Shown here piece after piece: positions 1 to 64,000 of a DNA stretch of 64,000 nt. A model generated the notes under the pieces. That model saw nothing but the letters and a program-made list of their open reading frames with translations. It searched no databases and had not been told where the DNA came from. The DNA lies in assembly GCF_040267705.1 (NCBI RefSeq), contig NZ_CP158374.1:2728001-2792000 (forward strand). Direction: 5' to 3'. Every line of letters starts with the position of its first letter. Positions within the stretch are counted from its first letter, which is position 1. The DNA is from Agromyces sp. G08B096 (GTDB lineage: Bacteria; Actinomycetota; Actinomycetes; Actinomycetales; Microbacteriaceae). A program made the position numbers and the translations under genes.

Positions 1-984
1 CCGGTCCACCTCACCTCGACCTACGTCGCGGGCGGCGAGCTCGAGTACGGCCGATACGGGAACCGGTCGTGGACCGCCTTCGAAGAAACCCTCGGTGCGC
101 TCGAGGGAAGCCGGTGCGTCTCGTTCGCCTCCGGCATCGCCGCGATCGCCGCGGTGCTCGACCTCGTCGAACCCGGCGGCGTGGTGGTCGCGCCGCGCCA
201 CTCGTACACCGGCACGGTGGGCCAGCTCGCCGACCGCGAGGCATCCGGCCGGCTCCGCGTGCGCTGGGTCGATGTCACCGACACGGACGCGGTGATCGCC
301 GCGACCGACGGCGCCGCGCTGCTCTGGTTCGAGACGCCGACGAACCCGGCGCTCGAGGTCGCCGACATCGGCGCGCTCGCGGCGGGCGCGCACGCCAACG
401 GTGCGCTCGTCGCGGTCGACAACACGTTCGCGACGCCGCTGCGCCAGCGCCCGCTCGCCGACGGCGCCGACCTCGTCGTGCACTCGGCCACGAAGTCGAT
501 CTCGGGCCACAGCGACGTGCTCATGGGCGCCGTGGTCGCGGCATCCGAGGCGCACGCCGACGCGCTCGTCGCTCGACGGTCGCTCGGCGGAGCCATCCCG
601 TCGGCCTTCGAGGCGTTCCTCGCGCTGCGGGGTCTGCGCACGCTCCCCGTACGGCTCGACCGCGCCGAGGCGACCGCTCGCACGCTCGTCGAACGGCTCT
701 CCGGTCACCCCGGTCTCGACGAGGTCCGCTACCCGGGCTTCGGGTCGATCGTCTCCATCGTGCTCCGCGGCGGCGCCGCCCCGGCCGACGCGCTCGTCGG
801 CCGCACCGCCCTCTGGATCCACGCGACCAGCCTCGGCGGGGTCGAGTCGACGTTCGAACGCCGCCGGCGCTGGCCCGCTGAGGCCGAGACCATCCCCGAC
901 GGGCTCGTCCGACTCTCCGTCGGCCTCGAGCACCCCGACGACCTCGCCGCCGACCTGATCCAGGCACTCGACGCCGTCGGCTGA
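1..984 (+). CDS. PLP-dependent Cys/Met metabolism enzyme (trans-sulfuration family), 5' partial
   Basis: The frame is open from base 1 and ends in TGA at 982-984, so the N-terminus lies outside the window. About 327 residues are visible. They begin at the family's substrate-site segment (YGRYGNRSW resembles Y.R..NPT) and include FETPTNPALE, VDNTFATP and the PLP-lysine motif HSATKSISGHSD; the Schiff-base Lys codon is 493-495. The end reads VRLSVGLEHPDDL, as in cystathionine gamma-synthases and gamma-lyases. The family makes or cleaves cystathionine, homocysteine or methionine in the cytoplasm; the exact reaction cannot be told from this fragment. The next gene, a LacI regulator, has its own ribosome binding site 80 bases on and is probably unrelated. 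Confidence 0.88.
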   Translation, partial: PVHLTSTYVAGGELEYGRYGNRSWTAFEETLGALEGSRCVSFASGIAAIAAVLDLVEPGGVVVAPRHSYTGTVGQLADREASGRLRVRWVDVTDTDAVIAATDGAALLWFETPTNPALEVADIGALAAGAHANGALVAVDNTFATPLRQRPLADGADLVVHSATKSISGHSDVLMGAVVAASEAHADALVARRSLGGAIPSAFEAFLALRGLRTLPVRLDRAEATARTLVERLSGHPGLDEVRYPGFGSIVSIVLRGGAAPADALVGRTALWIHATSLGGVESTFERRRRWPAEAETIPDGLVRLSVGLEHPDDLAADLIQALDAVG

Positions 985-1079
985 GGCCGGCCCGCCCGCA
1001 CTCGGCCATGTCGGGCGATGCCCGGACTACGCTCGAACCGGGCGGTCCGCATCGACGGCCGACCGGGAGGAGCAGTTCC

Positions 1080-2099
1080 GTGGGCCGCAGCGACGACATC
1101 GGATTCGCGGCCGTCGCACGGCTCGCCGGCGTCTCGCCCGGAACCGTCTCCAACACGCTGAACCGGCCCGAGAAGGTGGCCGCCGCCACCCGCGAGCGCG
1201 TCCTCGCGGCCATCGAGGCGCTCGAGTTCGTGCCCAATCGCGCCGCCTCCGCCCTCCGCCTCGGCAGCAGCAAGCTCATCGGCCTCGTCGTGCCCGAGAC
1301 GACCAACCCCTTCTACGCGGCCATCGCGAGCGCCGTCAGCGAGGAGGCGGCCCGGCTCGGCTACCTCATGGCGCTCTGCGTCAGTCACGACGATCCCGAC
1401 CTCGAGCTGGCGAGCTTCAACGCGCTCGCGGAGCAGCGGGCCGCCGGCGTGCTCGTCGTGCCGCTCAGCGCCGACCGCGACCGGCTCCGCCGACTCCGGA
1501 TGGTCGGCGCCCGACTCGTGCTCGTCGACCGGACCGCAGACCCCGAGGAGGGTTGCTCGGTCGCCGTCGACGACGTGCGGGGCGGGCGGCTCGCCGTCGA
1601 GCATCTCGTCGACAGCGGCTGCAGCTCCATCGTCGTGGTCAACGGCGACCTCGACATCCCGCAGTGCGCCGACCGCAGCGCGGGCGCGCACGCCGCCGCC
1701 GCGGCGGCCGGTGTGCAGCTCCGCGAGGTCGTCGTCGAGAGGATGACCGTCGAGGCGGGCGCCCAGGCGGGTGCCGCGCTGGCGTCCGACCCGCCCATGG
1801 GCGTCTTCTGCGCGAACGACCAGCTGGCGGTCGGCGTCATCACGGCGCTCACGGACGCCGGTGTCCGCGTCCCCGAGGACGTCGCGGTGGTGGGCTACGG
1901 CGATCTCGAGATCGCCGACATCGGACGGGTGCCGCTCACCACGGTGGAGCAGCCCAAGGCCCGCGTCGGCCGTGCCGCCGTCGACGCCCTCGCGGCCGAG
2001 CTCTCGACCGACGCCGAGCAGCACGAGCACGTCGCCGCCGTCTTCGCGCCGCGCCTCGTCGTCCGCCGGTCGGCGCCCGGCCGGCGACTCAGCTCGTGA
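1080..2099 (+). CDS. LacI-family transcriptional repressor
   Basis: Predicted 339-residue repressor. Residues 5-60 form the LacI helix-turn-helix and hinge (AAVARLAGVSPGTVSNTLNR, then VPNRAASALR); the rest is a periplasmic-binding-type sensor domain (LIGLVVPETTNPFY, VLVDR, DDVRGG, VAVVGYGDLEIA). I chose GTG at 1080 because GGGAGGAG at 1065-1072 lies 7 bases upstream; a longer reading from ATG 1008 adds a disordered tail without such a site. The gene converges on the GH106-like gene and their stop ends overlap by 11 bases (2089-2099). The likely target is the CG-centred palindrome at 6150-6159 between that glycosidase and the sugar porter; this is inferred from position and LacI operator style. 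Confidence 0.9.
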   Translation: MGRSDDIGFAAVARLAGVSPGTVSNTLNRPEKVAAATRERVLAAIEALEFVPNRAASALRLGSSKLIGLVVPETTNPFYAAIASAVSEEAARLGYLMALCVSHDDPDLELASFNALAEQRAAGVLVVPLSADRDRLRRLRMVGARLVLVDRTADPEEGCSVAVDDVRGGRLAVEHLVDSGCSSIVVVNGDLDIPQCADRSAGAHAAAAAAGVQLREVVVERMTVEAGAQAGAALASDPPMGVFCANDQLAVGVITALTDAGVRVPEDVAVVGYGDLEIADIGRVPLTTVEQPKARVGRAAVDALAAELSTDAEQHEHVAAVFAPRLVVRRSAPGRRLSS

Positions 2100-5000
2100 C
2101 GAGGGTCACCGGACCGATGAGCCCCGAGCCGAGCTGCTCCGGGAACGCCCACGCGGTCGGCGTCGACTCGGCGAGGAATGGCGCCAACGTCGTGTACACC
2201 GTGACCGACACCTCCAGCTCCCCGCGGCGATCGCCGAGCTCTACCCGGTAGGGCGCGCAGAACAGGTCGGCCACGACCTCGCCGTCGACCTCCACGCGCA
2301 CGCTCCCCTGCACGCGGCCGAGTTCGAGCGCGGCCGCAGGTGCGTCGCCGGCTACCTCGATCCGCGCGGTGTACCGTACCCCGCCCGACCACGATCCGAG
2401 ACCGATGTCCCGCCAGTCGCCGAGTTCGATCGGGGCAGGCGCCGTCCGCACCCTCACCGGCCCGGCGAGCGCCGACCCGCCGCGTGCGAACACCGTCTCC
2501 GCGGTGCGCACGAGCACCGTCCCCGGTGCGTCGAGCGGCCGCTCGATGGCGATCCGACCGGCGCTGACGGGGACCTCCGCGCCGTCCACCCACACGCGCG
2601 CGGGCAGCCGGAGCGGGATCTCGATCTCGGTCGATCCCGCCGGAACTGTGAACCGCAGCACCTGCGCGGCCGGGACGACATCGTCGGTCGTACGGAACCC
2701 CGGAACGCCGGTGCCGAGCACGGGTTCGCCCCTGAGCCACCCGACGTCCGGGAGCGGGTGAGCGCGCAGGACGGCGTGCGTCGACGCCGGCTCGTCCCAG
2801 TGCCCGAGGTGCTCGACCGACTCGCCGCTGCGGCCGTCCGCCTCGACCTGCCAGCCGGGCCCGCTCACCAGCGCCACTGCGCCGTCGGAGGTCGTCGCCA
2901 CGAGATCGACGAGGACGACGTCGTCGACGCGGGTGCTCTCGAGCTCCACCTCGACGCGATGCCGACCCGCCCCGAGCAGCCCGGTGACGTCATGGGCGAA
3001 GTACGCCGGCGTCGCGCCCCATGTCTCCTCGTAGTACTCCACCTTCGCCTGGCGCGCCACGACGGCTCCGTCGACCGAGATCGTCGCGCCGACCGCCGCG
3101 CCCACGATGAGCCTCGCCGCTCGCGCGTCTTCAGGCAGCTCGATCTCCGCCGTGAATCGCGCGGATCCGTCGGGCCGCAGGCGCTCGGGAAGCCGCATGA
3201 AGACCGGCCGCTCGCCGAAGTCGCCGGCCGGGGCGAGCGTGAACCAGCTCTCCAGCACCTCGTCGGCGTTCGCGACGGCCCGTCGATTGCGGCTCGCGCC
3301 CAGGCGGTATTCGAGTACGTTCGTCGGGTCGGTCACCGACACGACGGCACGGGCGGTGTTCGCGGATGTCGCGGCGACGAGCTCCCCGTTCCACCAGACC
3401 TGCTTGTCAGCCCCGGCACCGACGACCAATTCGACCTCGCCGCGGAGCCCGGTCTCCACGATCGTGCGCACGAGCGCGACCTCGCCGGCTCCGCCCGCCG
3501 GCAGCCGGACGAACCCCTCGGGGACGATGCCCTTGTTGCCGAGCGTGCCGCGGCCGAGGTCGGCGGCGCCGCGGCTGGTCGAATGAACGCGCCGCGTCCA
3601 ATCGGCTCCGGCGAGCGCGCGGTCCCCTGCGAGGACCGCGGCGACCTCGGTCGCGGAGAGCGGGCCGGGCGCGTGCTCCACCGGGACCGGGCCGAGCGTG
3701 CGGACGCGTTCGCCGAACGTCGCCCTGACCCGGAGCCACCCGCCGTCGTCGAACTCGTCGCCGCCCGCCCCGCGCTCCTGCCAGTCGAACGACCAGATCT
3801 GCAGCGCCGCTACGTCCGTGCCCACCGGCAGCGCGAAATCCCCCCACGTGTTGTCGAGGGTGGGGCGCAGCTCACCGGTCCACGGCACGTCGACCGGGAC
3901 GCGGCGTTCCCGGCCGCGCTCGGGTACGACGGGTGCGAGGTCGACCGCCGGGGAACGATCGCTCCCGTGGTCGGCCCCGCCCCCGCCGTCGGCCTCCCGC
4001 CAGACGAGGATGACGGCCGGGGCGCCTCCGGTCCCGAACGAGATCGTGCTGACGTCGCCGTCGGACTCCACTCGCGGCCTGCTCCGCACACCGGTCGCGG
4101 GGTCGAGCACCATGGCCTCGTCCACCCGCGCCCGGACCGTCACTCGGCGGTCGCGGGCATAGCGGCCCGGATCGAGCGGCGCCCGTCCGCGGGCCGCGCC
4201 CGGGTCCGTCCCGCCCTTGGGCTCGCTCGCCCCGGGGAACGCCCCGGTCACGAGCGCGGCGCCGTCTCGGCCGGAGCGACGCACGAGCAGCGGGACATCC
4301 GCCTCGGCATGCCCGCGCAGCTCGTTCAGGGACCGAGCGGCGGCAGCCGCGTCCGCCTGTCGCTCCAGACGCGCATGCCGTACGAGCGCCGCGACCACCG
4401 CATCGTCGCCGCCGCGGCCGGCGGCGAACTGGGGGTCGGCGCCGACGACGATCACGCGTCCACCCGCGTCGAGCAGCTCGAGGAGACGGCGCGCCGTCGG
4501 CTCCTCGAGCACGGTCGCCCCGGGGAGCACGACCGCTCGATACCGCTGCGCGGAGACCCGGACGGCCGCACCGTCGAGCGGTTCCCGCGTGAGCGAGTCG
4601 TCGTCGATCACATCGAACGCGACGCGCTCGCGATCGAGCGCTCCGATCCGGGGATGGAACCAGTTGGTGCTGCCGACGAGCGCCAGGTAATGCTCCTGCG
4701 CCGCGTCGAGGTCGGAGTACGCCGCACCGCCGAGGATCCCGTCGCCGAAGTGGTCGACCGGCAGATCGAGGGTGAGTCCGGCCTGCGCCGTCGCCGTCGG
4801 ATGCAGCACGGCGACCTCGGCGTCGTACACGCCCCACGACATGATCGAGGCGATCCGGGCGACGGCCCGCGAGAACGCCGGGTACTGCTCCCAGTACGGC
4901 TGGCGCCAGTCGGTCGACGGGGGCGCCCACTCGAACCAGCCGCCCGCCGTGCCGAAGTACGTCGCATGCGGGTTGTAGAGGTTCGCGCCGCTCCGGAGGA

Positions 5001-6108
5001 GCGGCAGGAGCCAGTCGTAGGTGTCGGCCAGGGTGCCGCCCCAGCCGCTCGAGTGGAACGACTCCATCCAGACCCGCGGATGGTCGTACAGGTGGGCGAT
5101 CGAGGAATGGATCTTGGCATCGCCCTCGTGGTCGCTGCCGACCGCGCCGTACCAGCGGTGCGTGCGGATGTAGTCGGTGTAGAGCTGCGTCGCCTGGGTC
5201 GGGTACCCGGCACGAGCGGGATTGGCCTGATCGGCGCCGATGAGCATTCCCCGCTCCTCGTGCCAGCGGGCGAGGGGACGGAAGAACGCCTCCTCGGCGA
5301 GCGCCGCGCGCACGGCGTGGTAGTCGCCGCGGATCTTCCGCGCCTCGGTGGAGGCACCCTCGAAGAGCGACGGCAGATGATCGAGGAGGTCGTATCCGCG
5401 GCGGGACCGGAACTCCTCGGCGAACCGGTCGGTCCAGGCGTTCGCGGCCGGCGCCTCGTCCTGGAAGCTGCCCGCGATGGCCCGGCCGAGGTGCTCTGGC
5501 ACCCGTCGGTCGTACTCGCCGTGGACGAGGTCGATGATGCGGGCCACGGCGTCGGGTGCGAGGTAGTCGAACGCGGTGGGCGCGCTCACGACGACTCGGA
5601 CGACCTCGCCGTCCCGGCCGGTGACCGCGCCGTCGGCGGCGCTGTCCAGCCGCCGCCCGCGGGGGTCGAACGCGCCGACCAGCGCTTCGCCGCCGTGGAG
5701 GGGAACCCGCCCATCGGCGACGGCCGCCTCACGGAAGCGGAGCGAGCGGCCGGCCGCATCGGGGTGCACGCTCGTGATCTGCCCCTGGAGGTTCGCGCCC
5801 GAGAACCCGATCTGGTCGTAGAACCAGACCCGAAGGTCGCGCTCCGCGGCGATCTCGCAGGTCAGGCGGAACCGGTCCCACCACGTCTCGCTGAACCAGG
5901 GCGGATCGTCGGCGAGGGCGCCGAACAGCGGCCCGGCGGGTGCGAGGTTGATGACGACCAGGTTGTGGATTCCGCCCTCGTCGAACCGCTCGAGCTGCCA
6001 CGCGAGCCGGTCCTCCGTCACGGCGGCCCCGGACCACCACCAGAGCGGCGTCGGCCCGAATCGTCGCGGCGGAGCGTCGAACAGCGCGTCCAGCTGTGGG
6101 GAGATCAT
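2089..6108 (-). CDS. Large glycoside hydrolase, GH106-like (alpha-L-rhamnosidase type)
   Basis: A 1339-residue protein without a visible signal peptide, so probably cytoplasmic. The N-terminal third resembles GH106 TIM barrels: PLWWWSGAAVTEDRLAWQLE (about 21-40), a GGIHNLVVINL strand, WFYDQIGFSGAN (about 113-124), SFQDEAPAANAWTDRFAEEF with a candidate catalytic acid, then RRGYDLLDHLPSLF. The rest is beta-sandwich-like, including jelly-roll segments such as LRPDGSARFTAEIELPEDAR. GH106 enzymes remove alpha-L-rhamnose from glycans; substrate assignment here is inference. The start at 6108 is supported by GAGGAGGAA about 9 bases upstream. It is divergent from the MFS porter and isomerase-like gene, so import, debranching and isomerisation of one sugar are likely coordinated by the LacI repressor. 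Confidence 0.75.
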   Translation of the reverse strand: MISPQLDALFDAPPRRFGPTPLWWWSGAAVTEDRLAWQLERFDEGGIHNLVVINLAPAGPLFGALADDPPWFSETWWDRFRLTCEIAAERDLRVWFYDQIGFSGANLQGQITSVHPDAAGRSLRFREAAVADGRVPLHGGEALVGAFDPRGRRLDSAADGAVTGRDGEVVRVVVSAPTAFDYLAPDAVARIIDLVHGEYDRRVPEHLGRAIAGSFQDEAPAANAWTDRFAEEFRSRRGYDLLDHLPSLFEGASTEARKIRGDYHAVRAALAEEAFFRPLARWHEERGMLIGADQANPARAGYPTQATQLYTDYIRTHRWYGAVGSDHEGDAKIHSSIAHLYDHPRVWMESFHSSGWGGTLADTYDWLLPLLRSGANLYNPHATYFGTAGGWFEWAPPSTDWRQPYWEQYPAFSRAVARIASIMSWGVYDAEVAVLHPTATAQAGLTLDLPVDHFGDGILGGAAYSDLDAAQEHYLALVGSTNWFHPRIGALDRERVAFDVIDDDSLTREPLDGAAVRVSAQRYRAVVLPGATVLEEPTARRLLELLDAGGRVIVVGADPQFAAGRGGDDAVVAALVRHARLERQADAAAAARSLNELRGHAEADVPLLVRRSGRDGAALVTGAFPGASEPKGGTDPGAARGRAPLDPGRYARDRRVTVRARVDEAMVLDPATGVRSRPRVESDGDVSTISFGTGGAPAVILVWREADGGGGADHGSDRSPAVDLAPVVPERGRERRVPVDVPWTGELRPTLDNTWGDFALPVGTDVAALQIWSFDWQERGAGGDEFDDGGWLRVRATFGERVRTLGPVPVEHAPGPLSATEVAAVLAGDRALAGADWTRRVHSTSRGAADLGRGTLGNKGIVPEGFVRLPAGGAGEVALVRTIVETGLRGEVELVVGAGADKQVWWNGELVAATSANTARAVVSVTDPTNVLEYRLGASRNRRAVANADEVLESWFTLAPAGDFGERPVFMRLPERLRPDGSARFTAEIELPEDARAARLIVGAAVGATISVDGAVVARQAKVEYYEETWGATPAYFAHDVTGLLGAGRHRVEVELESTRVDDVVLVDLVATTSDGAVALVSGPGWQVEADGRSGESVEHLGHWDEPASTHAVLRAHPLPDVGWLRGEPVLGTGVPGFRTTDDVVPAAQVLRFTVPAGSTEIEIPLRLPARVWVDGAEVPVSAGRIAIERPLDAPGTVLVRTAETVFARGGSALAGPVRVRTAPAPIELGDWRDIGLGSWSGGVRYTARIEVAGDAPAAALELGRVQGSVRVEVDGEVVADLFCAPYRVELGDRRGELEVSVTVYTTLAPFLAESTPTAWAFPEQLGSGLIGPVTLVTS

Positions 6109-6144
6109 CGGTTCGCGTTCCTCCTCGAACGGCGTAACGACCGG

Positions 6145-6173
6145 TTGTAAAATCGATTTAATCCAGCTATCGT
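6145..6173 (+). promoter_or_regulatory. Promoter of the sugar porter gene with embedded LacI-type operator
   Basis: TTGTAA (6145-6150) and TATCGT (6168-6173) are 17 bases apart and make a plausible sigma-70-type promoter for the porter gene. The perfect palindrome AAATCGATTT (6150-6159), centred on CG as in LacI-family operators, starts in the -35 box and fills the spacer. It also lies 42 bases upstream of the divergent glycosidase, so one repressor could control both. Binding by the regulator at 1080-2099 is inferred. Confidence 0.6.
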
Positions 6174-6250
6174 CACGCTACGTCATTGCGGCGCCGGTTG
6201 TCCACGACGCCATCCGAACGCACGACCCAAGCGAAAGACAGAGCTGTCAC

Positions 6251-7552
6251 GTGAGTACTCCAACCCCCCAGAGACAACGCATCCCCGGCCGATACTGGCG
6301 CCTCGCCGCCCTCTCCGGGATGGCCTCCTACCTCGACTCGGGCATCATCGTCTCGGTCGGGGTCTCCCTCGCCATCTGGGGCGAGCACTTCGACATGTCG
6401 GTGTGGATGCTGGGCTCCATCAGCGCCATCCTCACCGCCTCCATCGCGATCGGATCGCTCGTCGGCGGCCGCCTCGCCGACCTGTTCGGTCGCAAGCTCG
6501 TCTACGGCGTCGACATCGCCGTCTACGCCGTCGGCACGCTGCTCATCGTGTTCGCACCCGACGCGACCGTGCTCCTCATCGGCGTCCTCATCGCCGGACT
6601 CGCGGCCGGAGCCGACCTGCCCACGTCGCTCGCCGTCGTCTCCGACTCCGTGCCGGTGTGGGCTCGGGGTCGCCTCATCGGCTTCACCCAGGTCATGTGG
6701 ACGATCGGCATCGCGGTCGTGACGGTTCTCGGCATCGTCACCTCCACGCTCGGCTACTTCGGCACGCAGCTGATCGTGGGCCATCTCGCGATCGCGGCCA
6801 TCGTCACCTGGGCCCTCCGCTCGCGACTGAAGCTCGAGGACCATCGCGACGACGCGAGCGGACTCGAGGCCGACCGCGCCGACCTCGAGTCGGACCGCCC
6901 CGAACTCGAGCGCGCCCCGCTCGCCGACCTCCTCCGGCCGGCGACGCTCTGGCCGCTCCTCACCACCTTCGCCTACTACGTCTTCTGGGGCATCGCCGCG
7001 AACACCTTCGGCCAGTTCGGCACCTACTTCCTCGTGACGGTCAGTGGTGCGAGCCAGACGGTCGCGACCGTCATGAACTTCGCGTTCCTCCCGCTCGCGA
7101 TCGTCCTCGGACTCGTGTTCGTGCGCTTCGCCGATACCGTGTGGCGCGACCGGCTCTTCGTCGCGGCCGCGATCCTGCAGATCCTGGCCTTCGCCGTCGG
7201 GGCCGTCTCCGCGGGCTCCAGCCTCGTCGCCATGGTGGTGTTCTTCGCGCTCTACAACATCGCGTACAACTTCGCCGGGGAGGCGAACTACAAGGTGTGG
7301 TCGCAGCTGCTCTTCCGTCAGGACGTCCGCGGCACGGCGCAGGGGGTGAGCTACGCCGTGGCGCGCGGCGTCTTCGCCCTCGTCGCCCTGTTCACGCCGG
7401 CGCTGCTCGCCTGGAGCCCCGAGGTGCTGCTCTGGGGCCTCGTCGCGTGCCTCGTCGTCTCCACGCTCATGGGCATCGTCATCACTCGACGGCAGATCCC
7501 GGCCCACGAACGCACCGCGCCGCGTCCGGCGCTGGAGGGCGAGCGCCGATGA
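6251..7552 (+). CDS. MFS transporter, sugar-porter type
   Basis: A 433-residue membrane protein with about 12 hydrophobic segments. The family signature GGRLADLFGRK follows the second helix, and DSVPVWARGRLIGF and a central charged loop (EADRADLESDRPELE, about residues 205-220) separate the two halves. These are features of proton- or sodium-coupled sugar and organic-acid porters. I use GTG 6251 because the first conserved residues (RYWRLAALSGM) follow soon after; the ribosome binding site is weak. The stop overlaps the next gene's ATG (ATGA), so the two are translationally coupled. The substrate is probably the monosaccharide released by, or used with, the divergent glycosidase. Confidence 0.85.
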   Translation: MSTPTPQRQRIPGRYWRLAALSGMASYLDSGIIVSVGVSLAIWGEHFDMSVWMLGSISAILTASIAIGSLVGGRLADLFGRKLVYGVDIAVYAVGTLLIVFAPDATVLLIGVLIAGLAAGADLPTSLAVVSDSVPVWARGRLIGFTQVMWTIGIAVVTVLGIVTSTLGYFGTQLIVGHLAIAAIVTWALRSRLKLEDHRDDASGLEADRADLESDRPELERAPLADLLRPATLWPLLTTFAYYVFWGIAANTFGQFGTYFLVTVSGASQTVATVMNFAFLPLAIVLGLVFVRFADTVWRDRLFVAAAILQILAFAVGAVSAGSSLVAMVVFFALYNIAYNFAGEANYKVWSQLLFRQDVRGTAQGVSYAVARGVFALVALFTPALLAWSPEVLLWGLVACLVVSTLMGIVITRRQIPAHERTAPRPALEGERR

Positions 7553-8994
7553 GTATCCCCGCACCGGCCTCCGTCGACCGGCTGCTGCCGCCGAAGACGA
7601 GACGGAAACCCAGGATCGGCCTCGTCGCAGGCGGACTCGGCACGTACTGGCCGCAGTTCCCCGGCCTGTTGCCGCAGCTGCACGCCTCGGCGGCGTACGT
7701 GTCGGAGCGGTTCCAGGCGATGGACGCGGAGGTCACCGACGTCGGTTTCATCTCCGACGCCCAGGAGGGGGCCGCCGCGGCCGAGCAGCTGCGACGCGCC
7801 GACTGCGATCTCATCGTGCTCTTCCTGACGACCTATCTCACGAGCTCGATGGTGCTGCCCATCGCTCAGCGGGCGAACACCCCCGTGCTGGTGATCGACC
7901 TGCAGCCCACGGAGAAGATGGATCACGCCGCCTTCGACACCGGCGCCTGGCTCGCGTACTGCGGCCAGTGCCCGGTTCCGGAGGTGGGCAACGTCTTCCG
8001 GCGGGCCGGCATCCCCTTCCGCTCCGTCTCGGGCTGGCTCCGCCAGGAATCGGCCTGGGAGCGCATCGGTCAGTGGATCCGGGCGGCACACGTGCGGGCG
8101 GCGCTGCGACACGCTCGACACGGGTTGATGGGCCACCTGTACCCGGGCATGCTCGACGTCTCGACGGATCTCACCCTGCTTCCGGCCACGTTCGGTTCAC
8201 ACGTCGAGGTGCTCGAGTTCGACGACCTCCGGGTGCGGGTCGAGGAGGTGACCGACGAGCAGACCCGAGAACGGATGGCCCTCGCCCGCGAGATCTTCAC
8301 CCTCGACGACAGCGTCGTGGAGGAGGACTTCGCGTGGGGCGCGCGGGTCTCGGTGGGTCTGGACCGCCTCGTCGAGGAGTTCGAGCTGGACTCGCTGGCG
8401 TACTATCACCGCGGTCTCGCCGGCGAGCAGCACGAACGCCTCGGCGCGGGCATGATCCTCGGGGCCTCGCTGCTGACCGCCCGAGGCATCCCGGCGACCG
8501 GCGAGTTCGAACTGCGGACCACCGTCGCCCAGCTCGCCACGCAGGTCGTGGGGGCGGGCGGATCGTTCTGCGAGATCCAGGCGCTGAACTTCGAGGACGG
8601 CGTCGTCGAGATGGGCCACGACGGTCCCGCCCATCTGGCGGTCTCGAGTCGCGATCCGCTGCTGCGCGGTCTCGGCGTCTACCACGGCAAGCGCGGCTGG
8701 GGCGTCTCGGTGGAGTTCGACGTGCAGCACGGCCCAGTGACCCTCCTCGGACTCGGGCAGGACCGCGACGGCTCCCTGGTCTTCGTCGCCTCCGAGGGCA
8801 CCGTGGTGCCCGGCCCGCTGCTCGAGATCGGCAACACCACGAGCCGCGTCGACTTCGGACGCGATCCCGGCGAATGGGTCGACGCCTGGTCGGCGACCGG
8901 AGTCGGGCACCACTGGTCGCTGTCGGTCGGCGCCCGGGCCGCGGAGTACCGGGCGGCGGCATCGCTGCTCGGAATCGAGTTCCGGCAGGTCTGA
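7549..8994 (+). CDS. L-arabinose/L-fucose isomerase-family protein
   Basis: A 481-residue cytoplasmic protein. The N-terminal half has alternating strands typical of the sugar isomerase fold (RIGLVAGGLGTYWPQFPGLL, DCDLIVLFLTTYLTSS, NTPVLVIDLQP). The C-terminal half resembles AraA: GRGLAGEQHERLGAG-like text around 300, ATGEFELRTTVAQL, GGSFCEIQALNFEDGVVEMGHDGPAHLA and a late HHWSLSVG. The family converts aldoses to ketoses using Mn2+, with conserved Glu and His ligands; GHDGPAH and HHWS may carry the His ligands. It is shorter and more divergent than true AraA (about 500), so another aldose is likely. ATGA overlap with the porter gene fixes the start. A long hairpin follows the stop. Confidence 0.78.
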   Translation: MSIPAPASVDRLLPPKTRRKPRIGLVAGGLGTYWPQFPGLLPQLHASAAYVSERFQAMDAEVTDVGFISDAQEGAAAAEQLRRADCDLIVLFLTTYLTSSMVLPIAQRANTPVLVIDLQPTEKMDHAAFDTGAWLAYCGQCPVPEVGNVFRRAGIPFRSVSGWLRQESAWERIGQWIRAAHVRAALRHARHGLMGHLYPGMLDVSTDLTLLPATFGSHVEVLEFDDLRVRVEEVTDEQTRERMALAREIFTLDDSVVEEDFAWGARVSVGLDRLVEEFELDSLAYYHRGLAGEQHERLGAGMILGASLLTARGIPATGEFELRTTVAQLATQVVGAGGSFCEIQALNFEDGVVEMGHDGPAHLAVSSRDPLLRGLGVYHGKRGWGVSVEFDVQHGPVTLLGLGQDRDGSLVFVASEGTVVPGPLLEIGNTTSRVDFGRDPGEWVDAWSATGVGHHWSLSVGARAAEYRAAASLLGIEFRQV

Positions 8995-9023
8995 CCTCAG
9001 GCCCATCGAGCACTGCCAGCCGA

Positions 9024-9073
9024 CTGCAGCCGCCGGCTTCCCCGCCCTCGGGCGGCGGAGCCGGCGGCTGCAG
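9024..9073. terminator. Bidirectional hairpin terminator between convergent genes
   Basis: Perfect 15-base arms (9024-9038 and 9059-9073) enclose a second 6-base stem (CCGCCC 9042-9047 with GGGCGG 9050-9055). It lies in the 101-base gap between convergent stops at 8994 and 9096 and can serve both. There is no U-tract, which is common in GC-rich actinobacteria. Confidence 0.75.
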
Positions 9074-9095
9074 GCGTCGCGGTGCTGCCGGCCCG

Positions 9096-9779
9096 TCAGG
9101 CCGGTCGGAGCGCCGCGCGGGCGGCGACGGCACCAGCGGGGTCATCCGTCGTCAACCCGGCGAAGCCCTCGTCGGCCGCCCGGCGCACCGACGCCACGTC
9201 GTTGCACGGCCAGACGTAGACCGGCCGGCCGGCGATGACCGGTGCGGCCGCGACGTCCCAGTGCAGGTACAGCTGGTCGACGCCGAGCTCCTCGGCCAGG
9301 TCGGGCTTGCCCGGCTCGTTCCTGCCGCAGATGAGCCCCACCCGCCACGTGCGGTCGCCGGTGAGCGCTGGCGCGATCGCCTCGGGGAGGAAGCTCGTGA
9401 TGACGATCGCTCCCCCGCGGTCTCCGCGCTCGCGCACGGCGTCGAGCACGGCGGCCGTGGCCGCCGCGGCCTTCACCTCGATCTGGAATGCGGTGTCGGG
9501 GAACCGGTCGAGGACCTCGTCGAGCTGCGGCACCCGCTCGCCGAGGCCGGCGTCGAGGACGGCGATCTCGGCCCAGGTGTGCGCGGACACGGGACCGGAC
9601 CCGTCGGTGGTGCGATCGAGCGTCTCATCATGGATCACGACGAGATACCCGTCGACGGACAGGTGGACGTCGAGCTCGATCTCGTCGACGCCGGCGTCGA
9701 CCGCGGCCTGGAACGAGCGCATGGTGTTCTCGGGTGCCACCGCGAGCGCTCCGCGATGACCCGTGATCCGCAGCGTCAT
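9096..9779 (-). CDS. Glycerophosphodiester phosphodiesterase
   Basis: A 227-residue GDPD-family TIM barrel without a signal peptide. The catalytic pair and metal ligands are visible: HRG at 8-10, PENT at 16-19, DEIELDV at 32-38 and His50 in VVIHDETLDRTTDGSG. GDPDs hydrolyse glycerophosphodiesters to glycerol 3-phosphate and an alcohol. It is the last gene of the minus-strand operon that begins with the rhamnosidase at 19609, and overlaps the DeoR gene by 4 bases. The arrangement of binding protein, two permeases and GDPD recalls ugpBAECQ of enteric bacteria, so the likely substrate is an imported glycerophosphodiester. Confidence 0.92.
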   Translation of the reverse strand: MTLRITGHRGALAVAPENTMRSFQAAVDAGVDEIELDVHLSVDGYLVVIHDETLDRTTDGSGPVSAHTWAEIAVLDAGLGERVPQLDEVLDRFPDTAFQIEVKAAAATAAVLDAVRERGDRGGAIVITSFLPEAIAPALTGDRTWRVGLICGRNEPGKPDLAEELGVDQLYLHWDVAAAPVIAGRPVYVWPCNDVASVRRAADEGFAGLTTDDPAGAVAARAALRPA

Positions 9780-10561
9780 GCGGTCTGCCTCGCGGCGACG
9801 TGCACGTCGACGTTCTCGGCGATCCGCTCCACGACGTCCGCGGGTGCGGCATCGTCGATGATCACCCGGCCGAAGGCCGAGGTCGGCGCGAGCCGGTAGA
9901 GGGCGGTGCGCGCGAGCTTGCTCGCATCCATCAGCAGCACGGACAGCGTCGCGGCACTCATCATGGGCCGCTTCACCTGTACGATCGCCTGCTCCTGATG
10001 GAACGTCATCTCGGGCGTCATCGCCGAGGTGCTGAGGAAGGCGACATCCACGTTCAGCGCCGAGACGGCGTCTTCGGCGCCGACGCCGAGGAACGAGTCG
10101 TGGGTGCGCGAGTAGTCGCCGCCGAGCGCGATCAGCTGGATGTCCTGCTTGTCGTGGAGCAGATCGATCACGCGACGGAAGTTCGTGACCACCGTCAGCG
10201 GTCCGATCTGCGGGAGCAGCTCGGCCACGGAGTAGGCGGTCGTCGAGTCATCGAGCAGCACCGACATGCCGGGCTCGACGAGGGTGACGGCCTCGCGGGC
10301 GATGGCCTCCTTCGCCGTCGTGTTCACGCGCATCCGGAACTCGGAGCTCGATTCGAAGACGGTGGACGGCAGCGCGGAGACGCCGCCGTGGAACTTCCGC
10401 ACGAGGCCTCGGTCGACGAGCGCGTCGATATCGCGGTGGATCGTCATGAGCGACACGCCCGTCAGCGAAGCGAGCTCGGCACTCGAAGCCGTTCCCGCCT
10501 GCAGCACGTGCTCGAGCACACGGGTCAGGCGCTTGTCTCGGGGAGCTCTGCCGGCGGGCAT
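9776..10561 (-). CDS. DeoR-family transcriptional regulator
   Basis: A 261-residue regulator. Residues 13-60 form the DeoR winged helix (ELASLTGVSLMTIHRDIDAL followed by GLVRKFHGG). The remaining part is the sugar-phosphate sensor domain (VLLDDSTTAY, VVTNFRRV, IALGGDYSRTHDSFLG, DVAFLSTSAM, MDASKLARTALY). DeoR proteins usually repress sugar or polyol catabolism and respond to a phosphorylated intermediate; GlpR, which senses glycerol 3-phosphate, is in this family. As the penultimate gene of the operon it is the obvious local regulator. Direct repeats upstream of the rhamnosidase promoter (19714-19738) are candidate sites. Confidence 0.9.
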   Translation of the reverse strand: MPAGRAPRDKRLTRVLEHVLQAGTASSAELASLTGVSLMTIHRDIDALVDRGLVRKFHGGVSALPSTVFESSSEFRMRVNTTAKEAIAREAVTLVEPGMSVLLDDSTTAYSVAELLPQIGPLTVVTNFRRVIDLLHDKQDIQLIALGGDYSRTHDSFLGVGAEDAVSALNVDVAFLSTSAMTPEMTFHQEQAIVQVKRPMMSAATLSVLLMDASKLARTALYRLAPTSAFGRVIIDDAAPADVVERIAENVDVHVAARQTA

Positions 10562-10589
10562 GGCTTCATCCTCTCAGGTCGGAACACGG

Positions 10590-11969
10590 TCAGGCCGATG
10601 CGACGGCGATCTTTCCCCACGGCGACGTCGCGCCGGTCTCCGTCACGATGCGCACGAACATCTCGGGCAGCGTGCCTGTGCCGTACCGTGTGAGCGTCTG
10701 GCGGCAGCCGCCGCTCCCGTGCGACGTCAGCGCGCCGACGTCGAGGAGGTACCCGCTCGCCGAGGCCGAGGCGGGTCGGTCCGCGAGCGCTGCGAACGCG
10801 GCAGAGGAGAAGTAGTACGAGCCGGGGTCGCGGAGCGCGGCCAGCTGGGTGAGGCCGGAGGGCGGCATGCGGTGGCGCCCGCGCTGCTCGGTGAGGGGGT
10901 GCGGCTGCATCGGCTGGAGCTGCTGCCCGGTGAACGCGTCGGCGCCGAGGTCGGGGAACGCGTACACCTTCGATCGGCGACGGCCCTGCTCCCCCGTCAC
11001 CACACCGGCGAAGAGCGTCTTGCGCCCCGTGAGCTTGTCCTTGTGCAGGAAGATCGACTCGGGCTCACGGAAGTTCCCTCGGTACCCGCCCTCCGGGTCC
11101 TCTCCGAACACCCGGGTCACCCGGGTCTTGACCTGGCCGTCGGTGAAGGAGAACCGGGTGATCTCGCTCGGGTAGGTGGCCGAGTTGGTGTCGCCGGAGT
11201 ACCAGTACGCATCCGTGCCGTCGACGGCGAAGCCCTGCATGTGCACGAGGTCGCCCGGGATCTGGATCGTGACGCCGATCGGCGCGTCGACGCCCGCCAC
11301 GACGTCGTCGATGCGCCGCAGCTGGAGGCGCTGCCCCGCGGTGTCGCTGATCCGGAATCCGACGGTGCCGTTCTGCGGGTCGAGCACCGGCGTCACGTAC
11401 GACGTGGTGAAGGAGGACAGCGTCTCGATCTCGGGATGCGTCGACGGGACGGTCTCGCCCGGCAGGTACGGCAGCCGCACGAGCCGGTTGCCCGTGATGG
11501 TGTTGCCGGCGTCCACATGGTTCCAGTTCGTCCACACGTACGGCCGGCCGTCGATCCGCTGGATGCCGACGGTTGTGCCGTGCCCGGCGGAGGTGAGGAT
11601 CATGTGGTCGAGGAGCTGGCCGGTGTGGCTGAGCCGGCTGAGCGCGAACGACTCGGAGTTCCCGGTGGCCGGAGGGATCGCCTGCGTCGCCCAGATCTCG
11701 CCGGTGTCCTCGTCGACGCCGAACCATTGCAGCACCGTCAGCCGCGGGAGCTGGAGCAGGGTCTGGAACACCGGCCGCACGAGCGTGAAGTCGTAGTCGG
11801 CGGGATCGGCCCCCGCGATCGCGCGCACCGCGGATGCCGCGACGGGCGCGGTCGCCGCCGCCGCGGGTGCCGCGGCGGCCGGCGCGACGACCGACCCGGC
11901 GACGGTGCCGAGGCCGGCGAGCGCCGGGAGGGTGGTCAGGCCTATGAACTCTTTGCGGGTGAAGGACAT
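10590..11969 (-). CDS. Exported TagC-like beta-propeller protein
   Basis: A 459-residue protein. ATG 11969 has AAGGAG 7 bases upstream. The N-terminus reads TRKEFIGLTTLPALAGL and then an Ala/Pro-rich stretch, which looks like a Tat-type signal with an RK variant of the twin arginine. The body resembles the propeller found in teichoic-acid protein TagC and phage tail receptor-binding proteins: TVLQWFGVDEDTGEIWATQ, GHGTTVGIQRIDGRPYVWT and NFREPESIFLHKD. The biochemical role of that family is not settled; several members are tied to wall polymers. It sits between a metallophosphoesterase gene (85-base gap) and the DeoR gene (28-base gap) in the same operon. Confidence 0.65.
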   Translation of the reverse strand: MSFTRKEFIGLTTLPALAGLGTVAGSVVAPAAAAPAAAATAPVAASAVRAIAGADPADYDFTLVRPVFQTLLQLPRLTVLQWFGVDEDTGEIWATQAIPPATGNSESFALSRLSHTGQLLDHMILTSAGHGTTVGIQRIDGRPYVWTNWNHVDAGNTITGNRLVRLPYLPGETVPSTHPEIETLSSFTTSYVTPVLDPQNGTVGFRISDTAGQRLQLRRIDDVVAGVDAPIGVTIQIPGDLVHMQGFAVDGTDAYWYSGDTNSATYPSEITRFSFTDGQVKTRVTRVFGEDPEGGYRGNFREPESIFLHKDKLTGRKTLFAGVVTGEQGRRRSKVYAFPDLGADAFTGQQLQPMQPHPLTEQRGRHRMPPSGLTQLAALRDPGSYYFSSAAFAALADRPASASASGYLLDVGALTSHGSGGCRQTLTRYGTGTLPEMFVRIVTETGATSPWGKIAVASA

Positions 11970-12054
11970 GTCAGCTCCTTGCTCAGCAGTCGGACGGATC
12001 GGTTGGTGGAGCGGGATAGTGGATGAGCGGAAGCCGGCCGCGGTGCGTCGGCCC

Positions 12055-13608
12055 TCAGCGCTCGCGTGCCAGCGGATGGACGAGCGTGACGACGACGTTC
12101 CGGTCGGCGTCCGCGCCGAGTGCGCCCGGCCGGCCGGCGCCGCGCCAGAGCTCGTTGGCGGCGAGCTCGTGATGCAACCGGGCGAGCTCCGCGGGCGTAT
12201 CGAGACCCGGCCGCTCGCCGACGGCGGCGTGGTGCATCGTGGTCGTGATCCGGATGCTGCGCGGCAGTTCCTCGATCTCGATCTCCCGCACCTGGCAGGG
12301 CCAGTCGGCGATCGCGGCGGTGGTGATCTCGACGACGCCCGACCCGCCGGGGCGCGGGTGGATCCGCACCTGGTTGCCGTGGTGGTGGCCGTTGAGCCAT
12401 GCGACGGTGTTGCGGCGCCGCAGGAGGAGGTCGACGATCGCGTCCGGATCGGCGATCTCGTCGGCGCACATCCGGTAGTCGTTCGCGAGGAACCCGCTGC
12501 CGTGGTGCGTGACGAGCACGGCGAGCCGCCCGTCCTCGTCGGCCGCGGAGAGCGCATCGTCGACCCAGGCGAGTTGCTCGCGGGCGAGCATGCCGTCCCA
12601 CATCCCGCGGTGGTTGTTCGTGTCGAACGCCACCAGGCGGAACCGGTCGCCGAGATCGGCCACGTAGCGGCCGTGCCGTTCCGCGTCCGGCGACGACGCG
12701 AGCCCATGCCCGGCGACCGGACCGGCCCGGTCGTCGCGATGGGCGACGGCGAACTCCCTCGGGCCGAGCAGCGCCCGGGCCTCGTCCGCGGCGATGGTCG
12801 CGGCCGGGCCTGCGTAGACGGCGTGCGGTCCGGTCAGGTATTCGTCCAGTCCGGCGTGAGCGTGCGGATCGCCGGCGAGCGGTTTGCGCGCGCCCCGGGC
12901 GATGCCGTCGAAGTCGTCGCCGAGGCGGGCGGTGCCGAGCACCAGCACGTCGTGGTTCCCGCGCACGGCGACCCACGGCGTCTCGAGCCCGCCGCTCGCG
13001 TGGGTGGCCGCCGCCTCGGCGAGGAGCCCCGGGATCACCGGGAGTCCGAAGCGCTCGCTGTACGCGTTGCCCGGCCGCTCGGGCTGCCAGACCCGCTGCA
13101 CGGGCCACTCCGACGAGAGCGGACTCGCGTCCGGGTCGCCGAGCAGCGGGTCGACGCGCCCGCCGCGCATCGCGGCGAGGTAGCTGCGCACCTCGTTGCG
13201 TTGCGCGTTGTCGACCGCGTCGCCGGTCTGCACGACGAGGTCGACCCCGAGGGCGTCGAGCGTCTCGAGCGCCGCCGTCACCGCGCGGGTGGCGAGCAGC
13301 TCCTGCGGGCGGAACGCGTAGGGCACCGGGCCCGACCACCGCGCGGGATCGACGAAGTCGAGCCGCAGCGGCGACGCGACGTCGGCGAGGTGCAGATCGG
13401 TCAGGTGGCCGAGCCGCACCCGTGCGAGGGGTTCGGCCGCGTCGGGCCGGCCGCCCCGCGGCAGATGCGGTTCGCCTGGCCCTTCGGCCAACCGGCGGAA
13501 AGGCGCCTCGACGCCAGCGGCGAGCACCTCGCCGGGCACCAGCGTGCGCTGCACGGTGCTCGTCACGGGCGTCGCGGTCGACGCGAGCGACACCGGGCGG
13601 CGGGTCAT
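12055..13608 (-). CDS. Metallophosphoesterase, PPA1498 (TIGR03767)-like
   Basis: A 517-residue calcineurin-type phosphoesterase. All metal-site motifs are present: DLH at about 71-73, TGDAVDN, VRGNHD, THHGSG and GHHHGNQ. The long insert with separate halves and the opening RTLVPGEVLAAG...RLAEGPGEPH resemble the actinobacterial PPA1498 group. No convincing signal peptide is seen (MTRRPVSLAS has RR but a weak hydrophobic core), so location is uncertain. ATG 13608 overlaps the permease stop by 4 bases. In context it probably removes phosphate from, or cuts a phosphodiester in, the substrate taken up by the adjoining importer. Confidence 0.82.
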   Translation of the reverse strand: MTRRPVSLASTATPVTSTVQRTLVPGEVLAAGVEAPFRRLAEGPGEPHLPRGGRPDAAEPLARVRLGHLTDLHLADVASPLRLDFVDPARWSGPVPYAFRPQELLATRAVTAALETLDALGVDLVVQTGDAVDNAQRNEVRSYLAAMRGGRVDPLLGDPDASPLSSEWPVQRVWQPERPGNAYSERFGLPVIPGLLAEAAATHASGGLETPWVAVRGNHDVLVLGTARLGDDFDGIARGARKPLAGDPHAHAGLDEYLTGPHAVYAGPAATIAADEARALLGPREFAVAHRDDRAGPVAGHGLASSPDAERHGRYVADLGDRFRLVAFDTNNHRGMWDGMLAREQLAWVDDALSAADEDGRLAVLVTHHGSGFLANDYRMCADEIADPDAIVDLLLRRRNTVAWLNGHHHGNQVRIHPRPGGSGVVEITTAAIADWPCQVREIEIEELPRSIRITTTMHHAAVGERPGLDTPAELARLHHELAANELWRGAGRPGALGADADRNVVVTLVHPLARER

Positions 13609-14432
13609 CCCTTCAGCCCGCTCGCGAAGCCGTGGATGACGTAGCGCTGCAGCAGCAGGAACAGCACCAGCACGGGCAGCGACGCGAGGATGATGCCGGC
13701 GGCCACCAGCCCGTAGTCGGACGTGTACTCGTTCACGAAGGAGTACACCCGGACCGGGATGGTCTCGAACCCCGAGTTGCCGAGGTAGAGCAGCGGGGTG
13801 AAGAAGTCGTTCCACACCGACACGACGTTCAGGATGATCACGGTCCCCGTGACCGGGCGGAGCAACGGGAAGAGAACCCGCCAGAACGCCTGCCAGTGAT
13901 TGGCGCCGTCGATCAGCGCGGCACCCACGTAGTCGTCGGGCAGGGCGCGGACGAAACCCGTGTAGAGGAAGACGGTCAACGGCATGTGCACGCCCCAGTA
14001 GAAGAGGATGACGCCGAGGTGCGTGCCCGTGAGCTCGAGGACGACCATCGCCCGGTACAGCGGGATCATCGCGAGCTGGAACGGCAGGATGATGCCGGCG
14101 ACCATCGCCATGTACGCCCAATAGCTCATCCGGGTCGCTCGCCGGGCCAGCACGTACCCGGCGAGGGAGCCGAACAGCACGAGCCCGCCGACGCTCGCGA
14201 CCGTGATGATGAGGCTGTTGACCGTCGCCGGGATGAGCCTGGCCGACTCGATCGCGCGCCCGAAGTTGTCGAAGTTCAGCGTCGACGGCAGCCCGAGCGG
14301 ATTCGTGACGATCTCCGCCGCGTCCTTGAACCCCATCGTCAGGAGCGCGTACACCGGGAAGAGGAACGCGACGGCCGCCGCGATGAGGCCGATCTCCAGC
14401 AGCAGGGTGCGGAACGTGTAGCGCTTGGTCAT
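13605..14432 (-). CDS. Sugar-type ABC importer permease (MalG/UgpE type)
   Basis: A 275-residue inner-membrane permease with about six helices, starting EIGLIAAAVAFLFPVYALLTMGFKD. The EAA loop reads YVGAALIDGANHWQAFWRVLFPLL, the contact site for the ATPase. NVVSVWNDFFTPLLYL is typical of CUT1 second permeases. The start ATG 14432 overlaps the upstream permease stop by one base (TGATG). No nucleotide-binding subunit is encoded in the operon, so an ATPase shared between importers (MsiK style) must be supplied from elsewhere. Confidence 0.93.
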   Translation of the reverse strand: MTKRYTFRTLLLEIGLIAAAVAFLFPVYALLTMGFKDAAEIVTNPLGLPSTLNFDNFGRAIESARLIPATVNSLIITVASVGGLVLFGSLAGYVLARRATRMSYWAYMAMVAGIILPFQLAMIPLYRAMVVLELTGTHLGVILFYWGVHMPLTVFLYTGFVRALPDDYVGAALIDGANHWQAFWRVLFPLLRPVTGTVIILNVVSVWNDFFTPLLYLGNSGFETIPVRVYSFVNEYTSDYGLVAAGIILASLPVLVLFLLLQRYVIHGFASGLKG

Positions 14433-15391
14433 CAGTCGACCTCCCTGCGGCGCATGATGCGCAGCTGGGTGAACGCCACGATGGAGACGCCGATCGTGAG
14501 CAGGACGGCGATGGCGGCGCTGTAGCCGAAGTTGCCGTAGATGAAGGCCTCCTTGTAGATGATCGTCGAGAGCGTCTCGGTGGCGTAGCCCGGACCGCCG
14601 CCGGTCGTCGTGAGCACCTGGGTGAACAGCGTCAGCGCCCCCGTGAGCGAGAGCAGGACGTTGATCGTCATGGCAGGGGCCAGCTGCGGGATCGTGATGT
14701 GCCGGAAGCGCTGCATGGGCGTCGCCCCGTCGACCATGGCGGCTTCGTAGAGCTCCTCCGGGATGCCCGTGAGCCCGGCGAGGAAGATGACCATCGAGTA
14801 GCCCGCCGCCTGCCAGATCACGATGATCGCGATCGACCACAGGGCCATCTCCGGATCTCCGAGCCAGTCCTGCTGCAGCCAGTCGAGCCCGAGAGCGCCG
14901 AGCACCCCGTTGATGCCGGCGTCGGGTCGCGGGTTGTAGATGTACTTCCAGACGAACGAGATCATGACCGCGCTCACGACCATGGGAGCGAAGAAGATCG
15001 TGCGGAGCGCGAACCGGCTCTTCACCCGGCTGTGCACGCCGAGGGCCAGCAGCAGACCAATGACGTTCTGCACGATCACGATGACGACCGTCAGCAGCAG
15101 CGTGTTTCGGATGGAGCCGAGCGCCTGCTTGTCGCTGAACACGTCGATGAAGTTCTGGAACCAGACGATGTGCTCGATCTCGCCGAGGCCGGACCAGTCG
15201 GTGAACGCGACGCCCAGTCCGGTGAAGGTCGGCACCGCCACGATCGCGGCGAACATGAGGAACGCCGGCAGCGCGAACCACCAGGGCGGCGACGTGTGGA
15301 TGCGGGGCCGCCGCCGCCGGGGCGACGGCACCCGGGGTGCGGCGGCGACCTCGGGCGCCGCCGCACTCTCGAGCGTGGACGAGGACGTCAC
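14432..15391 (-). CDS. Sugar-type ABC importer permease (MalF/UgpA type)
   Basis: A 319-residue permease with an extended Ala/Pro/Arg cytoplasmic N-terminus (about residues 1-35), then about six helices beginning WWFALPAFLMFAAIVAVP. The EAA motif EELYEAAMVDGATPMQRFRHITIPQL-type loop (about 220-245) is intact, and TTGGGPGYATETLSTIIY matches first permeases of carbohydrate importers. It overlaps the binding-protein gene by 4 bases upstream and the second permease by 1 base downstream, so the three are made together. Confidence 0.93.
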   Translation of the reverse strand: MTSSSTLESAAAPEVAAAPRVPSPRRRRPRIHTSPPWWFALPAFLMFAAIVAVPTFTGLGVAFTDWSGLGEIEHIVWFQNFIDVFSDKQALGSIRNTLLLTVVIVIVQNVIGLLLALGVHSRVKSRFALRTIFFAPMVVSAVMISFVWKYIYNPRPDAGINGVLGALGLDWLQQDWLGDPEMALWSIAIIVIWQAAGYSMVIFLAGLTGIPEELYEAAMVDGATPMQRFRHITIPQLAPAMTINVLLSLTGALTLFTQVLTTTGGGPGYATETLSTIIYKEAFIYGNFGYSAAIAVLLTIGVSIVAFTQLRIMRRREVD

Positions 15392-16662
15392 TGCGCGAAG
15401 GCCTCGTCCATCTGGGCGAGCGCTCCCTCGGGCGTGGTCTGCCCGCCGAGCATCTCCTGGATGGCCGCAAACATGGCCGGCTGCACTTCGGCGTTCGGCC
15501 AGGTCTGGTCGGGGAACGGCGCCGTCTCGCCGGCGTCGAAGTACTCGGCGAACGGGGTCAGGAGCGGGCTCAGCTCGTCGGACGGGGCGAAGGGGATCGA
15601 GTTCATGGCGGTGGCCATCTCGACGATGTTCTCCTCTTCGCCGAGGAAGGCGATGAAGTCCTTCGCGAGCTCGGGGTCAGCGGCCTGCGTGGTCACGCCG
15701 AGTCCGACGACGGTGCCGCCGGGGATCCAGTTGCGCGCCTCGTCGTCGGTGGCCGGCAGCGGGAAGTAGCCGAGCTTCTCCCCCATCACGTCCTGATACC
15801 CCTCCAGCGTCGCCGAGACCATGACGGCCATCGCCGCGGTCCCGTCGCCGAGCGCCTGCACCATCTGGTCGCTCGTCGTCCCGTTCGGGTTCTCGTTGAA
15901 GAACCCGCGCGCCTGCCAGTCGGCGTAGGTCGAGAAGGCGTCGAGCCAGCCCGACTCGACGAAGGTCGTCTCGCCGTCGATCATCTGCTGGCCGAAGTCC
16001 GGGTCCTCGGAATAGACCATGCCCGGCACCAGGGCGTACGGGATCAGCTGGGTGATCCACGGGGTGTTCGTCCCGAGCGCCAGCGGTGTGACACCTGCGG
16101 CCTTCACCTGCTCGGCCACGGCCTCGAACTCGCTCATGGTGGTCGGCACCTCGAGGCCGAGCTGTTCGAAGAGCTCGGTGTTGTAGACGACGCCGAGGAC
16201 GCTCGCCCCCGGCGAGTACACGTAGACGCCGTCCTCGTAGGTGAACGCGCCCTGGAAGCCCTCGGGGACGGTCGAGGTCCACTCCTGGTCACTGAGGTCC
16301 TCGAGCATGCCCGCCTCGGCGAGCTGCGCCATCGACATGGCGCTGCCGTTGCCCGGGTACACCGCAACGATGTCGGGCGCGTTGCCGCCGGCGAGCTGGG
16401 TCCGGACGGAGGTCTGCAGCTCCTGGTTGGGGGCGAAGGAGGCCGTGACGGTGACCCCGGGGTTCGCCTCCTCGTATTCCTCGATGAGCGCCTCCAGCGC
16501 CGTCTGCTGACTGCCGGAGGCGATGATCGTGAGCGTGCGCTCGCCATCACCGGCTCCGGACGGCCCGTTGGTGCTGCAGGCCGTGAGCAGCAGTCCCGCG
16601 GCGGCCGTTGCGGCGAGCACGGTCGCGCGGCGATACCCGCGGCGAGAACGAGATTCGGACAT
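15388..16662 (-). CDS. Extracellular solute-binding lipoprotein (UgpB/MalE family)
   Basis: A 424-residue family 1 binding protein. The signal peptide ends in the lipobox LLTAC with Cys29, so it is a membrane-anchored lipoprotein. The fold is recognisable from TLTIIASGSQQTALEALIEE, DIVAVYPGN, VLGVVYNTELFEQLG and DFIAFLGEEENI. GAAAGGAA lies just upstream of ATG 16662. It sits 40 bases behind the rhamnosidase and overlaps the first permease by 4 bases. The operon contains a phosphodiesterase and a phosphoesterase, so the ligand may be a phospho- or glycerophospho-glycoside; the sequence alone does not show it. Confidence 0.92.
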   Translation of the reverse strand: MSESRSRRGYRRATVLAATAAAGLLLTACSTNGPSGAGDGERTLTIIASGSQQTALEALIEEYEEANPGVTVTASFAPNQELQTSVRTQLAGGNAPDIVAVYPGNGSAMSMAQLAEAGMLEDLSDQEWTSTVPEGFQGAFTYEDGVYVYSPGASVLGVVYNTELFEQLGLEVPTTMSEFEAVAEQVKAAGVTPLALGTNTPWITQLIPYALVPGMVYSEDPDFGQQMIDGETTFVESGWLDAFSTYADWQARGFFNENPNGTTSDQMVQALGDGTAAMAVMVSATLEGYQDVMGEKLGYFPLPATDDEARNWIPGGTVVGLGVTTQAADPELAKDFIAFLGEEENIVEMATAMNSIPFAPSDELSPLLTPFAEYFDAGETAPFPDQTWPNAEVQPAMFAAIQEMLGGQTTPEGALAQMDEAFAQ

Positions 16663-16702
16663 GGGGGTTCCTTTCGATCGGCCGATGACCCGCGGTTCGG
16701 GT

Positions 16703-19609
16703 TCAGGCGGTGGGGATGCGTTGGACGGAGGGGCGGAGACCGGGTGCGAACTCGAGGTCGACGCCCGCCGGGGCGACGACCTCGACGTCGAGGCCGCCGT
16801 CGTCGGCTCGCGCCCACGAGACGGACAGCTCGCCGCCCGCAGGCAGCGGGACCCGGCCGCGCGCCCAGTCGAGGTCGCCGGCGAACGGGTCGATGCGCAC
16901 CCGCGCGAATCCGGGCTCCAGTGGCTGGATGCCGAGCACGCGCTCCGGCAGGAATGAGGCGGGGGCCGCCGACCAGGCGTGGCAATGGGAGCGGGTCACG
17001 CGGTCGACGTTCGACATGGTCGAGCCTGGATAGGTCTCCCAGCAGGTGACCGCGCCCTGCTCGAGCATCATCCCGTACTTCTCCCGGAGGTCGGCGACCG
17101 CCAGGTCGGTGCGGCCGCGGCCCGCGAGGACGTCGTAGAGGAAGATCGCGAGCCACGGGCTCGCGATCCGCACCCACCCGGCCGGGGGCTCGACGACGAG
17201 GTCCTGGAGCCGGTCGAGCCGGTCCGCATCGCCGGCGCCCGCGAGGAGCGCGAACAGCTGCGTCTGCTGGCTGAACCCGTTCGACCGGGTGCCGTCGACC
17301 GCGATGGAGTCGAGGTACGCGCCCGCGCCGTCGTCCCAGAGTTCCCGCACGACGATCGCCCGCTGCTCCTCCGCGCGCGCCGTCAGTCGCTCGGCCGATC
17401 CGGCGTCGCCGAGCGCGGCGGCCAGGGCCGCCGCGGCGTCCCAGGCCATGACGAAGAGCATGTTCTGGTGTCCCACGACGCCGCTGTTGTCGTGGTCGAG
17501 TTTGGCCCAGTCGAGGAAGTTCCAGGCGTCGATGCTGAGCAGTCCGCGCTCGTCGCGGTACGCGTCGAAGGCGTCCAGCGTGCGGGTGACCGCTGGCAGC
17601 AGCTCCGCGGCGAAGGCGGCGTCGCCGGTGCGGAACCAGTGGTCGCGTACCGCGATGACCCAGAGGAACGTCCAGTTCGGGATGACGTTGGTCCAGCCCG
17701 ACGGCACCTGTGAGGTGAGCAGCGGGGTCTGGGCCTCCGAGCCGGCGACCAGTCGGAGGCAGCGCTCGATCAGCGCATCGGCGTCGAACATCGCCGATGC
17801 GAATCGGGAGGAGGAGTAGCTGTCGCCCACCCAGAACGCCTGCTCGTAGATGGGACAGTCCACGAAGGTGTCCTCCATGCAGGTGATGAGCGTCCGCCGC
17901 GAGAGCTCCCAGGCATCGACGAGCAGCCGGTCGCTGGCCTCGAACCGGCCGGTCCGCGACACCGGGTAGTGGGCGGCGACGACGCCGATCTCGTGCACGA
18001 GCACTGGGGCAGAGGCATCCCGGACGGTCAGCTGCACGTACCGCGCGCCGTGCCGCACCTCGCTGCGGTAGCGCTGGCGACCCTCGCGAGTCGTGTAGCG
18101 GAGCGTGTTGTCGCAGCCGATCGTGTCCTCGCGCCATCCTTCGTGGAGGTACTCGAACCCGTAGACGTCGACGACGGCTCCCTCCGGCGCGGTGAGCTCG
18201 AACTCGTAGTAGCCGGAGACCTCCTCGCCGAGGTCGAACACGACCTCGGCGTCGAGGCCCTCGCGATGCGGCAGCCACGCGGCCTGCGCCGAGCAGAGGG
18301 CGCTCAGCGAGCGGGGCGGCAGGACCGTCGAGCGCGACCTCGGATGCACGTTGTCGCCGTACACGCTCGCGGGGCTGACGTGGGCGGCGGCGATGGCGCG
18401 CACCGGCTCCTCACCCGGACCGGGGGTCGCTCCGCCCGACACGAGCTCGCTCGCACGCGCTCGGGAACCCGCCGGCAACGGCGGAGCCTCGACGGGAGGA
18501 TGCGCCAGCGCGCGAGCCGGATCCGCCTCGGCGACGGCGACGGTCCACGCGACGAAGGGGGTCTCGGACTGGTGGGCGCTCGGGGCCCGGACGACCAGGT
18601 TGCCTCCGTCGGCGCTCAGCTGGAGGTTCAGCGGGTAGCCGTGGTCGGTGAGACTGGTCTCGATGAGCAGCAGATGCGTCCCGGCGTCGAGGTCGAGCCG
18701 TGTGGAGCGGCCGAGGGCCGGGTCGTGGTCGAGGTCGTCGCGCTCGCTCCACCGACCATCGACGCCGATAGCGGTGACTCGGACGTGCGAGCGGGCGAAG
18801 GGCAGGGAGATCTCGAGCGTCGCCGCCGCGTCGAGCTGAATCTCGGTGGCCACGTAGCCCGCATAGGCGACGACGTCGGCATGGTGCTCGGTCTCCGGGA
18901 CGAAGTGGTTGCGTGCGTCGATCGTGGCACCGAAGTCGTGCCGCGTCGTGAACGCGAGGCTTTCGACGGAGGCGGGCCGCACCGTCCGCTCCTCGAGCGC
19001 AGGGATGTCGCGCGGAGCCAGGGCGCCCCAGGGCGCCGTCCCCTCGGGCCCGAGCACCTCGACGGGCGTCCACCCGGCGCCGGGGCGGAAGTCCGCCTCG
19101 TGCCATCCGGGCTCCCAGCGACCGTCGACCACCTCGGTGAAGGCGAGCTGGGGCGACATGCGACTGGAGCGCGGCTCCTGGCCGCGGTGTGCCGTCGAGA
19201 GCCAGCGGCCGTCGCTCACGAGGAGCGCTCCGGCTCCGTCCGCTTCGACGGCGAGCAGGAGTCCTCCGCGCGATCGGCGGTGCGAGAACGTCGGCACACC
19301 GAAGTGCCGCACGAGGACGGCGACCGTGTTAGGGCCGTCCTCGACGAGCAGGTGCCCGATCTCCCAGGTGTCGACGCGGTACTGTCCGACGTACCCGCGG
19401 ACGGGTCCGTCGCCGACGCGGTGTCCGTTCACCCACACGGTGTACCGCGAGTCGCCGGTGATCCGGAGGCGGGCCGTCGGGTCCGAGCCGATGAACTCGG
19501 CACGGAAGCAGCGCCACGCGTTGCGCGGGCTCTCCTCGTCGGCATGCCAGATCCATCGTGCGGTCGCGGGGAACAGGTCCCCGGACCGGTGAGCGACGGG
19601 CGATTCCAC
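16703..19609 (-). CDS. GH78-type alpha-L-rhamnosidase
   Basis: A 968-residue enzyme. N-terminal beta domains (ARWIWHADEESPRNAWRCFR, then RYTVWVNGHRVGDGPVRG) precede an (alpha/alpha)6 barrel. The catalytic region reads EDTFVDCPIYEQAFWVGDS (about 590), the YEQ variant of the GH78 DCPQRDE..GW.GD signature, and WETYPGSTMSNVDRVTRSHC follows near 880. The end LGIQPLEPGFARVRIDPF and a C-terminal sandwich are typical. No signal peptide is seen. I chose GTG 19609 because AAAGAGGTAG lies just upstream; a reading from 19675 adds 22 residues without support. As first gene of the operon it should release L-rhamnose from the imported or lysed substrate. Confidence 0.85.
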   Translation of the reverse strand: MESPVAHRSGDLFPATARWIWHADEESPRNAWRCFRAEFIGSDPTARLRITGDSRYTVWVNGHRVGDGPVRGYVGQYRVDTWEIGHLLVEDGPNTVAVLVRHFGVPTFSHRRSRGGLLLAVEADGAGALLVSDGRWLSTAHRGQEPRSSRMSPQLAFTEVVDGRWEPGWHEADFRPGAGWTPVEVLGPEGTAPWGALAPRDIPALEERTVRPASVESLAFTTRHDFGATIDARNHFVPETEHHADVVAYAGYVATEIQLDAAATLEISLPFARSHVRVTAIGVDGRWSERDDLDHDPALGRSTRLDLDAGTHLLLIETSLTDHGYPLNLQLSADGGNLVVRAPSAHQSETPFVAWTVAVAEADPARALAHPPVEAPPLPAGSRARASELVSGGATPGPGEEPVRAIAAAHVSPASVYGDNVHPRSRSTVLPPRSLSALCSAQAAWLPHREGLDAEVVFDLGEEVSGYYEFELTAPEGAVVDVYGFEYLHEGWREDTIGCDNTLRYTTREGRQRYRSEVRHGARYVQLTVRDASAPVLVHEIGVVAAHYPVSRTGRFEASDRLLVDAWELSRRTLITCMEDTFVDCPIYEQAFWVGDSYSSSRFASAMFDADALIERCLRLVAGSEAQTPLLTSQVPSGWTNVIPNWTFLWVIAVRDHWFRTGDAAFAAELLPAVTRTLDAFDAYRDERGLLSIDAWNFLDWAKLDHDNSGVVGHQNMLFVMAWDAAAALAAALGDAGSAERLTARAEEQRAIVVRELWDDGAGAYLDSIAVDGTRSNGFSQQTQLFALLAGAGDADRLDRLQDLVVEPPAGWVRIASPWLAIFLYDVLAGRGRTDLAVADLREKYGMMLEQGAVTCWETYPGSTMSNVDRVTRSHCHAWSAAPASFLPERVLGIQPLEPGFARVRIDPFAGDLDWARGRVPLPAGGELSVSWARADDGGLDVEVVAPAGVDLEFAPGLRPSVQRIPTA

Positions 19610-19679
19610 GGAAGCTACCTCTTTCTGCCAGACGGCAGCGGGCCGGAACCGCTCCGGGCCGCACTGACCGAGCATGATG

Positions 19680-19738
19680 AGACTAACTGAACGGGGAGAA
19701 AAAGCACAAGGAATTCGTGATGAACATCTTTTGTGATG
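19680..19738 (-). promoter_or_regulatory. Promoter and direct repeats upstream of the rhamnosidase operon
   Basis: On the minus strand TTGTGC (19709-19704) and TAGTCT (19685-19680) are 18 bases apart. Upstream lie two copies of CATCACRAA (19738-19730 and 19722-19714) with a 16-base period, in an unusually AT-rich stretch. DeoR-family proteins often bind such direct repeats, so this is the likely site for the operon's own DeoR regulator. Confidence 0.55.
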
Positions 19739-19750
19739 TGATTTCTACCG

Positions 19751-20665
19751 TTAATTCGACGTTTCGCCAGCGACGCCGAGGCGGGCCAGGACGGCAGCGT
19801 CGAGCGGCGCGACGACGTCGGCGAGCTCCGCGGCGATCCCCGGCGCCGCCGCGGTGACCAGCCGGCTCCCGTCCGCCGCCGGCTCCGTCGCCGAGACCGC
19901 GGCACCGGCCTCCTCGGCGATCAGCACCCCCGCGGCGTAGTCCCACGGATTCAGCCACCGTTCGACGTAGCCGTCGAGACGCCCCGTCGCCACCGCGCAC
20001 AGGTCCAGTGCCGCTGCGCCGATCCGCCGCAGATCGCGCACGCGCGGCAGGAGTTCGGCCGTCATGGCGCCCTGCGCACGCCGTCGCTCGGGCAGGTACG
20101 AGAAGCCGGTGCCGACGAGCGCGAGGGAGAGCTCTCCCGCCGCACTCGCCCGGACGGGACGACCGTCGAGGAAGGCTCCACCGCCGCGGGACGCGCTCCA
20201 GATCTCACCGGTCGCCGGATTCGCGACGGCACCGGCGAGGAGCCCGCCGTCGAAGGGGTCGGATCCCGACATCACCGCGATGGACACCGCATAGGCCGGG
20301 ATGCCGTACAGGAAGTTCACCGTGCCGTCGATGGGGTCCACCACCCAGGTCAGCCCGCTGGCACCCGCGCTCGAGCCCGACTCCTCGCCGATGAAGCCGT
20401 CGTCCGGCCTGAGCTCTGCGAGCGCGGCGCGGATGAACGCCTCCGACGCCTGATCGACCGCGGTCACGACATCGACGAGCGAGGACTTCGTCGCAGCGAC
20501 CGACACACCCGCCTGGCGCTCATCGGCCACGAGCCGGCTCGCCCGTCGCGCGAGATCGGCGGCGAGCGCTCGCAACTCCGGGGGGCCTCCGGCCGCCGTC
20601 ATCCCGTCCATCGCCGTCACTGCTTGTCCGTCCATCGTCGCCTCTCGTTCACTCGTCACCGTCAC
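19751..20665 (-). CDS. Inositol monophosphatase-family phosphatase
   Basis: A 304-residue Mg2+-dependent phosphatase. Metal-site motifs are present: GEES (about 94-97), WVVDPIDGTVNF (about 106-117) and WDYAAGVLIAEEAGA (about 240-254). The family dephosphorylates inositol phosphates, histidinol phosphate, PAP or sugar phosphates; the substrate here is unknown. GTG 20665 overlaps the DUF47 stop by 4 bases; ATG 20635, behind GAGAGGCGACG, is an equally reasonable start. It closes a three-gene unit with a PiT-like transporter, so released phosphate handling is the likely theme. Confidence 0.88.
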   Translation of the reverse strand: MTVTSEREATMDGQAVTAMDGMTAAGGPPELRALAADLARRASRLVADERQAGVSVAATKSSLVDVVTAVDQASEAFIRAALAELRPDDGFIGEESGSSAGASGLTWVVDPIDGTVNFLYGIPAYAVSIAVMSGSDPFDGGLLAGAVANPATGEIWSASRGGGAFLDGRPVRASAAGELSLALVGTGFSYLPERRRAQGAMTAELLPRVRDLRRIGAAALDLCAVATGRLDGYVERWLNPWDYAAGVLIAEEAGAAVSATEPAADGSRLVTAAAPGIAAELADVVAPLDAAVLARLGVAGETSN

Positions 20666-21288
20666 GCCCCTCGCTTCACGGCACCGTCGGCGATGGCGTC
20701 GGCCGCCTCGCCGAGCCGCAGCCCGATTCCGTCGACCCGGCGCAGGAGCTCCCGCCGCTCGAGCGCCCGCGCATCGCTGCCCGCACCCTCGAGGAGTTCG
20801 GCCATCGCCCGCTGGAACCGGCGCCGGACGTCGTTCTTCTTCGCCTGCAGCGCGGCCTCGCGCAGGCGCGTGGTATCTGCACCCAGCTCCCCGACGGCCT
20901 CGCCGAGACGCGGGACGGCCGCGGCGACGCCGGCGAAGACCGTCGCGAGCACGGGGTCGGGCGGCATCCGGTAGAGGTCGTACTCGCGGACGAGGTCGCG
21001 CACCGTGTCGAGGACGTCGTCGATGGACCGCGACAGACGGAACAAGTCCTCCCGGTCGATCGGCGTGATGAATGCCCGCGAGATCGCTTCGACGACCGCA
21101 CCGCGCGCATCGTCGCCGTCGTGTTCGATGCGGCGCAGCCGGCGCCTCGCGGCCTCGGGCTCGAGCTCGCCCCGCAGCATCCGGGCGGTGACCTCGACCC
21201 CCCGATCGAGCGCGGCGACCTGCTCGGAGAGCCGTCGGACGAGCTCGCGGTCGGTCCGAGACCCGAGCGCGGAAGGCAGGAGCCTCAG
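20662..21288 (-). CDS. DUF47/PhoU-like accessory protein of the PiT transporter
   Basis: About 208 residues, all helical, matching the DUF47 family that pairs with PiT phosphate transporters: RRIEHDGDDARGAVVEAISRAFITPIDREDLFRLSRSIDD (about 58-97, quoted motifs IEHDGD and FITPIDREDLF), then DVLDTVRDLVREYDLY. These residues are metal- and phosphate-linked in the family. The start is uncertain. The conserved opening LRLLPSALG lies right after the transporter stop, where only CTG 21288 is available, overlapping that stop as CTGA. The nearest upstream ATG (21390) would add 34 Arg/Gly-rich residues inside the transporter gene. Confidence 0.8.
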   Translation of the reverse strand: MRLLPSALGSRTDRELVRRLSEQVAALDRGVEVTARMLRGELEPEAARRRLRRIEHDGDDARGAVVEAISRAFITPIDREDLFRLSRSIDDVLDTVRDLVREYDLYRMPPDPVLATVFAGVAAAVPRLGEAVGELGADTTRLREAALQAKKNDVRRRFQRAMAELLEGAGSDARALERRELLRRVDGIGLRLGEAADAIADGAVKRGA

Positions 21289-22322
21289 ACCGCGACGGCG
21301 CCCACGATCAGCCCGGCCGCGAACCCGGCCAGCAGCGTCGCCGGCACCGTCGCCACCCAGGCGTTGCCGAGTCTGGCGGCGTTCTCCCATCTGATCCTCC
21401 TCATTCCCGATGACATCCCGATGCCGATGAGCGAACCGCTCACGACCTGCGACATCCCGGCCGGCACCCCGAGCGCCGACCCGCCGAACATGACGGCCGC
21501 GGTGGCCAGCTCGCTCGTCGCCGCCGCGTCGGGGCGCACCGCCAGCACCCCGCGGTTGACGGTGGCCGCCATCCGGCGGACGCCGAACGCGGCACCGGCG
21601 GCGAACACCACGCCGGCGACCGCGAGCTGCAGGGGCACGATCTCGGCCCGCTCGCCGACCGTGTCCATCGCCACGGCCATGACGGCGAGGATCTTCTGGC
21701 CGTCCGCGGCGCCGAAGGCCATCGCGAGCGCGGCGAACGCGAGCACATGGACGCCACCGGCGACGTCGCGCACGGCCCAGCGCGTCCGCCACGGGCGCAG
21801 GCCCAGCCGGAGCAGCAGTGCGGCGATCACGCCGAGCAGGGGCGCGAGCAGGAGCCCGGCGGCCACCTCGGCGAGGCGCGGCCACGACACGTCGGTGCCC
21901 GCGCCGAGCCCGACGCCGGTCATCGCCGCGAGCAGGGCGAGGGTCATGCTCGTGGGAAGGCCTCGCCACGACAGCACGGCCGCGACGAGCATCGCCGACA
22001 CCACGGCCGCGACGAGGAGCCACCGCCCCGCCTCGCCGTCGAGCGTCACGAGCTCGGCGGCGATCGTCGTCGCCACCCCGGTTCCGAGCAGGACCGGGGC
22101 GATGGCGACGGCCGCGCCGAGTGCGAGGACGGCCAGCCAGACCGGCGTGTTCGACGCGGTCAGTCCGATGGAGACCAGCACGCTTCCCGCGTTGCTGCCG
22201 TAGACGAACGCGAAGAGCGACGCGACGAGGAAGAGCGCCAGACCCGCGCTCACGGCCGGGCCCCGACGTCGCCCGGGGCGCTTCCGCGCTCGCTGCTTCG
22301 ATGCATCCGGGGATACTAACAT
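21285..22322 (-). CDS. PiT-family (inorganic phosphate transporter) membrane protein, divergent
   Basis: A 345-residue membrane protein with about ten hydrophobic helices in two halves. The halves carry PiT-like repeats: GSNAGSVLVSIGL (42-54) and GAADGQKILAVM (204-215), where true PiT proteins have GxND in both. The first copy keeps Asn and loses Asp; the second keeps Asp and loses Asn. GGSALGVPAGMSQVVSGSLIGIGM near 280-305 is also PiT-like. The DUF47 gene overlaps its end, the classic PiT pairing. Inorganic phosphate uptake is the best guess, but the altered sites leave room for another anion. Transcription starts in the short AT-rich gap shared with the dehydrogenase gene. Confidence 0.8.
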   Translation of the reverse strand: MLVSPDASKQRARKRPGRRRGPAVSAGLALFLVASLFAFVYGSNAGSVLVSIGLTASNTPVWLAVLALGAAVAIAPVLLGTGVATTIAAELVTLDGEAGRWLLVAAVVSAMLVAAVLSWRGLPTSMTLALLAAMTGVGLGAGTDVSWPRLAEVAAGLLLAPLLGVIAALLLRLGLRPWRTRWAVRDVAGGVHVLAFAALAMAFGAADGQKILAVMAVAMDTVGERAEIVPLQLAVAGVVFAAGAAFGVRRMAATVNRGVLAVRPDAAATSELATAAVMFGGSALGVPAGMSQVVSGSLIGIGMSSGMRRIRWENAARLGNAWVATVPATLLAGFAAGLIVGAVAV

Positions 22323-22395
22323 CTATGACGTTCTAATTATCGTCTTTGATGATATGGTCGGTCGGACACGGCATCCGGCCGACGAGAAGGGCATC
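22323..22395. promoter_or_regulatory. Divergent control region
   Basis: This 73-base gap between the PiT-like gene and the dehydrogenase gene has a distinctly AT-rich left half. ATCGTC TTT GATGAT (22340-22354) is an imperfect inverted repeat and may be an operator. TATGGT (22353-22358) could be the rightward -10 box. No regulator gene is adjacent, so the binding protein is unknown. Confidence 0.35.
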
Positions 22396-23448
22396 ATGGT
22401 CGACATCCTCATCGCGGGCGACAACTTCATCCTCCCGAGCCTGTTCCGCGACGCGATCCTCGCGCACGCGACGCGCGCGGGTGTGAGCGACGACCTGCGG
22501 TTCCGGGAGCTCACGCTGCCGTGGCCGCAGGTCCCGTTCGGGCCCGTCGACGGCGTCGACGAGGCCAGCGGCTCCGTCGAAGAACTGATCGACGCGTTGG
22601 ACGGCGTCGACGCCGCAGTCACCCAGCTGGCACCGTTCAGCCGATCGGTCATCGAGGCCAGCCCCGCGCTGCGATTCATCGGCATCAGCCGAGGGGGCCC
22701 GGTCAACTGCGACCTCGACGCGGCGAGCGCAGCGGGTGTCGCGGTGTCGTTCGCTCCGGGCCGCAACGCGCGCGCCGCCGCCGAGTACGCCGTGGGCCTG
22801 ATCCTCGCGGCCACGCGCCACCTCACCGCCGCGCATACCGAGCTCGCCCGCGGCGTCTGGCGCGGCGACTACTACACATACGAGAACGCCGGGATCGAGC
22901 TCTCCGGCTCCACGGTCGGCCTCATCGGCTACGGCGCGATCGGCCGGCTCGTCGGCCGGATCCTGCTCGCGTTCGGCTCGCGCGTCCTCGTCCACGACCC
23001 GTACGCCGCCGTCGACGACCTCTACGCCGACGGCGTGGAGCCGGCGAGCCTCGACGACCTCCTGGCGGCGAGCGACATCGTGAGCCTGCACGCCCGTCTG
23101 ACCCCGGAGACGACGCTGCTGCTCGACGAGGCGGCGCTCAGACGGCTTCGCCCCGGCGCGGTCGTCGTCAACAGCGCGCGCGGCGGACTGCTCGACTACG
23201 GGGCGCTCACCCGCCTGCTCGCCGACGGACACCTGGGAGCCGCCGCGCTCGACGTCTACGACGTGGAGCCGCCCTCCCCCGACTCCGAGCTCCTGTCGCT
23301 GCCGAACGTGGTGCTCTCACCGCACCTGGCAGGCGCCAGCCGGTCGACGGCCCGGCGCGGGGCATCCATCGTCGCGGAGGAGCTCGTGCGCCACCTCACC
23401 GGCGCGCCGCTCGCGCACCGCGCGAACGCCGAGGTGTCGGTCTCGTGA
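22396..23448 (+). CDS. D-2-hydroxyacid dehydrogenase-family NAD(P) oxidoreductase
   Basis: A 350-residue cytoplasmic enzyme. The Rossmann site GLIGYGAIGRLVGRI lies at about 174-188. The catalytic Arg is in NSARGGLLD, the Glu in DVYDVEPP, and the His in LSPHLAGAS. The start ATG 22396 follows GAGAAGGG and begins the first strand directly (MVDILIAGDNF); ATG 22354 would add 14 unsupported residues. GTGA overlap with the next gene begins a four-gene cotranscribed unit with two FGGY kinases and a histidine phosphatase. The family reduces 2-oxo acids or oxidises 2-hydroxy acids; a phosphorylated sugar-acid substrate is possible given the kinases. Confidence 0.88.
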   Translation: MVDILIAGDNFILPSLFRDAILAHATRAGVSDDLRFRELTLPWPQVPFGPVDGVDEASGSVEELIDALDGVDAAVTQLAPFSRSVIEASPALRFIGISRGGPVNCDLDAASAAGVAVSFAPGRNARAAAEYAVGLILAATRHLTAAHTELARGVWRGDYYTYENAGIELSGSTVGLIGYGAIGRLVGRILLAFGSRVLVHDPYAAVDDLYADGVEPASLDDLLAASDIVSLHARLTPETTLLLDEAALRRLRPGAVVVNSARGGLLDYGALTRLLADGHLGAAALDVYDVEPPSPDSELLSLPNVVLSPHLAGASRSTARRGASIVAEELVRHLTGAPLAHRANAEVSVS

Positions 23449-24884
23449 GCGAGTCGGGGGCCGCGGGCCGGGTACTCGCCATCGACGTCGGCACCAGCAT
23501 CGTCAAGGCGGCCGTCGTCGAGCCCGACGGCACCGTCGGCGACGCCGTCGCCCGCCCGGCCGAGCTGCACGCCGGCCGCGACGGCGTCGTCGAGCAGCGC
23601 ATCGAGGAGCTGACCGGCGCCGTCCTCGAGGTCGCCCGGCGGGTGATCGACACGGCCGACCGGCCGATCGACGGCATCGCGATCACCGGCCAGGGCGACG
23701 GGCTGTGGCTCCGCGACGCGCAGGGCTCCCCGGTGCGGCCGGCGATCTCCTGGATGGACTCCCGTGCCGCCGCCGTCCTCGACGAGTGGGACGACGGGGT
23801 CGCCGACGAGCTCTACCGCGGAACCGGGTCGTGTCTCTTCCCCGGTTCCCCGCCCGCGCTCCTGGCCTGGCTCGATCGACACGAGCCCGAGAGTCTCGAC
23901 CGGTCGGCCGTCGCCGGGCGCTGCGTCGACGCGATCGCCGAGCAGCTCACCGGCGCCGTGGTGGTCGACGCGGCCAGCGTGTCGGCACCGTTCCTCGACG
24001 TGCGCACCCGCGACTACCTCGACTGGGTGCCGGAGGTCTGCGGGTTCGGGCATCGGCGCGCGCTGCTGCCCGAGGTCGCGCCCCCGGGAGCCAACGCCCC
24101 CCTGCTCCCGCGCGTGGCGTCCGAGCTGGGCCTCGCCGCAGACACCCCCGTCTACGCGGGGCCCTACGACGTCGTCGCCTGCCAGTACGGTGCGGGCGCT
24201 CACCGCACCGACGCCGCGGTCGTGGTGCTCGGCACCACCCTCAGCTGTCAGAAACTCGTCGACTGGCCGGTCGCACCGGTCGACGGCGAACCGGCCGGGA
24301 GCTACCTCTGCACTCCGACGCCCGATCGCGCGCTGCGCATCATGCCGTCGATGGTCGGCACGCCGGCCATCGACTGGCTGCACCGGCTGATCGGCACGCG
24401 AAGCGACGAGCTCGACGGGCTGCTGCGCGACAGTGTCGCGGGGGCCCACGGTGTGACGGCGCTGCCGTTCTACTCGTCCGCGGGCGAACGTGCGCCCTTC
24501 GTGGACAGCTCGGTCCGAGCGAGGTTCGACGGGCTCGAGCTCACGAGCGACCGGCACGACCTGATGCGGGCGCTGTGCGAGGCGATCGCCTTCGCCGCGA
24601 GGTCCTGTCTCGCGAGACTGGGCGAGGTCGATGCGGTCACCGGCGTGGGCGGCGGCTTCCGGTCACGGCAGCTCGCCCAGCTGTTCGCCGATGTCCTGCA
24701 GCTGCCGATCATGCTTCCCGGCGTGGAGCAGGTGGGCGTGCGCGGTGCCGCGGTCATCGCTCAGGGCCTCACCGACGACCCCGTCCCCGACGGGGTGGTG
24801 ATCGAGCCTGATCGGCGGATGGCAGCGCAGTACGAGGACGCGTACGCGCGGTACCTCGTGACCGTGGACCAGGCCCGCCGGTGA
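23445..24884 (+). CDS. FGGY-family carbohydrate kinase (first of two)
   Basis: A 479-residue kinase. The N-terminal phosphate loop reads AIDVGTSIVKAAVVEPDG (about 12-29), followed by ITGQGDGLWL and SWMDSRAAAV, the substrate-site region. The second domain has VVLGTTLSC and the ATP-site GVGGGFRSRQLAQLFADVL (about 400). FGGY kinases phosphorylate pentuloses, glycerol, erythritol, xylulose and similar compounds, or AI-2 (LsrK). Closest resemblance by eye is to LsrK- or erythritol-kinase-like members; the substrate is open. GTG 23445 overlaps the dehydrogenase stop, and its stop overlaps the second kinase's start, both by 4 bases. Confidence 0.87.
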   Translation: MSESGAAGRVLAIDVGTSIVKAAVVEPDGTVGDAVARPAELHAGRDGVVEQRIEELTGAVLEVARRVIDTADRPIDGIAITGQGDGLWLRDAQGSPVRPAISWMDSRAAAVLDEWDDGVADELYRGTGSCLFPGSPPALLAWLDRHEPESLDRSAVAGRCVDAIAEQLTGAVVVDAASVSAPFLDVRTRDYLDWVPEVCGFGHRRALLPEVAPPGANAPLLPRVASELGLAADTPVYAGPYDVVACQYGAGAHRTDAAVVVLGTTLSCQKLVDWPVAPVDGEPAGSYLCTPTPDRALRIMPSMVGTPAIDWLHRLIGTRSDELDGLLRDSVAGAHGVTALPFYSSAGERAPFVDSSVRARFDGLELTSDRHDLMRALCEAIAFAARSCLARLGEVDAVTGVGGGFRSRQLAQLFADVLQLPIMLPGVEQVGVRGAAVIAQGLTDDPVPDGVVIEPDRRMAAQYEDAYARYLVTVDQARR

Positions 24885-26371
24885 CGCACGACCCGCTGTG
24901 GGTCGGCGTCGACCTCGGCACGCAGAGCGTGAAGGCGGCCGTCGTCGACGATCGGGGTGACGTCGCCGGCCGCGCCGACGCCCCGCTGCGCAGTCGACGC
25001 GTCGACGGTCTGCACGAGCAGGATCCCGCGCTGTGGCGCACGGCCGCCGCACGAGCCGTCGCCGCGGTGATCGCCCCCCTCGCGCCTGCCGCCCGCGAGC
25101 GGATCGGAGGCATCTCGCTCTGCTCCACCTCCGGCTCCGTCGTGCTGGCGGACGCAGCAGGCATCCCGGCGACACCCGGAGTGATGTACGACGACCTCCG
25201 CGGCGCATCCGCGGCGGGCGAGGTCGCCGCGGCGGCCCCCGCGCTCTGGGCGCGTCTCGGGTACTCGCCGCAGCCGAGCTGGCCGATCTGCACGCTGGCG
25301 TGGTGGGCCTCGCACGGCGACCTGCGCGACCGGCGTCTCGTGCTCCAGGGCGACGTCGTCGCCGCGGCGATCTGCGGTCACCCCGTGCCGACCGATTGGA
25401 CGAGCGCGCTGAAGCTCGGCTACGACACGCACGAGCTCCGCTGGGACGACGACCTGCTCGAGCATCTCGGCGTCCGGCGCGACATCCTGCCCGATGTGGT
25501 CGCCCCCGGCACGACGATCGGCGTCGTCGGCGCCGACTGGGCGCGTGAGACGGGGATCCCGGCCGGCGTGCCCGTCTTCGCAGGGCTCACCGACGGCTGC
25601 GCCGCGCAGCTCGCCTCGGGCGCCCTCGACGCCGGCGCCTGGCACACCGTGCTCGGCACGACCCTCGTCTTCAAAGGCGTCTCGGCGAAGCCGGTGTCGG
25701 GCGGAGACGGCGCGGTGTACGCGCACCGCTCGCCGGACGGGCTGACCTGGCTGCCCGGCGGGGCGTCGAACACCGGTGCGGGGATGCTCGCCGAGGTGGT
25801 GTCGTCCGATCGCGACCTGGCGCCGCTCGAGGCCGGCGCCGAGGCACTCGATCCGGTCACCGTGCCGCTCAGCTACCCGCTGACGGGCGTGGGCGAGCGA
25901 TTCCCCGTCGTCGCGCCCACCGCCCGCGGGTTCGTGCTCACCGCCGACGGCACCGCGCCGCTCGACTCGCTCCGCGCACTCGGGCCGGCGGGCCTCCTGT
26001 CGGCGTTCGCCGGTGTCGCGTTCGTTGAGCGGCTGGGCCTGGAGGTGCTCGCCGCCGACGCGGCCTCCGCCGTCCGCACGGTGAGCACGTCCGGCGGCGG
26101 CACCCGCAGCCGGCTGTGGAACCGGGTGCGTGCCTCGGTGCTCGGCGTCCCGCTCGCCATCACCGCGGCGGACGGCGCGGTCGGTGCCGCGATGCTCGCC
26201 GCGTGGGGGGCCCGCTCGGGCTCGGAGCGCCTCGCCGAGGTGGCCGCGCGACTCTCGCGCCCCTCGACGGTGGTCGACCCGGAACCGGCGTGGGTCCGCG
26301 GACTCGACGATCACTATGCCCGGTTCACGGAGGCGCTCATCCGATTCGGCTGGCTGGAGGCCCGCACATGA
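24881..26371 (+). CDS. FGGY-family carbohydrate kinase (second of two)
   Basis: A 496-residue kinase, clearly distinct from its neighbour. It has GVDLGTQSVKAAVVDDRG (about 9-26), a GLHEQDPALWR segment, CSTSGSVVL, VLGTTLVFKGV and the ATP-site SGGGTRSRLWNRVRASVLG (about 408-426). FVLTADGTAPLDSLRALGPAG between the domains is like xylulokinase/ribulokinase-type proteins. Overlaps of 4 bases on both sides bind it into the operon with the dehydrogenase and phosphatase. Two different FGGY kinases in one operon suggest two successive or alternative substrates. Confidence 0.88.
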   Translation: MTHDPLWVGVDLGTQSVKAAVVDDRGDVAGRADAPLRSRRVDGLHEQDPALWRTAAARAVAAVIAPLAPAARERIGGISLCSTSGSVVLADAAGIPATPGVMYDDLRGASAAGEVAAAAPALWARLGYSPQPSWPICTLAWWASHGDLRDRRLVLQGDVVAAAICGHPVPTDWTSALKLGYDTHELRWDDDLLEHLGVRRDILPDVVAPGTTIGVVGADWARETGIPAGVPVFAGLTDGCAAQLASGALDAGAWHTVLGTTLVFKGVSAKPVSGGDGAVYAHRSPDGLTWLPGGASNTGAGMLAEVVSSDRDLAPLEAGAEALDPVTVPLSYPLTGVGERFPVVAPTARGFVLTADGTAPLDSLRALGPAGLLSAFAGVAFVERLGLEVLAADAASAVRTVSTSGGGTRSRLWNRVRASVLGVPLAITAADGAVGAAMLAAWGARSGSERLAEVAARLSRPSTVVDPEPAWVRGLDDHYARFTEALIRFGWLEART

Positions 26372-26976
26372 GGCTCGTGCTCGCCCGTCACGCCGAGACC
26401 GTGTGGCACCACGAGAACCGCTACGCCGGCTCCTCCGACGTCGCGCTCACCGCCGCCGGCCTCGCGCAGGCGGAGCGCCTCGCCGAGTGGGCGTCGACGG
26501 CCGGGCTCGCCGCGGTCTGGTCGTCGCCGCAGTCGAGGGCCACCGCGACCGCGGCGCCGTCGGCCCGCGCGGCGGGCGTGCCCCTGCGGACCGACGACCG
26601 GCTTCGCGAGGTGGCGTTCGGGCGCGGTGAAGGGCTGACGCGGGCGGAGATGCACCGCCGGTTCCCAGCGGACCTGGCAGCGTACCTCGCCGAGCCGGCG
26701 TCGGTACCGCTTCCAGGCGGAGAGCGCGGGACGGACGCGATCGCCCGCGCCATGCCCGCGCTCGAGGAGATCGGCGCGGCCCATCCCGACGGCACCGTGC
26801 TGGTGGTCATGCACTCCACGCTCATGCGGCTGCTGCTGTGCGCGGTGATCGGCGTGGCGCCCGACCGCTACCGAGAGGTCTTTCCCGCCGTCGGCAATGC
26901 AGCGCTCACCGAACTGCGGTGGGAACCGGGCCGGGCAGGACTCGTGTCGCACAACGTCCCGCCGGTCGCCCGCTAA
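26368..26976 (+). CDS. Histidine phosphatase superfamily protein
   Basis: A 202-residue protein with the phosphohistidine motif ARHAETVWHHENRYAG near the N-terminus (RHxE rather than RHGE), SSPQSRATATA, EVAFGRGEGLT and the second catalytic His in VVMHSTLMRLLL. The branch includes phosphoglycerate mutases and small-molecule phosphatases such as CobC and GpmB. ATG 26368 overlaps the kinase stop by 4 bases. As last gene of the kinase operon it most likely removes phosphate from a sugar phosphate made by the pathway, either as a step or as relief of toxic build-up. Confidence 0.87.
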   Translation: MRLVLARHAETVWHHENRYAGSSDVALTAAGLAQAERLAEWASTAGLAAVWSSPQSRATATAAPSARAAGVPLRTDDRLREVAFGRGEGLTRAEMHRRFPADLAAYLAEPASVPLPGGERGTDAIARAMPALEEIGAAHPDGTVLVVMHSTLMRLLLCAVIGVAPDRYREVFPAVGNAALTELRWEPGRAGLVSHNVPPVAR

Positions 26977-26991
26977 CCTGCCGCCCGCCGC

Positions 26992-27585
26992 TTACCCGGC
27001 ATGCCCGTCGAAGACGAGTACCGGCACCGGGCCGAACGGCGTCGACCGCACACGGAGCCGGTGCACGTCGTCGCCCGCGAACCCCGCCGCGGCGAGCGCG
27101 GCCTCGGGGTCTCGGTCCCAGTGGCAGCCGTGGCAGCAGCGCTTGGAGATGGGCGTCGCGACGCGTTGGACGACGCGCTTGAGGGTCCGGGGCGGCGCGA
27201 CGACGTGGTCGACGAAGACGACCCGGCCGCCGGGCACGAGCACGCGGCGCACCTCGGCGAGCGCGGCGGCGAGGTCGGTCACCGAGCACAGCACGTACGT
27301 GCCGACGACCGCGTCGACCGAGGCATCCGGCAGCGGGATCGACTCCGCGACGGCGTCGAGCGGCGCGGCGTCGTGGCGCCACTCGCGAGCCCGCGTGGCG
27401 AGCTCGGTGCGGCGACGCGCGTCGGGTTCCAGCCCGATCCACGACACGTCGGGATGCCACGCCCCGAAGTTCTCCCCGTCGCCCGCCCCGATCTCGAGCA
27501 CGCGTCCGCGAACGCGGCCGAGCACTTCGCGCTCGAGGTCGTCGAGCTGCTCGTCGTCGATGAGCGGTCGCGGGTCTGCCGGCAT
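26992..27585 (-). CDS. Class I SAM-dependent methyltransferase
   Basis: A 197-residue methyltransferase-11-type protein. Motif I is VLEIGAGDGENFG (about 29-41), the acidic ribose-binding end is IGLEPDARR, and motif IV/post-I are AVVGTYVLCSV and LVPGGRVVFVDHV. CCHGCHWDRDP near 148 is typical of the small group resembling methyltransferase-like 7. Substrate unknown. It converges on the phosphatase gene with a 15-base gap, leaving little space for separate terminators. Confidence 0.87.
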   Translation of the reverse strand: MPADPRPLIDDEQLDDLEREVLGRVRGRVLEIGAGDGENFGAWHPDVSWIGLEPDARRRTELATRAREWRHDAAPLDAVAESIPLPDASVDAVVGTYVLCSVTDLAAALAEVRRVLVPGGRVVFVDHVVAPPRTLKRVVQRVATPISKRCCHGCHWDRDPEAALAAAGFAGDDVHRLRVRSTPFGPVPVLVFDGHAG

Positions 27586-27613
27586 CCGACCATGCGACCA
27601 CCCGGCGACGCTC

Positions 27614-27663
27614 GCGTCAAGGCGCCGGCGGGCGCTGCGCGCGTCAAGGCGCCAGCGGGCGCT
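27614..27663. repeat. Tandem 23-base duplication with hairpin at a gene end
   Basis: Two 23-base copies (27614-27636 and 27641-27663) differ at one base and have a 27-base period. Each contains GCGCC and GGCGC arms that can form a small hairpin on the minus strand. The second copy covers the stop of the DUF2264 gene (27662-27664). It may serve as a double terminator for that gene. Confidence 0.6.
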
Positions 27664-29611
27664 ACTCGGCCGGGAGGTCGATCTCGACCCGGGCGCCGTC
27701 GGCCCAGTCGACCCGCACGACGTCTGCAGACGGAACCGGGGTCACGCCCGGCGGTGCGCCCGGCCGGACACCGGCGAGGGCGATGATGGCCACCGTCCAC
27801 TCGTCCGCGACCACCGGCCCCTCGGCCCACGGCGTGGCGGTCGCGGGACCGAGGAACGTGACATCCGCGTCGAGCTGCACCCCGGTCTCGTCGAAGCCCG
27901 ACACCGCGACGAGCACGGACTCGAGCCCCGCGTCGGTGCGAACGGCGGCCGCTCGCTCGGCACCTGGTGGCGCGGAACCCTCGCTCAGCGACGCCCCGCT
28001 CACGGGCCAGCCGCTGACGCGCACACGGTCGCCGGGGCGGAGCCCGTCGCGTCCGACGCGGACGAGGCGGACCTCCCACGGACCGCGCACGATCGACACG
28101 GTCGTCGTCTCGGGGCCGCGGCGCAGGTGGCCGCCGGGCAGCGGGTGCCCGAGGTCGGGATGCGGCGGCCGGTCGTCGACCCAGTGCGCGGTGGCCGTGG
28201 AGATCGCGACGCCCACTGGGCTGCCGTCTTCGGCCTGGAGCACCTCGAGCCGGTCGGTCGCGAATCCCGCCCGGGAGCTCGACCGCCCACCCCGCACGAT
28301 GCCGGCGGACTGATCGGGGCGCTCCTCGGCGACGCCGCCCGCGAGGAGCGGTGCGGTGGCCGTCGAGTAGCCGAGACGCGCGTACAGCGGCCCGTCATGG
28401 ATCAGGTCTCCTGGCCCGAGGGCGTAATCCGTGCCGTGGTTGACGACGCGCACGATCCCGTCGGCGCGCGTGCCGCTCACGAGCCATCCCGGGGCGACGA
28501 GCCGGCGCAGGGTGTCGCCTCGTTCGACGGGCAGCGGCAGCTCGGTCGCCTGCCACACCGGGTGCGACTCGGGCAGCGCGATGCCGAGCATGCCCTTCGC
28601 CGCCCAGTACGGCGAACCCGGGCCCGAATAGGACTGCGCGATCGCCCGCCACGCGCCGTGCCAGCCGAGGCTCAGCCGGCCCTCGGCGTCGGGAGCGCCC
28701 CGTTCGGCGAAGTGCGAGACGATGCCGCTGGCCGCCCGGCGGATGGTCCCCGGCTCGAGGGCGGTCGACCCGGCGAGGGCGCCGGCCCAGAACGGCGCGG
28801 CGGCGGCGAACCGGTAGGTCAGGCTCCGGCCCTGGATGAGCGGCCCGCCGTCGGCGCCGACGAGGTGGACCGCATCGGCGAGGTACGCGTCGAGGCCGGC
28901 CCGGACGCCGGCGAGCCGCGCCCGACGCGGGTCGCCCGGCGCGAGCATGGTCTCCCAGAGCACCGGATACAGGTGCAGCGCCCATCCCGTGTAATGGTCG
29001 AAGGCGCGCGCGGCCCCGTCGGAGATCCACCCGCCGTCGCGGGCGAACGTGTCGAGCAGGTCGAGATCGGCGTCGAGGTCGTCCTCGGCGTACGGGCCGC
29101 CGACGTTCCCGAGGAACTGCTCGACGACGATGCGGAACCACGCCCAGTTGTTCGGCGGATGCGAGCCGCCCACGAACCCGGCCAGCCAGTCCACGAGCTG
29201 TCCCCGCACCCGGTCGTCGAGGCGGTCCCAGAGCCGGGGGCGGGCCAGGTGCAGTCCGATCGCGATGGCGGCGGCCTCCACCTTCGCCTGGTCGACCTCG
29301 TCGAGACGGGGCCACCGCTCAGGCGAGCGCGGGTCGGTGCCCGCGTCGAGCCCCTCGGCGTACCAGTCGGCGAGGTCCTCCGTGTCGTCGGGCGAGCCGG
29401 CGATGCGGAACGCGGCCAGCAGGAAGGTGCGGGCGAACCCTTCGAGCCGGTCGACGTCGCGACCGCGGCCCCCGGGCCCGCCCGGGAAGTCGAGCTGGGC
29501 ATGCCGGGGCGAGGCGACCGTCCGCGCGGCGCCGAGCATCCGGTCGGCGAGGGCGAGCCAGTCGGCCCGGCCCCAGCCCGTGATGGGGGCCAGCGGGTCG
29601 CGCTCGCTCAT
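27662..29611 (-). CDS. DUF2264-family protein (predicted (alpha/alpha)-barrel carbohydrate-active)
   Basis: A 649-residue protein with the hallmarks of DUF2264: a helical N-terminal domain with GWGRADWLALADRMLGA, NNWAWFRIVVEQFLGNVGG (about 165-183), DHYTGWALHLYPVLWETML (about 218-236) and PYWAAKGMLGIALPESHP (about 345-362), followed by a C-terminal beta domain. The family is often found near polysaccharide lyases and glycosidases and is thought to act on sugars, but no reaction is firmly known to me. It has no signal peptide. ATG 29611 overlaps the dehydrogenase gene by 4 bases. The divergent heparinase-like gene suggests a uronic-acid-containing substrate. Confidence 0.8.
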   Translation of the reverse strand: MSERDPLAPITGWGRADWLALADRMLGAARTVASPRHAQLDFPGGPGGRGRDVDRLEGFARTFLLAAFRIAGSPDDTEDLADWYAEGLDAGTDPRSPERWPRLDEVDQAKVEAAAIAIGLHLARPRLWDRLDDRVRGQLVDWLAGFVGGSHPPNNWAWFRIVVEQFLGNVGGPYAEDDLDADLDLLDTFARDGGWISDGAARAFDHYTGWALHLYPVLWETMLAPGDPRRARLAGVRAGLDAYLADAVHLVGADGGPLIQGRSLTYRFAAAAPFWAGALAGSTALEPGTIRRAASGIVSHFAERGAPDAEGRLSLGWHGAWRAIAQSYSGPGSPYWAAKGMLGIALPESHPVWQATELPLPVERGDTLRRLVAPGWLVSGTRADGIVRVVNHGTDYALGPGDLIHDGPLYARLGYSTATAPLLAGGVAEERPDQSAGIVRGGRSSSRAGFATDRLEVLQAEDGSPVGVAISTATAHWVDDRPPHPDLGHPLPGGHLRRGPETTTVSIVRGPWEVRLVRVGRDGLRPGDRVRVSGWPVSGASLSEGSAPPGAERAAAVRTDAGLESVLVAVSGFDETGVQLDADVTFLGPATATPWAEGPVVADEWTVAIIALAGVRPGAPPGVTPVPSADVVRVDWADGARVEIDLPAE

Positions 29612-30621
29612 GCCCGTCGGCCCAGGTCCCCCACCCGCACCTCCTCGTCCAGCGGCTGCCCGAGCGTCCAGCGGGCGAGCTCGCCGAGCGCGGCGTCGGC
29701 CATCCGGCGCGTCTCGGTGCCGAGCGAGCCGGCGATGTGCGGCGTGATCGAGACGTTCGGCAGGCGCAGCAGCGGCGAGTCGAGCGGCAGCGGCTCGGGG
29801 TCGGTGACGTCGAGCACGGCGTCGAGCCGGCCGCGGGCGCATGCTTCGGCCAGTGCGTCGGTGTCGATGAGACCGCCGCGGGCGGTGTTCACGACCGTGG
29901 CGCCGTCGCGCAGCCGGGCGAGCTCGGCGGCCCCGATCATGCCGCGCGTCTCGGGCAGCTCGGGGGCGTGCAGGCTCAGCACGTCGACCGCGTCGAGCAG
30001 CTCGTCGAGCGGTACGAGACGCCCGCCCGCCGCCCGCACCTGCTCGGGGTCGGCGTACGGGTCGGCGACGAGCACCTCCACGTCCTCGAGCTGCTGCAGC
30101 AGCTCGACCACCCGTCGGCCGATGCGGCTGAAGCCGACGATGCCGATGCGGCGGCCGAGGTTCGACGAGCCGCCGGCGTGCAGCTGCGCGCTCCAGCCGT
30201 CACGATGCGCGAGCGGGTCGCGCGCGAGCACCTGGGCGCGCTTGCCCGCGAGCACGATGGAGGCGAAGGTGAACTCGGCGACCGGGATCGCGTTCGCGGA
30301 GGCGGCGCTCGTGATGCGGATGCCTCGCTGCCAGAACGCCTCCGTCGTGACAGGCCGCACGGAGCCCGCGGCGTGGAACACGGCGCGGAGGCGCGGCATG
30401 CGGTCGAGCCGGTCGGCGGTGAGGCGCGGCGCGCCCCACGAGGTGACGAGCACCTCGACCCCGGCGAGGTCCTCCGCGAGGGCCGGGTCGTCGAGGTCGA
30501 CGACGCCCGGCCGAAGGAGCTCGGCGAGCTGGGCGAGCCGCGCGCTGTGCGGCGCATCGAACTGGAGGCGGAAGACGTCCGGGCGCATCGCGATGAGCGC
30601 GGCTGGGCGGGCGTGGGTCAT
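29608..30621 (-). CDS. D-2-hydroxyacid dehydrogenase-family protein
   Basis: A 337-residue NAD(P)-dependent oxidoreductase. The nucleotide site is GIVGFSRIGRRVVELL (about 159-174), the catalytic Arg is in NTARGGLIDTD, the Glu in DVTDPEPLP and the His in ITPHIAGSLG. It is a different branch from the enzyme at 22396 and has an HPVAEFTF-like helix (NAIPVAEFTFASIVLAGKR). It is first in a two-gene operon with the DUF2264 gene, divergent from the heparinase-like gene. Reduction of a keto-uronic or keto-aldonic acid is a reasonable but unproved guess. Confidence 0.87.
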   Translation of the reverse strand: MTHARPAALIAMRPDVFRLQFDAPHSARLAQLAELLRPGVVDLDDPALAEDLAGVEVLVTSWGAPRLTADRLDRMPRLRAVFHAAGSVRPVTTEAFWQRGIRITSAASANAIPVAEFTFASIVLAGKRAQVLARDPLAHRDGWSAQLHAGGSSNLGRRIGIVGFSRIGRRVVELLQQLEDVEVLVADPYADPEQVRAAGGRLVPLDELLDAVDVLSLHAPELPETRGMIGAAELARLRDGATVVNTARGGLIDTDALAEACARGRLDAVLDVTDPEPLPLDSPLLRLPNVSITPHIAGSLGTETRRMADAALGELARWTLGQPLDEEVRVGDLGRRA

Positions 30622-30678
30622 CGGTGGCTCCTCATCGGGCGCTTGCGGGCCGGCAGACGACCAGTGAATACTCTCCTT

Positions 30679-30723
30679 CGATCACCGGCAACGCATTCGA
30701 ACACAACCGATCAGAGTCGATCC
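30679..30723. promoter_or_regulatory. Candidate operator repeats in the divergent gap
   Basis: CGATCA occurs at 30679-30684 and 30708-30713 and CGATCC at 30718-30723, the last two one helical turn apart. They lie between the hydroxyacid dehydrogenase and heparinase-like genes, where the DeoR-headed regulator downstream would be expected to bind. The call rests on spacing and position only. Confidence 0.3.
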
Positions 30724-30743
30724 TCTTCTGCATCTGGAGCCCC

Positions 30744-32696
30744 ATGGCACTGCACCCCGCCCTCATTCGCCGCGGCGCCCTCGTCGACGCCTGGCGGCGC
30801 ACCGGAGGGCTCCCCGCCGACGTGCCGCGCCGCTTCGCCGCGACGCTCGATCATCCCGCCGCCGCGGCCGAGATCCGCGCGTTCACCGAACGGGCCCTCG
30901 CCGCCCGCGGCGCACCCTGGCCCGACACGCGCCTCACCGACTTCGCCCGGTACCCGCGCGACGGCGACCGCTCCGCATACGAGGCGGCGGTATTCGGCCG
31001 GATGGACCGACTCGCCGTGGCGGCGCTCGCCGCGACCGCCGCGCTCGACGCGGGGGCGACTGCCGCACCCGACGTCGCGGCCGCACTGCTCGCCGAGGTC
31101 GCCGACGGCGTGCTCGTCGTCTGCGAGCAGTCGACCTGGTGCTGGCCGGCCCACGACGACGTGTTCGCGCGCACCGGCGGCGTCGTTCCGGATCCGACGC
31201 ATCCGGTCCTCGACCTGGGAGCCGGCGAGATGGCCGGGCTCGCGGCGTGGATCGCGCTGACCATCGGCGACGAGCTCGACGCCGCCTACCCGGGCCTCCT
31301 CGGCCGGCTCGCCGCCGAGGTCGAGTCGCGCGTCCTCGGCCCGTTCCTCGTCCGCCGCGACTGGACGTGGCTGACGGCGCCGCGGCCGAGCAACTGGAGC
31401 CCCTGGATCCACGCCAACGTCATCGCCGCCGGGTCTGCCTTCGCCGACGGCCCGCAGCGTGCACGCATCGTCGAGCTCGCCGTCGACGAACTCGACCGGT
31501 ATCTCGCCGTGCTCCCGGCCGACGGCGGCATCGACGAGGGCGTCGCGTACTGGTGGAACGGTGCCGGCCGCGCGCTCGAGGCGCTCGAGCTGCTCGGGCG
31601 GCTGACCGGCGGCGCGTTCGATCCCGCCGCCGAGCCCGAGCTCGCGGGGATCGCCGAACTGCTCGGCTTCCCCGGCCGCATGCGGCTCGGCGACGAGTGG
31701 GTGCTGGGACTCGCGGATGCGAACCCGCACCCCGATCCGGTGCATCCGTGGCGCATCGCACACACGTGGGGGCTCCGGTTCGGACTCGACGACGTCGTCG
31801 CCGCGGCGCGCGCCCACCGCGCCGAGCCGGCGTCGCCGCACGCCCCGAACAGCGGGCTCGGGCGGCTCATCGCCGCCCTCGGCGATCACGACTGGCAGTC
31901 GGCCGCGCCCGCCGAGGCGCCGCTGCCGGCGAGCGTCGTGCTCCCGTCGCTCGCCGTGGCGCTCGCGCGAGAACGATCGGATGCCTCCGGCCTCGCCATC
32001 TCGCTGAAGGGCGGCCACAACGCCGAGCACCACAACCACAACGACCTCGGCAGCGTGACGGTCGCCCTCGACGGGCTGCCGGCGATCGTCGACGTCGGCC
32101 GGCCCGTCTACGACGCCCGCACCTTCGGTCCCGACCGGTACGACCTGTGGCCCGTGCGGAGCGACTGGCACAGCGTGCCCGAGCCGCACGGGGCGGTGCA
32201 GGCGCCGGGCGCCGGATTCCGCACCGGGCCGCTCGACGGACGGGATGACGCCGCCACGGGCGGGCCGGCGGCGTGGTCGCTCGACCTCTCGCAGGCCTGG
32301 CCGCTCGGGCCGGACGAGTCCTGGCGCCGGCGCATCGAGCTCGACCGCGAGCGCGGCGTCGCGATCGTCGGCGACGACTGGCGGCTGGCAGGCACCGGCA
32401 CCGGCGGCGACGGCGACGGCGACGGCTCGACGCGGACCACCTGGATCGCGTGGGGCCGGGTCGAGGTCGTCGGGCCCGGCGTCCTCCGCGTCGTGCGGCC
32501 CGTGGCGGGCAGTCGCGACCTCCTCGTCGAGCACGATGCCGAGCAGGTCGAGCTCGACCACCCGCCTGTCCCGGATGAGATGGTCGATCGCGCCTGGGGC
32601 GCCGGCACCATCACGCGCGTGCGGCTCCGGCCCGCGGCATCCGCTCGCACCGCCACCGTTCGTTTCCGCGCCGCCGACCGGGAGGCGACCGTATGA
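30744..32696 (+). CDS. Heparinase II/III-like protein
   Basis: A 650-residue protein. The first 370 residues are helical and toroid-like (WTWLTAPRPSNWSPWIHANV, DELDRYLAVLPADGGIDEGV). The heparinase II/III signature follows near 419-436, with the motif GGHNAEHHNHNDLGSVTVAL, then DVGRPVYDARTFGPDRYDLW and a C-terminal beta-sandwich. Such enzymes eliminate uronic-acid polysaccharides. There is no signal peptide, so it likely acts on imported oligomers. ATG 30744 has GGAG 6 bases upstream. The stop overlaps the regulator gene by 4 bases. A short (GGDGDG) linker-like repeat lies near residue 555. Confidence 0.82.
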   Translation: MALHPALIRRGALVDAWRRTGGLPADVPRRFAATLDHPAAAAEIRAFTERALAARGAPWPDTRLTDFARYPRDGDRSAYEAAVFGRMDRLAVAALAATAALDAGATAAPDVAAALLAEVADGVLVVCEQSTWCWPAHDDVFARTGGVVPDPTHPVLDLGAGEMAGLAAWIALTIGDELDAAYPGLLGRLAAEVESRVLGPFLVRRDWTWLTAPRPSNWSPWIHANVIAAGSAFADGPQRARIVELAVDELDRYLAVLPADGGIDEGVAYWWNGAGRALEALELLGRLTGGAFDPAAEPELAGIAELLGFPGRMRLGDEWVLGLADANPHPDPVHPWRIAHTWGLRFGLDDVVAAARAHRAEPASPHAPNSGLGRLIAALGDHDWQSAAPAEAPLPASVVLPSLAVALARERSDASGLAISLKGGHNAEHHNHNDLGSVTVALDGLPAIVDVGRPVYDARTFGPDRYDLWPVRSDWHSVPEPHGAVQAPGAGFRTGPLDGRDDAATGGPAAWSLDLSQAWPLGPDESWRRRIELDRERGVAIVGDDWRLAGTGTGGDGDGDGSTRTTWIAWGRVEVVGPGVLRVVRPVAGSRDLLVEHDAEQVELDHPPVPDEMVDRAWGAGTITRVRLRPAASARTATVRFRAADREATV

Positions 32697-33793
32697 ACGA
32701 CGCTCGCGCCCCGCGCTTCGCGATCGAGCGCCGTGAACGCATCCTCGACGAGCTGCGCCGCCAGGGCGCGGTGTCGGTGCGGGAGCTCGCCGCCGAGCTC
32801 GGGGTGACCGAGATCACCGTGCGACGCGACATCGGGGCGCTCGCCGACCAGGGCCTCCTGACCCGCGTGCACGGCGGAGCGACCCTGCGCAGCCCGCTCG
32901 ACCGGACCGTGCCGCGCGCCGCCGACGCAGCGCACGCGAGGTACCGCATCGGCATGGTGGTGCCGTCGCTGAGCTACTACTGGCCGCAGATCGTGATCGG
33001 CGCCCGCGCGGCGGCGAGCGCGGCGCAGGCCCAGCTCGTCCTCCGCGGGGCGTCGTACGACCCGGCCGATCAGCGCCGGCAGATCCAGGCGCTCGTCGAG
33101 ACCGGCGGGGTGCACGGGCTCGTCGTGGGGCCCGAGACGTCCGGACGCGACGGCGCGGCCATCCTGACCTGGCTCGACGGGCTCGACCTCCCCGTCGTCC
33201 TCGCCGAGCGCCGTGCCCCGGCAGCGCTCGCGCTCCAGCGGCTCGAATGGGTCACGACCGACCACGAGTTCGGGGCGATCCTCGCGGCGCACCACCTCTA
33301 CGAGGAGGGTCACCGACGTCTCGCGCTCGCACTGCAGCGCGACTCCCCCACCGCCGAGCACCTCCGCCGCGGCTGGGCGAACGGCCTCGCCGACCTCGGC
33401 CTCCGCGCCGCTGCGTCGTTCGAGTTCGCCCTGGAGGACCTCGACGGCGCCGGGCGCGAGCGCACGCTCGCCGAGCTCGTCGACCGCTGCCTCGCCTCCG
33501 GCACCACCGCGCTGCTCGTGCACGCCGACCCGCAGGCCATCCATCTCGCGCATCAGGTCCGCGATCGCGGCCTGCGGATCCCCGAAGACCTCGCGATCGT
33601 CGCGTACGACGACGAGATCGCCGAGCAGGGCGAGCCGCCCATCACCGCGCTGCGGCCTCCGAAGGCGCAGATCGGCCGGCTCGCGGTGGAGACGCTGGTC
33701 GCCCGGCTCGATGAGGGCCCCGGCCGCCCGGTGCAGCGCACGCAGACCCTGCCCGAGCTCATCGTGCGGGCGTCGTCGCGCCGGCTCGCCTGA
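32693..33793 (+). CDS. Hybrid regulator: DeoR winged helix fused to LacI-type sensor
   Basis: A 366-residue regulator. Residues 9-65 are a DeoR-type winged helix (RRERILDELRRQGAVSVREL, then TEITVRRDIGAL and LTRVHGGATL). From about residue 83 it is a periplasmic-binding-type sensor like those of LacI proteins: RIGMVVPSLSYYWPQ, GVHGLVVGPETSG, AIVAYDDEIAEQGEPPIT and RPPKAQIGRLAVETL. Such hybrids sense free sugars, unlike normal DeoR proteins that sense sugar phosphates. ATGA overlap ties it to the heparinase-like gene, so it probably controls that gene and the divergent DUF2264 operon. Confidence 0.88.
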   Translation: MNDARAPRFAIERRERILDELRRQGAVSVRELAAELGVTEITVRRDIGALADQGLLTRVHGGATLRSPLDRTVPRAADAAHARYRIGMVVPSLSYYWPQIVIGARAAASAAQAQLVLRGASYDPADQRRQIQALVETGGVHGLVVGPETSGRDGAAILTWLDGLDLPVVLAERRAPAALALQRLEWVTTDHEFGAILAAHHLYEEGHRRLALALQRDSPTAEHLRRGWANGLADLGLRAAASFEFALEDLDGAGRERTLAELVDRCLASGTTALLVHADPQAIHLAHQVRDRGLRIPEDLAIVAYDDEIAEQGEPPITALRPPKAQIGRLAVETLVARLDEGPGRPVQRTQTLPELIVRASSRRLA

Positions 33794-33850
33794 GACGCCT
33801 CGACGGCGGACTCCTCAACGAGGGATGCCTCGCGCTCGCGCCCAGCCGCC

Positions 33851-33865
33851 TATCCTGATCCGATG
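33851..33865 (+). promoter_or_regulatory. -10 box of a probable leaderless transcript
   Basis: TATCCT (33851-33856) lies 6 bases before ATG 33863, where RNA would start on or next to the start codon. No ribosome binding site is present. Confidence 0.6.
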
Positions 33866-34609
33866 CTGAAGGAGTTCGCCGCCGGGTTCGGCCTGCTCGT
33901 CCGCGGCTTCGGGTTCTGGCGCCGGCGGGCGGGCGCGATGCTGCTCGGGCTGGTGCCCGCCGCGATCGCCTTCGTGCTGCTCGCGACCGCGCTCGTCGTG
34001 CTCGGCGTGAACCTGCCGGGCCTCGTCGACTGGGCGACGCCGTTCGCCGACGACTGGGTGGAGGTCTGGCGGGACCTGTTCCGCATCTCGGTCGCCGTCG
34101 TCGCGTTCGGCGGCGCCGCGGTGCTCGCCGCCGTGACCTTCACCGCGCTGACGCTCGTCATCGGCGACCCGTTCTACGAGCGCATCTGGCGCGCGGTCGA
34201 GGAGGACCTCGGCGGCGGGGTTCCCGAGAGCGGCGGAGGGTTCTGGCGCGCCGTCGTCGACGGGCTCGCGCTGGTCGCGCTCGGTCTGATCGCGGCGGCG
34301 GCGGTCGCGCTCGTCGGCCTGATCCCCGTCGTCGGGGGCGTGATCGGCGCGGTGCTCGGCGTCGTGCTGACCGGGCGGCTGCTCGCGCGCGAGCTCATCA
34401 CGCGCGCGTTCGAAGCGCGCGGACTGCGCCCTGAGACGCGCCGGGCGCTGCTCCGGTCGCGGCGCTGGCGCGTGCTCGGCTTCGGGGTGGCCACGCAGCT
34501 GTGCTTCCTCGTGCCGCTGGGCGCGATCGTCACGATGCCCGCCGCGGTGGCCGGCTCGACGATGCTGGCCAGGCAGCTGCTCGAGGCGACACCGCCCGCT
34601 GAGGGCTGA
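33863..34609 (+). CDS. EI24-domain (CysZ-like) membrane protein
   Basis: A 248-residue membrane protein with about four to six hydrophobic helices. The EI24 pattern is seen in LKEFAAGFGLLVRGFGFWRR, LTLVIGDPFYERIWRAVEEDLGG (about 93-115) and LIPVVGGVIGAVLGVVLTGRLLARELI (about 153-179). In enterobacteria the family includes the sulfate transporter CysZ; the role in actinobacteria is not clear. The start ATG 33863 directly follows a -10 box, consistent with leaderless translation. It converges on the phosphatase at 34616 with a 6-base gap. Confidence 0.85.
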   Translation: MLKEFAAGFGLLVRGFGFWRRRAGAMLLGLVPAAIAFVLLATALVVLGVNLPGLVDWATPFADDWVEVWRDLFRISVAVVAFGGAAVLAAVTFTALTLVIGDPFYERIWRAVEEDLGGGVPESGGGFWRAVVDGLALVALGLIAAAAVALVGLIPVVGGVIGAVLGVVLTGRLLARELITRAFEARGLRPETRRALLRSRRWRVLGFGVATQLCFLVPLGAIVTMPAAVAGSTMLARQLLEATPPAEG

Positions 34610-34615
34610 GGCGGC

Positions 34616-35233
34616 TCAGCCGGCGAGCGCCGCGAGCTCGGCCGCGCGCGCCTCGACCTCGGCGCGGACGATCGCGAACTCCACACCTCCGACGGTGAGC
34701 ACCGACCAGTCGGCGCCGACGCGGTGCACGTGAGAGCTCGAGACGTTGTCGAGCTTCGGGAAGTGCGCCCGGTCGTGCCCGGAGATCGCGGCGAGGGTCG
34801 TGCGGATGAGCGTGCCGTGGGCGACCGCGAGCACGTTCCGGCCCTCGTACGCGTCCGCGAGCCGGCCGAGGGCGGCGAGCCCGCGCGCCGCGACGTGCTC
34901 CACGGGCTCGCGGCCCGGGATGTCGCCGTCGGGCCAGCGTTCCGCGACGGCGGCGACGAGCATGCCCTCCGCCTCGCCGAACTCCTCCTCGATCAAGTCG
35001 TCGTCGGTGCCGCCGAGCTCCGCGCGGATGCCGTCGGCGAGGATCTCCGCCGTCTCGCGAGCCCGCACGAGCGGTGAGCTCACGACGAGATCCCAGCCGC
35101 CGTCGGCGAGCCGCCGCGCGGCGGTGCGCGCCTGCTCGCGGCCCGTCGCGTTCAGCGGGATGTCGGTGCGGCCCTGCATGCGCAGCGCGAGGTTCCAGTC
35201 GGTCTGACCGTGGCGGACGAGGGCGATGACCAT
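34616..35233 (-). CDS. Phosphoglycerate mutase-like histidine phosphatase
   Basis: A 205-residue protein with the complete phosphohistidine motif LVRHGQTDWN at 5-14, SSPLVRARETAEIL, EEFGEAEGML and the second His in VLAVAHGTLIRTTL. It is a cytoplasmic phosphatase or cofactor-dependent mutase; which one cannot be told. The start ATG 35233 is preceded at 6 bases by TAGGCT on the minus strand, so it appears leaderless. It is divergent from the LysR gene with only 51 bases between start codons. Confidence 0.88.
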   Translation of the reverse strand: MVIALVRHGQTDWNLALRMQGRTDIPLNATGREQARTAARRLADGGWDLVVSSPLVRARETAEILADGIRAELGGTDDDLIEEEFGEAEGMLVAAVAERWPDGDIPGREPVEHVAARGLAALGRLADAYEGRNVLAVAHGTLIRTTLAAISGHDRAHFPKLDNVSSSHVHRVGADWSVLTVGGVEFAIVRAEVEARAAELAALAG

Positions 35234-35287
35234 CGCTCCAGCCTAGGCGCGGGCCCCTGGACGCCCGCCGGGTAAGGTGGCCGCGTG
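35231..35287. promoter_or_regulatory. Two back-to-back leaderless promoters
   Basis: TAGGCT on the minus strand (35245-35240) is 6 bases before ATG 35233, and TAAGGT on the plus strand (35273-35278) is 6 bases before GTG 35285. The divergent gap is therefore almost entirely promoter. Confidence 0.6.
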
Positions 35288-36154
35288 GCGGCCCACGACC
35301 TCGACCACCTCCGAACGTTCGTCACGGTGACCCGTGCGGGCTCGCTCACCGCGGCGGCCGCGCTGCTCGGCATCTCGCAGCCGACCGTGACGGCGCACAT
35401 CCAGGCGCTCGAGGCATCCGTCGGGTTCTCGTGCCTCGAGCGCACCCGCGCGGGGGTCCGGCCGACGCCGAAGGGTGCGGCGCTCGCCCGCGAGGTCGCG
35501 GCCCACGTGGACGCGCTGGAGGACGCGATGTTCGCCGCGACCGCTCGCGACCACGACACCACCGGCGTGCACCTCGGCGGACCGGCCGAGCTGGTGAGCA
35601 CGATGGTGCTGCGCGGGCTGGCCGAGCTCGCCGAGGCGGCGGGCGGCCCGGTGCACGTGCGGTTCGGGCTCGCCGACGACCTGCTCGACCACCTGTCGTC
35701 GGGTTCGCTCGACGTCGTCGTGAGTGCCGTACGACCGAACGTCAGGGACCTCAGCGCGGTGCCCGTCTACGACGAGGTCTTCCAGCTCGTCGCCGCGCCC
35801 GGCTGGGCGGGGCATCCGATCGACGAGGTGCCCGTGCTCGCCTACGACGAGGCGCTGCCCATCGTGCGGCGGTACTGGCGCTCGGTGTTCGACCGACGGC
35901 CCGACGGTCTGCACGTGGCGGCTGTCATCCCCGACCTGCGCGCGATCGCCGCAGCCGCCGTCGACGGTATCGGGATGTCGGTGCTGCCCGAGTACCTCGT
36001 GCGCGACGAGCTGGCGACCGGCCGGCTCGTACTGCTGCACACGCCGGAGGTGCCGCCGCTGAACACCGTGTACCTCGCCACACGCGGCCGTGACGCCGAG
36101 CGCGACCCCGCGATCGCCGCGACCGTCGGCGCGCTCAGGGACCTGATCGGCTGA
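35285..36154 (+). CDS. LysR-family transcriptional regulator
   Basis: A 289-residue regulator. The N-terminal winged helix reads LDHLRTFVTVTRAGSLTAAA and ISQPTVTAHIQALEASVGFS (about 6-50), followed by the linker and an effector domain (GGPAELVSTMVLRGLAEL, VRFGLADDLLDHLSSGSLDVV, GIGMSVLPEYLVRDEL). GTG 35285 sits just behind a -10 box and has no ribosome binding site. It precedes the PfpI-like gene by 146 bases in the same direction and is divergent from the phosphatase; either could be a target. Confidence 0.9.
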   Translation: MAAHDLDHLRTFVTVTRAGSLTAAAALLGISQPTVTAHIQALEASVGFSCLERTRAGVRPTPKGAALAREVAAHVDALEDAMFAATARDHDTTGVHLGGPAELVSTMVLRGLAELAEAAGGPVHVRFGLADDLLDHLSSGSLDVVVSAVRPNVRDLSAVPVYDEVFQLVAAPGWAGHPIDEVPVLAYDEALPIVRRYWRSVFDRRPDGLHVAAVIPDLRAIAAAAVDGIGMSVLPEYLVRDELATGRLVLLHTPEVPPLNTVYLATRGRDAERDPAIAATVGALRDLIG

Positions 36155-36171
36155 GCGGGCGCCGGTGATCG

Positions 36172-36186
36172 GGCCGGTATCCGGCC
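36172..36186 (+). terminator. Short hairpin after the LysR gene
   Basis: GGCCGG (36172-36177) and CCGGCC (36181-36186) form a 6-base stem with a TAT loop 18 bases after the LysR stop. It is compact and has no U-tract. It probably ends the LysR transcript before the PfpI-like gene. Confidence 0.4.
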
Positions 36187-36300
36187 GACTGACATCGGGA
36201 TTCCTTGCCCGCGGTGCGATTTCTTCGATGCCCGCGGGAGCGACTCGGGACGAGACTCGTCGTCGGATCCATCCGATCCCACCGACGAACGGAGCGAACC

Positions 36301-37008
36301 ATGTCCAGCATCCTCATGGCCGTCACCGCGGCCGACACCATCCGGCTCGCCGACGGCACCGACCACGCCACCGGGTTCTGGGCCGAAGAACTCGTGGTCG
36401 CCCATCGTGACCTCGTGGCTGCCGGCCACCGCGTCACCATCGCGACGCCGGGCGGTCGCCCCGCCCCCGTCGACCCGGGCTCGCTCACGGCGGAAGGCGT
36501 CGGCGACGAGGCCCGGGCGGCGGAGTACGCCGCCTACCTCGAGCGGCTGCAGCCGCAGCTCGACGCGCCCGCAGACCTCGCCGCCGTCGCCCCCGCGGGC
36601 TTCGATGCGGTGGTGCTGCCGGGCGGCCACGGCCCGATGGTCGACCTCGCCTCCGATGCCGACCTCGGCCGGCTGCTCGTCGCCGCCGATGCCGCCGGCA
36701 CGCTCATCGCGCCGTTCTGCCACGGGCCCGCGGGCCTGCTCGCCGCCACCCTCGACGACGGCTCCTTCGCCTTCGCCGGTCGCCGGCTCAGCGTCTTCTC
36801 CGACGCCGAAGAGCGCGCCGGCGGCCTCGGCGACCGCACGCCGTGGTGGGTCGAGGCGACCCTCGCGGAGCGCGGCGCCGTGATCGACGACGGCGAGCCC
36901 TGGGCGAGCCATGTCGTCCGCGACGGCAACCTCATCTCGGGGCAGAACCCGCAGTCGAGCCACGCCGTAGCCGCGGCGCTCGTCGCCGCCCTCGCCGAGC
37001 GCAGCTGA
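36301..37008 (+). CDS. DJ-1/PfpI-family protein (type 1 glutamine amidotransferase-like)
   Basis: A 235-residue protein of the ThiJ/DJ-1/PfpI fold. The nucleophile elbow is LIAPFCHGPAGLLAA (Cys at about 140), preceded by VVLPGGHGPMVDLASD and with the acidic partner in GFWAEELVVAH (Glu about 25). These features match chaperone or glyoxalase-type members such as Hsp31 and related hydrolases. ATG 36301 has GGAG 10 bases before the start codon. It likely detoxifies methylglyoxal-type aldehydes or protects proteins; the LysR gene upstream may regulate it. Confidence 0.87.
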   Translation: MSSILMAVTAADTIRLADGTDHATGFWAEELVVAHRDLVAAGHRVTIATPGGRPAPVDPGSLTAEGVGDEARAAEYAAYLERLQPQLDAPADLAAVAPAGFDAVVLPGGHGPMVDLASDADLGRLLVAADAAGTLIAPFCHGPAGLLAATLDDGSFAFAGRRLSVFSDAEERAGGLGDRTPWWVEATLAERGAVIDDGEPWASHVVRDGNLISGQNPQSSHAVAAALVAALAERS

Positions 37009-37027
37009 CGGGCCGGCGCGACCGGCG

Positions 37028-37573
37028 TCAGGCCGCGCCGCCGAGCCCCACGCGGTCGGGCACCTGGCCGACCACGCTCGGCAGCCAGCGCTCCACCTCG
37101 GGCCACGCTCGGCCCGTCGGCAGGCGACGCAGCAGCCGCGCGAGCGACTCATCGGCGTCGGGCCACGGGATGACCCGGGTCGGCGAGGCCGTCGCCACGA
37201 CTCCGAGCCACCAGTGCCGCCAGGTGACCGGCAGCGACTCGGGGTGGATCACGACGTAGTAATCGGGCACGGCCATCTGGCGACGTTCGGCGGCGGCCAC
37301 GGCGCGCTCGATCTCGAGCTCCAGCACGCCGAGCGTGACCTGCTCGTCGAAGAACTCCACCCAGGCCGCGGCGACATGGCCCAGCGGGTCGTGGTCGTGC
37401 ACGACATAGGGCGCGGTCGCCCCCGACTGCCAGCGGGCGACCTCGGCGTCGGAGGCATCCGCTCGATCGTGGAAGGACGCGGCTCGCACGTTGGCGAACC
37501 CGGACAGGGAACGGACGGCCGTCGGCGCCTCGTCGCCGACGACCACCACGGTGGTGCTCGTCGTTGGCTCCAT
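37028..37573 (-). CDS. Conserved-looking hypothetical protein
   Basis: A 181-residue protein I do not recognise. It starts TTVVVVGDEAPTAVRSLSGF and has the segments HDHDPLGHVAAAWVEFFD, LGVLELEIERAVAAAERRQM and PDYYVVIHPESLPVTWRHWWLG. There is no signal peptide or membrane segment; the content is acidic and aromatic-rich. I chose ATG 37573 because TACACT on the minus strand lies exactly 6 bases upstream, as in other leaderless genes here; a longer reading to 37717 is Arg-rich and unconvincing. It converges on the PfpI-like gene, 19 bases away. Confidence 0.7.
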   Translation of the reverse strand: MEPTTSTTVVVVGDEAPTAVRSLSGFANVRAASFHDRADASDAEVARWQSGATAPYVVHDHDPLGHVAAAWVEFFDEQVTLGVLELEIERAVAAAERRQMAVPDYYVVIHPESLPVTWRHWWLGVVATASPTRVIPWPDADESLARLLRRLPTGRAWPEVERWLPSVVGQVPDRVGLGGAA

Positions 37574-37667
37574 TTCCAGAGTGTACGTCCGGCCGGCGGC
37601 GTCGGCGCAAGCGACGAGCCGTCGCCCGCGGTTCACCGCCGCCGCACGGTCCGCCCGCGGCGACGCG

Positions 37668-37719
37668 ACGTGACGCGAAGTGCTCCTCCCCGTCGGGAGC
37701 GGAGCACCTCGCGTCACGT
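37668..37719 (-). terminator. Long hairpin between two minus-strand genes
   Basis: Arms of 19 bases (37668-37686 and 37701-37719) pair with one mismatch, with a further small stem in the loop. It lies after the epoxide hydrolase stop (37752) and upstream of the hypothetical gene's start. It is the likely terminator of the epoxide hydrolase message. Confidence 0.7.
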
Positions 37720-37751
37720 GGCCGGGCGTCGAGCCCGGCGCCGGGCGTCGG

Positions 37752-38900
37752 TCAGGCGAGTCCGGCGAAGAACGCGCGGATGTCGCCCGCGAGGACCTCC
37801 GGCACCTCGAGCGCCGCGTAGTGCCCGCCGCGCTCGAACCGGCTCCAGTGGACGATGTTCGAGTTGTCGCGCTCGGCGAACACCCGGATGGTCTGGAAGT
37901 CGTCGGCGAAGACCGCGACGCCGGTCGGCGCGGCGTTCACCGCGGGACCCTCGCCTTCGCCCTCTGCGGCCTTCGCGTTCTCGTAGTAGCTCTGGCTCAT
38001 GCCGGCCGCGGCGTTCGCGAACCAGTTCACGCTGACCTCGAGCAGTAGCTTCTCCATGGGCACGAGCGCCGTGCCGTTGCCGAACGACTCGAAGAGCTCG
38101 CTGTAGGCGAGCAGCCCGATGGGCGAGTCGCTGAGCCCGACGGCGACGGTGTGGGGGCGCGAGGCGTTCATCGTATTGTACCCGCCGACCGACTGGAACC
38201 ACTGCATGTGCTCGAGTCCGGCGTAGTCGGCCGGCTCGAGGCGTTCGAACTCGGCGGGGTCGCCCGACGGGAACGAGAACAGCTGCAGCACGTGCAGGCC
38301 GAGGAAGCCGTCGGGGTTCAGCAGGCCGAGCTCGCGCGCGACCATCGCGCCGTTGTCGGAGCCGTGGATGCCGTAGCGCTCGTAGCCGAGGCGGCGCATG
38401 AGCTGGTCGTAGGCGCTCGCGACCTTCCCGACGGTCCAGCCTCCGGCCGCGAGCGGCTGCGAGAAGCCGTAGCCCGGGGCATCCGGGATCACGACATCGA
38501 AGGCGTCCTCGGCGCGGCCGCCGTGCGCGACCGGGTCGACCAGCGGGCCGATGACGTCGAGGTAGTCGACCGAGGAGCCCGGGTAGGTGTGCGCGAGCAG
38601 CAGCGGGGTGGCTCCGGCGTGGGGCGAGCGGACGTGGATGAAGTGGATGGGCTGGCCGTCGATCTCGGTGATGAAGTGCGGCAGCTCGTTGATGCGGGCC
38701 TCGGCGGCGCGCCAGTCGAACTCGCGCCAGGCCTCGAGCGCCGCCCGGAGGTAGTGGTTGGGAGTGCCGGTGCTCCAGTCGTCGCCGGGGGCGGGCTGGG
38801 GCAGGCGCGTGCGGGCGAGGCGCTCGCGCAGGTCGTCGAGCTCGGCCTGCGAGACCTCGACGCGGAAGGGGCGGATGGCGGTAGCGGTGGCGGTGTTCAT
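37752..38900 (-). CDS. Epoxide hydrolase (EHN-domain alpha/beta hydrolase)
   Basis: A 382-residue cytoplasmic enzyme. Residues 10-115 are the epoxide hydrolase N-terminal domain (PFRVEVSQAELDDLRERLAR). The alpha/beta-hydrolase part has the oxyanion motif HTYPGSS (104-110), the nucleophile Asp182 in IHGSDNGAMVA, and the catalytic His in GGHYAALEVPEVL near the end. The motif has DN where many have DW. The enzyme opens epoxides to diols. GGAGAC precedes ATG 38900. It is divergent from a WYL regulator across a perfect palindrome, which is probably its operator. Confidence 0.9.
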   Translation of the reverse strand: MNTATATAIRPFRVEVSQAELDDLRERLARTRLPQPAPGDDWSTGTPNHYLRAALEAWREFDWRAAEARINELPHFITEIDGQPIHFIHVRSPHAGATPLLLAHTYPGSSVDYLDVIGPLVDPVAHGGRAEDAFDVVIPDAPGYGFSQPLAAGGWTVGKVASAYDQLMRRLGYERYGIHGSDNGAMVARELGLLNPDGFLGLHVLQLFSFPSGDPAEFERLEPADYAGLEHMQWFQSVGGYNTMNASRPHTVAVGLSDSPIGLLAYSELFESFGNGTALVPMEKLLLEVSVNWFANAAAGMSQSYYENAKAAEGEGEGPAVNAAPTGVAVFADDFQTIRVFAERDNSNIVHWSRFERGGHYAALEVPEVLAGDIRAFFAGLA

Positions 38901-38918
38901 GTCTCCGACGATAGGCTC

Positions 38919-38945
38919 GATATAGGAACACTCAGTTCCTATATC
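38919..38945. promoter_or_regulatory. Perfect 27-base palindromic operator
   Basis: GATATAGGAAC (38919-38929), a 5-base spacer and GTTCCTATATC (38935-38945) form a perfect inverted repeat in the 80-base gap between the divergent epoxide hydrolase and WYL genes. It is the most AT-rich stretch nearby and must overlap both promoters. The WYL regulator is the expected ligand. Confidence 0.75.
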
Positions 38946-38980
38946 TCGGACGAGTTCACACGGATTTCGGGAGGGCCCGG

Positions 38981-39952
38981 ATGTCCATCGACACGGCCGC
39001 TCGCCGGCTCGCCGTGCTCGGCCTCCTGCAGGCCCGGCCCGCGTGGACGGGCCGCGAACTGGCCGACCGGTTCGGCGTCAGCACGCGGACGATCCGGAAC
39101 GACATCGAGGCGCTCCGCCGACTCGACTACCCCGTCGAAGCCGCCCGCGGCGCCACGGGCGCGTACCGCCTCGGCGCGGGCGGCCGGCTGCCGCCGCTGC
39201 TGCTCGACGACGAGGAGGCCGTCGCCATCGCGGTCGGCCTCCGGGCCGCCACGGGCCTCGCCGGCATCGAGGAGTCGAGCGCGCGGGCACTGGCCAAGCT
39301 CGAGCAGGTGCTGCCGGCGCGGCTGCGGGCGAGCGTCGAGGCGCTCACCCGCGTCGTCGACCGCGCACCGGAGAACGTCGGCACGGATGCCCCCGACCCC
39401 GAGGTCGACCCGGGCGTGCTCCGCCAGCTCGCGACGGCCGTGCACGACGTCGAGTGGGTGCGCTTCGACTACGACAACCGACCCCGGCTGGTCGAGCCGT
39501 ACCGGCTGCTGTCGTGGCAGCGCCGCTGGTACCTCGTCGGCAGGGACCCCTCGACCGGCGAGTGGGACGTGTTCCGCGTCGACCGGCTCGTGCCGCGGAT
39601 GCCGACCCGGCGCCGGTTCGACCCGCTCCCGGTGCCCGGCGGCGACGTGACGGCGTTCCTCATGCGGCGGGTGGCCTCGAGCGGGTGGAACGTGCACGCC
39701 AGGCTCCGCATCGCGGCCCCCGCCGAAACGGTGCTCGCCCGCATCAATCCGAGCGTCGGCGCGGTCGAGGCCGTCTCCGACTCCGAGAGCGTGCTCGTGA
39801 CCGGCGCCGACAGCCTCGACACCGTCGCCGCGTACATCGGCATGCTGAACATGGAGTTCACGGTCGACTCGCCGCCCGAGCTCGTGCCGCTGCTGCGGGC
39901 GATCGGCGAACGGTATCTGCGCACCGCCGCCGCGAGCGAATCGGCGCCCTGA
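38981..39952 (+). CDS. WYL-domain transcriptional regulator (HTH-11, WYL, WCX)
   Basis: A 323-residue regulator. Residues 5-60 form the helix-turn-helix (RRLAVLGLLQARPAWTGREL, VSTRTIRNDIEALRRL). The WYL domain spans about 140-215 with the signature RLVEPYRLLSWQRRWYLVGRD, and a WCX-like C-terminus follows. WYL domains sense small ligands, and such proteins repress divergent genes. GGGAGGG precedes ATG 38981. The divergent epoxide hydrolase and the palindrome between them indicate local control, probably induced by a hydrophobic or epoxide compound. Confidence 0.9.
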   Translation: MSIDTAARRLAVLGLLQARPAWTGRELADRFGVSTRTIRNDIEALRRLDYPVEAARGATGAYRLGAGGRLPPLLLDDEEAVAIAVGLRAATGLAGIEESSARALAKLEQVLPARLRASVEALTRVVDRAPENVGTDAPDPEVDPGVLRQLATAVHDVEWVRFDYDNRPRLVEPYRLLSWQRRWYLVGRDPSTGEWDVFRVDRLVPRMPTRRRFDPLPVPGGDVTAFLMRRVASSGWNVHARLRIAAPAETVLARINPSVGAVEAVSDSESVLVTGADSLDTVAAYIGMLNMEFTVDSPPELVPLLRAIGERYLRTAAASESAP

Positions 39953-40068
39953 ACCCGCCTGCGGGCGAACACTGAGGAAATCTCCGTGTTGTGCACGGAT
40001 GTCGCGCCCTGCGAGATCCCGCACCCTTGGCAGCACGAGACATCCGTGCATGCGAAGGAGAAGACGAG

Positions 40069-40920
40069 ATGACCGACCGTACGACCGCCACGACCGTGCC
40101 GCCCCTCGAGGACCGCGACCTCAAGGCGCGGCATCCCGCCTTGTGGGCCTCCGGCGACTACCCGACGCTCGCGTCCGACCTCATCTGGGAGCTCGGCGAG
40201 CGGCTCGTCGACGCCGTCGACGTCCGACCCGGCGACCGACTGCTCGACATCGCCGCAGGCAACGGCAATGCGGCGATCCCCGCCGCGCTGCGCGGTGCGA
40301 CCGTCGTGGCCTCCGACCTCGCTCCCGAACTGTTCGGGGCCGGACGGCGACTCGCCACCGAGGCCGGCGCCGAACTGGAGTGGCGCGAGGCCGACGCGGA
40401 GGCGCTGCCCTTCGAGGACGCCTCCTTCGACGTCGTCACCTCCTGCGTGGGGGTCATGTTCGCCCCGCATCACGCGCGCGCCGCCGACGAGCTCGTCCGG
40501 GTCGTCCGTCCCGGCGGCCGGATCGGCCTGCTGAGCTGGACTCCCGATGGCTTCATCGGTCGGATGTTCGGGGTGATGAAGCCCTACGCGGCACCGCTGC
40601 CGCCCGGTGCGGATCCCGCGCCGCGCTGGGGCGATGAGGCGCACGTCCGCGAGCTGCTGGGCGACCGGGTCGAGGCCCTCAGCGCAAACCGCGACACCGT
40701 GGTGATCGACCGGTTCGAGACGCCCGAGCAGTTCCGCGACTACTTCAAGACCCACTACGGGCCGACGATCGCCGTCTACGCGCGCATCGCCGACGACCCC
40801 GACCGGGTCGCCGCCCTCGACGACGCCCTCGCCGCGCTCGCCCGCGAGCACGGCGTCGACGGCCGAGGCGGCGGCGCGATGAGGTGGGAGTACCTGCTCA
40901 CCACCGCCCACCGACGATGA
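40069..40920 (+). CDS. Class I SAM-dependent methyltransferase
   Basis: A 283-residue methyltransferase. Motif I is LLDIAAGNGNAAIPAA (about 58-73), then VVASDLAPELF, WREADAEALPFEDASFDVVTS and VRPGGRIGLLSW. It resembles the UbiE/methyltransferase-11 group, with an extended C-terminus (FETPEQFRDYFKTHYGPTIAVYAR). Substrate unknown. GAAGGAG lies about 9 bases before ATG 40069. A 71-residue gene follows closely, the two perhaps coupled. Confidence 0.88.
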   Translation: MTDRTTATTVPPLEDRDLKARHPALWASGDYPTLASDLIWELGERLVDAVDVRPGDRLLDIAAGNGNAAIPAALRGATVVASDLAPELFGAGRRLATEAGAELEWREADAEALPFEDASFDVVTSCVGVMFAPHHARAADELVRVVRPGGRIGLLSWTPDGFIGRMFGVMKPYAAPLPPGADPAPRWGDEAHVRELLGDRVEALSANRDTVVIDRFETPEQFRDYFKTHYGPTIAVYARIADDPDRVAALDDALAALAREHGVDGRGGGAMRWEYLLTTAHRR

Positions 40921-40934
40921 GAGGACAGACCGAC

Positions 40935-41150
40935 ATGTACGTCACCGAACAGCACTTCCCCTGGCTCCGACGCGAGTACGAGGCCGAGCTCGCACGCGAC
41001 CTCGAGCGCCGGCGCGTCCTCGCCGAGCGCATCGCCGAGGAACGCGATGCGTCCGACGGCCGGACGGATGCCTCGAGGGCGCGCGGCATCCGGCAGCTCC
41101 TGCCGACGCGGCTCGCCGCCTGGCGCCGCGCGCATGCGCTCCCGGCGTGA
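40935..41150 (+). CDS. Small charged protein of unknown function
   Basis: A 71-residue protein, MYVTEQHFPWLRREYEAELA at its start, then an Arg/Glu-rich helix and a basic tail (RQLLPTRLAAWRRAH). I do not recognise it. It looks like one amphipathic helix with no membrane segment. GAGAGGAC (40919-40926), overlapping the methyltransferase stop, is 8 bases before ATG 40935, which supports that start and translational coupling to the upstream gene. The STAND regulator starts 83 bases later. Confidence 0.6.
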   Translation: MYVTEQHFPWLRREYEAELARDLERRRVLAERIAEERDASDGRTDASRARGIRQLLPTRLAAWRRAHALPA

Positions 41151-41219
41151 GAGCCGGGATGCCGCGATCGGCCGGGTCCGAGCGTCCACCGTGCTCACCC
41201 TGCCCCGGCTCGACGTCCC

Positions 41220-41235
41220 TAGACTGGGCGGCGTG
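41220..41235 (+). promoter_or_regulatory. -10 box of a probable leaderless transcript
   Basis: TAGACT (41220-41225) lies 7 bases before GTG 41233. No ribosome binding site is visible, so RNA probably starts at the GTG. Confidence 0.6.
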
Positions 41236-43563
41236 CCGGGGCAGAACCTGACCCCGAGAGAGCGGGCGGTGCTCGCCGCGGTCGAGCGGCGGCTGAACAA
41301 CTCCGAGATCGCAGCGGAGCTGTTCATCTCCGTGCGCACCGTCGAAAGCCACATCGCGGCCCTCCGACGCAAGCTCGGGGCGGACTCGCGCGGCGGCCTC
41401 ATCACCGCAGCGACCGAACGGCACGGCGTCGCGGTGCGCGTCCCGGCGACGGCGTTCGTCGGCCGCGACGCCGAGCTCGCCGGCCTGCGCGACCGGCTCG
41501 CGCGCCACCGCCGGGTCACCATCGCCGGCCCGAGCGGAGTCGGCAAGACGCGCCTCGCGCTCGAGCACGCACGGTCTGGCTCGGACGAGGCCATCCCCGT
41601 CGTGGTCGAGCTGGAGCACGCGGGGGCCGATGACGTGGTCGCACGGATCGCGCGGGCGATCGATCTCGAGTCCGCCCGTGGCGCGGACATCCTCGCCGCA
41701 TGCGGCATCGCGCTGGCAGCGCATCCGTACCTGCTCGTCCTCGACAACGTCGATCGCGTCGGCGAAGCCGTCGCGGCGGCGGTGAGCGCGCTGCAGACGT
41801 CGGCACCCGACCTCCACATCGTGGCGACGTCGCGCACCCCGCTCGGCTATCCGGGCGAGGCGGTGCTCCACATCGCCCCGCTCGACTGCGCGGGACCGGG
41901 CGCACCCGGCGTCCAGATGTTCCTCGATCGGCTCGACCGCACCGGTCGGACCCCGCAGCCCGGCGACCGCGAACTGGCGGCCGAGGTGTGCGCCCGGCTG
42001 GACGGCCTGCCGCTCGCCATCGAGCTCGCCGCGAGCGTCGCACGCCATCTCTCCCTGCCGGAGCTCGTCGCGCGGGTCGACCACGATCCCGGAGCGCTCG
42101 ACCGTGCCGCGCCGGCTGGACGTCATCGCACGCTGGCGACCGCGTTCGAGTGGACGTGGGATCTGCTCGATGCCGAGGAACGTGAGGCGCTCTGCCGGCT
42201 GGCCGCTCTCCCTCGCACGTTCGACGTGGCGCTGGCCACCGCAGTGGCCGGCGAGGACGCGTCGGGCGTTCTGCTGCGTTTGCTCGACCATTCGCTGATC
42301 GTGCCGGCCGGCGGCGAACCCGCCCGGTTCCGGCTGCTCGCGGTCATGCGGGAGTTCGTGCGGTCGCGTACCTCTCCCGAGGTGATCCGGGAGGTGCTCG
42401 AACTCCACGCCACGCACTACTCCGCCCTCGCCACCGCATTCGTCGCGAGGGCACGGATCGACGACGGTGAGGCGGCGCTGCGGCTCTCAGCCAGGCTCTG
42501 TCCCGAGGTGAACGCCGCGCTCCGATGGGCGCTCGCCGCAGGGCATCCCGCCGCGACGCCGCTCGCAGCGGCGCTCTCGGTGGGGATCGAGCAGTACGGC
42601 TCGGATGTCGACAGCGTGCACTCCGTCGCCATGGCGGCGCGCGATCCGCTCGTGCGGGCCGCAGCGACGCCGCGCGACCTCCTGGCGATGGGCATCGGCC
42701 TCGCGTACCTCGACATGCCGCTCGTCGGCGAACTCGCCGACCTCGCACTCGCCCGCGCGGAGGACGCCGAGGCGGGCCCGGTCGGGGATCCGGCGCGCCT
42801 GGCGGCGCAGCATCTCGCCGGGATGGCCGACGCCTATCGCGACCGCGGGTCCGAGGCCCTGGCGCACCTCGCCATCGCGGAGCGGCTCGCCCGCGACCTC
42901 GGCGACGACTGGGAGCTCGCTGCCGTGCGGCAGATGCGCGGCATCGCCCTCCGAGGAGCGTCCGTCGGAGACGCGGCTGCCGCCATCGACGAGTTCGCCG
43001 CCGCGATGCACTCCTACGCGGTCGCGGGCGATGCCATGCACGTGAACAACGCCCGCTACATGATGGCCATCACCGCGGCCGAACACGGCATCCATCGCGA
43101 AGACCCCGCGGCCTGGGCTGCCGAGTGCGTCGACTACGCCGCGGGCGTCGGCAACGTTCACGAACTCGCCCACGCCACACTCGTGCAGCAACTGCTCGAG
43201 GTGGCGGATGCCGCCGCCGACCTCGAGGAGCTGACCGACACGTTCCGCCGGCTGGGAGACGCGCGATGCCTCACGCGGTGCCTGCTGATGGCCGCCGACC
43301 GCGCCGCGGCGGCCGCCGCCAGCACTCCGCGCGCCCGGCGGGCGCCTGCGGTGACCGTGCTCGAGGAGGCGCTGCGGCTCTCTGATGCCGCAGGCGATGA
43401 CGCCCATCGGTCGGCTGCACTGCGCCGCCTCGTCGGGGCCTACTGGTCGGGCGGCGACCGCGTGCGGGCGCGCACAGCGCTCGGCCGCCTCGAGGCGATC
43501 GCCGGGCCCGACGTGGCCGCGGCCGCCGTCCCGGAGGACATGGCCCGCTCAGCCCGCGTGTAG
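41233..43563 (+). CDS. STAND-type ATPase regulator with N-terminal LuxR helix-turn-helix
   Basis: A 776-residue regulator. Residues 5-50 are a LuxR/GerE DNA-binding domain (LTPRERAVLAAVERRLNNSE, VRTVESHIAALRRKLGA). The ATPase follows: Walker A GPSGVGKT (99-106), Walker B LLVLDN (167-172), TSRTPLG near 200 and the NB-ARC motif LDGLPLAIELAA near 250. The remainder (about 350-776) is all-helical and repeat-like, consistent with TPR. In most LAL regulators the LuxR domain is at the C-terminus, so the order is reversed. The start GTG 41233 follows a -10 box. The signal it senses is unknown. Confidence 0.87.
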   Translation: MPGQNLTPRERAVLAAVERRLNNSEIAAELFISVRTVESHIAALRRKLGADSRGGLITAATERHGVAVRVPATAFVGRDAELAGLRDRLARHRRVTIAGPSGVGKTRLALEHARSGSDEAIPVVVELEHAGADDVVARIARAIDLESARGADILAACGIALAAHPYLLVLDNVDRVGEAVAAAVSALQTSAPDLHIVATSRTPLGYPGEAVLHIAPLDCAGPGAPGVQMFLDRLDRTGRTPQPGDRELAAEVCARLDGLPLAIELAASVARHLSLPELVARVDHDPGALDRAAPAGRHRTLATAFEWTWDLLDAEEREALCRLAALPRTFDVALATAVAGEDASGVLLRLLDHSLIVPAGGEPARFRLLAVMREFVRSRTSPEVIREVLELHATHYSALATAFVARARIDDGEAALRLSARLCPEVNAALRWALAAGHPAATPLAAALSVGIEQYGSDVDSVHSVAMAARDPLVRAAATPRDLLAMGIGLAYLDMPLVGELADLALARAEDAEAGPVGDPARLAAQHLAGMADAYRDRGSEALAHLAIAERLARDLGDDWELAAVRQMRGIALRGASVGDAAAAIDEFAAAMHSYAVAGDAMHVNNARYMMAITAAEHGIHREDPAAWAAECVDYAAGVGNVHELAHATLVQQLLEVADAAADLEELTDTFRRLGDARCLTRCLLMAADRAAAAAASTPRARRAPAVTVLEEALRLSDAAGDDAHRSAALRRLVGAYWSGGDRVRARTALGRLEAIAGPDVAAAAVPEDMARSARV

Positions 43564-43565
43564 CG

Positions 43566-43603
43566 TGCTCCGGTCGCCGGCCAACCTGCTCCGGTCGCCG
43601 GCC
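43566..43603. repeat. Tandem 17-base repeat between convergent genes
   Basis: TGCTCCGGTCGCCGGCC occurs twice (43566-43582 and 43587-43603), period 21, in the 48-base gap between the STAND regulator and GNAT stops. Each copy holds CCGG TCG CCGG, a 4-base stem. It may act as a double weak terminator. Confidence 0.6.
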
Positions 43604-43611
43604 GCTCGGGC

Positions 43612-44136
43612 TCAGTCCTCGTCGGCGAGCCGCTGGAAGAGGTAGTGGTCCTGCCAGCGTCCATCGATGCGGAGGTACCGGGGCGCCATGCCGATGCGCG
43701 TGAAGCCCGCCCGTTCGAGCACGCGCTGCGAGCGTTCGTTGTGCAGCAGCGTGGAGGCCTCGACCCGGTGCAGGCCGAGCTCGCCGAAGGCGAGGGCGAG
43801 CATCGCCCGCACGGCGTCGGTCGTGTAGCCGCGGCCGTTGACGTCGGGTGAGAGCCAATAGCCCATGCTGGCGGACTGGAACGGGCCGCGCACGATCCCC
43901 GTCAGCGTGATGCGTCCGACGGCGTGCCTGTCGGGGGCGAGGATGACGTGCGGCACCACCTCGCCGCGTTCGTACCGCTCGAGCATGCCGGCGATCTCGG
44001 CGGCCTGCCCGGCCGCCGTGAACCACGCCTCGTCGCGCTCCTTGTCCCACGGGGCGAAGAAGTCCCGGCCGGCCGACTGGAGCTCGGCGAGGCGGTCGGC
44101 GTCGGCGGGGTGGATGAGGCGCGTCGTAGCGGGCAT
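43612..44136 (-). CDS. GNAT N-acetyltransferase, RimJ/RimL type
   Basis: A 174-residue acetyltransferase. The acetyl-CoA loop is YWLSPDVNGRGYTTDAVRAM (about 92-111), followed by GLHRVEASTLLHNERSQRVLERAGF (about 121-145) and YLRIDGRWQDHYLFQRL, as in RimJ/RimL protein acetyltransferases. The substrate may be a protein N-terminus or a small amine. ATG 44136 has GGGG just upstream; the GTG three bases earlier is an alternative. It lies downstream of the DNA ligase gene in the same direction. Confidence 0.88.
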   Translation of the reverse strand: MPATTRLIHPADADRLAELQSAGRDFFAPWDKERDEAWFTAAGQAAEIAGMLERYERGEVVPHVILAPDRHAVGRITLTGIVRGPFQSASMGYWLSPDVNGRGYTTDAVRAMLALAFGELGLHRVEASTLLHNERSQRVLERAGFTRIGMAPRYLRIDGRWQDHYLFQRLADED

Positions 44137-44164
44137 CACCCCAGCTTCGCAGACACCGGGCCGG

Positions 44165-45706
44165 TCAGCCCCGCAGCAGCCCGCGGAGCGCCTGGATCGT
44201 GTCCGCCTCGTCGGGGCGCTTGTCGTCGCGGTACGCCTTCACCCGGGCGAAGCGCAGGGCGACGCCGCCCGGGTACCTGGTCGAGCGCTGCACCCCGTCG
44301 ATGGCGATCTCGACGACGAGCACGGGGGCGATGTGCACGGTGTTCGCCGTGCGCGACGTCTCGAGCTCTTGGAAGCGCTCGGTCTGCCAGGTGAGCAGCC
44401 GGTCGGTGAGGCCCTTGAACGTCTTGCCGACCATGACGAAGCCGCCCGGCTCGCCGAACTCGCCGTCGGGGTCGCGCGCCCCGAGGTGCAGGTTCGACAG
44501 CCACCCGGTGCGGCGCCCGTACCCCCACTCGGCGGCGAGCACGACGAGGTCGTAGGTGAGCACGGGCTTCACCTTGATCCAGCTCGAGCCGCGGCGCCCG
44601 GCCGCGTAGACGGAGTCGATGGCCTTCACCACGACGCCCTCGTGCCCGGCGGCGAGCGCATCGCGGGAGACGCGCTCGGCGGCCTCGGGGTCGGCGGACA
44701 CTTCGCCCGGGATGCGGTGCCCTGGCGCGATCCGTTCGAGCTCGGCGAGGCGCGCGGCGAGCGGCTCGTCGATGAGGTCGCGCCCATCGACGTGCAGCAC
44801 GTCGAAGAACCACGGATGCAGCAGCGCCTCGCGGGCCGTCTCGGCCCCGAACCGCGACATGGTGTCTTGGAACGGCCTGGGTGCGTCGTCTTCATCCAGG
44901 GCGAGCGTCTCCCCGTCGAGGATGACCCGGTCGACGGGCAGCCCGCGCACGACCTCGACGACCTCGGGCAGCCGGTGGGTGATGTCGGCGAGGTTGCGGG
45001 TGAACACGCGCACGTCGTCGCCTGCGCGGTGCACCTGGATGCGCGCGCCGTCGAGCTTGTACTCGATGGATGCCTCGCCGGTCGTGCCGATCGCCTCGGC
45101 CGGGCTCGCCGCGGTCGCCGCGAGCATGGGCAGCACCGGCCGCCCCACGACGAGGCCGACCGCGGCCAGTGCGCCGGGTTCGTCGGGTTCGACGGCGAGC
45201 GCGATGCGCGCCGTCTCGCCGAGGTCGCCCGAGAGCATCGCGGCGCGGCGCACGACCGGCCCGGGTTGGTCGGAGGCTCGGGCGAGCGCGTCGACGAGCA
45301 CGCCCTCGAGGGCGCCGGTGCGGAGCTCCCCGAGGAGCACCCGGCCGAGGAAGTCGCGTTCGGCCGCGGTGGCGCGCTCGGTCAGCTCGCGGAGGATCGC
45401 CTGGCGGGCGCCCGCGGAGCCCTGACCCGACGTCGCGAGCAGGCGATCGAGCAGGTCGTCGACCTCGCCGATGGTGAGGCTCGGCTGCTCGGGCGGCTCG
45501 CCGGCGGCTTCGGATGCTGCGGCCCAGCCGCGCCAGCCGACCCCGACCCGGCCCTGCCGGGGCTTCGCGACGAGCATGCCGACGGCGGGCACGATCTCGT
45601 CGGGCGCGAGCCCCGTGAGGAGGCCGGCGAGGGCGTCGACTTTCGCCAACCGGGAACGCGTGCCCGCGACGGCGTCGGAGGCGGCGACGAGCTCAGCGAG
45701 CAGCAT
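44165..45706 (-). CDS. ligB: ATP-dependent DNA ligase, LigB-like
   Basis: A 513-residue ligase. It has an N-terminal DNA-binding domain (residues 1-200), the adenylated lysine motif EYKLDGARIQVHR with Lys217, motif III LDGETLAL, motif IV HEGVVVKAID, motif V WIKVKPVLTYDLVVL and a C-terminal OB domain (PVLVVEIAIDGVQRSTRYPG). Size and order match mycobacterial LigB rather than the polymerase-linked LigD or small LigC. It seals nicks with ATP; the essential replication ligase in actinobacteria is the NAD-dependent LigA, so this is an accessory repair enzyme. The opening MLLAELVAASDAVAGT matches the family start at ATG 45706. Confidence 0.92.
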   Translation of the reverse strand: MLLAELVAASDAVAGTRSRLAKVDALAGLLTGLAPDEIVPAVGMLVAKPRQGRVGVGWRGWAAASEAAGEPPEQPSLTIGEVDDLLDRLLATSGQGSAGARQAILRELTERATAAERDFLGRVLLGELRTGALEGVLVDALARASDQPGPVVRRAAMLSGDLGETARIALAVEPDEPGALAAVGLVVGRPVLPMLAATAASPAEAIGTTGEASIEYKLDGARIQVHRAGDDVRVFTRNLADITHRLPEVVEVVRGLPVDRVILDGETLALDEDDAPRPFQDTMSRFGAETAREALLHPWFFDVLHVDGRDLIDEPLAARLAELERIAPGHRIPGEVSADPEAAERVSRDALAAGHEGVVVKAIDSVYAAGRRGSSWIKVKPVLTYDLVVLAAEWGYGRRTGWLSNLHLGARDPDGEFGEPGGFVMVGKTFKGLTDRLLTWQTERFQELETSRTANTVHIAPVLVVEIAIDGVQRSTRYPGGVALRFARVKAYRDDKRPDEADTIQALRGLLRG

Positions 45707-45745
45707 GGGGCGAGTCTTCCAGCATCCGCCGACAGCCGAGCCGGG

Positions 45746-47023
45746 TCATCCGACCGGATCCCGGGCGATGGGGCACGTGAGGCAGTGCGCGCCGCCGCGC
45801 CCGCGGCCGAGCTCGGCGCCGACGACGGGCCGCACCTCGACGCCGGCCCGCACGAGCCGGTCGTTCACCTCGGTGTTGCGGTCGTACGCATAGACCACGC
45901 CGGGCGCGATGGCGACGGTGTTGTTGCCGCCGTCCCACTGCTGGCGTTCGGAGAGGTCGGCGTCGGCGTCGCTGCGGACGAGGCGGAGTCGAGGCATCCC
46001 CATCGCTGCCGCGACGACGTCGACGAACGCCGCATCGCCGTGGTCCTCCACGCGGGGCGGTGCGTGGTCTGCGCCGGGGCGGAGCGTGAACGCGTGGATC
46101 TGGTCGACGACGGGCGGATGCACCGTGGCGAGGTCGGCGTCGACGAAGGTGAAGACGGTGTCGAGGTGCATCGATGCCCGCGCCCTCGGCAGGGCGGCGA
46201 CGACGACGCGGTCGGCGGCGCCCCGCTCGAACAGGGCGGCGGCGAGCTGGGTGATCGCCTGCCGCGAGGTGCGCTCCCCCATGCCGATCAGCACGAGCCC
46301 GTCGCCCACCGTCATCACGTCGCCGCCCTCGAGGGTCGAGCGACCGGAGGCGCGCTCGGGGTCGCCCCACCAGACCTCCGTGCCGGTGTAGTCGGGGTGG
46401 AACCCGGTGACGGCTTTCATCAGCATCCCCTCGCCGCGGCGCGCGGGCGCCGACAGCGGGTTCAGCGTGAGGCCCGCACCGATCCAGCTGGTCGTGTCGC
46501 GCGTGTAGAGCGCGTTCGGCAGCGGCGGCAGCACGTACTCGCGCGCTCCGCCGGCGTCGCGGGCGAGTACGGCGAGCGGCGGACGCACGTCGTCGGGCAG
46601 CTCCGACGTCGCGAGGCCTCCGAGGAGGAGTTCGGCGAGCCGTTGCGCGGGAAGCTCGCCGAGATAGCCCCGGACGGGATCGACGAGCCCGAGTCCCACC
46701 TCGTCGGCCGTGACCAGCCGGTCGAGCAGCCAGTCGCGCGCCTCGGGCACCGCCATCGTCTCGGCGAGCACGTCGTGCAGCTCGACGACCTCCACGCCGG
46801 AGTCGCGAAGGCTCTCGACGAAGGCGGCATGGTCGTGCTGCGCGCGTTCGACCCAGAGGACGTCGTCGAAGAGGTAGTCGGCGGCCGTCGACGGGGTGAG
46901 CCTGCGGTGCGCGAGGCCGGGCGAGCAGACCAGCACCTTCCGGAGCACGCCCACCTCGGAGTGGACGCCAGGCGCCAGGTCGGCGCCCGCGACGTCGCCG
47001 GCCTCGAGCATCGTGTCGGTCAT
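45746..47023 (-). CDS. arcA: Arginine deiminase
   Basis: A 425-residue enzyme that converts arginine to citrulline and ammonia. Family motifs are intact: [14 protein letters not shown] (about 51-64), [22 protein letters not shown] with the catalytic Glu, [12 protein letters not shown] with the catalytic His, and the nucleophile Cys in [13 protein letters not shown] at the C-terminus. The second Cys and GGGAHC text are normal. No arcB, arcC or antiporter gene is next to it, so the pathway genes lie elsewhere or the enzyme acts alone. It is monocistronic, with a good promoter of its own. Confidence 0.95.
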
Positions 47024-47071
47024 CGTGCCCCCGTTCGACGCCGGCGCCCGCGGCCGGCCGCCTGTGGCCCG

Positions 47072-47101
47072 AAGCTATCCCCGGCCCCGCGGACCGGTCA
47101 A
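47072..47101 (-). promoter_or_regulatory. Promoter of the arginine deiminase gene
   Basis: TTGACC (47101-47096) and TAGCTT (47077-47072) on the minus strand are 18 bases apart, about 50 bases before ATG 47023. No clear operator is seen in the gap. Confidence 0.6.
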
Positions 47102-47190
47102 CACGGCGGCCGGGGGTTGCGCCCGCGGCATCCCTCGTGCTTCGCCGCCGCGTGCACCCGAGCCCCGACCGGGAGCCCGCCCGCCCGAGC

Positions 47191-48180
47191 TCAGAGCGCG
47201 GCGCCGACGACCGCCTCGCCGACCGGCGTGCGCAAGTGGAGCACGCGCGAGCCGTCGCGACGGGATGCCACGAGCCCGGCCTCGCGCAGCACCGTGAGGT
47301 GGTGCGACGCGGTGGACAGCGCGAGCCCGGCGTCGGCGGCGACCTGCGAGGTGGTGCGCGGCGCGTGCGCGGCCAGCAGGATGCCGGCACGCGCGGGCCC
47401 GAGGAGGGCGCCGAGGGCGCGTTCGGCCTCGGCCGGGTCGCGCGCCCAGGTCTCGGTGACGCCCTGCGCCGGGTAGAAGAGGGTGGGCTGGGCCGGCGGC
47501 TCCGTGAGCACGCTGCAGCCCGCCGAGCCCAGCACCGACGGCACGAGCACGAGCCCGCTGCCGCGGCAGTCGAGGACTTCGCTGTGCCAGCGCATCGCGA
47601 CGCGCACGGCGTCGGACTCGAAGTCGACCGACCGGTGCAGGTCGCCGGCCATGGCCGCGATGCCCTCGGTCGCGATCCGCCGCGCCCGCACGGCGATGTC
47701 GGCCCGGAGGAGACGTTCGAGCTGGGTCCACACTGGCGCGAGCAGCGCCTCCCAGACCGACGTCCAGGCGTCGGCGACCATCGCCCTCGCCCGTTCGGGC
47801 TGGTCGCGCATCCGGGCGATCGCGTCCTGCCGCGCGCCGCTCGACCGGAGGAGCATCTTCTCGAGATCCACGCGCATGGGGCCCACCGGCACCTCGCGGA
47901 GCCGGGCCGCCTCGTCGGCGGGCGTCATGTCCCACGACGGCGTGGCGGTGAGGAAGTCGGGGAAGTAGCCCTCGGGTCCGATGAGCAGGGCCAGCACGTC
48001 GAACGACTCCCGCGGGACGCGGTCGCGGACGGCGCGCAGCCACCCCCACTGCAGCGGATGCTCCGCCGGGCGCTGCAGCACGCGGACGGCGTGGCAGAGC
48101 TCGTGCCCGGGCGAGATGCCGAACCGGATGGCCGAGAGGTCGTCGGGGGCGAGCCGGAACTCGACGAAGTTTCGATCCAC
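47191..48180 (-). CDS. ArsR-type regulator with DUF5937-like N-terminal domain
   Basis: A 329-residue regulator. The first 240 residues (FRLAPDDLSAIRFGISPGHEL, WGWLRAVRDRVPRESFDVLA) match the actinobacterial DUF5937 domain, ligand unknown. The C-terminal 80 residues are an ArsR-like winged helix: GPARAGILLAAHAPRTTSQV, ALSTASHHLTVLREAGLVAS and RDGSRVLHLRT. GTG 48180 is preceded at 6 bases by TACGCT on the minus strand, so it appears leaderless. The gene lies 168 bases upstream of the arginine deiminase gene in the same direction, but a promoter of the latter's own separates them. Confidence 0.87.
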   Translation of the reverse strand: MDRNFVEFRLAPDDLSAIRFGISPGHELCHAVRVLQRPAEHPLQWGWLRAVRDRVPRESFDVLALLIGPEGYFPDFLTATPSWDMTPADEAARLREVPVGPMRVDLEKMLLRSSGARQDAIARMRDQPERARAMVADAWTSVWEALLAPVWTQLERLLRADIAVRARRIATEGIAAMAGDLHRSVDFESDAVRVAMRWHSEVLDCRGSGLVLVPSVLGSAGCSVLTEPPAQPTLFYPAQGVTETWARDPAEAERALGALLGPARAGILLAAHAPRTTSQVAADAGLALSTASHHLTVLREAGLVASRRDGSRVLHLRTPVGEAVVGAAL

Positions 48181-48192
48181 GTCGAAAGCGTA
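48178..48192 (-). promoter_or_regulatory. -10 box of a probable leaderless transcript
   Basis: TACGCT on the minus strand (48192-48187) is 6 bases before GTG 48180 of the ArsR-type gene, with no ribosome binding site. Confidence 0.6.
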
Positions 48193-48289
48193 CCGGCGGC
48201 GCGGGCGGTGCCCGAGGCTGGGGGCAGCTCATCCACCCGCGGCAGGCACCTCATCCACCGCGCCCCGCGCCGACTCCACCGGAGGACCC

Positions 48290-48580
48290 ATGTCGTTCCA
48301 GGCCTATCTCGACAACATCGAGGCCAAGACGGGCGTCACGCCCAGGCAGTTCATCGAGCTGGCGCGCGAACGCGGGTTCGACGAGACCACCAAGGCGACG
48401 CCGATCGTCGCGTGGCTGAAGGAGGACTACGGCCTCGGGCACGGCCACACCATGGCCCTCGTGCACGTCATCACGAAGGGCGACCGCATCAGCGCGAAGC
48501 ACGTCGGCACCGACGGCACCCACGCCGACGACTCCGACCGGCTCTGGCTCGACGGCGCGGCGACGAAACCCGCGGGCTGA
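48290..48580 (+). CDS. DUF4287-domain protein
   Basis: A 96-residue protein. The DUF4287 signature covers nearly all of it: SFQAYLDNIEAKTGVTPRQF, DETTKATPIVAWLKEDYGLG and HGHTMALVHVITKGDRIS. The family is common in actinobacteria, is often fused to or near DUF5655, and has no settled function. GGAGGA is 5 bases before ATG 48290. It is divergent from the ArsR-type gene. Confidence 0.9.
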   Translation: MSFQAYLDNIEAKTGVTPRQFIELARERGFDETTKATPIVAWLKEDYGLGHGHTMALVHVITKGDRISAKHVGTDGTHADDSDRLWLDGAATKPAG

Positions 48581-48632
48581 GGCCGGCGCCGCGCGGGCGT
48601 CTTCCGGGGCCGGCATCCGGCTGACTCGGACC

Positions 48633-48647
48633 TACCATCGAGGGGTG
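48633..48647 (+). promoter_or_regulatory. -10 box of a probable leaderless transcript
   Basis: TACCAT (48633-48638) is 6 bases before GTG 48645, with no ribosome binding site between. Confidence 0.6.
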
Positions 48648-49517
48648 CCTCAGACCAGCCCCGCCGTCGTCCTCGACGCGGCCGAGTGGCGCGCCCGTGA
48701 GCAGGAGCACGCCGAGCGCGCCGATGCCCTGACGGCGGCCCGCCGGGCCCGCGCGGCGCGTGGCGAGCGGCATCCCGTCGAGGACTTCCTGTTCACCTAC
48801 TACTCCTACTCGCCGTCGCTGCTGCGACGCTGGCACCCGGGCGCGGGCATCGAACTCGCCGATGCGGCTGACGAGCCGCGCGCGGCGTGGCGCTGGTATG
48901 CGCCGGGCGGAACGCCGGGCTCGCTGATGGTCGACCGGGCCGCCATGGAGCGCGAGAAGGCGCCGCTGCTGCGGACGATCGAGCGGATGCTCCGCCTCAC
49001 CGCGTCCCGCCCTGGCGCCTTCGGCTGCTTCGGCCTGCACGAGTGGGCGATGGTCTACCGCCAGGCCGAGCACCGTCACCCGGTGCCGCTGCGGCTGGGG
49101 CAGGCCGCGACCGACGAGGTCGTCGAGACCCACGAGCTGCAGTGCACGCACATCGACGCGTTCCGCTTCTTCACCGACGACGCGGTGCCGCGGAACCGGT
49201 TCGCTCCGACCCGCGAGACGCAGCCCGAGCTGGAGCAGCCCGGCTGCCTGCACGCGAACATGGACGTCTACAAGTGGGCGGTGAAGCTCGGCCCGCTCCT
49301 GCCGGGCGAGCTGCTGCTCGACGCGTTCGAGCTCGCCCGCGACATCCGCACGCTCGACATGCAGGCCTCGCCGTACGACATGGAACCCTGGGCCGGCGAG
49401 CCGGTGCGGATCGAGACGCCCGAGGGCAAAGCCGAGTATGTGCGCCGGCAGCGGGCGTTCGCCGGCCGGACCAACGAGCTGCGGGCCCGGATCCTCGCGG
49501 CCTGGTCGCCGGCCTGA
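48645..49517 (+). CDS. Conserved actinobacterial protein annotated as 3-methyladenine DNA glycosylase
   Basis: A 290-residue protein. Distinctive motifs are HPVEDFLFTYYSYSPSLLRRW (about 43-62), FGCFGLHEWAMVYRQAEHRH, ELQCTHIDAFRFFTDDAVPRN, GCLHANMDVYKWAVKLGP and SPYDMEPW. I recall this family carrying the database name 3-methyladenine DNA glycosylase, but it lacks the helix-hairpin-helix of AlkA and I cannot verify the activity. GTG 48645 follows a -10 box, so the transcript is probably leaderless. It is monocistronic. Confidence 0.7.
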   Translation: MPQTSPAVVLDAAEWRAREQEHAERADALTAARRARAARGERHPVEDFLFTYYSYSPSLLRRWHPGAGIELADAADEPRAAWRWYAPGGTPGSLMVDRAAMEREKAPLLRTIERMLRLTASRPGAFGCFGLHEWAMVYRQAEHRHPVPLRLGQAATDEVVETHELQCTHIDAFRFFTDDAVPRNRFAPTRETQPELEQPGCLHANMDVYKWAVKLGPLLPGELLLDAFELARDIRTLDMQASPYDMEPWAGEPVRIETPEGKAEYVRRQRAFAGRTNELRARILAAWSPA

Positions 49518-49547
49518 GGTGCGCAGCACGCTCGGCGAAGCCGGTGC

Positions 49548-49577
49548 TTGCATCCGTCAGCGATTATCGATTAGTCT
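49548..49577 (+). promoter_or_regulatory. Operon promoter with embedded GntR-regulon site
   Basis: TTGCAT (49548-49553) and TAGTCT (49572-49577) are 18 bases apart, about 48 bases before the binding-protein gene. Between them, on the minus strand, AATCGATAATCGCT (49572-49559) matches the palindrome found before the GntR gene's SGNH neighbour. A protein bound there would block polymerase. Confidence 0.65.
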
Positions 49578-49624
49578 CACATCCCAGATCGTGCCCCACT
49601 GTCGCTGCACCCACGAGAGGATCG

Positions 49625-50890
49625 ATGATGATCACCACCCGCACCATCGCCGCCGGCGCCGCCGTCGCGGTCACCGCGCTCGCCCTGAGCGCCTGCTCAT
49701 CGCCAGGCGCGAGCGAGGAGAGCGGAGACGTCGAGCTCCGCGTGCTCGTCAACGTCACCCCCAACCTCACCGAGGAATGGTGGAACGAGCTCGTCGCCCC
49801 GTTCGAAGAGGCCAACCCCGACATCGACGTCGTCATCCAGAACCCGGGCGCTGAGGGCGTCGCGGCCGCGGTCCCGCGCCTGCTCGCCGCCGGCGACGCC
49901 CCCGACATCGTCCAGTCGCAGGCCCCGTCGGTCGAACTCGCCCCCGAGCTCGTCGACCTGTCCGAGTACGAGTGGGCCTCCGAGGGCCCCCTCGCCGACC
50001 AGTACTCCATCGACGGCAAGTACTACATGGCCGGCATCGGCGTGCAGCTGCAGAGCCTGATGTTCTACAACAAGCAGGCCTTCGCCGACGCGGGCATCAC
50101 CGAGCCGCCGACGACCCTCGACGAGCTCGACGACGCCCTCGCGAAGCTCAAGGCCGCGGGCTGGGAGACGCCTATCCAGACGGGCGGCGACTGGATGTCG
50201 AGCCACGTGCTGCAGGCGGTCGGGCTGCCCTCGATCATCGCCGAGTACCCCGACTGGTTCCAGGAGATGAGCGACGGCGAACTCACGTTCAGCGAGACCT
50301 ACGGCCCCGCGGTCGAGCGCTACGCCGACTGGGTGGCGAAGGGCTACATCCCGAAGGACGCGCTCGGCGTGAAGTACCCCGACGCCGAGCAGAACTTCCT
50401 CGCCGGCGGCTCCGCGATCTACCCGATGGGCAGCTGGTTCGCCGGCACCGAGGCGAAGACGCCGGATGCCCCCGAGATCGGCGTGTTCCGCGCGCCGGCC
50501 GAAGACGGCATCGACAACCCGGCCATGGGCGCCAACATCGCGAGCCCCTACTTCATCATGAAGGCCTCCAAGCACCAGGACGCCGCGGCGAAGCTGCTCG
50601 AGTACCTCACCACCGACGAGGACGCGGTCGTCTCCCAGCTCGAGGTCGACGGCAACTTCCGCGACGGCTACGAGTACGAGACCACCGCGCTCGGCCAGGA
50701 GCTCGGCGCGATCGTCGCCGACACCCCCGCCAGCGACTACACCCCGACCGGCGGCGGCTACGGCGAGCGCAAGCTCCCCAACGGCTACTCCGACGAGATC
50801 AACGCCCAGACGCAGGCCCTCATCGGCGGCACGCCCGCCGCAGACGTCCTGTCGTCGATGGACGCGTGGTTCGCGGCGAACGCGAACTGA
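49625..50890 (+). CDS. Extracellular sugar-binding lipoprotein
   Basis: A 421-residue family 1 binding protein with a signal peptide and lipobox LSAC (Cys24). Recognisable segments are EEWWNELVAPFEEANPDIDV, APDIVQSQAPSVEL, MFYNKQAFADAGITEPPTTL, YPMGSWFAGTE and ANIASPYFIMKASKHQDAAAK. It delivers a carbohydrate to the two permeases downstream. ATG 49625 follows GAGAGG; ATG 49628 is an alternative. A perfect hairpin separates it from the permease genes, which probably raises its level over theirs. Confidence 0.93.
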   Translation: MMITTRTIAAGAAVAVTALALSACSSPGASEESGDVELRVLVNVTPNLTEEWWNELVAPFEEANPDIDVVIQNPGAEGVAAAVPRLLAAGDAPDIVQSQAPSVELAPELVDLSEYEWASEGPLADQYSIDGKYYMAGIGVQLQSLMFYNKQAFADAGITEPPTTLDELDDALAKLKAAGWETPIQTGGDWMSSHVLQAVGLPSIIAEYPDWFQEMSDGELTFSETYGPAVERYADWVAKGYIPKDALGVKYPDAEQNFLAGGSAIYPMGSWFAGTEAKTPDAPEIGVFRAPAEDGIDNPAMGANIASPYFIMKASKHQDAAAKLLEYLTTDEDAVVSQLEVDGNFRDGYEYETTALGQELGAIVADTPASDYTPTGGGYGERKLPNGYSDEINAQTQALIGGTPAADVLSSMDAWFAANAN

Positions 50891-50915
50891 CCCGCCTCCA
50901 CGAGGCATCCTGATT

Positions 50916-50956
50916 CCCGGGCGCGGCGAATCCACACTCCCGGCGCCGCGCCCGGG
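50916..50956 (+). terminator. Perfect 13-base hairpin after the binding-protein gene
   Basis: CCCGGGCGCGGCG (50916-50928) pairs exactly with 50944-50956 around a 15-base loop. It lies inside the operon between binding protein and permease genes, so it is likely a partial terminator or an mRNA-stabilising structure. Confidence 0.7.
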
Positions 50957-50987
50957 CCCACCCCTTCTCGACGGAGGTTCACCCACG

Positions 50988-51935
50988 ATGGCTGACACCG
51001 TGACCACCGCGCCCCGCGCCCTGCGCACCACGATCGAGCGGCGCCGCCCGGGCGCGCTCGCCGTCTGGCGCGGCCGCCTGCCGGGCCTCATCATGGGCGG
51101 GCCGGCCGTCCTGGTCTTCCTCGCGATGTTCATCATCCCGATGTTCCTCGCGTTCGTGCTGAGCTTCACCGACTGGAACGGCTACAGCCTCAACTTCAAC
51201 TTCCTCGGGTTCGAGAACTACGAGCACGCGTTCCGCAACCCGCGCACCGTCGACGCCGCCATCTTCACCGCCGTCGTCGCGTTCTTCGGCACCATCCTCT
51301 GCAACGGCGTGGGCCTCGCGACCGCGGCCCTCATCTCCGGCCCCGGCCGGGCGAACACCGTCATGCGCACCGTGTTCTTCTACCCCTACATCATCAGCTC
51401 GCTGATCATCGGCTTCATCTGGTCGGCGATGCTCGCGCCCGAGGGCGTCGTCAACAGCCTCCTCGGCGGCGTCGGCATCCCGCCGCTGCCGTTCCTCACC
51501 GATGTGACGTTCGCGAAGGCGAGCATCATCCTCACCATCGTGTGGTCGCACTTCGGGTTCAACATGATCCTGTTCCTCGCGGGCATCAAGTCGGTGCCCG
51601 TCGAGTACTACGAGGCGGCGACCGTCGACGGGGCGACGCGCTGGCAGCAGTTCCGGAACGTGACGCTGCCCCTCATCGCACCGGTCGTCACCGTCAATCT
51701 CGTGCTCACCCTGGTCGGCCTCCTGAAGGTCTACGACGTCGTCCTCGCCCTGACGAACGGCGGCCCGGCCGGCTCGACGCAGACGATCGTGTTCCAGATC
51801 CTCAACGACTCCTTCGCCAACGCCGACCTCGGCTTCGGCGCCGCCCAGTCCGTGATCCTGCTCATCGTCACCGCCGTGCTCGGCCTCGGCGTGACCCTCG
51901 CCCGACGCGGCTCCGAGAAGAAGGTGGCCGACTGA
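50988..51935 (+). CDS. Sugar ABC importer permease (first)
   Basis: A 315-residue CUT1 permease with about six helices. The first is GLIMGGPAVLVFLAMFIIPM (about 33-52); SFTDWNGYS follows. The EAA loop reads VEYYEAATVDGATRWQQFRNVTLPLI-like (about 206-231), and VLALTNGGPAGSTQTIVFQI is typical of MalF-type subunits. GACGGAGG lies about 9 bases before ATG 50988. It overlaps the second permease by one base. No ATPase gene accompanies them. Confidence 0.93.
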   Translation: MADTVTTAPRALRTTIERRRPGALAVWRGRLPGLIMGGPAVLVFLAMFIIPMFLAFVLSFTDWNGYSLNFNFLGFENYEHAFRNPRTVDAAIFTAVVAFFGTILCNGVGLATAALISGPGRANTVMRTVFFYPYIISSLIIGFIWSAMLAPEGVVNSLLGGVGIPPLPFLTDVTFAKASIILTIVWSHFGFNMILFLAGIKSVPVEYYEAATVDGATRWQQFRNVTLPLIAPVVTVNLVLTLVGLLKVYDVVLALTNGGPAGSTQTIVFQILNDSFANADLGFGAAQSVILLIVTAVLGLGVTLARRGSEKKVAD

Positions 51936-52903
51936 TGACCACGACGACGCAGACCAGCGTGAATCCGGCGGCCGAGGTGCTGCTGACCGATCCCGACGAG
52001 CTGGGCGCGAAGCGCCGGTTCCGGCTGCGCCGCCGCAGCCCGCGGCCGCCGGCCGGCACGAAGATCCGCACCTCCCTCGTCGGCGCGATCGTGAAGTGGG
52101 TGCTCCTCGGCGCCGGCGCCATCGTGATGCTCGTGCCCTTCTACATCATGGTGATCAGCGCCTTCAAGCCGCAGGAGGCGATCATCCGCGACCCGCTGAT
52201 GATCTCGCCCGCGACGTTCACGCTCGAGTACCTCGGCGACGCGATCACGAGCGAGAAGTTCAACGTGATCGGCGCCTACGGCATTACCCTGCTGTTCGTC
52301 GCGCTGGTGAACCTCTTCGGCATCGCGCTGTCGGCGCCCGTGGCGTACGTCATCGCGCGTGGCCGGTCGAAGTGGCACCTCGGGCTGCTGCTGCTCTTCG
52401 TCTCGGGCCTGTTCATCCCCGGGCAGGTCACGCTCATCCCCGTGGTGTTCATCCTCCGGCTCCTCGGCCTCATCAACACCATCCCGGGGTTCATCCTCTT
52501 CGAGACGGCGGCGACGCTCCCGGTCACGATCTTCCTGTTCGCGGCGTACCTGCGCACCGTGCCCCGCGATATCGACGAGGCCGCCGCGCTCGACGGCGCC
52601 GGCCGCATCCGCGCCTTCTGGTCGTGCATCTTCCCGATCATGAAGCCCGTCGTCGCGACGATCGTGGTGCTGAACTCGATCAGCGTGTGGAACGACTTCG
52701 TCAGCCCGCAGATCATCCTCGGGCCGAGCTCGGGCATCTACACCGTCACGACCGGCGTGTACGCCGCCGTCGGCGAGTTCTCGACCGACTACACGACCGT
52801 CTTCCCGACGCTGCTGCTCGCCATCACGCCCGCCGTGGTCTTCTTCATCGTCATGCAGCGGCACATCATCGGCGGCCTCGTCGCCGGCGCGACGAAGGGA
52901 TGA
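51935..52903 (+). CDS. Sugar ABC importer permease (second)
   Basis: A 322-residue MalG-type permease with a charged N-terminal extension (about residues 1-45, RRFRLRRRSPRPP) and about six helices. The EAA loop reads RDIDEAAALDGAGRIRAFWSCIFPIM-like (about 215-240), followed by NSISVWNDFVSPQIIL. TGATG overlap joins it to the first permease, and ATGA overlap joins it to the unrecognised 655-residue gene, so all are translated together. Confidence 0.93.
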   Translation: MTTTTQTSVNPAAEVLLTDPDELGAKRRFRLRRRSPRPPAGTKIRTSLVGAIVKWVLLGAGAIVMLVPFYIMVISAFKPQEAIIRDPLMISPATFTLEYLGDAITSEKFNVIGAYGITLLFVALVNLFGIALSAPVAYVIARGRSKWHLGLLLLFVSGLFIPGQVTLIPVVFILRLLGLINTIPGFILFETAATLPVTIFLFAAYLRTVPRDIDEAAALDGAGRIRAFWSCIFPIMKPVVATIVVLNSISVWNDFVSPQIILGPSSGIYTVTTGVYAAVGEFSTDYTTVFPTLLLAITPAVVFFIVMQRHIIGGLVAGATKG

Positions 52904-54867
52904 CCCGGATGCCTCAGCCGTTCGTGCGCACCGTCCCGATGCGCGAGATCCCCGCCTGGGCGGTGCTCGAGCGCCGGCTCTTCGACGAGATCGAGGTCGC
53001 CTGGCGGCGCTTCGCCGAGCTGTACTGCGAGCCCGACGGCCGCATCCGCTACACCGGCGGGTTCCCCGACCGCGACGGCGTCGACGACTTCTACGAGCCG
53101 TTCTTCAACTGGCCGACGTTCCATGCGCTGGGCGGCAGCGACGAGATCCTCGACGCCGCGAAGCACCACTGGGAGGGCGTGACCCGGCAGCTCACCGAGG
53201 CCGGCATGCTGACCGACGAGTACGAGAACGGGTACGACTGGTTCCACCAGGGCGAATCGCTCATCTTCTTCTACGCGTTGTGCGCGGCCGACCCCGGCGA
53301 CGAGCGGTTCGCCGAGCGCGCCCGCCGGTTCGCCGCGCTGTACACCGATCCGGCCCGCGGCAACTACGACCCGGCGAGGAACATGATCACCGCCCCGCAC
53401 ACCGGCGCGCTCGGGCCGCTCGAGGGCACCGGCCCGCAGTGGCAGGCCTACCGAGCCGAGCAGCGCGAGATGCGCGCGTACGGGCTGCCGCTCGAGCACC
53501 TCCCCGGCATCGAGCGCTGGGAGGACCTCGAAGACCCCGCGAACGCCGATGCCATGGGCCAGGCGATGCAGCGCCTCGCGGCAGGCGACGTGGCCGTGAA
53601 CCTCGCGGCGACGAGTCTCGTGGCCAACCGCTGGCTCTACGACGGCGACCCGGCCTCGCGCGACTGGATCCTCCGATACGTCGACGGCTGGCGCGAGCGG
53701 GCCGCGGCGAACGGCGGCATGATCCCCGACAACGTCGCCCCGGACGGCACCGTCGGCGGCCTCCACGACGGCCGCTGGTACGGCGGCCACTACGGCTGGA
53801 CCTGGCCGCACGGCCTGCCCTCGGTCGGCATGGGCGCGCTCATCGGCGGCATCAACGCCGCCTTCGTCGGCGGCGACGACGCGGCGCTCGACCTCACCAG
53901 GGTCATGCTCGACACCGTGCTCGACCACGCGATCACCGCGTCGGTCGAGGAGACGCCGATGAGCCTGCGCGGCGGCTGGCTCAGCCGGCTGGGCGCGGAT
54001 GCTTCGAAGCCCGCCCTGCTCGTGCCGCACCGCTTCGGCCGCCACGGCTGGTTCGACTACGGGCCGATGCCGCTCGACCTGCCGACGTGGCTGTGGTGGA
54101 CCTCCCGCGAGCCGGGCGACTGGGATCGTCTGCGGCGCGTGATGGCCGGCTACCCCGAGGCATCCGTCGACGTGAAGCCGTTCCGCGACAAGGCCGAGGC
54201 CGGCCACGAACTCCCGTGGCTCGCCTTCCTCGCCGGCGAGAACCCCGACTATCCGGCCCGGGCGCTGTCGATGGCGCTCGGTCAGGTGGCGCGGCGGATG
54301 GCGCTGATGGAGACCGAGCACCCCGACCCCGCGACCGTCCACATCCACTTCTGGCAGCGGGTGAACCCCGTGGTGACCGAGATCCTCGGCCAGCTGATCA
54401 CCGGCACGCCGCAGGTGCTGTACAACGGCGGGCTGCCGTTCCAGGCGCTCGCGTACGAGGACGCCGACCGCGGCCGGCCGGGGCTGCCGCGCGACGTCGC
54501 CGCCCTCGTGTCGCGCCTCGACGGCGACCGCATCGACCTCACCCTCGTGAACCTCGCCCCCACCGCGACGCGGCGCGTCGTCGTCCGCGCCTCCCGCTTC
54601 GGCGAGCAGGACCTCGCCGAGGCGACCTCGTTCGGCGAGGAGGGCGGCGAGTACCCCGGATCCTCCGTCTGGTACACCTCCCGGCCGGGCGAGCCGGTCG
54701 CCGAGACCGTCGCGGTCGACGCACCCGAGCTCGTCGTCGAGCTGCCGCCGTCGCACCGGGCCGACCTCGTCCTCACGACCGTCGCGTCCCGACGCGAACC
54801 CCGCCACCGCCGCGGCACCGCCCTGCCGGCCGCGACGCACGAGAGCAAGGAGCACTCGCATGTCTGA
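52900..54867 (+). CDS. Unrecognised 655-residue protein, probably an (alpha/alpha)-barrel carbohydrate enzyme
   Basis: I do not recognise the family. Residues 1-470 are helical with Trp- and Gly-rich turns typical of (alpha/alpha)6 barrels: FYEPFFNWPTFHALGGSDEI, GYDWFHQGESLIFFYAL, GGMIPDNVAPDGTVGG, WYGGHYGWTWPHGLPSVGMG and FDYGPMPLDLPTWLWWT. The last 150 residues form a beta domain (RIDLTLVNLAPTATRRVVVR). There is no signal peptide. ATG 52900 overlaps the permease stop by 4 bases, and its end overlaps the RraA-like gene by 8. A cytoplasmic glycosidase, lyase or epimerase for the imported sugar is the best inference; candidate acids are in DNVAPDG and YDWFHQGE. Confidence 0.75.
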   Translation: MTRMPQPFVRTVPMREIPAWAVLERRLFDEIEVAWRRFAELYCEPDGRIRYTGGFPDRDGVDDFYEPFFNWPTFHALGGSDEILDAAKHHWEGVTRQLTEAGMLTDEYENGYDWFHQGESLIFFYALCAADPGDERFAERARRFAALYTDPARGNYDPARNMITAPHTGALGPLEGTGPQWQAYRAEQREMRAYGLPLEHLPGIERWEDLEDPANADAMGQAMQRLAAGDVAVNLAATSLVANRWLYDGDPASRDWILRYVDGWRERAAANGGMIPDNVAPDGTVGGLHDGRWYGGHYGWTWPHGLPSVGMGALIGGINAAFVGGDDAALDLTRVMLDTVLDHAITASVEETPMSLRGGWLSRLGADASKPALLVPHRFGRHGWFDYGPMPLDLPTWLWWTSREPGDWDRLRRVMAGYPEASVDVKPFRDKAEAGHELPWLAFLAGENPDYPARALSMALGQVARRMALMETEHPDPATVHIHFWQRVNPVVTEILGQLITGTPQVLYNGGLPFQALAYEDADRGRPGLPRDVAALVSRLDGDRIDLTLVNLAPTATRRVVVRASRFGEQDLAEATSFGEEGGEYPGSSVWYTSRPGEPVAETVAVDAPELVVELPPSHRADLVLTTVASRREPRHRRGTALPAATHESKEHSHV

Positions 54868-55651
54868 TTCCGTCACCCGGCTCGTCCGGCCGCCGTTCTC
54901 GCTGCCCGTCCGCGGCGACGAGTACACCCGGCCCACGGCCGGCGAGCTCGAGCGCCTCCAGCGGGTGTCGTCGGCCACCGCGTGCGCGAAGCTGCACGGC
55001 CTCGGCATCCGGCACTCCTTCGTCGACGGGCCGCGCCCGCTGAGCCCGGGCCAGCGGGTCGTGGGCTCCGCGCTCACGCTGCAGTTCATGCCGCAGCGCG
55101 AAGACCTCGCCTCGGGCCTCGGGCAGGAGTACGTCGAGCGCCACACCGCGCTCTGGGCCGTGATGGAGACCGTGCAGCCCGGCGATGTGCTCGTGATCCA
55201 GGCCTACGGCAGCCGCTTCTCCGGCGTCATCGGCGACATCCTCGCCCGCTACTTCAAGCGCAAGGGCGGCGCGGGCATCGTCGTCGACGGCCGCATCCGC
55301 GACTCGGGCCGAATCCGCGAGCTCGGCATCCCCGTCTGGTCGACGGGGACGACGCCGCACTACGCGTCGCAGTCCGAGCTCTTCCCGTGGGGGTACGACG
55401 TGCCGGTCGCCGTCGGCGGCGCACTCTGCCTGCCGGGCGACATCGTCGTGGCCGACGACGACGGCCCCGTGATCGTGCCGCAGGCGATGGCCGACGCGGT
55501 CATCACCGACGCGCAGGACCATGAGGACTGGGAGGTCTTCAGCCGGCAGCGTCTCGACGAGGGCGCCCGCCTCAGCGACTACTACCCGCTCACCCCCGAC
55601 ACGCGTGAGGAGTACGAGGCATGGCGTTCCGGGCGAGTCTCCGGCCTCTGA
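54860..55651 (+). CDS. RraA-family protein (4-carboxy-4-hydroxy-2-oxoadipate aldolase-like)
   Basis: A 263-residue RraA-fold protein. The signature is present: GDVLVIQAYGSRFSGVIGDI (about 111-130), then GGAGIVVDGRIRDSGRIREL (about 137-156) with the Arg-Asp pair used for metal and oxo-acid binding, and GDIVVADDDGPVIVP. Family members are metal-dependent aldolases or decarboxylases of 2-oxo acids, and some regulate RNase E; the latter is unlikely in a sugar operon. It overlaps the upstream gene by 8 bases and the reductase gene by 31. Confidence 0.88.
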   Translation: MSDSVTRLVRPPFSLPVRGDEYTRPTAGELERLQRVSSATACAKLHGLGIRHSFVDGPRPLSPGQRVVGSALTLQFMPQREDLASGLGQEYVERHTALWAVMETVQPGDVLVIQAYGSRFSGVIGDILARYFKRKGGAGIVVDGRIRDSGRIRELGIPVWSTGTTPHYASQSELFPWGYDVPVAVGGALCLPGDIVVADDDGPVIVPQAMADAVITDAQDHEDWEVFSRQRLDEGARLSDYYPLTPDTREEYEAWRSGRVSGL

Positions 55652-56661
55652 GCGACGGCGCGGGCCGCCCGGCTGATGCCGCAGCAGGCGGCGTCCCGGG
55701 CGCCGCCGCTCCCGACTGGCTCGGGCTCGGCTGCGCGCCGATCGGCAACCTCTACGCGCCCGTCGCGGAGGCCGACGCCGACGCGACGATCGCGGAGGCG
55801 CTGGCGCGGGGCATCCGCTTCTTCGACACGGCGCCGCACTACGGCGCCGGCGTCAGCGAGCAGCGGCTCGGCCGCTCCCTCGCCGGCACCCCGCGCGCCG
55901 ACGTCGTGATCGCCACGAAGGTCGGCCGTCAGGTGGTCGACGCCGACGGACTGCCGGTCGCGCCGGGCGCGACGGGCGTCGACACGATCGGCGATCTCAG
56001 CCGCGACGGCGTGCTGCGCAGCCTGGAGGGCAGCCTCGCCCGGCTCGGCACCGACCGCATCGACCTGCTCTACCTGCACGACCCGGCGGATGTGGACGAG
56101 GCGCTTCGCGGCGCCATGCCCGAGCTCGAGCGGCTCCGCGATGAGGGCGTGGTGCGGGCCATCGGCATCGGCATGGTCCGGACGGCACCGCTCACGCGGT
56201 TCGCCCGCGAGAGCTCGCCCGATGTGATCATGGTCGCCGGGCGCACGACGCTGCTCGACCGGACTGCCGAGCTCGACCTGCTGCCCGCCGCACGTGAACG
56301 CGGCATCGGCATCGTCGCCGCGGGGGTGTTCAACTCGGGCGTCCTCGCCGATCCGGCGGGCTCGCCGTGGTTCGACTACAAGCCGGCGCCCGACGCGCTG
56401 GTTCGGCGCGCGCGTGCGCTCGAGGCGCTCTGCCTCGCGCACGGCGTCGAGCTCCGCCACGCGGCCGCACGCTTCGCCCTGCGCCTCGACCCGGTCGAGG
56501 CCGTCGTCGTCGGCGCGCGCACCGCCGACGAGGTCCGCGATCTCGCCGACGGGGCGGCGGCCGCGATCCCCGACGAGCTGTGGGCCGAGCTCGAGGCTGT
56601 GACGGCCGGCGCGGCTCCGGAGGCCGTGGCGCCCGCTCCCCCGACGGCACCGGTCCGATGA
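55621..56661 (+). CDS. Aldo/keto reductase (L-fucose/D-threo-aldose dehydrogenase-like)
   Basis: A 346-residue AKR. Catalytic residues are Asp and Tyr in FFDTAPHYG (about 70-78), Lys in VIATKVG and His in LLYLHDPADV. The segment LGTDRIDLLYLHDP and the C-terminal VEAVVVGARTADEV place it near fucose and galactose dehydrogenases that make aldonolactones with NAD(P)+. GAGGAG is 10 bases before ATG 55621, inside the RraA-like gene. The next gene is a lactonase-type amidohydrolase, so the pair fits oxidation of a free sugar to a lactone, then hydrolysis. Confidence 0.88.
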   Translation: MAFRASLRPLSDGAGRPADAAAGGVPGAAAPDWLGLGCAPIGNLYAPVAEADADATIAEALARGIRFFDTAPHYGAGVSEQRLGRSLAGTPRADVVIATKVGRQVVDADGLPVAPGATGVDTIGDLSRDGVLRSLEGSLARLGTDRIDLLYLHDPADVDEALRGAMPELERLRDEGVVRAIGIGMVRTAPLTRFARESSPDVIMVAGRTTLLDRTAELDLLPAARERGIGIVAAGVFNSGVLADPAGSPWFDYKPAPDALVRRARALEALCLAHGVELRHAAARFALRLDPVEAVVVGARTADEVRDLADGAAAAIPDELWAELEAVTAGAAPEAVAPAPPTAPVR

Positions 56662-57500
56662 TGCTCGACGCCCACGTGCACCTGTGGGATCTCGACCGGG
56701 TCCACCTGTCGTGGTTCCGTCCCGATCTCGCGCTACCGCGGGTCGTCACCGCGGAGGATCTCGCGCGCGCGTCTCGCGGGGCGGTGGAGGCGGCGGTCGC
56801 GGTGCAGGCCGGCGACACCCTCGGCGAGGCCGAGTGGCTGGCCGGGCACGCGGCGACCCACCCCATCATCCCGGCGATCGTGCTGCAGTACGAGGCCGGT
56901 CGACCCTGGGCCGGCATCGTGCAGCCGGTCGTCGATGCGTCCACGCGATCGGATGCCCCGCACCCCCGCGTCGCCGGCATCCGCGTGCCGACGCCGCAGG
57001 GCGCCGCCGATCTCTCCGACGTCCGCGGCCTCGACCGCCTCGCCGACGGCCTGGCCACGAGCGGTCTGGTGCTCGAACTGCTGATCCGCCCGGATCAGCT
57101 GCCGGCCGCGGCGGCCCTCGCGGCACGGCATCCCGAGCTCACCGTCGTGATCTGCCATCTCGGCCTCGGCCGCGGCACCCCCGACGCCACCTGGCGACGC
57201 GGTCTCGACGCGATCGCGGCGCACGACCGCGTCCTCGCGAAGCTCTCCGGCCTCCACGCCGACGGCGACGATGCCGCCAGGGTCGCCGGGATCGCGGCGA
57301 CCGCGTTCGACGCGCTCGGCCCCGACCGGCTCATGTTCGGCAGCGACTGGCCCATGTCGGCGCGCGTCGCCCCGTATCCCGAGATCGTCGAACGCACCGC
57401 GGACGCGCTTCCCGAGCTGGATGCCACGGCCGCCGACGCGTTCTGGCACGGCACCGCCGCACGCGCCTACGCCCTGCCGGCACCGGCCGACGTGCGCTGA
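56658..57500 (+). CDS. Amidohydrolase-2-family lactonase (fuconolactonase-like)
   Basis: A 280-residue TIM-barrel hydrolase. Metal-site motifs are DAHVHLWDLDRVHLSWF (start), VAVQAGDTLGEAEWL, VVICHLGLG and RLMFGSDWPMS (about 228-238) with the last Asp ligand. This set matches L-fucono- or L-rhamnono-lactonases, which open sugar lactones. ATG 56658 overlaps the reductase stop by 4 bases. It ends the operon and converges on the GntR gene 36 bases away. Confidence 0.88.
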   Translation: MMLDAHVHLWDLDRVHLSWFRPDLALPRVVTAEDLARASRGAVEAAVAVQAGDTLGEAEWLAGHAATHPIIPAIVLQYEAGRPWAGIVQPVVDASTRSDAPHPRVAGIRVPTPQGAADLSDVRGLDRLADGLATSGLVLELLIRPDQLPAAAALAARHPELTVVICHLGLGRGTPDATWRRGLDAIAAHDRVLAKLSGLHADGDDAARVAGIAATAFDALGPDRLMFGSDWPMSARVAPYPEIVERTADALPELDATAADAFWHGTAARAYALPAPADVR

Positions 57501-57536
57501 GCGCGCTGCGCTCGCGAGGCGCTGGAGCGATCGCGC

Positions 57537-58208
57537 CTAGGCGCCGGCCGGCTCCTCGCCCAGCAGCCGCCCGGCCGCGTGCGCCCGGAACAGCTCGGCG
57601 GCGTGATCGGCGTCGCCGCCCTCCAGCACCTCGAGCAGGTTGCGGTGCCACTCGGCGACGACGTGCCAGTCGCCCGCGAACTTCGGGTCGCCGAGCATCT
57701 GCATCGAACGGAGGCTCGGCTCGACGATGTCCCACATCTTCGGCAGGTACGCGTTGCCGCTCGCCTCGATGACGGCGCGGTGGAACACGAAGTCGAGCTC
57801 GCGGAACTCGATGAGGTTCTCCGCGTCGGCGGCGCGGTGCATCTCGTCGATGGTGGCGTTCAGGCGCGCGCGGTCTTCGTCGTCGAGGCGACCGCAGGCG
57901 AGCCGGCCGGCGAGCTCTTCGAGCGCGGCCCGGGCGACCTTCGCCTGCTCGGCCTCCTCGTCCGAGTAGGTGGCGACGAAGTTGCCCTGGTGCCGGACGT
58001 GCGTGACGAGCCCCTCGTGCGCCAGCCGCTTGAGCGCGTCGCGCACGGGCGCCTGGCTGACCTCGAGCTTGCGGGCGAGCTGCGACTCGACGAGCTGCTC
58101 GCCTGGCGCCAGCGAGGCATCCTTGATCATCTGCTTGATCAGGTCGTAGATCTGGTCGGAGAGCAGGCCGCGCTGCAGCCCCGGGATGGCGCTCAGCGAG
58201 TCGGACAT
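57537..58208 (-). CDS. GntR/FadR-family regulator with FCD domain
   Basis: A 223-residue regulator. The winged helix spans about 12-75 (QIYDLIKQMIKDASLAPGEQ, VSQAPVRDALKRLAHEGLVT). The helical FCD sensor follows, with metal/ligand residues in ELDFVFHRAVIEASGN, VAEWHRNLLEVLEGGD and LFRAHAAG. I use ATG 58208 because TACGAT on the minus strand lies 7 bases upstream, as in the other leaderless genes; ATGs at 58214 and 58217 sit inside or next to that box. It faces the sugar operon and probably senses a sugar acid from it. Its own promoter carries a copy of the presumed operator. Confidence 0.9.
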   Translation of the reverse strand: MSDSLSAIPGLQRGLLSDQIYDLIKQMIKDASLAPGEQLVESQLARKLEVSQAPVRDALKRLAHEGLVTHVRHQGNFVATYSDEEAEQAKVARAALEELAGRLACGRLDDEDRARLNATIDEMHRAADAENLIEFRELDFVFHRAVIEASGNAYLPKMWDIVEPSLRSMQMLGDPKFAGDWHVVAEWHRNLLEVLEGGDADHAAELFRAHAAGRLLGEEPAGA

Positions 58209-58215
58209 GGCCATC

Positions 58216-58241
58216 ATCGTAGCGTCCGATCGACTATCGAC
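58216..58241 (-). promoter_or_regulatory. GntR gene -10 box and autoregulatory site
   Basis: TACGAT on the minus strand (58221-58216) is the -10 box. ATCGACTATCGAC (58229-58241, plus strand) lies just upstream, between -10 and -35, and matches 11 of 13 positions of ATCGATNATCGAT. Confidence 0.55.
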
Positions 58242-58256
58242 AGCGGATGCCGCATC

Positions 58257-58874
58257 TCAGCGTCCGCCGTCGTACGCGGCGAGCCACGCGTCGGCGATGA
58301 GCCGGTGGCCGCGCGGGGTGGGGTGCACGCCGTCGGGGGCGAGGTCGGCCGGAGCTGCCTCGGCCGCGGCATCCGTCATCGGCTGGTGCAGGGCGACGAA
58401 TGCGGCGCCGTACTCGCCCGCGAGCTTCGCGACGACGGCTCGCTTGCCGTCGAGGTCGTCGAGCCACGCCCGCTGCTCGTCGCGCACGGGGACGAGGAAG
58501 GGTTCGACGAGGATGAGCCGCGGGGCTCGGGCCGCGCGTGCCGCGTCGAGGAGCCGGCGGCAGGTCGCCTCGAAGGCCTCGGCGGTCGTCTCGTCGTCGC
58601 GGTCGAAGCGGCGCCACATGTCGTTCACGCCGACGTAGACGGTGAGCACGTCGGGCGCGGCCGGGATCAGCTCGGTCTGCCACCGGCGCTCGAGGTCGAC
58701 CGCACGATCGCCCGCGATGCCGAGGTTCAGCACCTCCTCGCCCGTGCCGCGTCCGGCGAGCGCGTCGACGATGAGGCTCACGTAGCCGTCGCCGTAGGAA
58801 CGGGCGTCGGATCGGTCGCGGCCGCAGTCGGTGATCGAGTCGCCGATGAAGACGAGCCGGGCGGGGTGGGGCAT
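58257..58874 (-). CDS. SGNH/GDSL hydrolase
   Basis: A 205-residue cytoplasmic esterase-like protein. All four blocks are present: FIGDSITDCGRD with the nucleophile Ser13, NLGIAGDRAVDL, YVGVNDMWRRF and the Asp/His pair in DGVHPTPRGHRL. The group includes carbohydrate deacetylases and rhamnogalacturonan acetylesterases, so removal of acetyl groups from the imported sugar is plausible. GGAGG is 7 bases before ATG 58874. A perfect copy of the GntR-regulon palindrome overlaps its promoter. Confidence 0.9.
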   Translation of the reverse strand: MPHPARLVFIGDSITDCGRDRSDARSYGDGYVSLIVDALAGRGTGEEVLNLGIAGDRAVDLERRWQTELIPAAPDVLTVYVGVNDMWRRFDRDDETTAEAFEATCRRLLDAARAARAPRLILVEPFLVPVRDEQRAWLDDLDGKRAVVAKLAGEYGAAFVALHQPMTDAAAEAAPADLAPDGVHPTPRGHRLIADAWLAAYDGGR

Positions 58875-58889
58875 TCGGGTCCTCCGCAG

Positions 58890-58904
58890 AATCGATGATC
58901 GATT
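58890..58904 (-). promoter_or_regulatory. Perfect palindromic operator, best copy of the regulon motif
   Basis: AATCGATGATCGATT (58890-58904) is a perfect 15-base palindrome 15 bases before ATG 58874. It overlaps CATAAT (58907-58902, minus strand), the likely -10 box of the SGNH hydrolase gene. Confidence 0.65.
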
Positions 58905-58949
58905 ATGAGTCTTCCCGATCAGGCTCCCCCGCGCAAGGCGAGCCCGGCG

Positions 58950-59741
58950 TCAGCGCGCGCGCCAGTACCCGCAGAACGTCACGTCGGTCTTGGGCACCCC
59001 GCGATCGTTGACGAGGTGGCGCCTCGTCCCGGTGGCGAGCTTCGACTCCCCCGCCGCGAAGGCGGTGAGCGTGCCCTCGAAGGCGGGCAGCTCCCGGAGG
59101 TGGGCGAGCGCGGCCTCGCCGGGCGCCTGGTCGGGGCGGCGCACGATCCAGTGCACCTCCACCCCCTCGGGAGCGTCCACCGGCTGCCGGTCGTCGAGGT
59201 CGGCGAGCTCGACGAGCGCGTCGCCGCGCGCACCGCGCGGGAGGTCGCGCAGGATCCCGACGACGGCGGGCAGCGCGGTGTCGTCGCCGACGAGGAGCGT
59301 GCGATCGGCGTCTGCGGGCGTGAAGCCGCAGCCCTGATCGATGAGCGCGACGGATGCCCCGAGGGGCAGGCTCTGCGCCCAGGGGCCCGCCACCCCGTCG
59401 TCGCCGTGGACGACGAAGTCGATGTCGAGCTCGCGAACCTCCGGCCGGAACTCGCGCACGGTGTAGTTGCGGATGACGGGCCGGGTCGCGCGCGGCAGGG
59501 TGAGGTACTTCAGGTACCCGGCCATGTCGTACGTGTCGGACAGATTGTCGAACCGCGTGTGGTCGGAGGTGGGCACGGCGAGCCGGAACCACTGGTCGAA
59601 GCCGAGGTGACGCCAGCCGGCGAGCTCGTCGCCCGCGACCGTCAACCGCACGAAGTGCGGCGAGATCTGGCGGGCCCCGACGACCTCGGCGGTCACGACA
59701 CCGGTCTCGGCGTGGGTCACGGTGATGTTGCTCGACGCCAT
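58950..59741 (-). CDS. Siderophore-interacting protein (flavin ferric reductase)
   Basis: A 263-residue SIP-family protein. The FAD-binding barrel is seen in ISPHFVRLTVAGDEL and the flavin motif RNYTVREF (about 104-111), then VVHGDDGVAGPWAQSL. The NAD(P)H domain contains LLVGDDTALPAVVGIL and YWRAR at the end, typical for ViuB/YqjH. It releases iron from imported ferric siderophores by reduction in the cytoplasm. A DtxR/IdeR box 18 bases upstream of the start codon predicts repression by iron. It is monocistronic. Confidence 0.93.
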   Translation of the reverse strand: MASSNITVTHAETGVVTAEVVGARQISPHFVRLTVAGDELAGWRHLGFDQWFRLAVPTSDHTRFDNLSDTYDMAGYLKYLTLPRATRPVIRNYTVREFRPEVRELDIDFVVHGDDGVAGPWAQSLPLGASVALIDQGCGFTPADADRTLLVGDDTALPAVVGILRDLPRGARGDALVELADLDDRQPVDAPEGVEVHWIVRRPDQAPGEAALAHLRELPAFEGTLTAFAAGESKLATGTRRHLVNDRGVPKTDVTFCGYWRAR

Positions 59742-59758
59742 GGCCAGCCTTTCGAAGT

Positions 59759-59777
59759 TGAGGTAAGGCTTACCTTA
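59759..59777 (-). promoter_or_regulatory. Iron box (DtxR/IdeR operator)
   Basis: The 19-base site TGAGGTAAGGCTTACCTTA contains a perfect 15-base palindrome (59761-59775) and fits the DtxR/IdeR consensus at nearly all positions. It lies just upstream of the siderophore-interacting protein gene. Confidence 0.88.
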
Positions 59778-59846
59778 GCCGAGCGAGGTCGGACACGCCA
59801 TGCCGAGCCGCTCGCCGCCGACGATCGGCGCGCGGAGGCGGCGGCC

Positions 59847-61637
59847 TCAGATCTCGGTGTGCCCCAGCATCGGCCCCGCGACGAACCGCACGACCGGGTC
59901 GGCGAACGCCTCGAACTCGAGCACGACGAGCTCGTTCGCCCCCGCCCTGGTGACGGGCGACGGCACGATCAGCGTGCGCTGCGGACCGCGGCGCCAGTAC
60001 CGGCCGAGCAGGAAGCCGTTGACCCAGACGAGGCCCTTGCCCCAGTCCAGCGTGTCGAGGTACAGATCGGCGGGCGCATCCAGTTCGAACCGCGCGGTCG
60101 CGTACGCCGGTCCGGCGGCGAAGCGGCCGGGCGCCGCCGAACCGTCTGCGTCGCGACTGGCGCCCGCTCCACGCGCACCGTCCGCGAGCCGCCGGAGGTC
60201 GAGCGGCCTCGCCCGCCAGCCGGTGACCTCGAGCCCGTCGAGCCGCACCCCGCCGATGAGGCCCTTGTGCTCGCCGATGCGGGGACCGTAGTCGACGCGT
60301 CCCTGGTCTTCGACCACGATGGCGAGTTCGCCTCGCGCCTCGGGCAGCGTGATCGCGCGTTCGTGCGCGTCGCGGGCCAGCACGCCGACCGGCACACGGT
60401 CGACGAGCACCCAGGCGCGGTCGCGCACCTCCTCGCCGACGGTGAGGGTGGCCGGGCCGCCGCGGTCGAGGCGAGTCGTGAAGATCGCCAGCCCGCGGTC
60501 GTGCGCGAGGTCGTCGAAGGTCGGCATGCGGTCGTGATCAGATGCCTCGCCGAGCGCGTCGGCGACCTCGAGCAGCGCCGGGCCGGGGCGGAGCGGCGCC
60601 TCGAGCGCCGGCGCGGCCGGGCGTGGCGGCGGCACCTCGTCGGGGACGGGCGCGTAGCGCGCGATGACCTCGCGGAAGGCGAAGTACTTCTCCGTCGGGT
60701 GCCCGCTCTCGTCGAGCGGTGCGTCGTAGTCGTAGCTTGTCGTGATGGGCGCGTAGCGGCCCTTGTCGTTCGCGCCGCTCGTGAGACCGAAGTTCGTGCC
60801 GCCGTGGAACATGTAGATGTTCACCGAGCCGCCGGCCGCGAGGATCGCGTCGAGCTCGGCCGCCGAGGCCGCGGCGTCCGTGAGGTGGTGGTGCGAGCCC
60901 CAGTCGTCGAACCAGCCGCACCAGAACTCCATGCAGACGAGCGGCCCGGTGGGCTGGAACTGCCGGAGCGTCGCCATCCGCTCGACCGCGCGCGAGCCGA
61001 AGGAGCCGGTGAGGTGCAGCCCGGGCAGGCTGCCGGCCGCGAGCATCTCGGGCGTCGGCTGGTCGATCGTGGTGAGCGGCACCGTGATGCCCGCCTCGCG
61101 CGTGACCTCGACCAGGTGCCGGAGGTACGCCGGGTCGTTGCCGTACGCGCCGTACTCGTTCTCGATCTGCACGAGCACGACCGGGCCTCCGGCGTCGATC
61201 TGCCGCGGCGCCACGATCTCGTAGACCCTGCGGAGGTACGCCGACACGGCGTCGAGGTAGCGGGGCTCCGCACGCCGCACGCCCACCTCGGGGTCGCGGA
61301 ACAGCCAGGCCGGCAGCCCGCCGTTGTCGAACTCGGCGCAGATGTACGGCCCGGGGCGGACGATGGCGTGCAGCCCCTCGGCCGCGACGAGGTCGAGGAA
61401 GCGGCCGAGGTCGAGGCCGTCGTCGGCGACCCACTCGCCGCGCCGCGGCTCGTGCTGGTTCCACGCGACGTAGGTCTCGATGGTGTTCAGCCCCATGAGG
61501 CGCGCCTTGCGGATCCGATCGGCCCAGAGGTCGGGGTGCACCCGGAAGTAGTGCAGGGCGCCGGCGATGATGCGGACCGGCTGCCCGGCGAGCTCGAAGT
61601 CGGTCTCGCCGATGGCGAAGCGGGAGGTGACGCTCAC
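59847..61637 (-). CDS. GH35 beta-galactosidase
   Basis: A 596-residue glycosidase. The TIM barrel opens with RIIAGALHYFRVHPDLWADR (about 22-41) and has ETYVAWNQHEP, RPGPYICAEFDNGGLPAWL, the acid/base Glu in VQIENEYGAYGND (about 155-167) and the nucleophile Glu in CMEFWCGWFDDWG (about 235-247), then MFHGGTNFG. C-terminal beta domains carry WVNGFLLGRYWRRGPQ. There is no signal peptide, so it cleaves imported beta-galactosides. GTG 61637 has no strong ribosome binding site. It is downstream of a binding-protein gene, from which a hairpin separates it. Confidence 0.93.
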   Translation of the reverse strand: MSVTSRFAIGETDFELAGQPVRIIAGALHYFRVHPDLWADRIRKARLMGLNTIETYVAWNQHEPRRGEWVADDGLDLGRFLDLVAAEGLHAIVRPGPYICAEFDNGGLPAWLFRDPEVGVRRAEPRYLDAVSAYLRRVYEIVAPRQIDAGGPVVLVQIENEYGAYGNDPAYLRHLVEVTREAGITVPLTTIDQPTPEMLAAGSLPGLHLTGSFGSRAVERMATLRQFQPTGPLVCMEFWCGWFDDWGSHHHLTDAAASAAELDAILAAGGSVNIYMFHGGTNFGLTSGANDKGRYAPITTSYDYDAPLDESGHPTEKYFAFREVIARYAPVPDEVPPPRPAAPALEAPLRPGPALLEVADALGEASDHDRMPTFDDLAHDRGLAIFTTRLDRGGPATLTVGEEVRDRAWVLVDRVPVGVLARDAHERAITLPEARGELAIVVEDQGRVDYGPRIGEHKGLIGGVRLDGLEVTGWRARPLDLRRLADGARGAGASRDADGSAAPGRFAAGPAYATARFELDAPADLYLDTLDWGKGLVWVNGFLLGRYWRRGPQRTLIVPSPVTRAGANELVVLEFEAFADPVVRFVAGPMLGHTEI

Positions 61638-61707
61638 GTGAGAGGCATCCGTTTCTGGTCGTGGGTCGGGAGGGCGCGGTCGGCGGGCGGGCGGGTGCGG
61701 GTGAATG

Positions 61708-61742
61708 GCGGAGGCCGGCCGGGGGCGCCGGCCGGCCTCCGC
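61708..61742 (-). terminator. Perfect 14-base hairpin after the binding-protein gene
   Basis: GCGGAGGCCGGCCG (61708-61721) pairs exactly with 61729-61742 around a 7-base loop, just after the binding-protein stop at 61752. It lies inside the presumed operon before the galactosidase, so it likely lowers downstream expression or protects the upstream message. Confidence 0.75.
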
Positions 61743-61751
61743 GCGGGTCCG

Positions 61752-63092
61752 CTACTCGGAGACGGTGAAGCCCTGCTTCTGGCCGTACTCGACGAGCTGC
61801 GACTGCCACTCGGCGAGCCCGGCGTTCAGGTCGGTGCCGTTCGCGTACGCCTGGCCGACGGTGTCGCCGAAGATGCTGTTCGCGTACACCTGGTACGGCA
61901 GGTACGACCAGCCGGTCGAGACGTCCTTCGAGGCCTGCGTGAGCACCTCGTTGATCTTCTGGCCGCCGAAGTACTCCGACGCCGCACCGACGAACTCGGG
62001 GTCCTCGAGTTCGTTCGTCGTCGCCGGGAAGCCGCCCGACTCGAGGAAGACGTCGATCGAGGCCGGGTCGTTGTTCAGCCAGCGGAGGAACGCCGCGGCG
62101 AGTGCCGGGTTCTTCGACTGCTTGGTGACCGACTGGCCGCCGCCGCCATTCTCGGCCGTCACGGGCGTGCCGTCGTACGTCGGCATCGGCGCGACGCGCC
62201 AGTCGCCAGCGGCGTCGGCGACGCTCGACTCGAGCACGCCGGGCATCCAGGCGCCCGTGACGAGGGTCGCGATGGACCCGTCGCCGAGGCCCTGGTACCA
62301 CTCGTCGGTCCAGCCGGGCGTCTGCGAGAGCAGGCCCTCCTCGACGAGCTGGTTCCAGACGCCGGTCCACTGCTGGGTGCCCTCGTCGGCGAGGTCGATC
62401 GTGACGTCGGTGCCGTCGATGGAGAACGGGCGGCCGCCGGCCTGCCAGATCATGCTCGTCGCGAAGCCGGCGTCGCCGGTGTCGCTCGTGATGTACTTCG
62501 TCGGGTCGGCCGCGTGCAGCTGGCGGGCGGCCTCGACGTACTGGTCCCACGTCTCGGGCACGGCGATGCCGTACTGGTCGAACACGGTCTTGTTGTAGAA
62601 CAGCGCCATGGGACCGGAGTCCTGCGGCAGGCCGACGAGCTTGCCGTCGACGTTCACGGCGCCCCAGGTGGAGGCACTGTAGTCGTCTTCGAGCTCGTCG
62701 AGCCCATACTGGCTGAGGTCGACGAGCGCGTCGGAGAGGGCGAACTGCGGCAGCGCGTAGTACTCGATCTGCACCACGTCGGGCGCGCCCGAGCCGGCCT
62801 TGATCGCGTTCTGCAGCTTCGTGTACTCCTCGGTGTTCGTGCCGGCGTTCACCAACTCGACGTCGACGTTGGGGTACGCCTCCTCGAACGCGGCGACCTG
62901 CGCCTCGGCGCTCGGAGTCCAGCTCCAGTAGGTCAGCTCGCCGCCGGCTTCGAGGGCGGCGTCGAGGTCGGTGGCGTCGCCCGAGCCGGCGTCGGTGCCG
63001 CCGGACGAGCAGGCGGCGAGCGAGCCGATCGCCAGGGCGGCGGTCGCGGCGACCGTGAAGGTGCGCCGCAGGGCGGAGCGCGAGGTGCTCAT
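61752..63092 (-). CDS. Extracellular sugar-binding lipoprotein
   Basis: A 446-residue family 1 binding protein with a Sec signal and lipobox LAAC (Cys28). Characteristic segments are ELTYWSWTPSAEAQVAAFEE, APDVVQIEYYALPQF, PMALFYNKTVFDQYGIAVPE, GAWMPGVLESSV and TKQSKNPALAAAFLRWL. The strand YWSW and the downstream galactosidase suggest a galactoside or galactan oligosaccharide ligand. AAGTGAAAGGGAC precedes ATG 63092. It lies 51 bases behind the permease gene, unlike the usual order with the binding protein first. Confidence 0.93.
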   Translation of the reverse strand: MSTSRSALRRTFTVAATAALAIGSLAACSSGGTDAGSGDATDLDAALEAGGELTYWSWTPSAEAQVAAFEEAYPNVDVELVNAGTNTEEYTKLQNAIKAGSGAPDVVQIEYYALPQFALSDALVDLSQYGLDELEDDYSASTWGAVNVDGKLVGLPQDSGPMALFYNKTVFDQYGIAVPETWDQYVEAARQLHAADPTKYITSDTGDAGFATSMIWQAGGRPFSIDGTDVTIDLADEGTQQWTGVWNQLVEEGLLSQTPGWTDEWYQGLGDGSIATLVTGAWMPGVLESSVADAAGDWRVAPMPTYDGTPVTAENGGGGQSVTKQSKNPALAAAFLRWLNNDPASIDVFLESGGFPATTNELEDPEFVGAASEYFGGQKINEVLTQASKDVSTGWSYLPYQVYANSIFGDTVGQAYANGTDLNAGLAEWQSQLVEYGQKQGFTVSE

Positions 63093-63143
63093 GGTGTCCC
63101 TTTCACTTCCTTGTGCTGTGCGTGGTGCGTGGGTGGATGCGCG

Positions 63144-64000
63144 TCATTGCTTGACGCTGCCGGCGCTGAGCCCCGACTGCCAGAACCGCTGGAGTCCGAG
63201 GAAGGCGACGACGATGGGGATGATCGTGAGGAGCGACCCCGTGATCACCAGGTTGTAGATGGGCTGGGCGCTCACGCCCGTGGCCTGCGCGTTCCACTGA
63301 TTGAGGCCGACGGTGAGCGGATACCACGTCGGGTCGCTCAGCATGATGAGCGGCAGGAAGTAGTTGTTCCACGTCGCGACGACGGTGAACAGCAGCACCG
63401 TGACGATGCCTGGCGCGAGCAGCCGGATCGAGATGGTGAAGAACGTGCGGAACTCGCCGGCGCCGTCCATCCTGGCGGCCTCGAGGAGTTCGGTGGGCAC
63501 CGAGTCGACGGCGTAGACCCAGATCAGGTAGAGCCCGAACGGGCTGATGAGCGACGGGATGATGATCGCCCATGGCGTGTTCGTGAGCCCGAGCTGGCTG
63601 AACATGAGGAAGGTCGGCACGGCGAGCGCGGTGCCCGGCACGGCGATCGCTCCCAGCACGACGGCGAAGATCGCGCGGCGCCCGGCGAAGCGGAACTTCG
63701 CCAGGCCGTAGCCGGCGAGGGTCGCGAGGAGCGTGGCGCCCCCCGCGCCGACCACGACGTACAGCAGCGTGTTGCCGAGCCAGCGGAGGAAGATGCCGTC
63801 TTTGTAGGTGAGCGTCTCCCAGACGTTCTGGAAGAGCACGAAGTCGTCGTCGAACCAGAGGCCGAAGCTCGAGAACAGGCCGGCTTGCGTCTTGGTCGCG
63901 TTGATCACGAGCCAGAGCAGCGGCACGAGCGCGTATACGGCGAAGATCGCCATCATGATCGTGAACGCGACGGACTTGCGGGGGCGGAGGCCCGAGCGCG
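63144..64000 (-). CDS. Sugar ABC importer permease, 5' partial
   Basis: A MalG-type permease open to the right edge of the window. In-frame residues before the Met at 63956 (RPRKSVAFTI) continue the expected cytoplasmic lead of the first helix, so the true start lies outside. Visible parts are IFAVYALVPLLWLVINATKTQAG, the EAA loop TELLEAARMDGAGEFRTFF and VATWNNYFLPLIMLSD. The C-terminus LQRFWQSGLSAGSVKQ is typical of the family. The partner permease is expected just beyond the edge. It works with the binding protein at 61752. Confidence 0.92.
   Translation of the reverse strand, partial: RSGLRPRKSVAFTIMMAIFAVYALVPLLWLVINATKTQAGLFSSFGLWFDDDFVLFQNVWETLTYKDGIFLRWLGNTLLYVVVGAGGATLLATLAGYGLAKFRFAGRRAIFAVVLGAIAVPGTALAVPTFLMFSQLGLTNTPWAIIIPSLISPFGLYLIWVYAVDSVPTELLEAARMDGAGEFRTFFTISIRLLAPGIVTVLLFTVVATWNNYFLPLIMLSDPTWYPLTVGLNQWNAQATGVSAQPIYNLVITGSLLTIIPIVVAFLGLQRFWQSGLSAGSVKQ

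Follow-up and report, generated by a model that had tools for sequence, protein, structure and literature searches.

A rhamnoside-utilisation locus in Agromyces sp. G08B096, possibly extended for a phosphoester-carrying substrate

Organisation of the locus

The window analysed here is a stretch of 64,000 nt from Agromyces sp. G08B096 (GCF_040267705.1, NZ_CP158374.1, positions 2,728,001-2,792,000). Its minus strand carries, between 19675 and 9096 and in this order, the genes of a GH78 rhamnosidase, a solute-binding protein (SBP), two permeases, a metallophosphoesterase (MPE), an exported propeller, a DeoR regulator and a GDPD. Upstream, in the same direction and reaching 22322, are the genes of a PiT transporter, a DUF47 protein and an inositol-monophosphatase-family enzyme (IMP).

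8995-9095, no strand: hairpin between convergent genes (-75.5 kcal/mol, z = -5.2)
9096-9779, minus: GDPD (PF03009, 111 bits)
9776-10561, minus: DeoR-family regulator (PF00455, 137 bits)
10590-11969, minus: exported propeller, TagC/phage receptor-binding-protein-like (PF21311, 168 bits against a cut-off of 23.7)
12055-13608, minus: MPE, TIGR03767-like (247 bits)
13605-14432, minus: ABC permease 2 (NCBIfam GlcU 149 bits, UgpE 69 bits)
14432-15391, minus: ABC permease 1 (PF00528, 79 bits)
15388-16662, minus: SBP lipoprotein of a carbohydrate ABC importer (PF01547, 121 bits)
16703-19675 (alternative start 19609), minus: GH78 alpha-L-rhamnosidase of the Bacillus sp. GL1 RhaB type (PF17389, 167 bits)
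19751-20665, minus: IMP phosphatase (PF00459, 209 bits)
20662 to about 21285, minus: DUF47/PhoU-like protein (PF01865)
21285-22322, minus: PiT-family phosphate transporter, the second, divergent copy in the genome (PF01384, 108 bits)

Every gene that the original prediction listed between 9096 and 22322 was found at the position and on the strand given, including the PiT-like transporter, DUF47 protein and inositol-phosphatase-type enzyme directly upstream of the rhamnosidase operon. From GH78 to GDPD, neighbouring genes overlap or almost abut (maximum gap 85 bp); the spacer between IMP and GH78 is AT-rich and 75-141 bp long, depending on the GH78 start, so that the two groups are probably two transcription units read in one direction. 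The predicted hairpin, which is very stable, probably marks the end of the operon against the convergent gene. When a shared operator was sought between the GH78 and PiT/HADH promoters, weak similarity was seen, and nothing more. On inspection of the sequences, the active-site motifs of GDPD, MPE, IMP and GH78 are intact.

Genes on both sides of this region, which the original prediction had missed (GH106, LacI, the isomerase-like gene and the divergent kinase/dehydrogenase operon at 22396-26976), are, by sequence comparison, part of the same system as the GH78 operon in relatives. The flanking genes are:

1080-2099, plus: LacI regulator, whose neighbours in two relatives from the genus are likewise GH106 and the isomerase
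2089-6108, minus: GH106-family alpha-L-rhamnosidase (PF17132, 57 bits against a cut-off of 29, partial match)
6320-7552, plus: MFS transporter between GH106 and the isomerase (PF07690, 100 bits)
7549-8994, plus: AraA/sulfoquinovose-isomerase-like aldose isomerase (by sequence similarity)
22396-23448, plus: D-2-hydroxyacid dehydrogenase, divergent operon (PF02826, 177 bits; in 12 of the 76 homologous units described below)
23445-24884, plus: FGGY kinase 1, xylulokinase-like
24881-26371, plus: FGGY kinase 2 (closest PDB entries the sugar kinases 5htr/5htn)
26368-26976, plus: histidine phosphatase, PGM-like (in 17 of the 76 units)

Of 32 other genomes of the genus, 6 have the isomerase, and in three genus relatives it sits within the L-rhamnose operon.

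Rhamnoside import and hydrolysis

The GH78 enzyme is similar to RhaB (PDB 2okx) over its full length (E=4e-219, residues 39-975), and its acidic motif D606/E611/D618/E880 is intact; we take these four residues to be the equivalents of the catalytic residues of RhaB. No signal peptide was seen in GH78, nor does GH106, which scores above the PF17132 cut-off, carry one.

The original prediction likened the importer to that of ugp operons, an analogy that fails on this very point: permease 2 is closer to GlcU than to UgpE, and the solved folds nearest to the AlphaFold model of the SBP (pLDDT 82.6) are chito-, raffinose- and xylo-oligosaccharide binders. The SBP does not match the UgpB model, and UgpB is absent from its best 50 structural matches. 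By these comparisons, the importer resembles those for oligosaccharides and is not of the UgpB type, and on this ground we rejected the ugp reading. No UgpC-type or other ATPase gene lies between 9096 and 22322, and we infer that the importer uses a shared ATPase encoded elsewhere.

The genome encodes a complete L-rhamnose pathway in a distant rha operon (C1:3306-3318 kb). There is good support for rhamnoside import with subsequent hydrolysis inside the cell, because GH78 is intact, GH106 lies nearby, the importer is of an oligosaccharide type and the rha pathway is present.

Homologous units in other actinomycetes

We define the unit as homologous SBP, permease and DeoR genes together with GH106 and/or GH78, a definition that includes the Agromyces locus. 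Such units occur at 76 other actinomycete loci, with identities to the Agromyces proteins of 45-51% (SBP), 57-64% (permease 1), 58-64% (permease 2) and about 47-58% (DeoR). Of these, 56 carry GH106, 55 a DeoR gene and 26 a GH78 of a second type; others have genes for an isomerase, FGGY kinases, a dehydrogenase or a phosphatase, all of which the Agromyces locus also contains between 2089 and 26976.

The gene order therefore recurs in actinobacteria for the importer, rhamnosidase and regulator, but not for the remainder: GDPD, MPE, propeller, IMP, PiT and DUF47 are present in 0 of the 76 units. Homologous units that never contain the phosphoesterase, propeller or GDPD genes were what the original prediction had named as counting against it, and this is literally what we find.

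However, an unrelated phosphodiesterase, PhoD, adjoins the core genes in 36 of the 76 units and in 6 of 10 genus groups, at a distance of at most 733 bp, against an expectation of about 1.5% of loci calculated from the density of PhoD in 12 such genomes. These units include those of Kribbella, Nonomuraea, Actinomadura and Streptomyces. PhoD is a frequent and not a universal partner; it is missing from the Agromyces unit, and none is encoded in the genome of this strain.

Phosphoesterases and the PiT unit

The GDPD scores above the PF03009 cut-off, has the HRG, E-x-D, H and E-x-K motifs, and lacks a signal peptide. The MPE belongs to the metallophosphoesterase superfamily (PF00149, 21.8 against a cut-off of 21.5) and has all the metal-ligand motifs (DLH, GDxxDN, GNHD, THH and GHHH); its 247 bits fall below the TIGR03767 cut-off of 330.75, so that by this model it is a relative and not a member. 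Comparison of N-termini shows that it is without the signal peptide that several of its relatives have, and it is for this reason probably cytoplasmic. Relatives of the MPE are present in 24 of 300 family genomes, and some of them adjoin an importer (loci L234 and L237); none has a GDPD or a propeller alongside.

PiT and DUF47 are encoded by adjacent genes and both exceed their cut-offs (PF01384 and PF01865). The transporter is 30% identical to the other PiT of the genome, and its nearest relative among 60 genus genomes is 35% identical. Only one other of these 60 genomes, G735, has a second PiT. There, a cluster contains a GH32-like glycosidase, an importer, an IMP (50% identical to that of Agromyces), a GDPD, a divergent PiT and a DUF47 protein. 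This is an independent cluster, with a glycosidase and importer unrelated to those of Agromyces; the Curtobacterium and Ensifer relatives of its importer are without IMP, GDPD and PiT. Together with the PhoD genes beside 36 units, the G735 cluster supports the view that phosphoester cleavage and the import of glycosides are linked repeatedly.

The exported propeller

The propeller protein has five blades, a tower-type region and a TAT-like signal, and its residues 58-442 match structures of phage receptor-binding proteins (9m7x, 5efv; E about 1e-31). A structure model built from the single sequence, with no alignment, reached a pLDDT of 35.5 and was of no use. In phage phi11, the receptor of the binding protein with this fold is the GlcNAc of wall teichoic acid, with a modelled pocket (PMC4901313).

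A single-sequence search of genome contigs and viral contigs returned no relative of the propeller. It is absent from the 299 other family genomes, as is its combination with GH78, and PF21311 was found in 0 of the 395 other genomes of the phylum. The exact gene set likewise occurs in one genome only across these 299 family and 395 phylum genomes, and our literature search found no paper describing it. In the genus to which G322 belongs, judged from context to be Streptomyces, 59 of 199 genomes have PF21311. The 38 Streptomyces TagC-like loci examined have neither a GDPD nor an importer in their vicinity; a TagC-like propeller lies beside an importer and a GDPD on a Streptomyces plasmid, the sole such case.

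Nature of the substrate

We favor the view, with a probability of roughly one half, that the locus serves rhamnoside utilisation, is of a type spread across the actinomycetes and has been extended in this strain for a substrate that carries phosphoesters. Of the rhamnosylated phosphodiester polymer originally proposed, the rhamnoside part is well supported; the phosphodiester part finds indirect support in the 36 PhoD-bearing units, the G735 cluster and the Streptomyces plasmid, and is weakened by the absence of MPE, propeller, GDPD, PiT, IMP and DUF47 from all 76 units, by the oligosaccharide-type SBP and by the 38 Streptomyces TagC-like loci. The likeliest substrates would be phosphate-linked envelope glycans, among which a teichoic-acid-like polymer is plausible. 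The exported propeller would hold or recognise the polymer at the surface, and rhamnosylated fragments would be imported. GH78 and GH106 would cut off rhamnose, which would enter the canonical rha pathway encoded elsewhere, while GDPD and MPE would open the phosphodiester and IMP would strip the phosphate that is left. The other sugar or polyol may be processed by the isomerase, the FGGY kinases and the dehydrogenase, and PiT with DUF47 may balance the released phosphate. It also speaks against this reading that the operon encodes no extracellular depolymerase, that the genome is without PhoD and that the exact gene set was found in this one genome only.

It may also be, although we propose this only tentatively, that actinomycetes have a widespread, undescribed system for using rhamnosylated phosphodiester glycans. 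The phosphodiester would be handled either by extracellular PhoD (as in Kribbella, Nonomuraea, Actinomadura and Streptomyces) or, here, by a captured wall-binding propeller of the phage type with cytoplasmic GDPD and MPE, and the rhamnose by intracellular GH78 and GH106.

A serious contender, which we nevertheless consider doubtful, is an ordinary locus for rhamnosides or plant polysaccharides (rhamnogalacturonan, gellan-like polymers, glycosides), whose phosphoesterases, propeller and PiT unit would be co-directional passengers. The RhaB type of the GH78, the plain oligosaccharides bound by the nearest relatives of the SBP fold and the 0/76 count all suit it, as do the GH43 gene often near the Kribbella units and the genus relatives that have GH78, GH106 and the importer beside the rha operon with no phospho-genes. 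But MPE, propeller, DeoR and GDPD lie within the operon, with gene ends that overlap or nearly touch, PhoD recurs next to the unit in six genus groups, and an independent cluster joins a glycosidase, an importer, GDPD, IMP and PiT.

That the operon recycles wall polymers of the cell itself that contain rhamnose and phosphate, the propeller binding the wall and the enzymes recovering turnover fragments, is improbable: cytoplasmic hydrolases with an importer suit the recovery of fragments, and the propeller resembles phage receptors for wall polymers, but a housekeeping role should be conserved, unlike the propeller (0/299 family genomes) and the isomerase (6/32 genus genomes), and a regulator of the sugar type points to a nutrient as the inducer. 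Least probable of all is a glycosylated glycerophosphoinositol or similar small phosphodiester (lipid head groups), from which GDPD would release inositol phosphate and IMP inositol, with PiT balancing phosphate; GDPD and IMP do occur together here and in G735, but IMP-family enzymes accept many sugar phosphates (the HisN-like and SuhB-like models score similarly), the locus showed no genes for inositol catabolism, and IMP and GDPD lie at opposite ends of the gene set.

Dead Gram-positive biomass must be rich in wall teichoic acids and related phosphate-linked glycans, and to our knowledge few dedicated systems that feed on them have been described. Should the rhamnosidase/importer unit, with its PhoD or GDPD, prove to be one of them, it would provide testable genes for bacteria that recycle each other's walls, and a phage receptor-binding fold would have been repurposed as a metabolic capture protein.

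Comparison with known systems

Like the ugp operon, the Agromyces operon joins a binding-protein/permease importer of the same broad superfamily to a cytoplasmic GDPD (UgpQ in ugp). It differs in its GlcU-like permease (149 against 69 bits for UgpE), and in an SBP close to RafE and chito-oligosaccharide binders; it also includes rhamnosidases, a DeoR regulator and the exported propeller, and lacks an ATPase gene. With MsmEFG-type loci for rhamnosides or oligosaccharides that contain GH78/GH106, it shares the ATPase-less importer, the cytoplasmic rhamnosidases and the sugar-type regulator; what sets it apart is the MPE, the GDPD, the propeller and the adjacent PiT, DUF47 and IMP genes, in place of which relatives have PhoD.

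In B. subtilis, PhoD and the glycerophosphodiesterase GlpQ are implicated in the degradation of wall teichoic acid (PMC7086022), and they belong to the same enzyme families as the PhoD of the relatives and the GDPD found here. In Agromyces, however, the GDPD is cytoplasmic and comes with an importer and a sugar-type regulator, and the link to teichoic acid is putative.

The propeller shares five blades and a tower region with phage phi11-type receptor-binding and TagC-like proteins (about 28% identity over 377 residues), but it has an export signal and no coiled-coil stem, and its gene is part of a metabolic operon; the TagC-like protein of Streptomyces consists of the propeller alone and, at 57 bits, scores far below the 168 of the Agromyces protein. 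Last, PiT and DUF47 are adjacent here as in the usual phosphate transport pair, but this copy is divergent and the second in the genome, has IMP as the next gene and lies ahead of a glycoside operon.

Organization of the operon

All the genes named in the original prediction are present where it placed them, in two groups:

19675 or 19609 to 9096, minus strand: operon, in the order GH78 (start 19675 or 19609, end 16703), solute-binding lipoprotein (SBP), permease, permease, metallophosphoesterase (MPE), propeller, DeoR regulator, GDPD
22322 to 19751, minus strand: phosphate transporter (PiT), DUF47 protein, inositol-monophosphatase-family phosphatase (IMP), upstream of GH78 and transcribed the same way

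Overlaps of 4 bases join SBP to permease 1, permease 2 to MPE and DeoR to GDPD, and the permease genes share 1 base; the biggest intergenic gap in the GH78-to-GDPD operon is 85 bases, and a hairpin (-75.5 kcal/mol, z = -5.2) closes the operon against a convergent gene. An AT-rich gap of 75-141 bp separates GH78 from the PiT/DUF47/IMP genes. GDPD, MPE, IMP and GH78 all retain intact active-site motifs. No signal peptide is visible on GH78, MPE or GDPD, unlike several MPE relatives, which carry TAT-type signals; the propeller has a TAT-like signal.

A larger recurrent unit

A scan of species genomes with two query sequences, including a Nonomuraea SBP (49% identical), gave 80 loci; without five distant ones, and with the Nonomuraea locus added, 76 actinomycete units were compared, all of which carry a homologous importer. 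They contain GH106 (56/76), DeoR (55/76), a second type of GH78 (26/76), an isomerase and FGGY kinase 2 (21/76 each), a histidine phosphatase (17/76), a dehydrogenase (12/76) and FGGY kinase 1 (11/76). All these gene families are also present in the window (2089-26976), which indicates that the predicted locus is the middle part of a larger recurrent unit. The GH78 of the window, of the RhaB type, differs from the GH78 type found in the relatives.

The isomerase-like protein (7549-8994) has no Pfam match, and its similarity to sulfoquinovose and L-arabinose isomerases is weak; it is 71-91% identical in other actinomycetes and lies within the L-rhamnose (rha) operon of some relatives. It is so in three relatives of the genus, and in two more the isomerase occurs with LacI, GH106, importer and GH78, adjoining the rha operon. 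Released rhamnose has a route through the complete rha operon elsewhere in the genome of the strain, so the operon of kinases and dehydrogenase probably handles some other sugar or a polyol.

In many Kribbella loci (among L049-L125 of the comparison) a GH43 gene and genes for the dihydroxyacetone kinase DhaK/DhaL lie close to the importer; they may simply be conserved flanks. Elsewhere in the window, the stretch 27662-32696, perhaps another polysaccharide locus, encodes a DUF2264 protein (PF10022, 355 bits) along with another hydroxyacid dehydrogenase and a large protein, heparinase-like by eye, for which Pfam gives no match. Two more groups of sugar ABC importer genes, adjoined by large proteins, lie at 49625-54867 and 59847-63956.

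The proposed link to phosphodiesters

The original prediction named the lack of phosphoesterase, propeller and GDPD genes in all homologous units as evidence against itself. A profile search found GDPD, MPE, propeller, IMP, PiT and DUF47 in none of the 76 units; judged by this comparison, the exact set is local to this strain.

Of the 76 units (L046 and L049-L125), 36 have a gene for PhoD, of the phosphodiesterase/alkaline phosphatase family, 0-733 bp from a core rhamnosidase/importer gene; its position varies, and 6 of 10 genus groups are represented. Chance would put a PhoD gene at about 1.5% of loci, judging from the 80 matches counted over 115 Mb in 12 such genomes. As the loci are not phylogenetically independent, more weight is given to the number of genus groups (6 observed, about 1 expected) than to the 36 loci themselves. 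PhoD is absent from the entire genome of the window's strain. Next to these units, PhoD is often accompanied by a secreted F5/8C (carbohydrate-binding) protein.

Only two of 60 genomes of the genus, that of the window and G735, have two PiT matches. In G735 (locus L223, C11:279000-298000), the extra, divergent PiT and a DUF47 gene adjoin a GH32-like glycosidase, an importer, an IMP 50% identical to that of the window, and a GDPD. The importer and glycosidase are of other subfamilies than those of the window, so this combination was probably assembled separately, which, in this one case, supports the idea that PiT, DUF47 and IMP are functional partners of a GDPD and a glycoside importer. Relatives of the G735 importer in Curtobacterium and Ensifer occur without IMP, GDPD or PiT. 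The G735 cluster, a separate one, also contains a LacI gene.

The earlier reading of the substrate holds in part: import of rhamnosides and their subsequent hydrolysis inside the cell are well supported, and a phosphoester on the substrate is moderately supported, because of the two recurring associations (PhoD and G735).

Comparison with known systems

The gene set is rare, since GH78 and the propeller are absent from 299 other genomes of the family that were sampled, and the propeller from 395 other genomes of the phylum. No description of it was found in the literature searched, a coverage that excludes most subscription journals. The proposed analogy with ugp fails for the importer, since the predicted structure of the SBP (pLDDT 82.6) is closest to chito-, raffinose- and xylo-oligosaccharide binders and no UgpB is among its best 50 structural matches. 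The match of GH78 to RhaB from Bacillus sp. GL1 (2okx, E=4e-219) extends over its full length.

One Streptomyces plasmid has a TagC-like propeller together with an importer and a GDPD, an arrangement not seen in 38 other Streptomyces-type TagC-like loci. The propeller of the window (10590-11969) corresponds to the platform-plus-tower portion of Staphylococcus phage receptor-binding proteins (9m7x, 5efv): both the platform and a tower-type domain are retained, and its PF21311 score is 168 bits, versus 57 for a Streptomyces TagC-like protein. That it is nearer to the phage proteins suggests capture from a phage. The receptor of phage phi11 is the GlcNAc of wall teichoic acid, which the propeller pocket has been modelled to fit (PMC4901313), and PhoD and GlpQ of B. 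subtilis are implicated in the breakdown of wall teichoic acid (PMC7086022). It is only by analogy with these phage relatives and these two enzymes that a teichoic-acid-like polymer is a plausible substrate.
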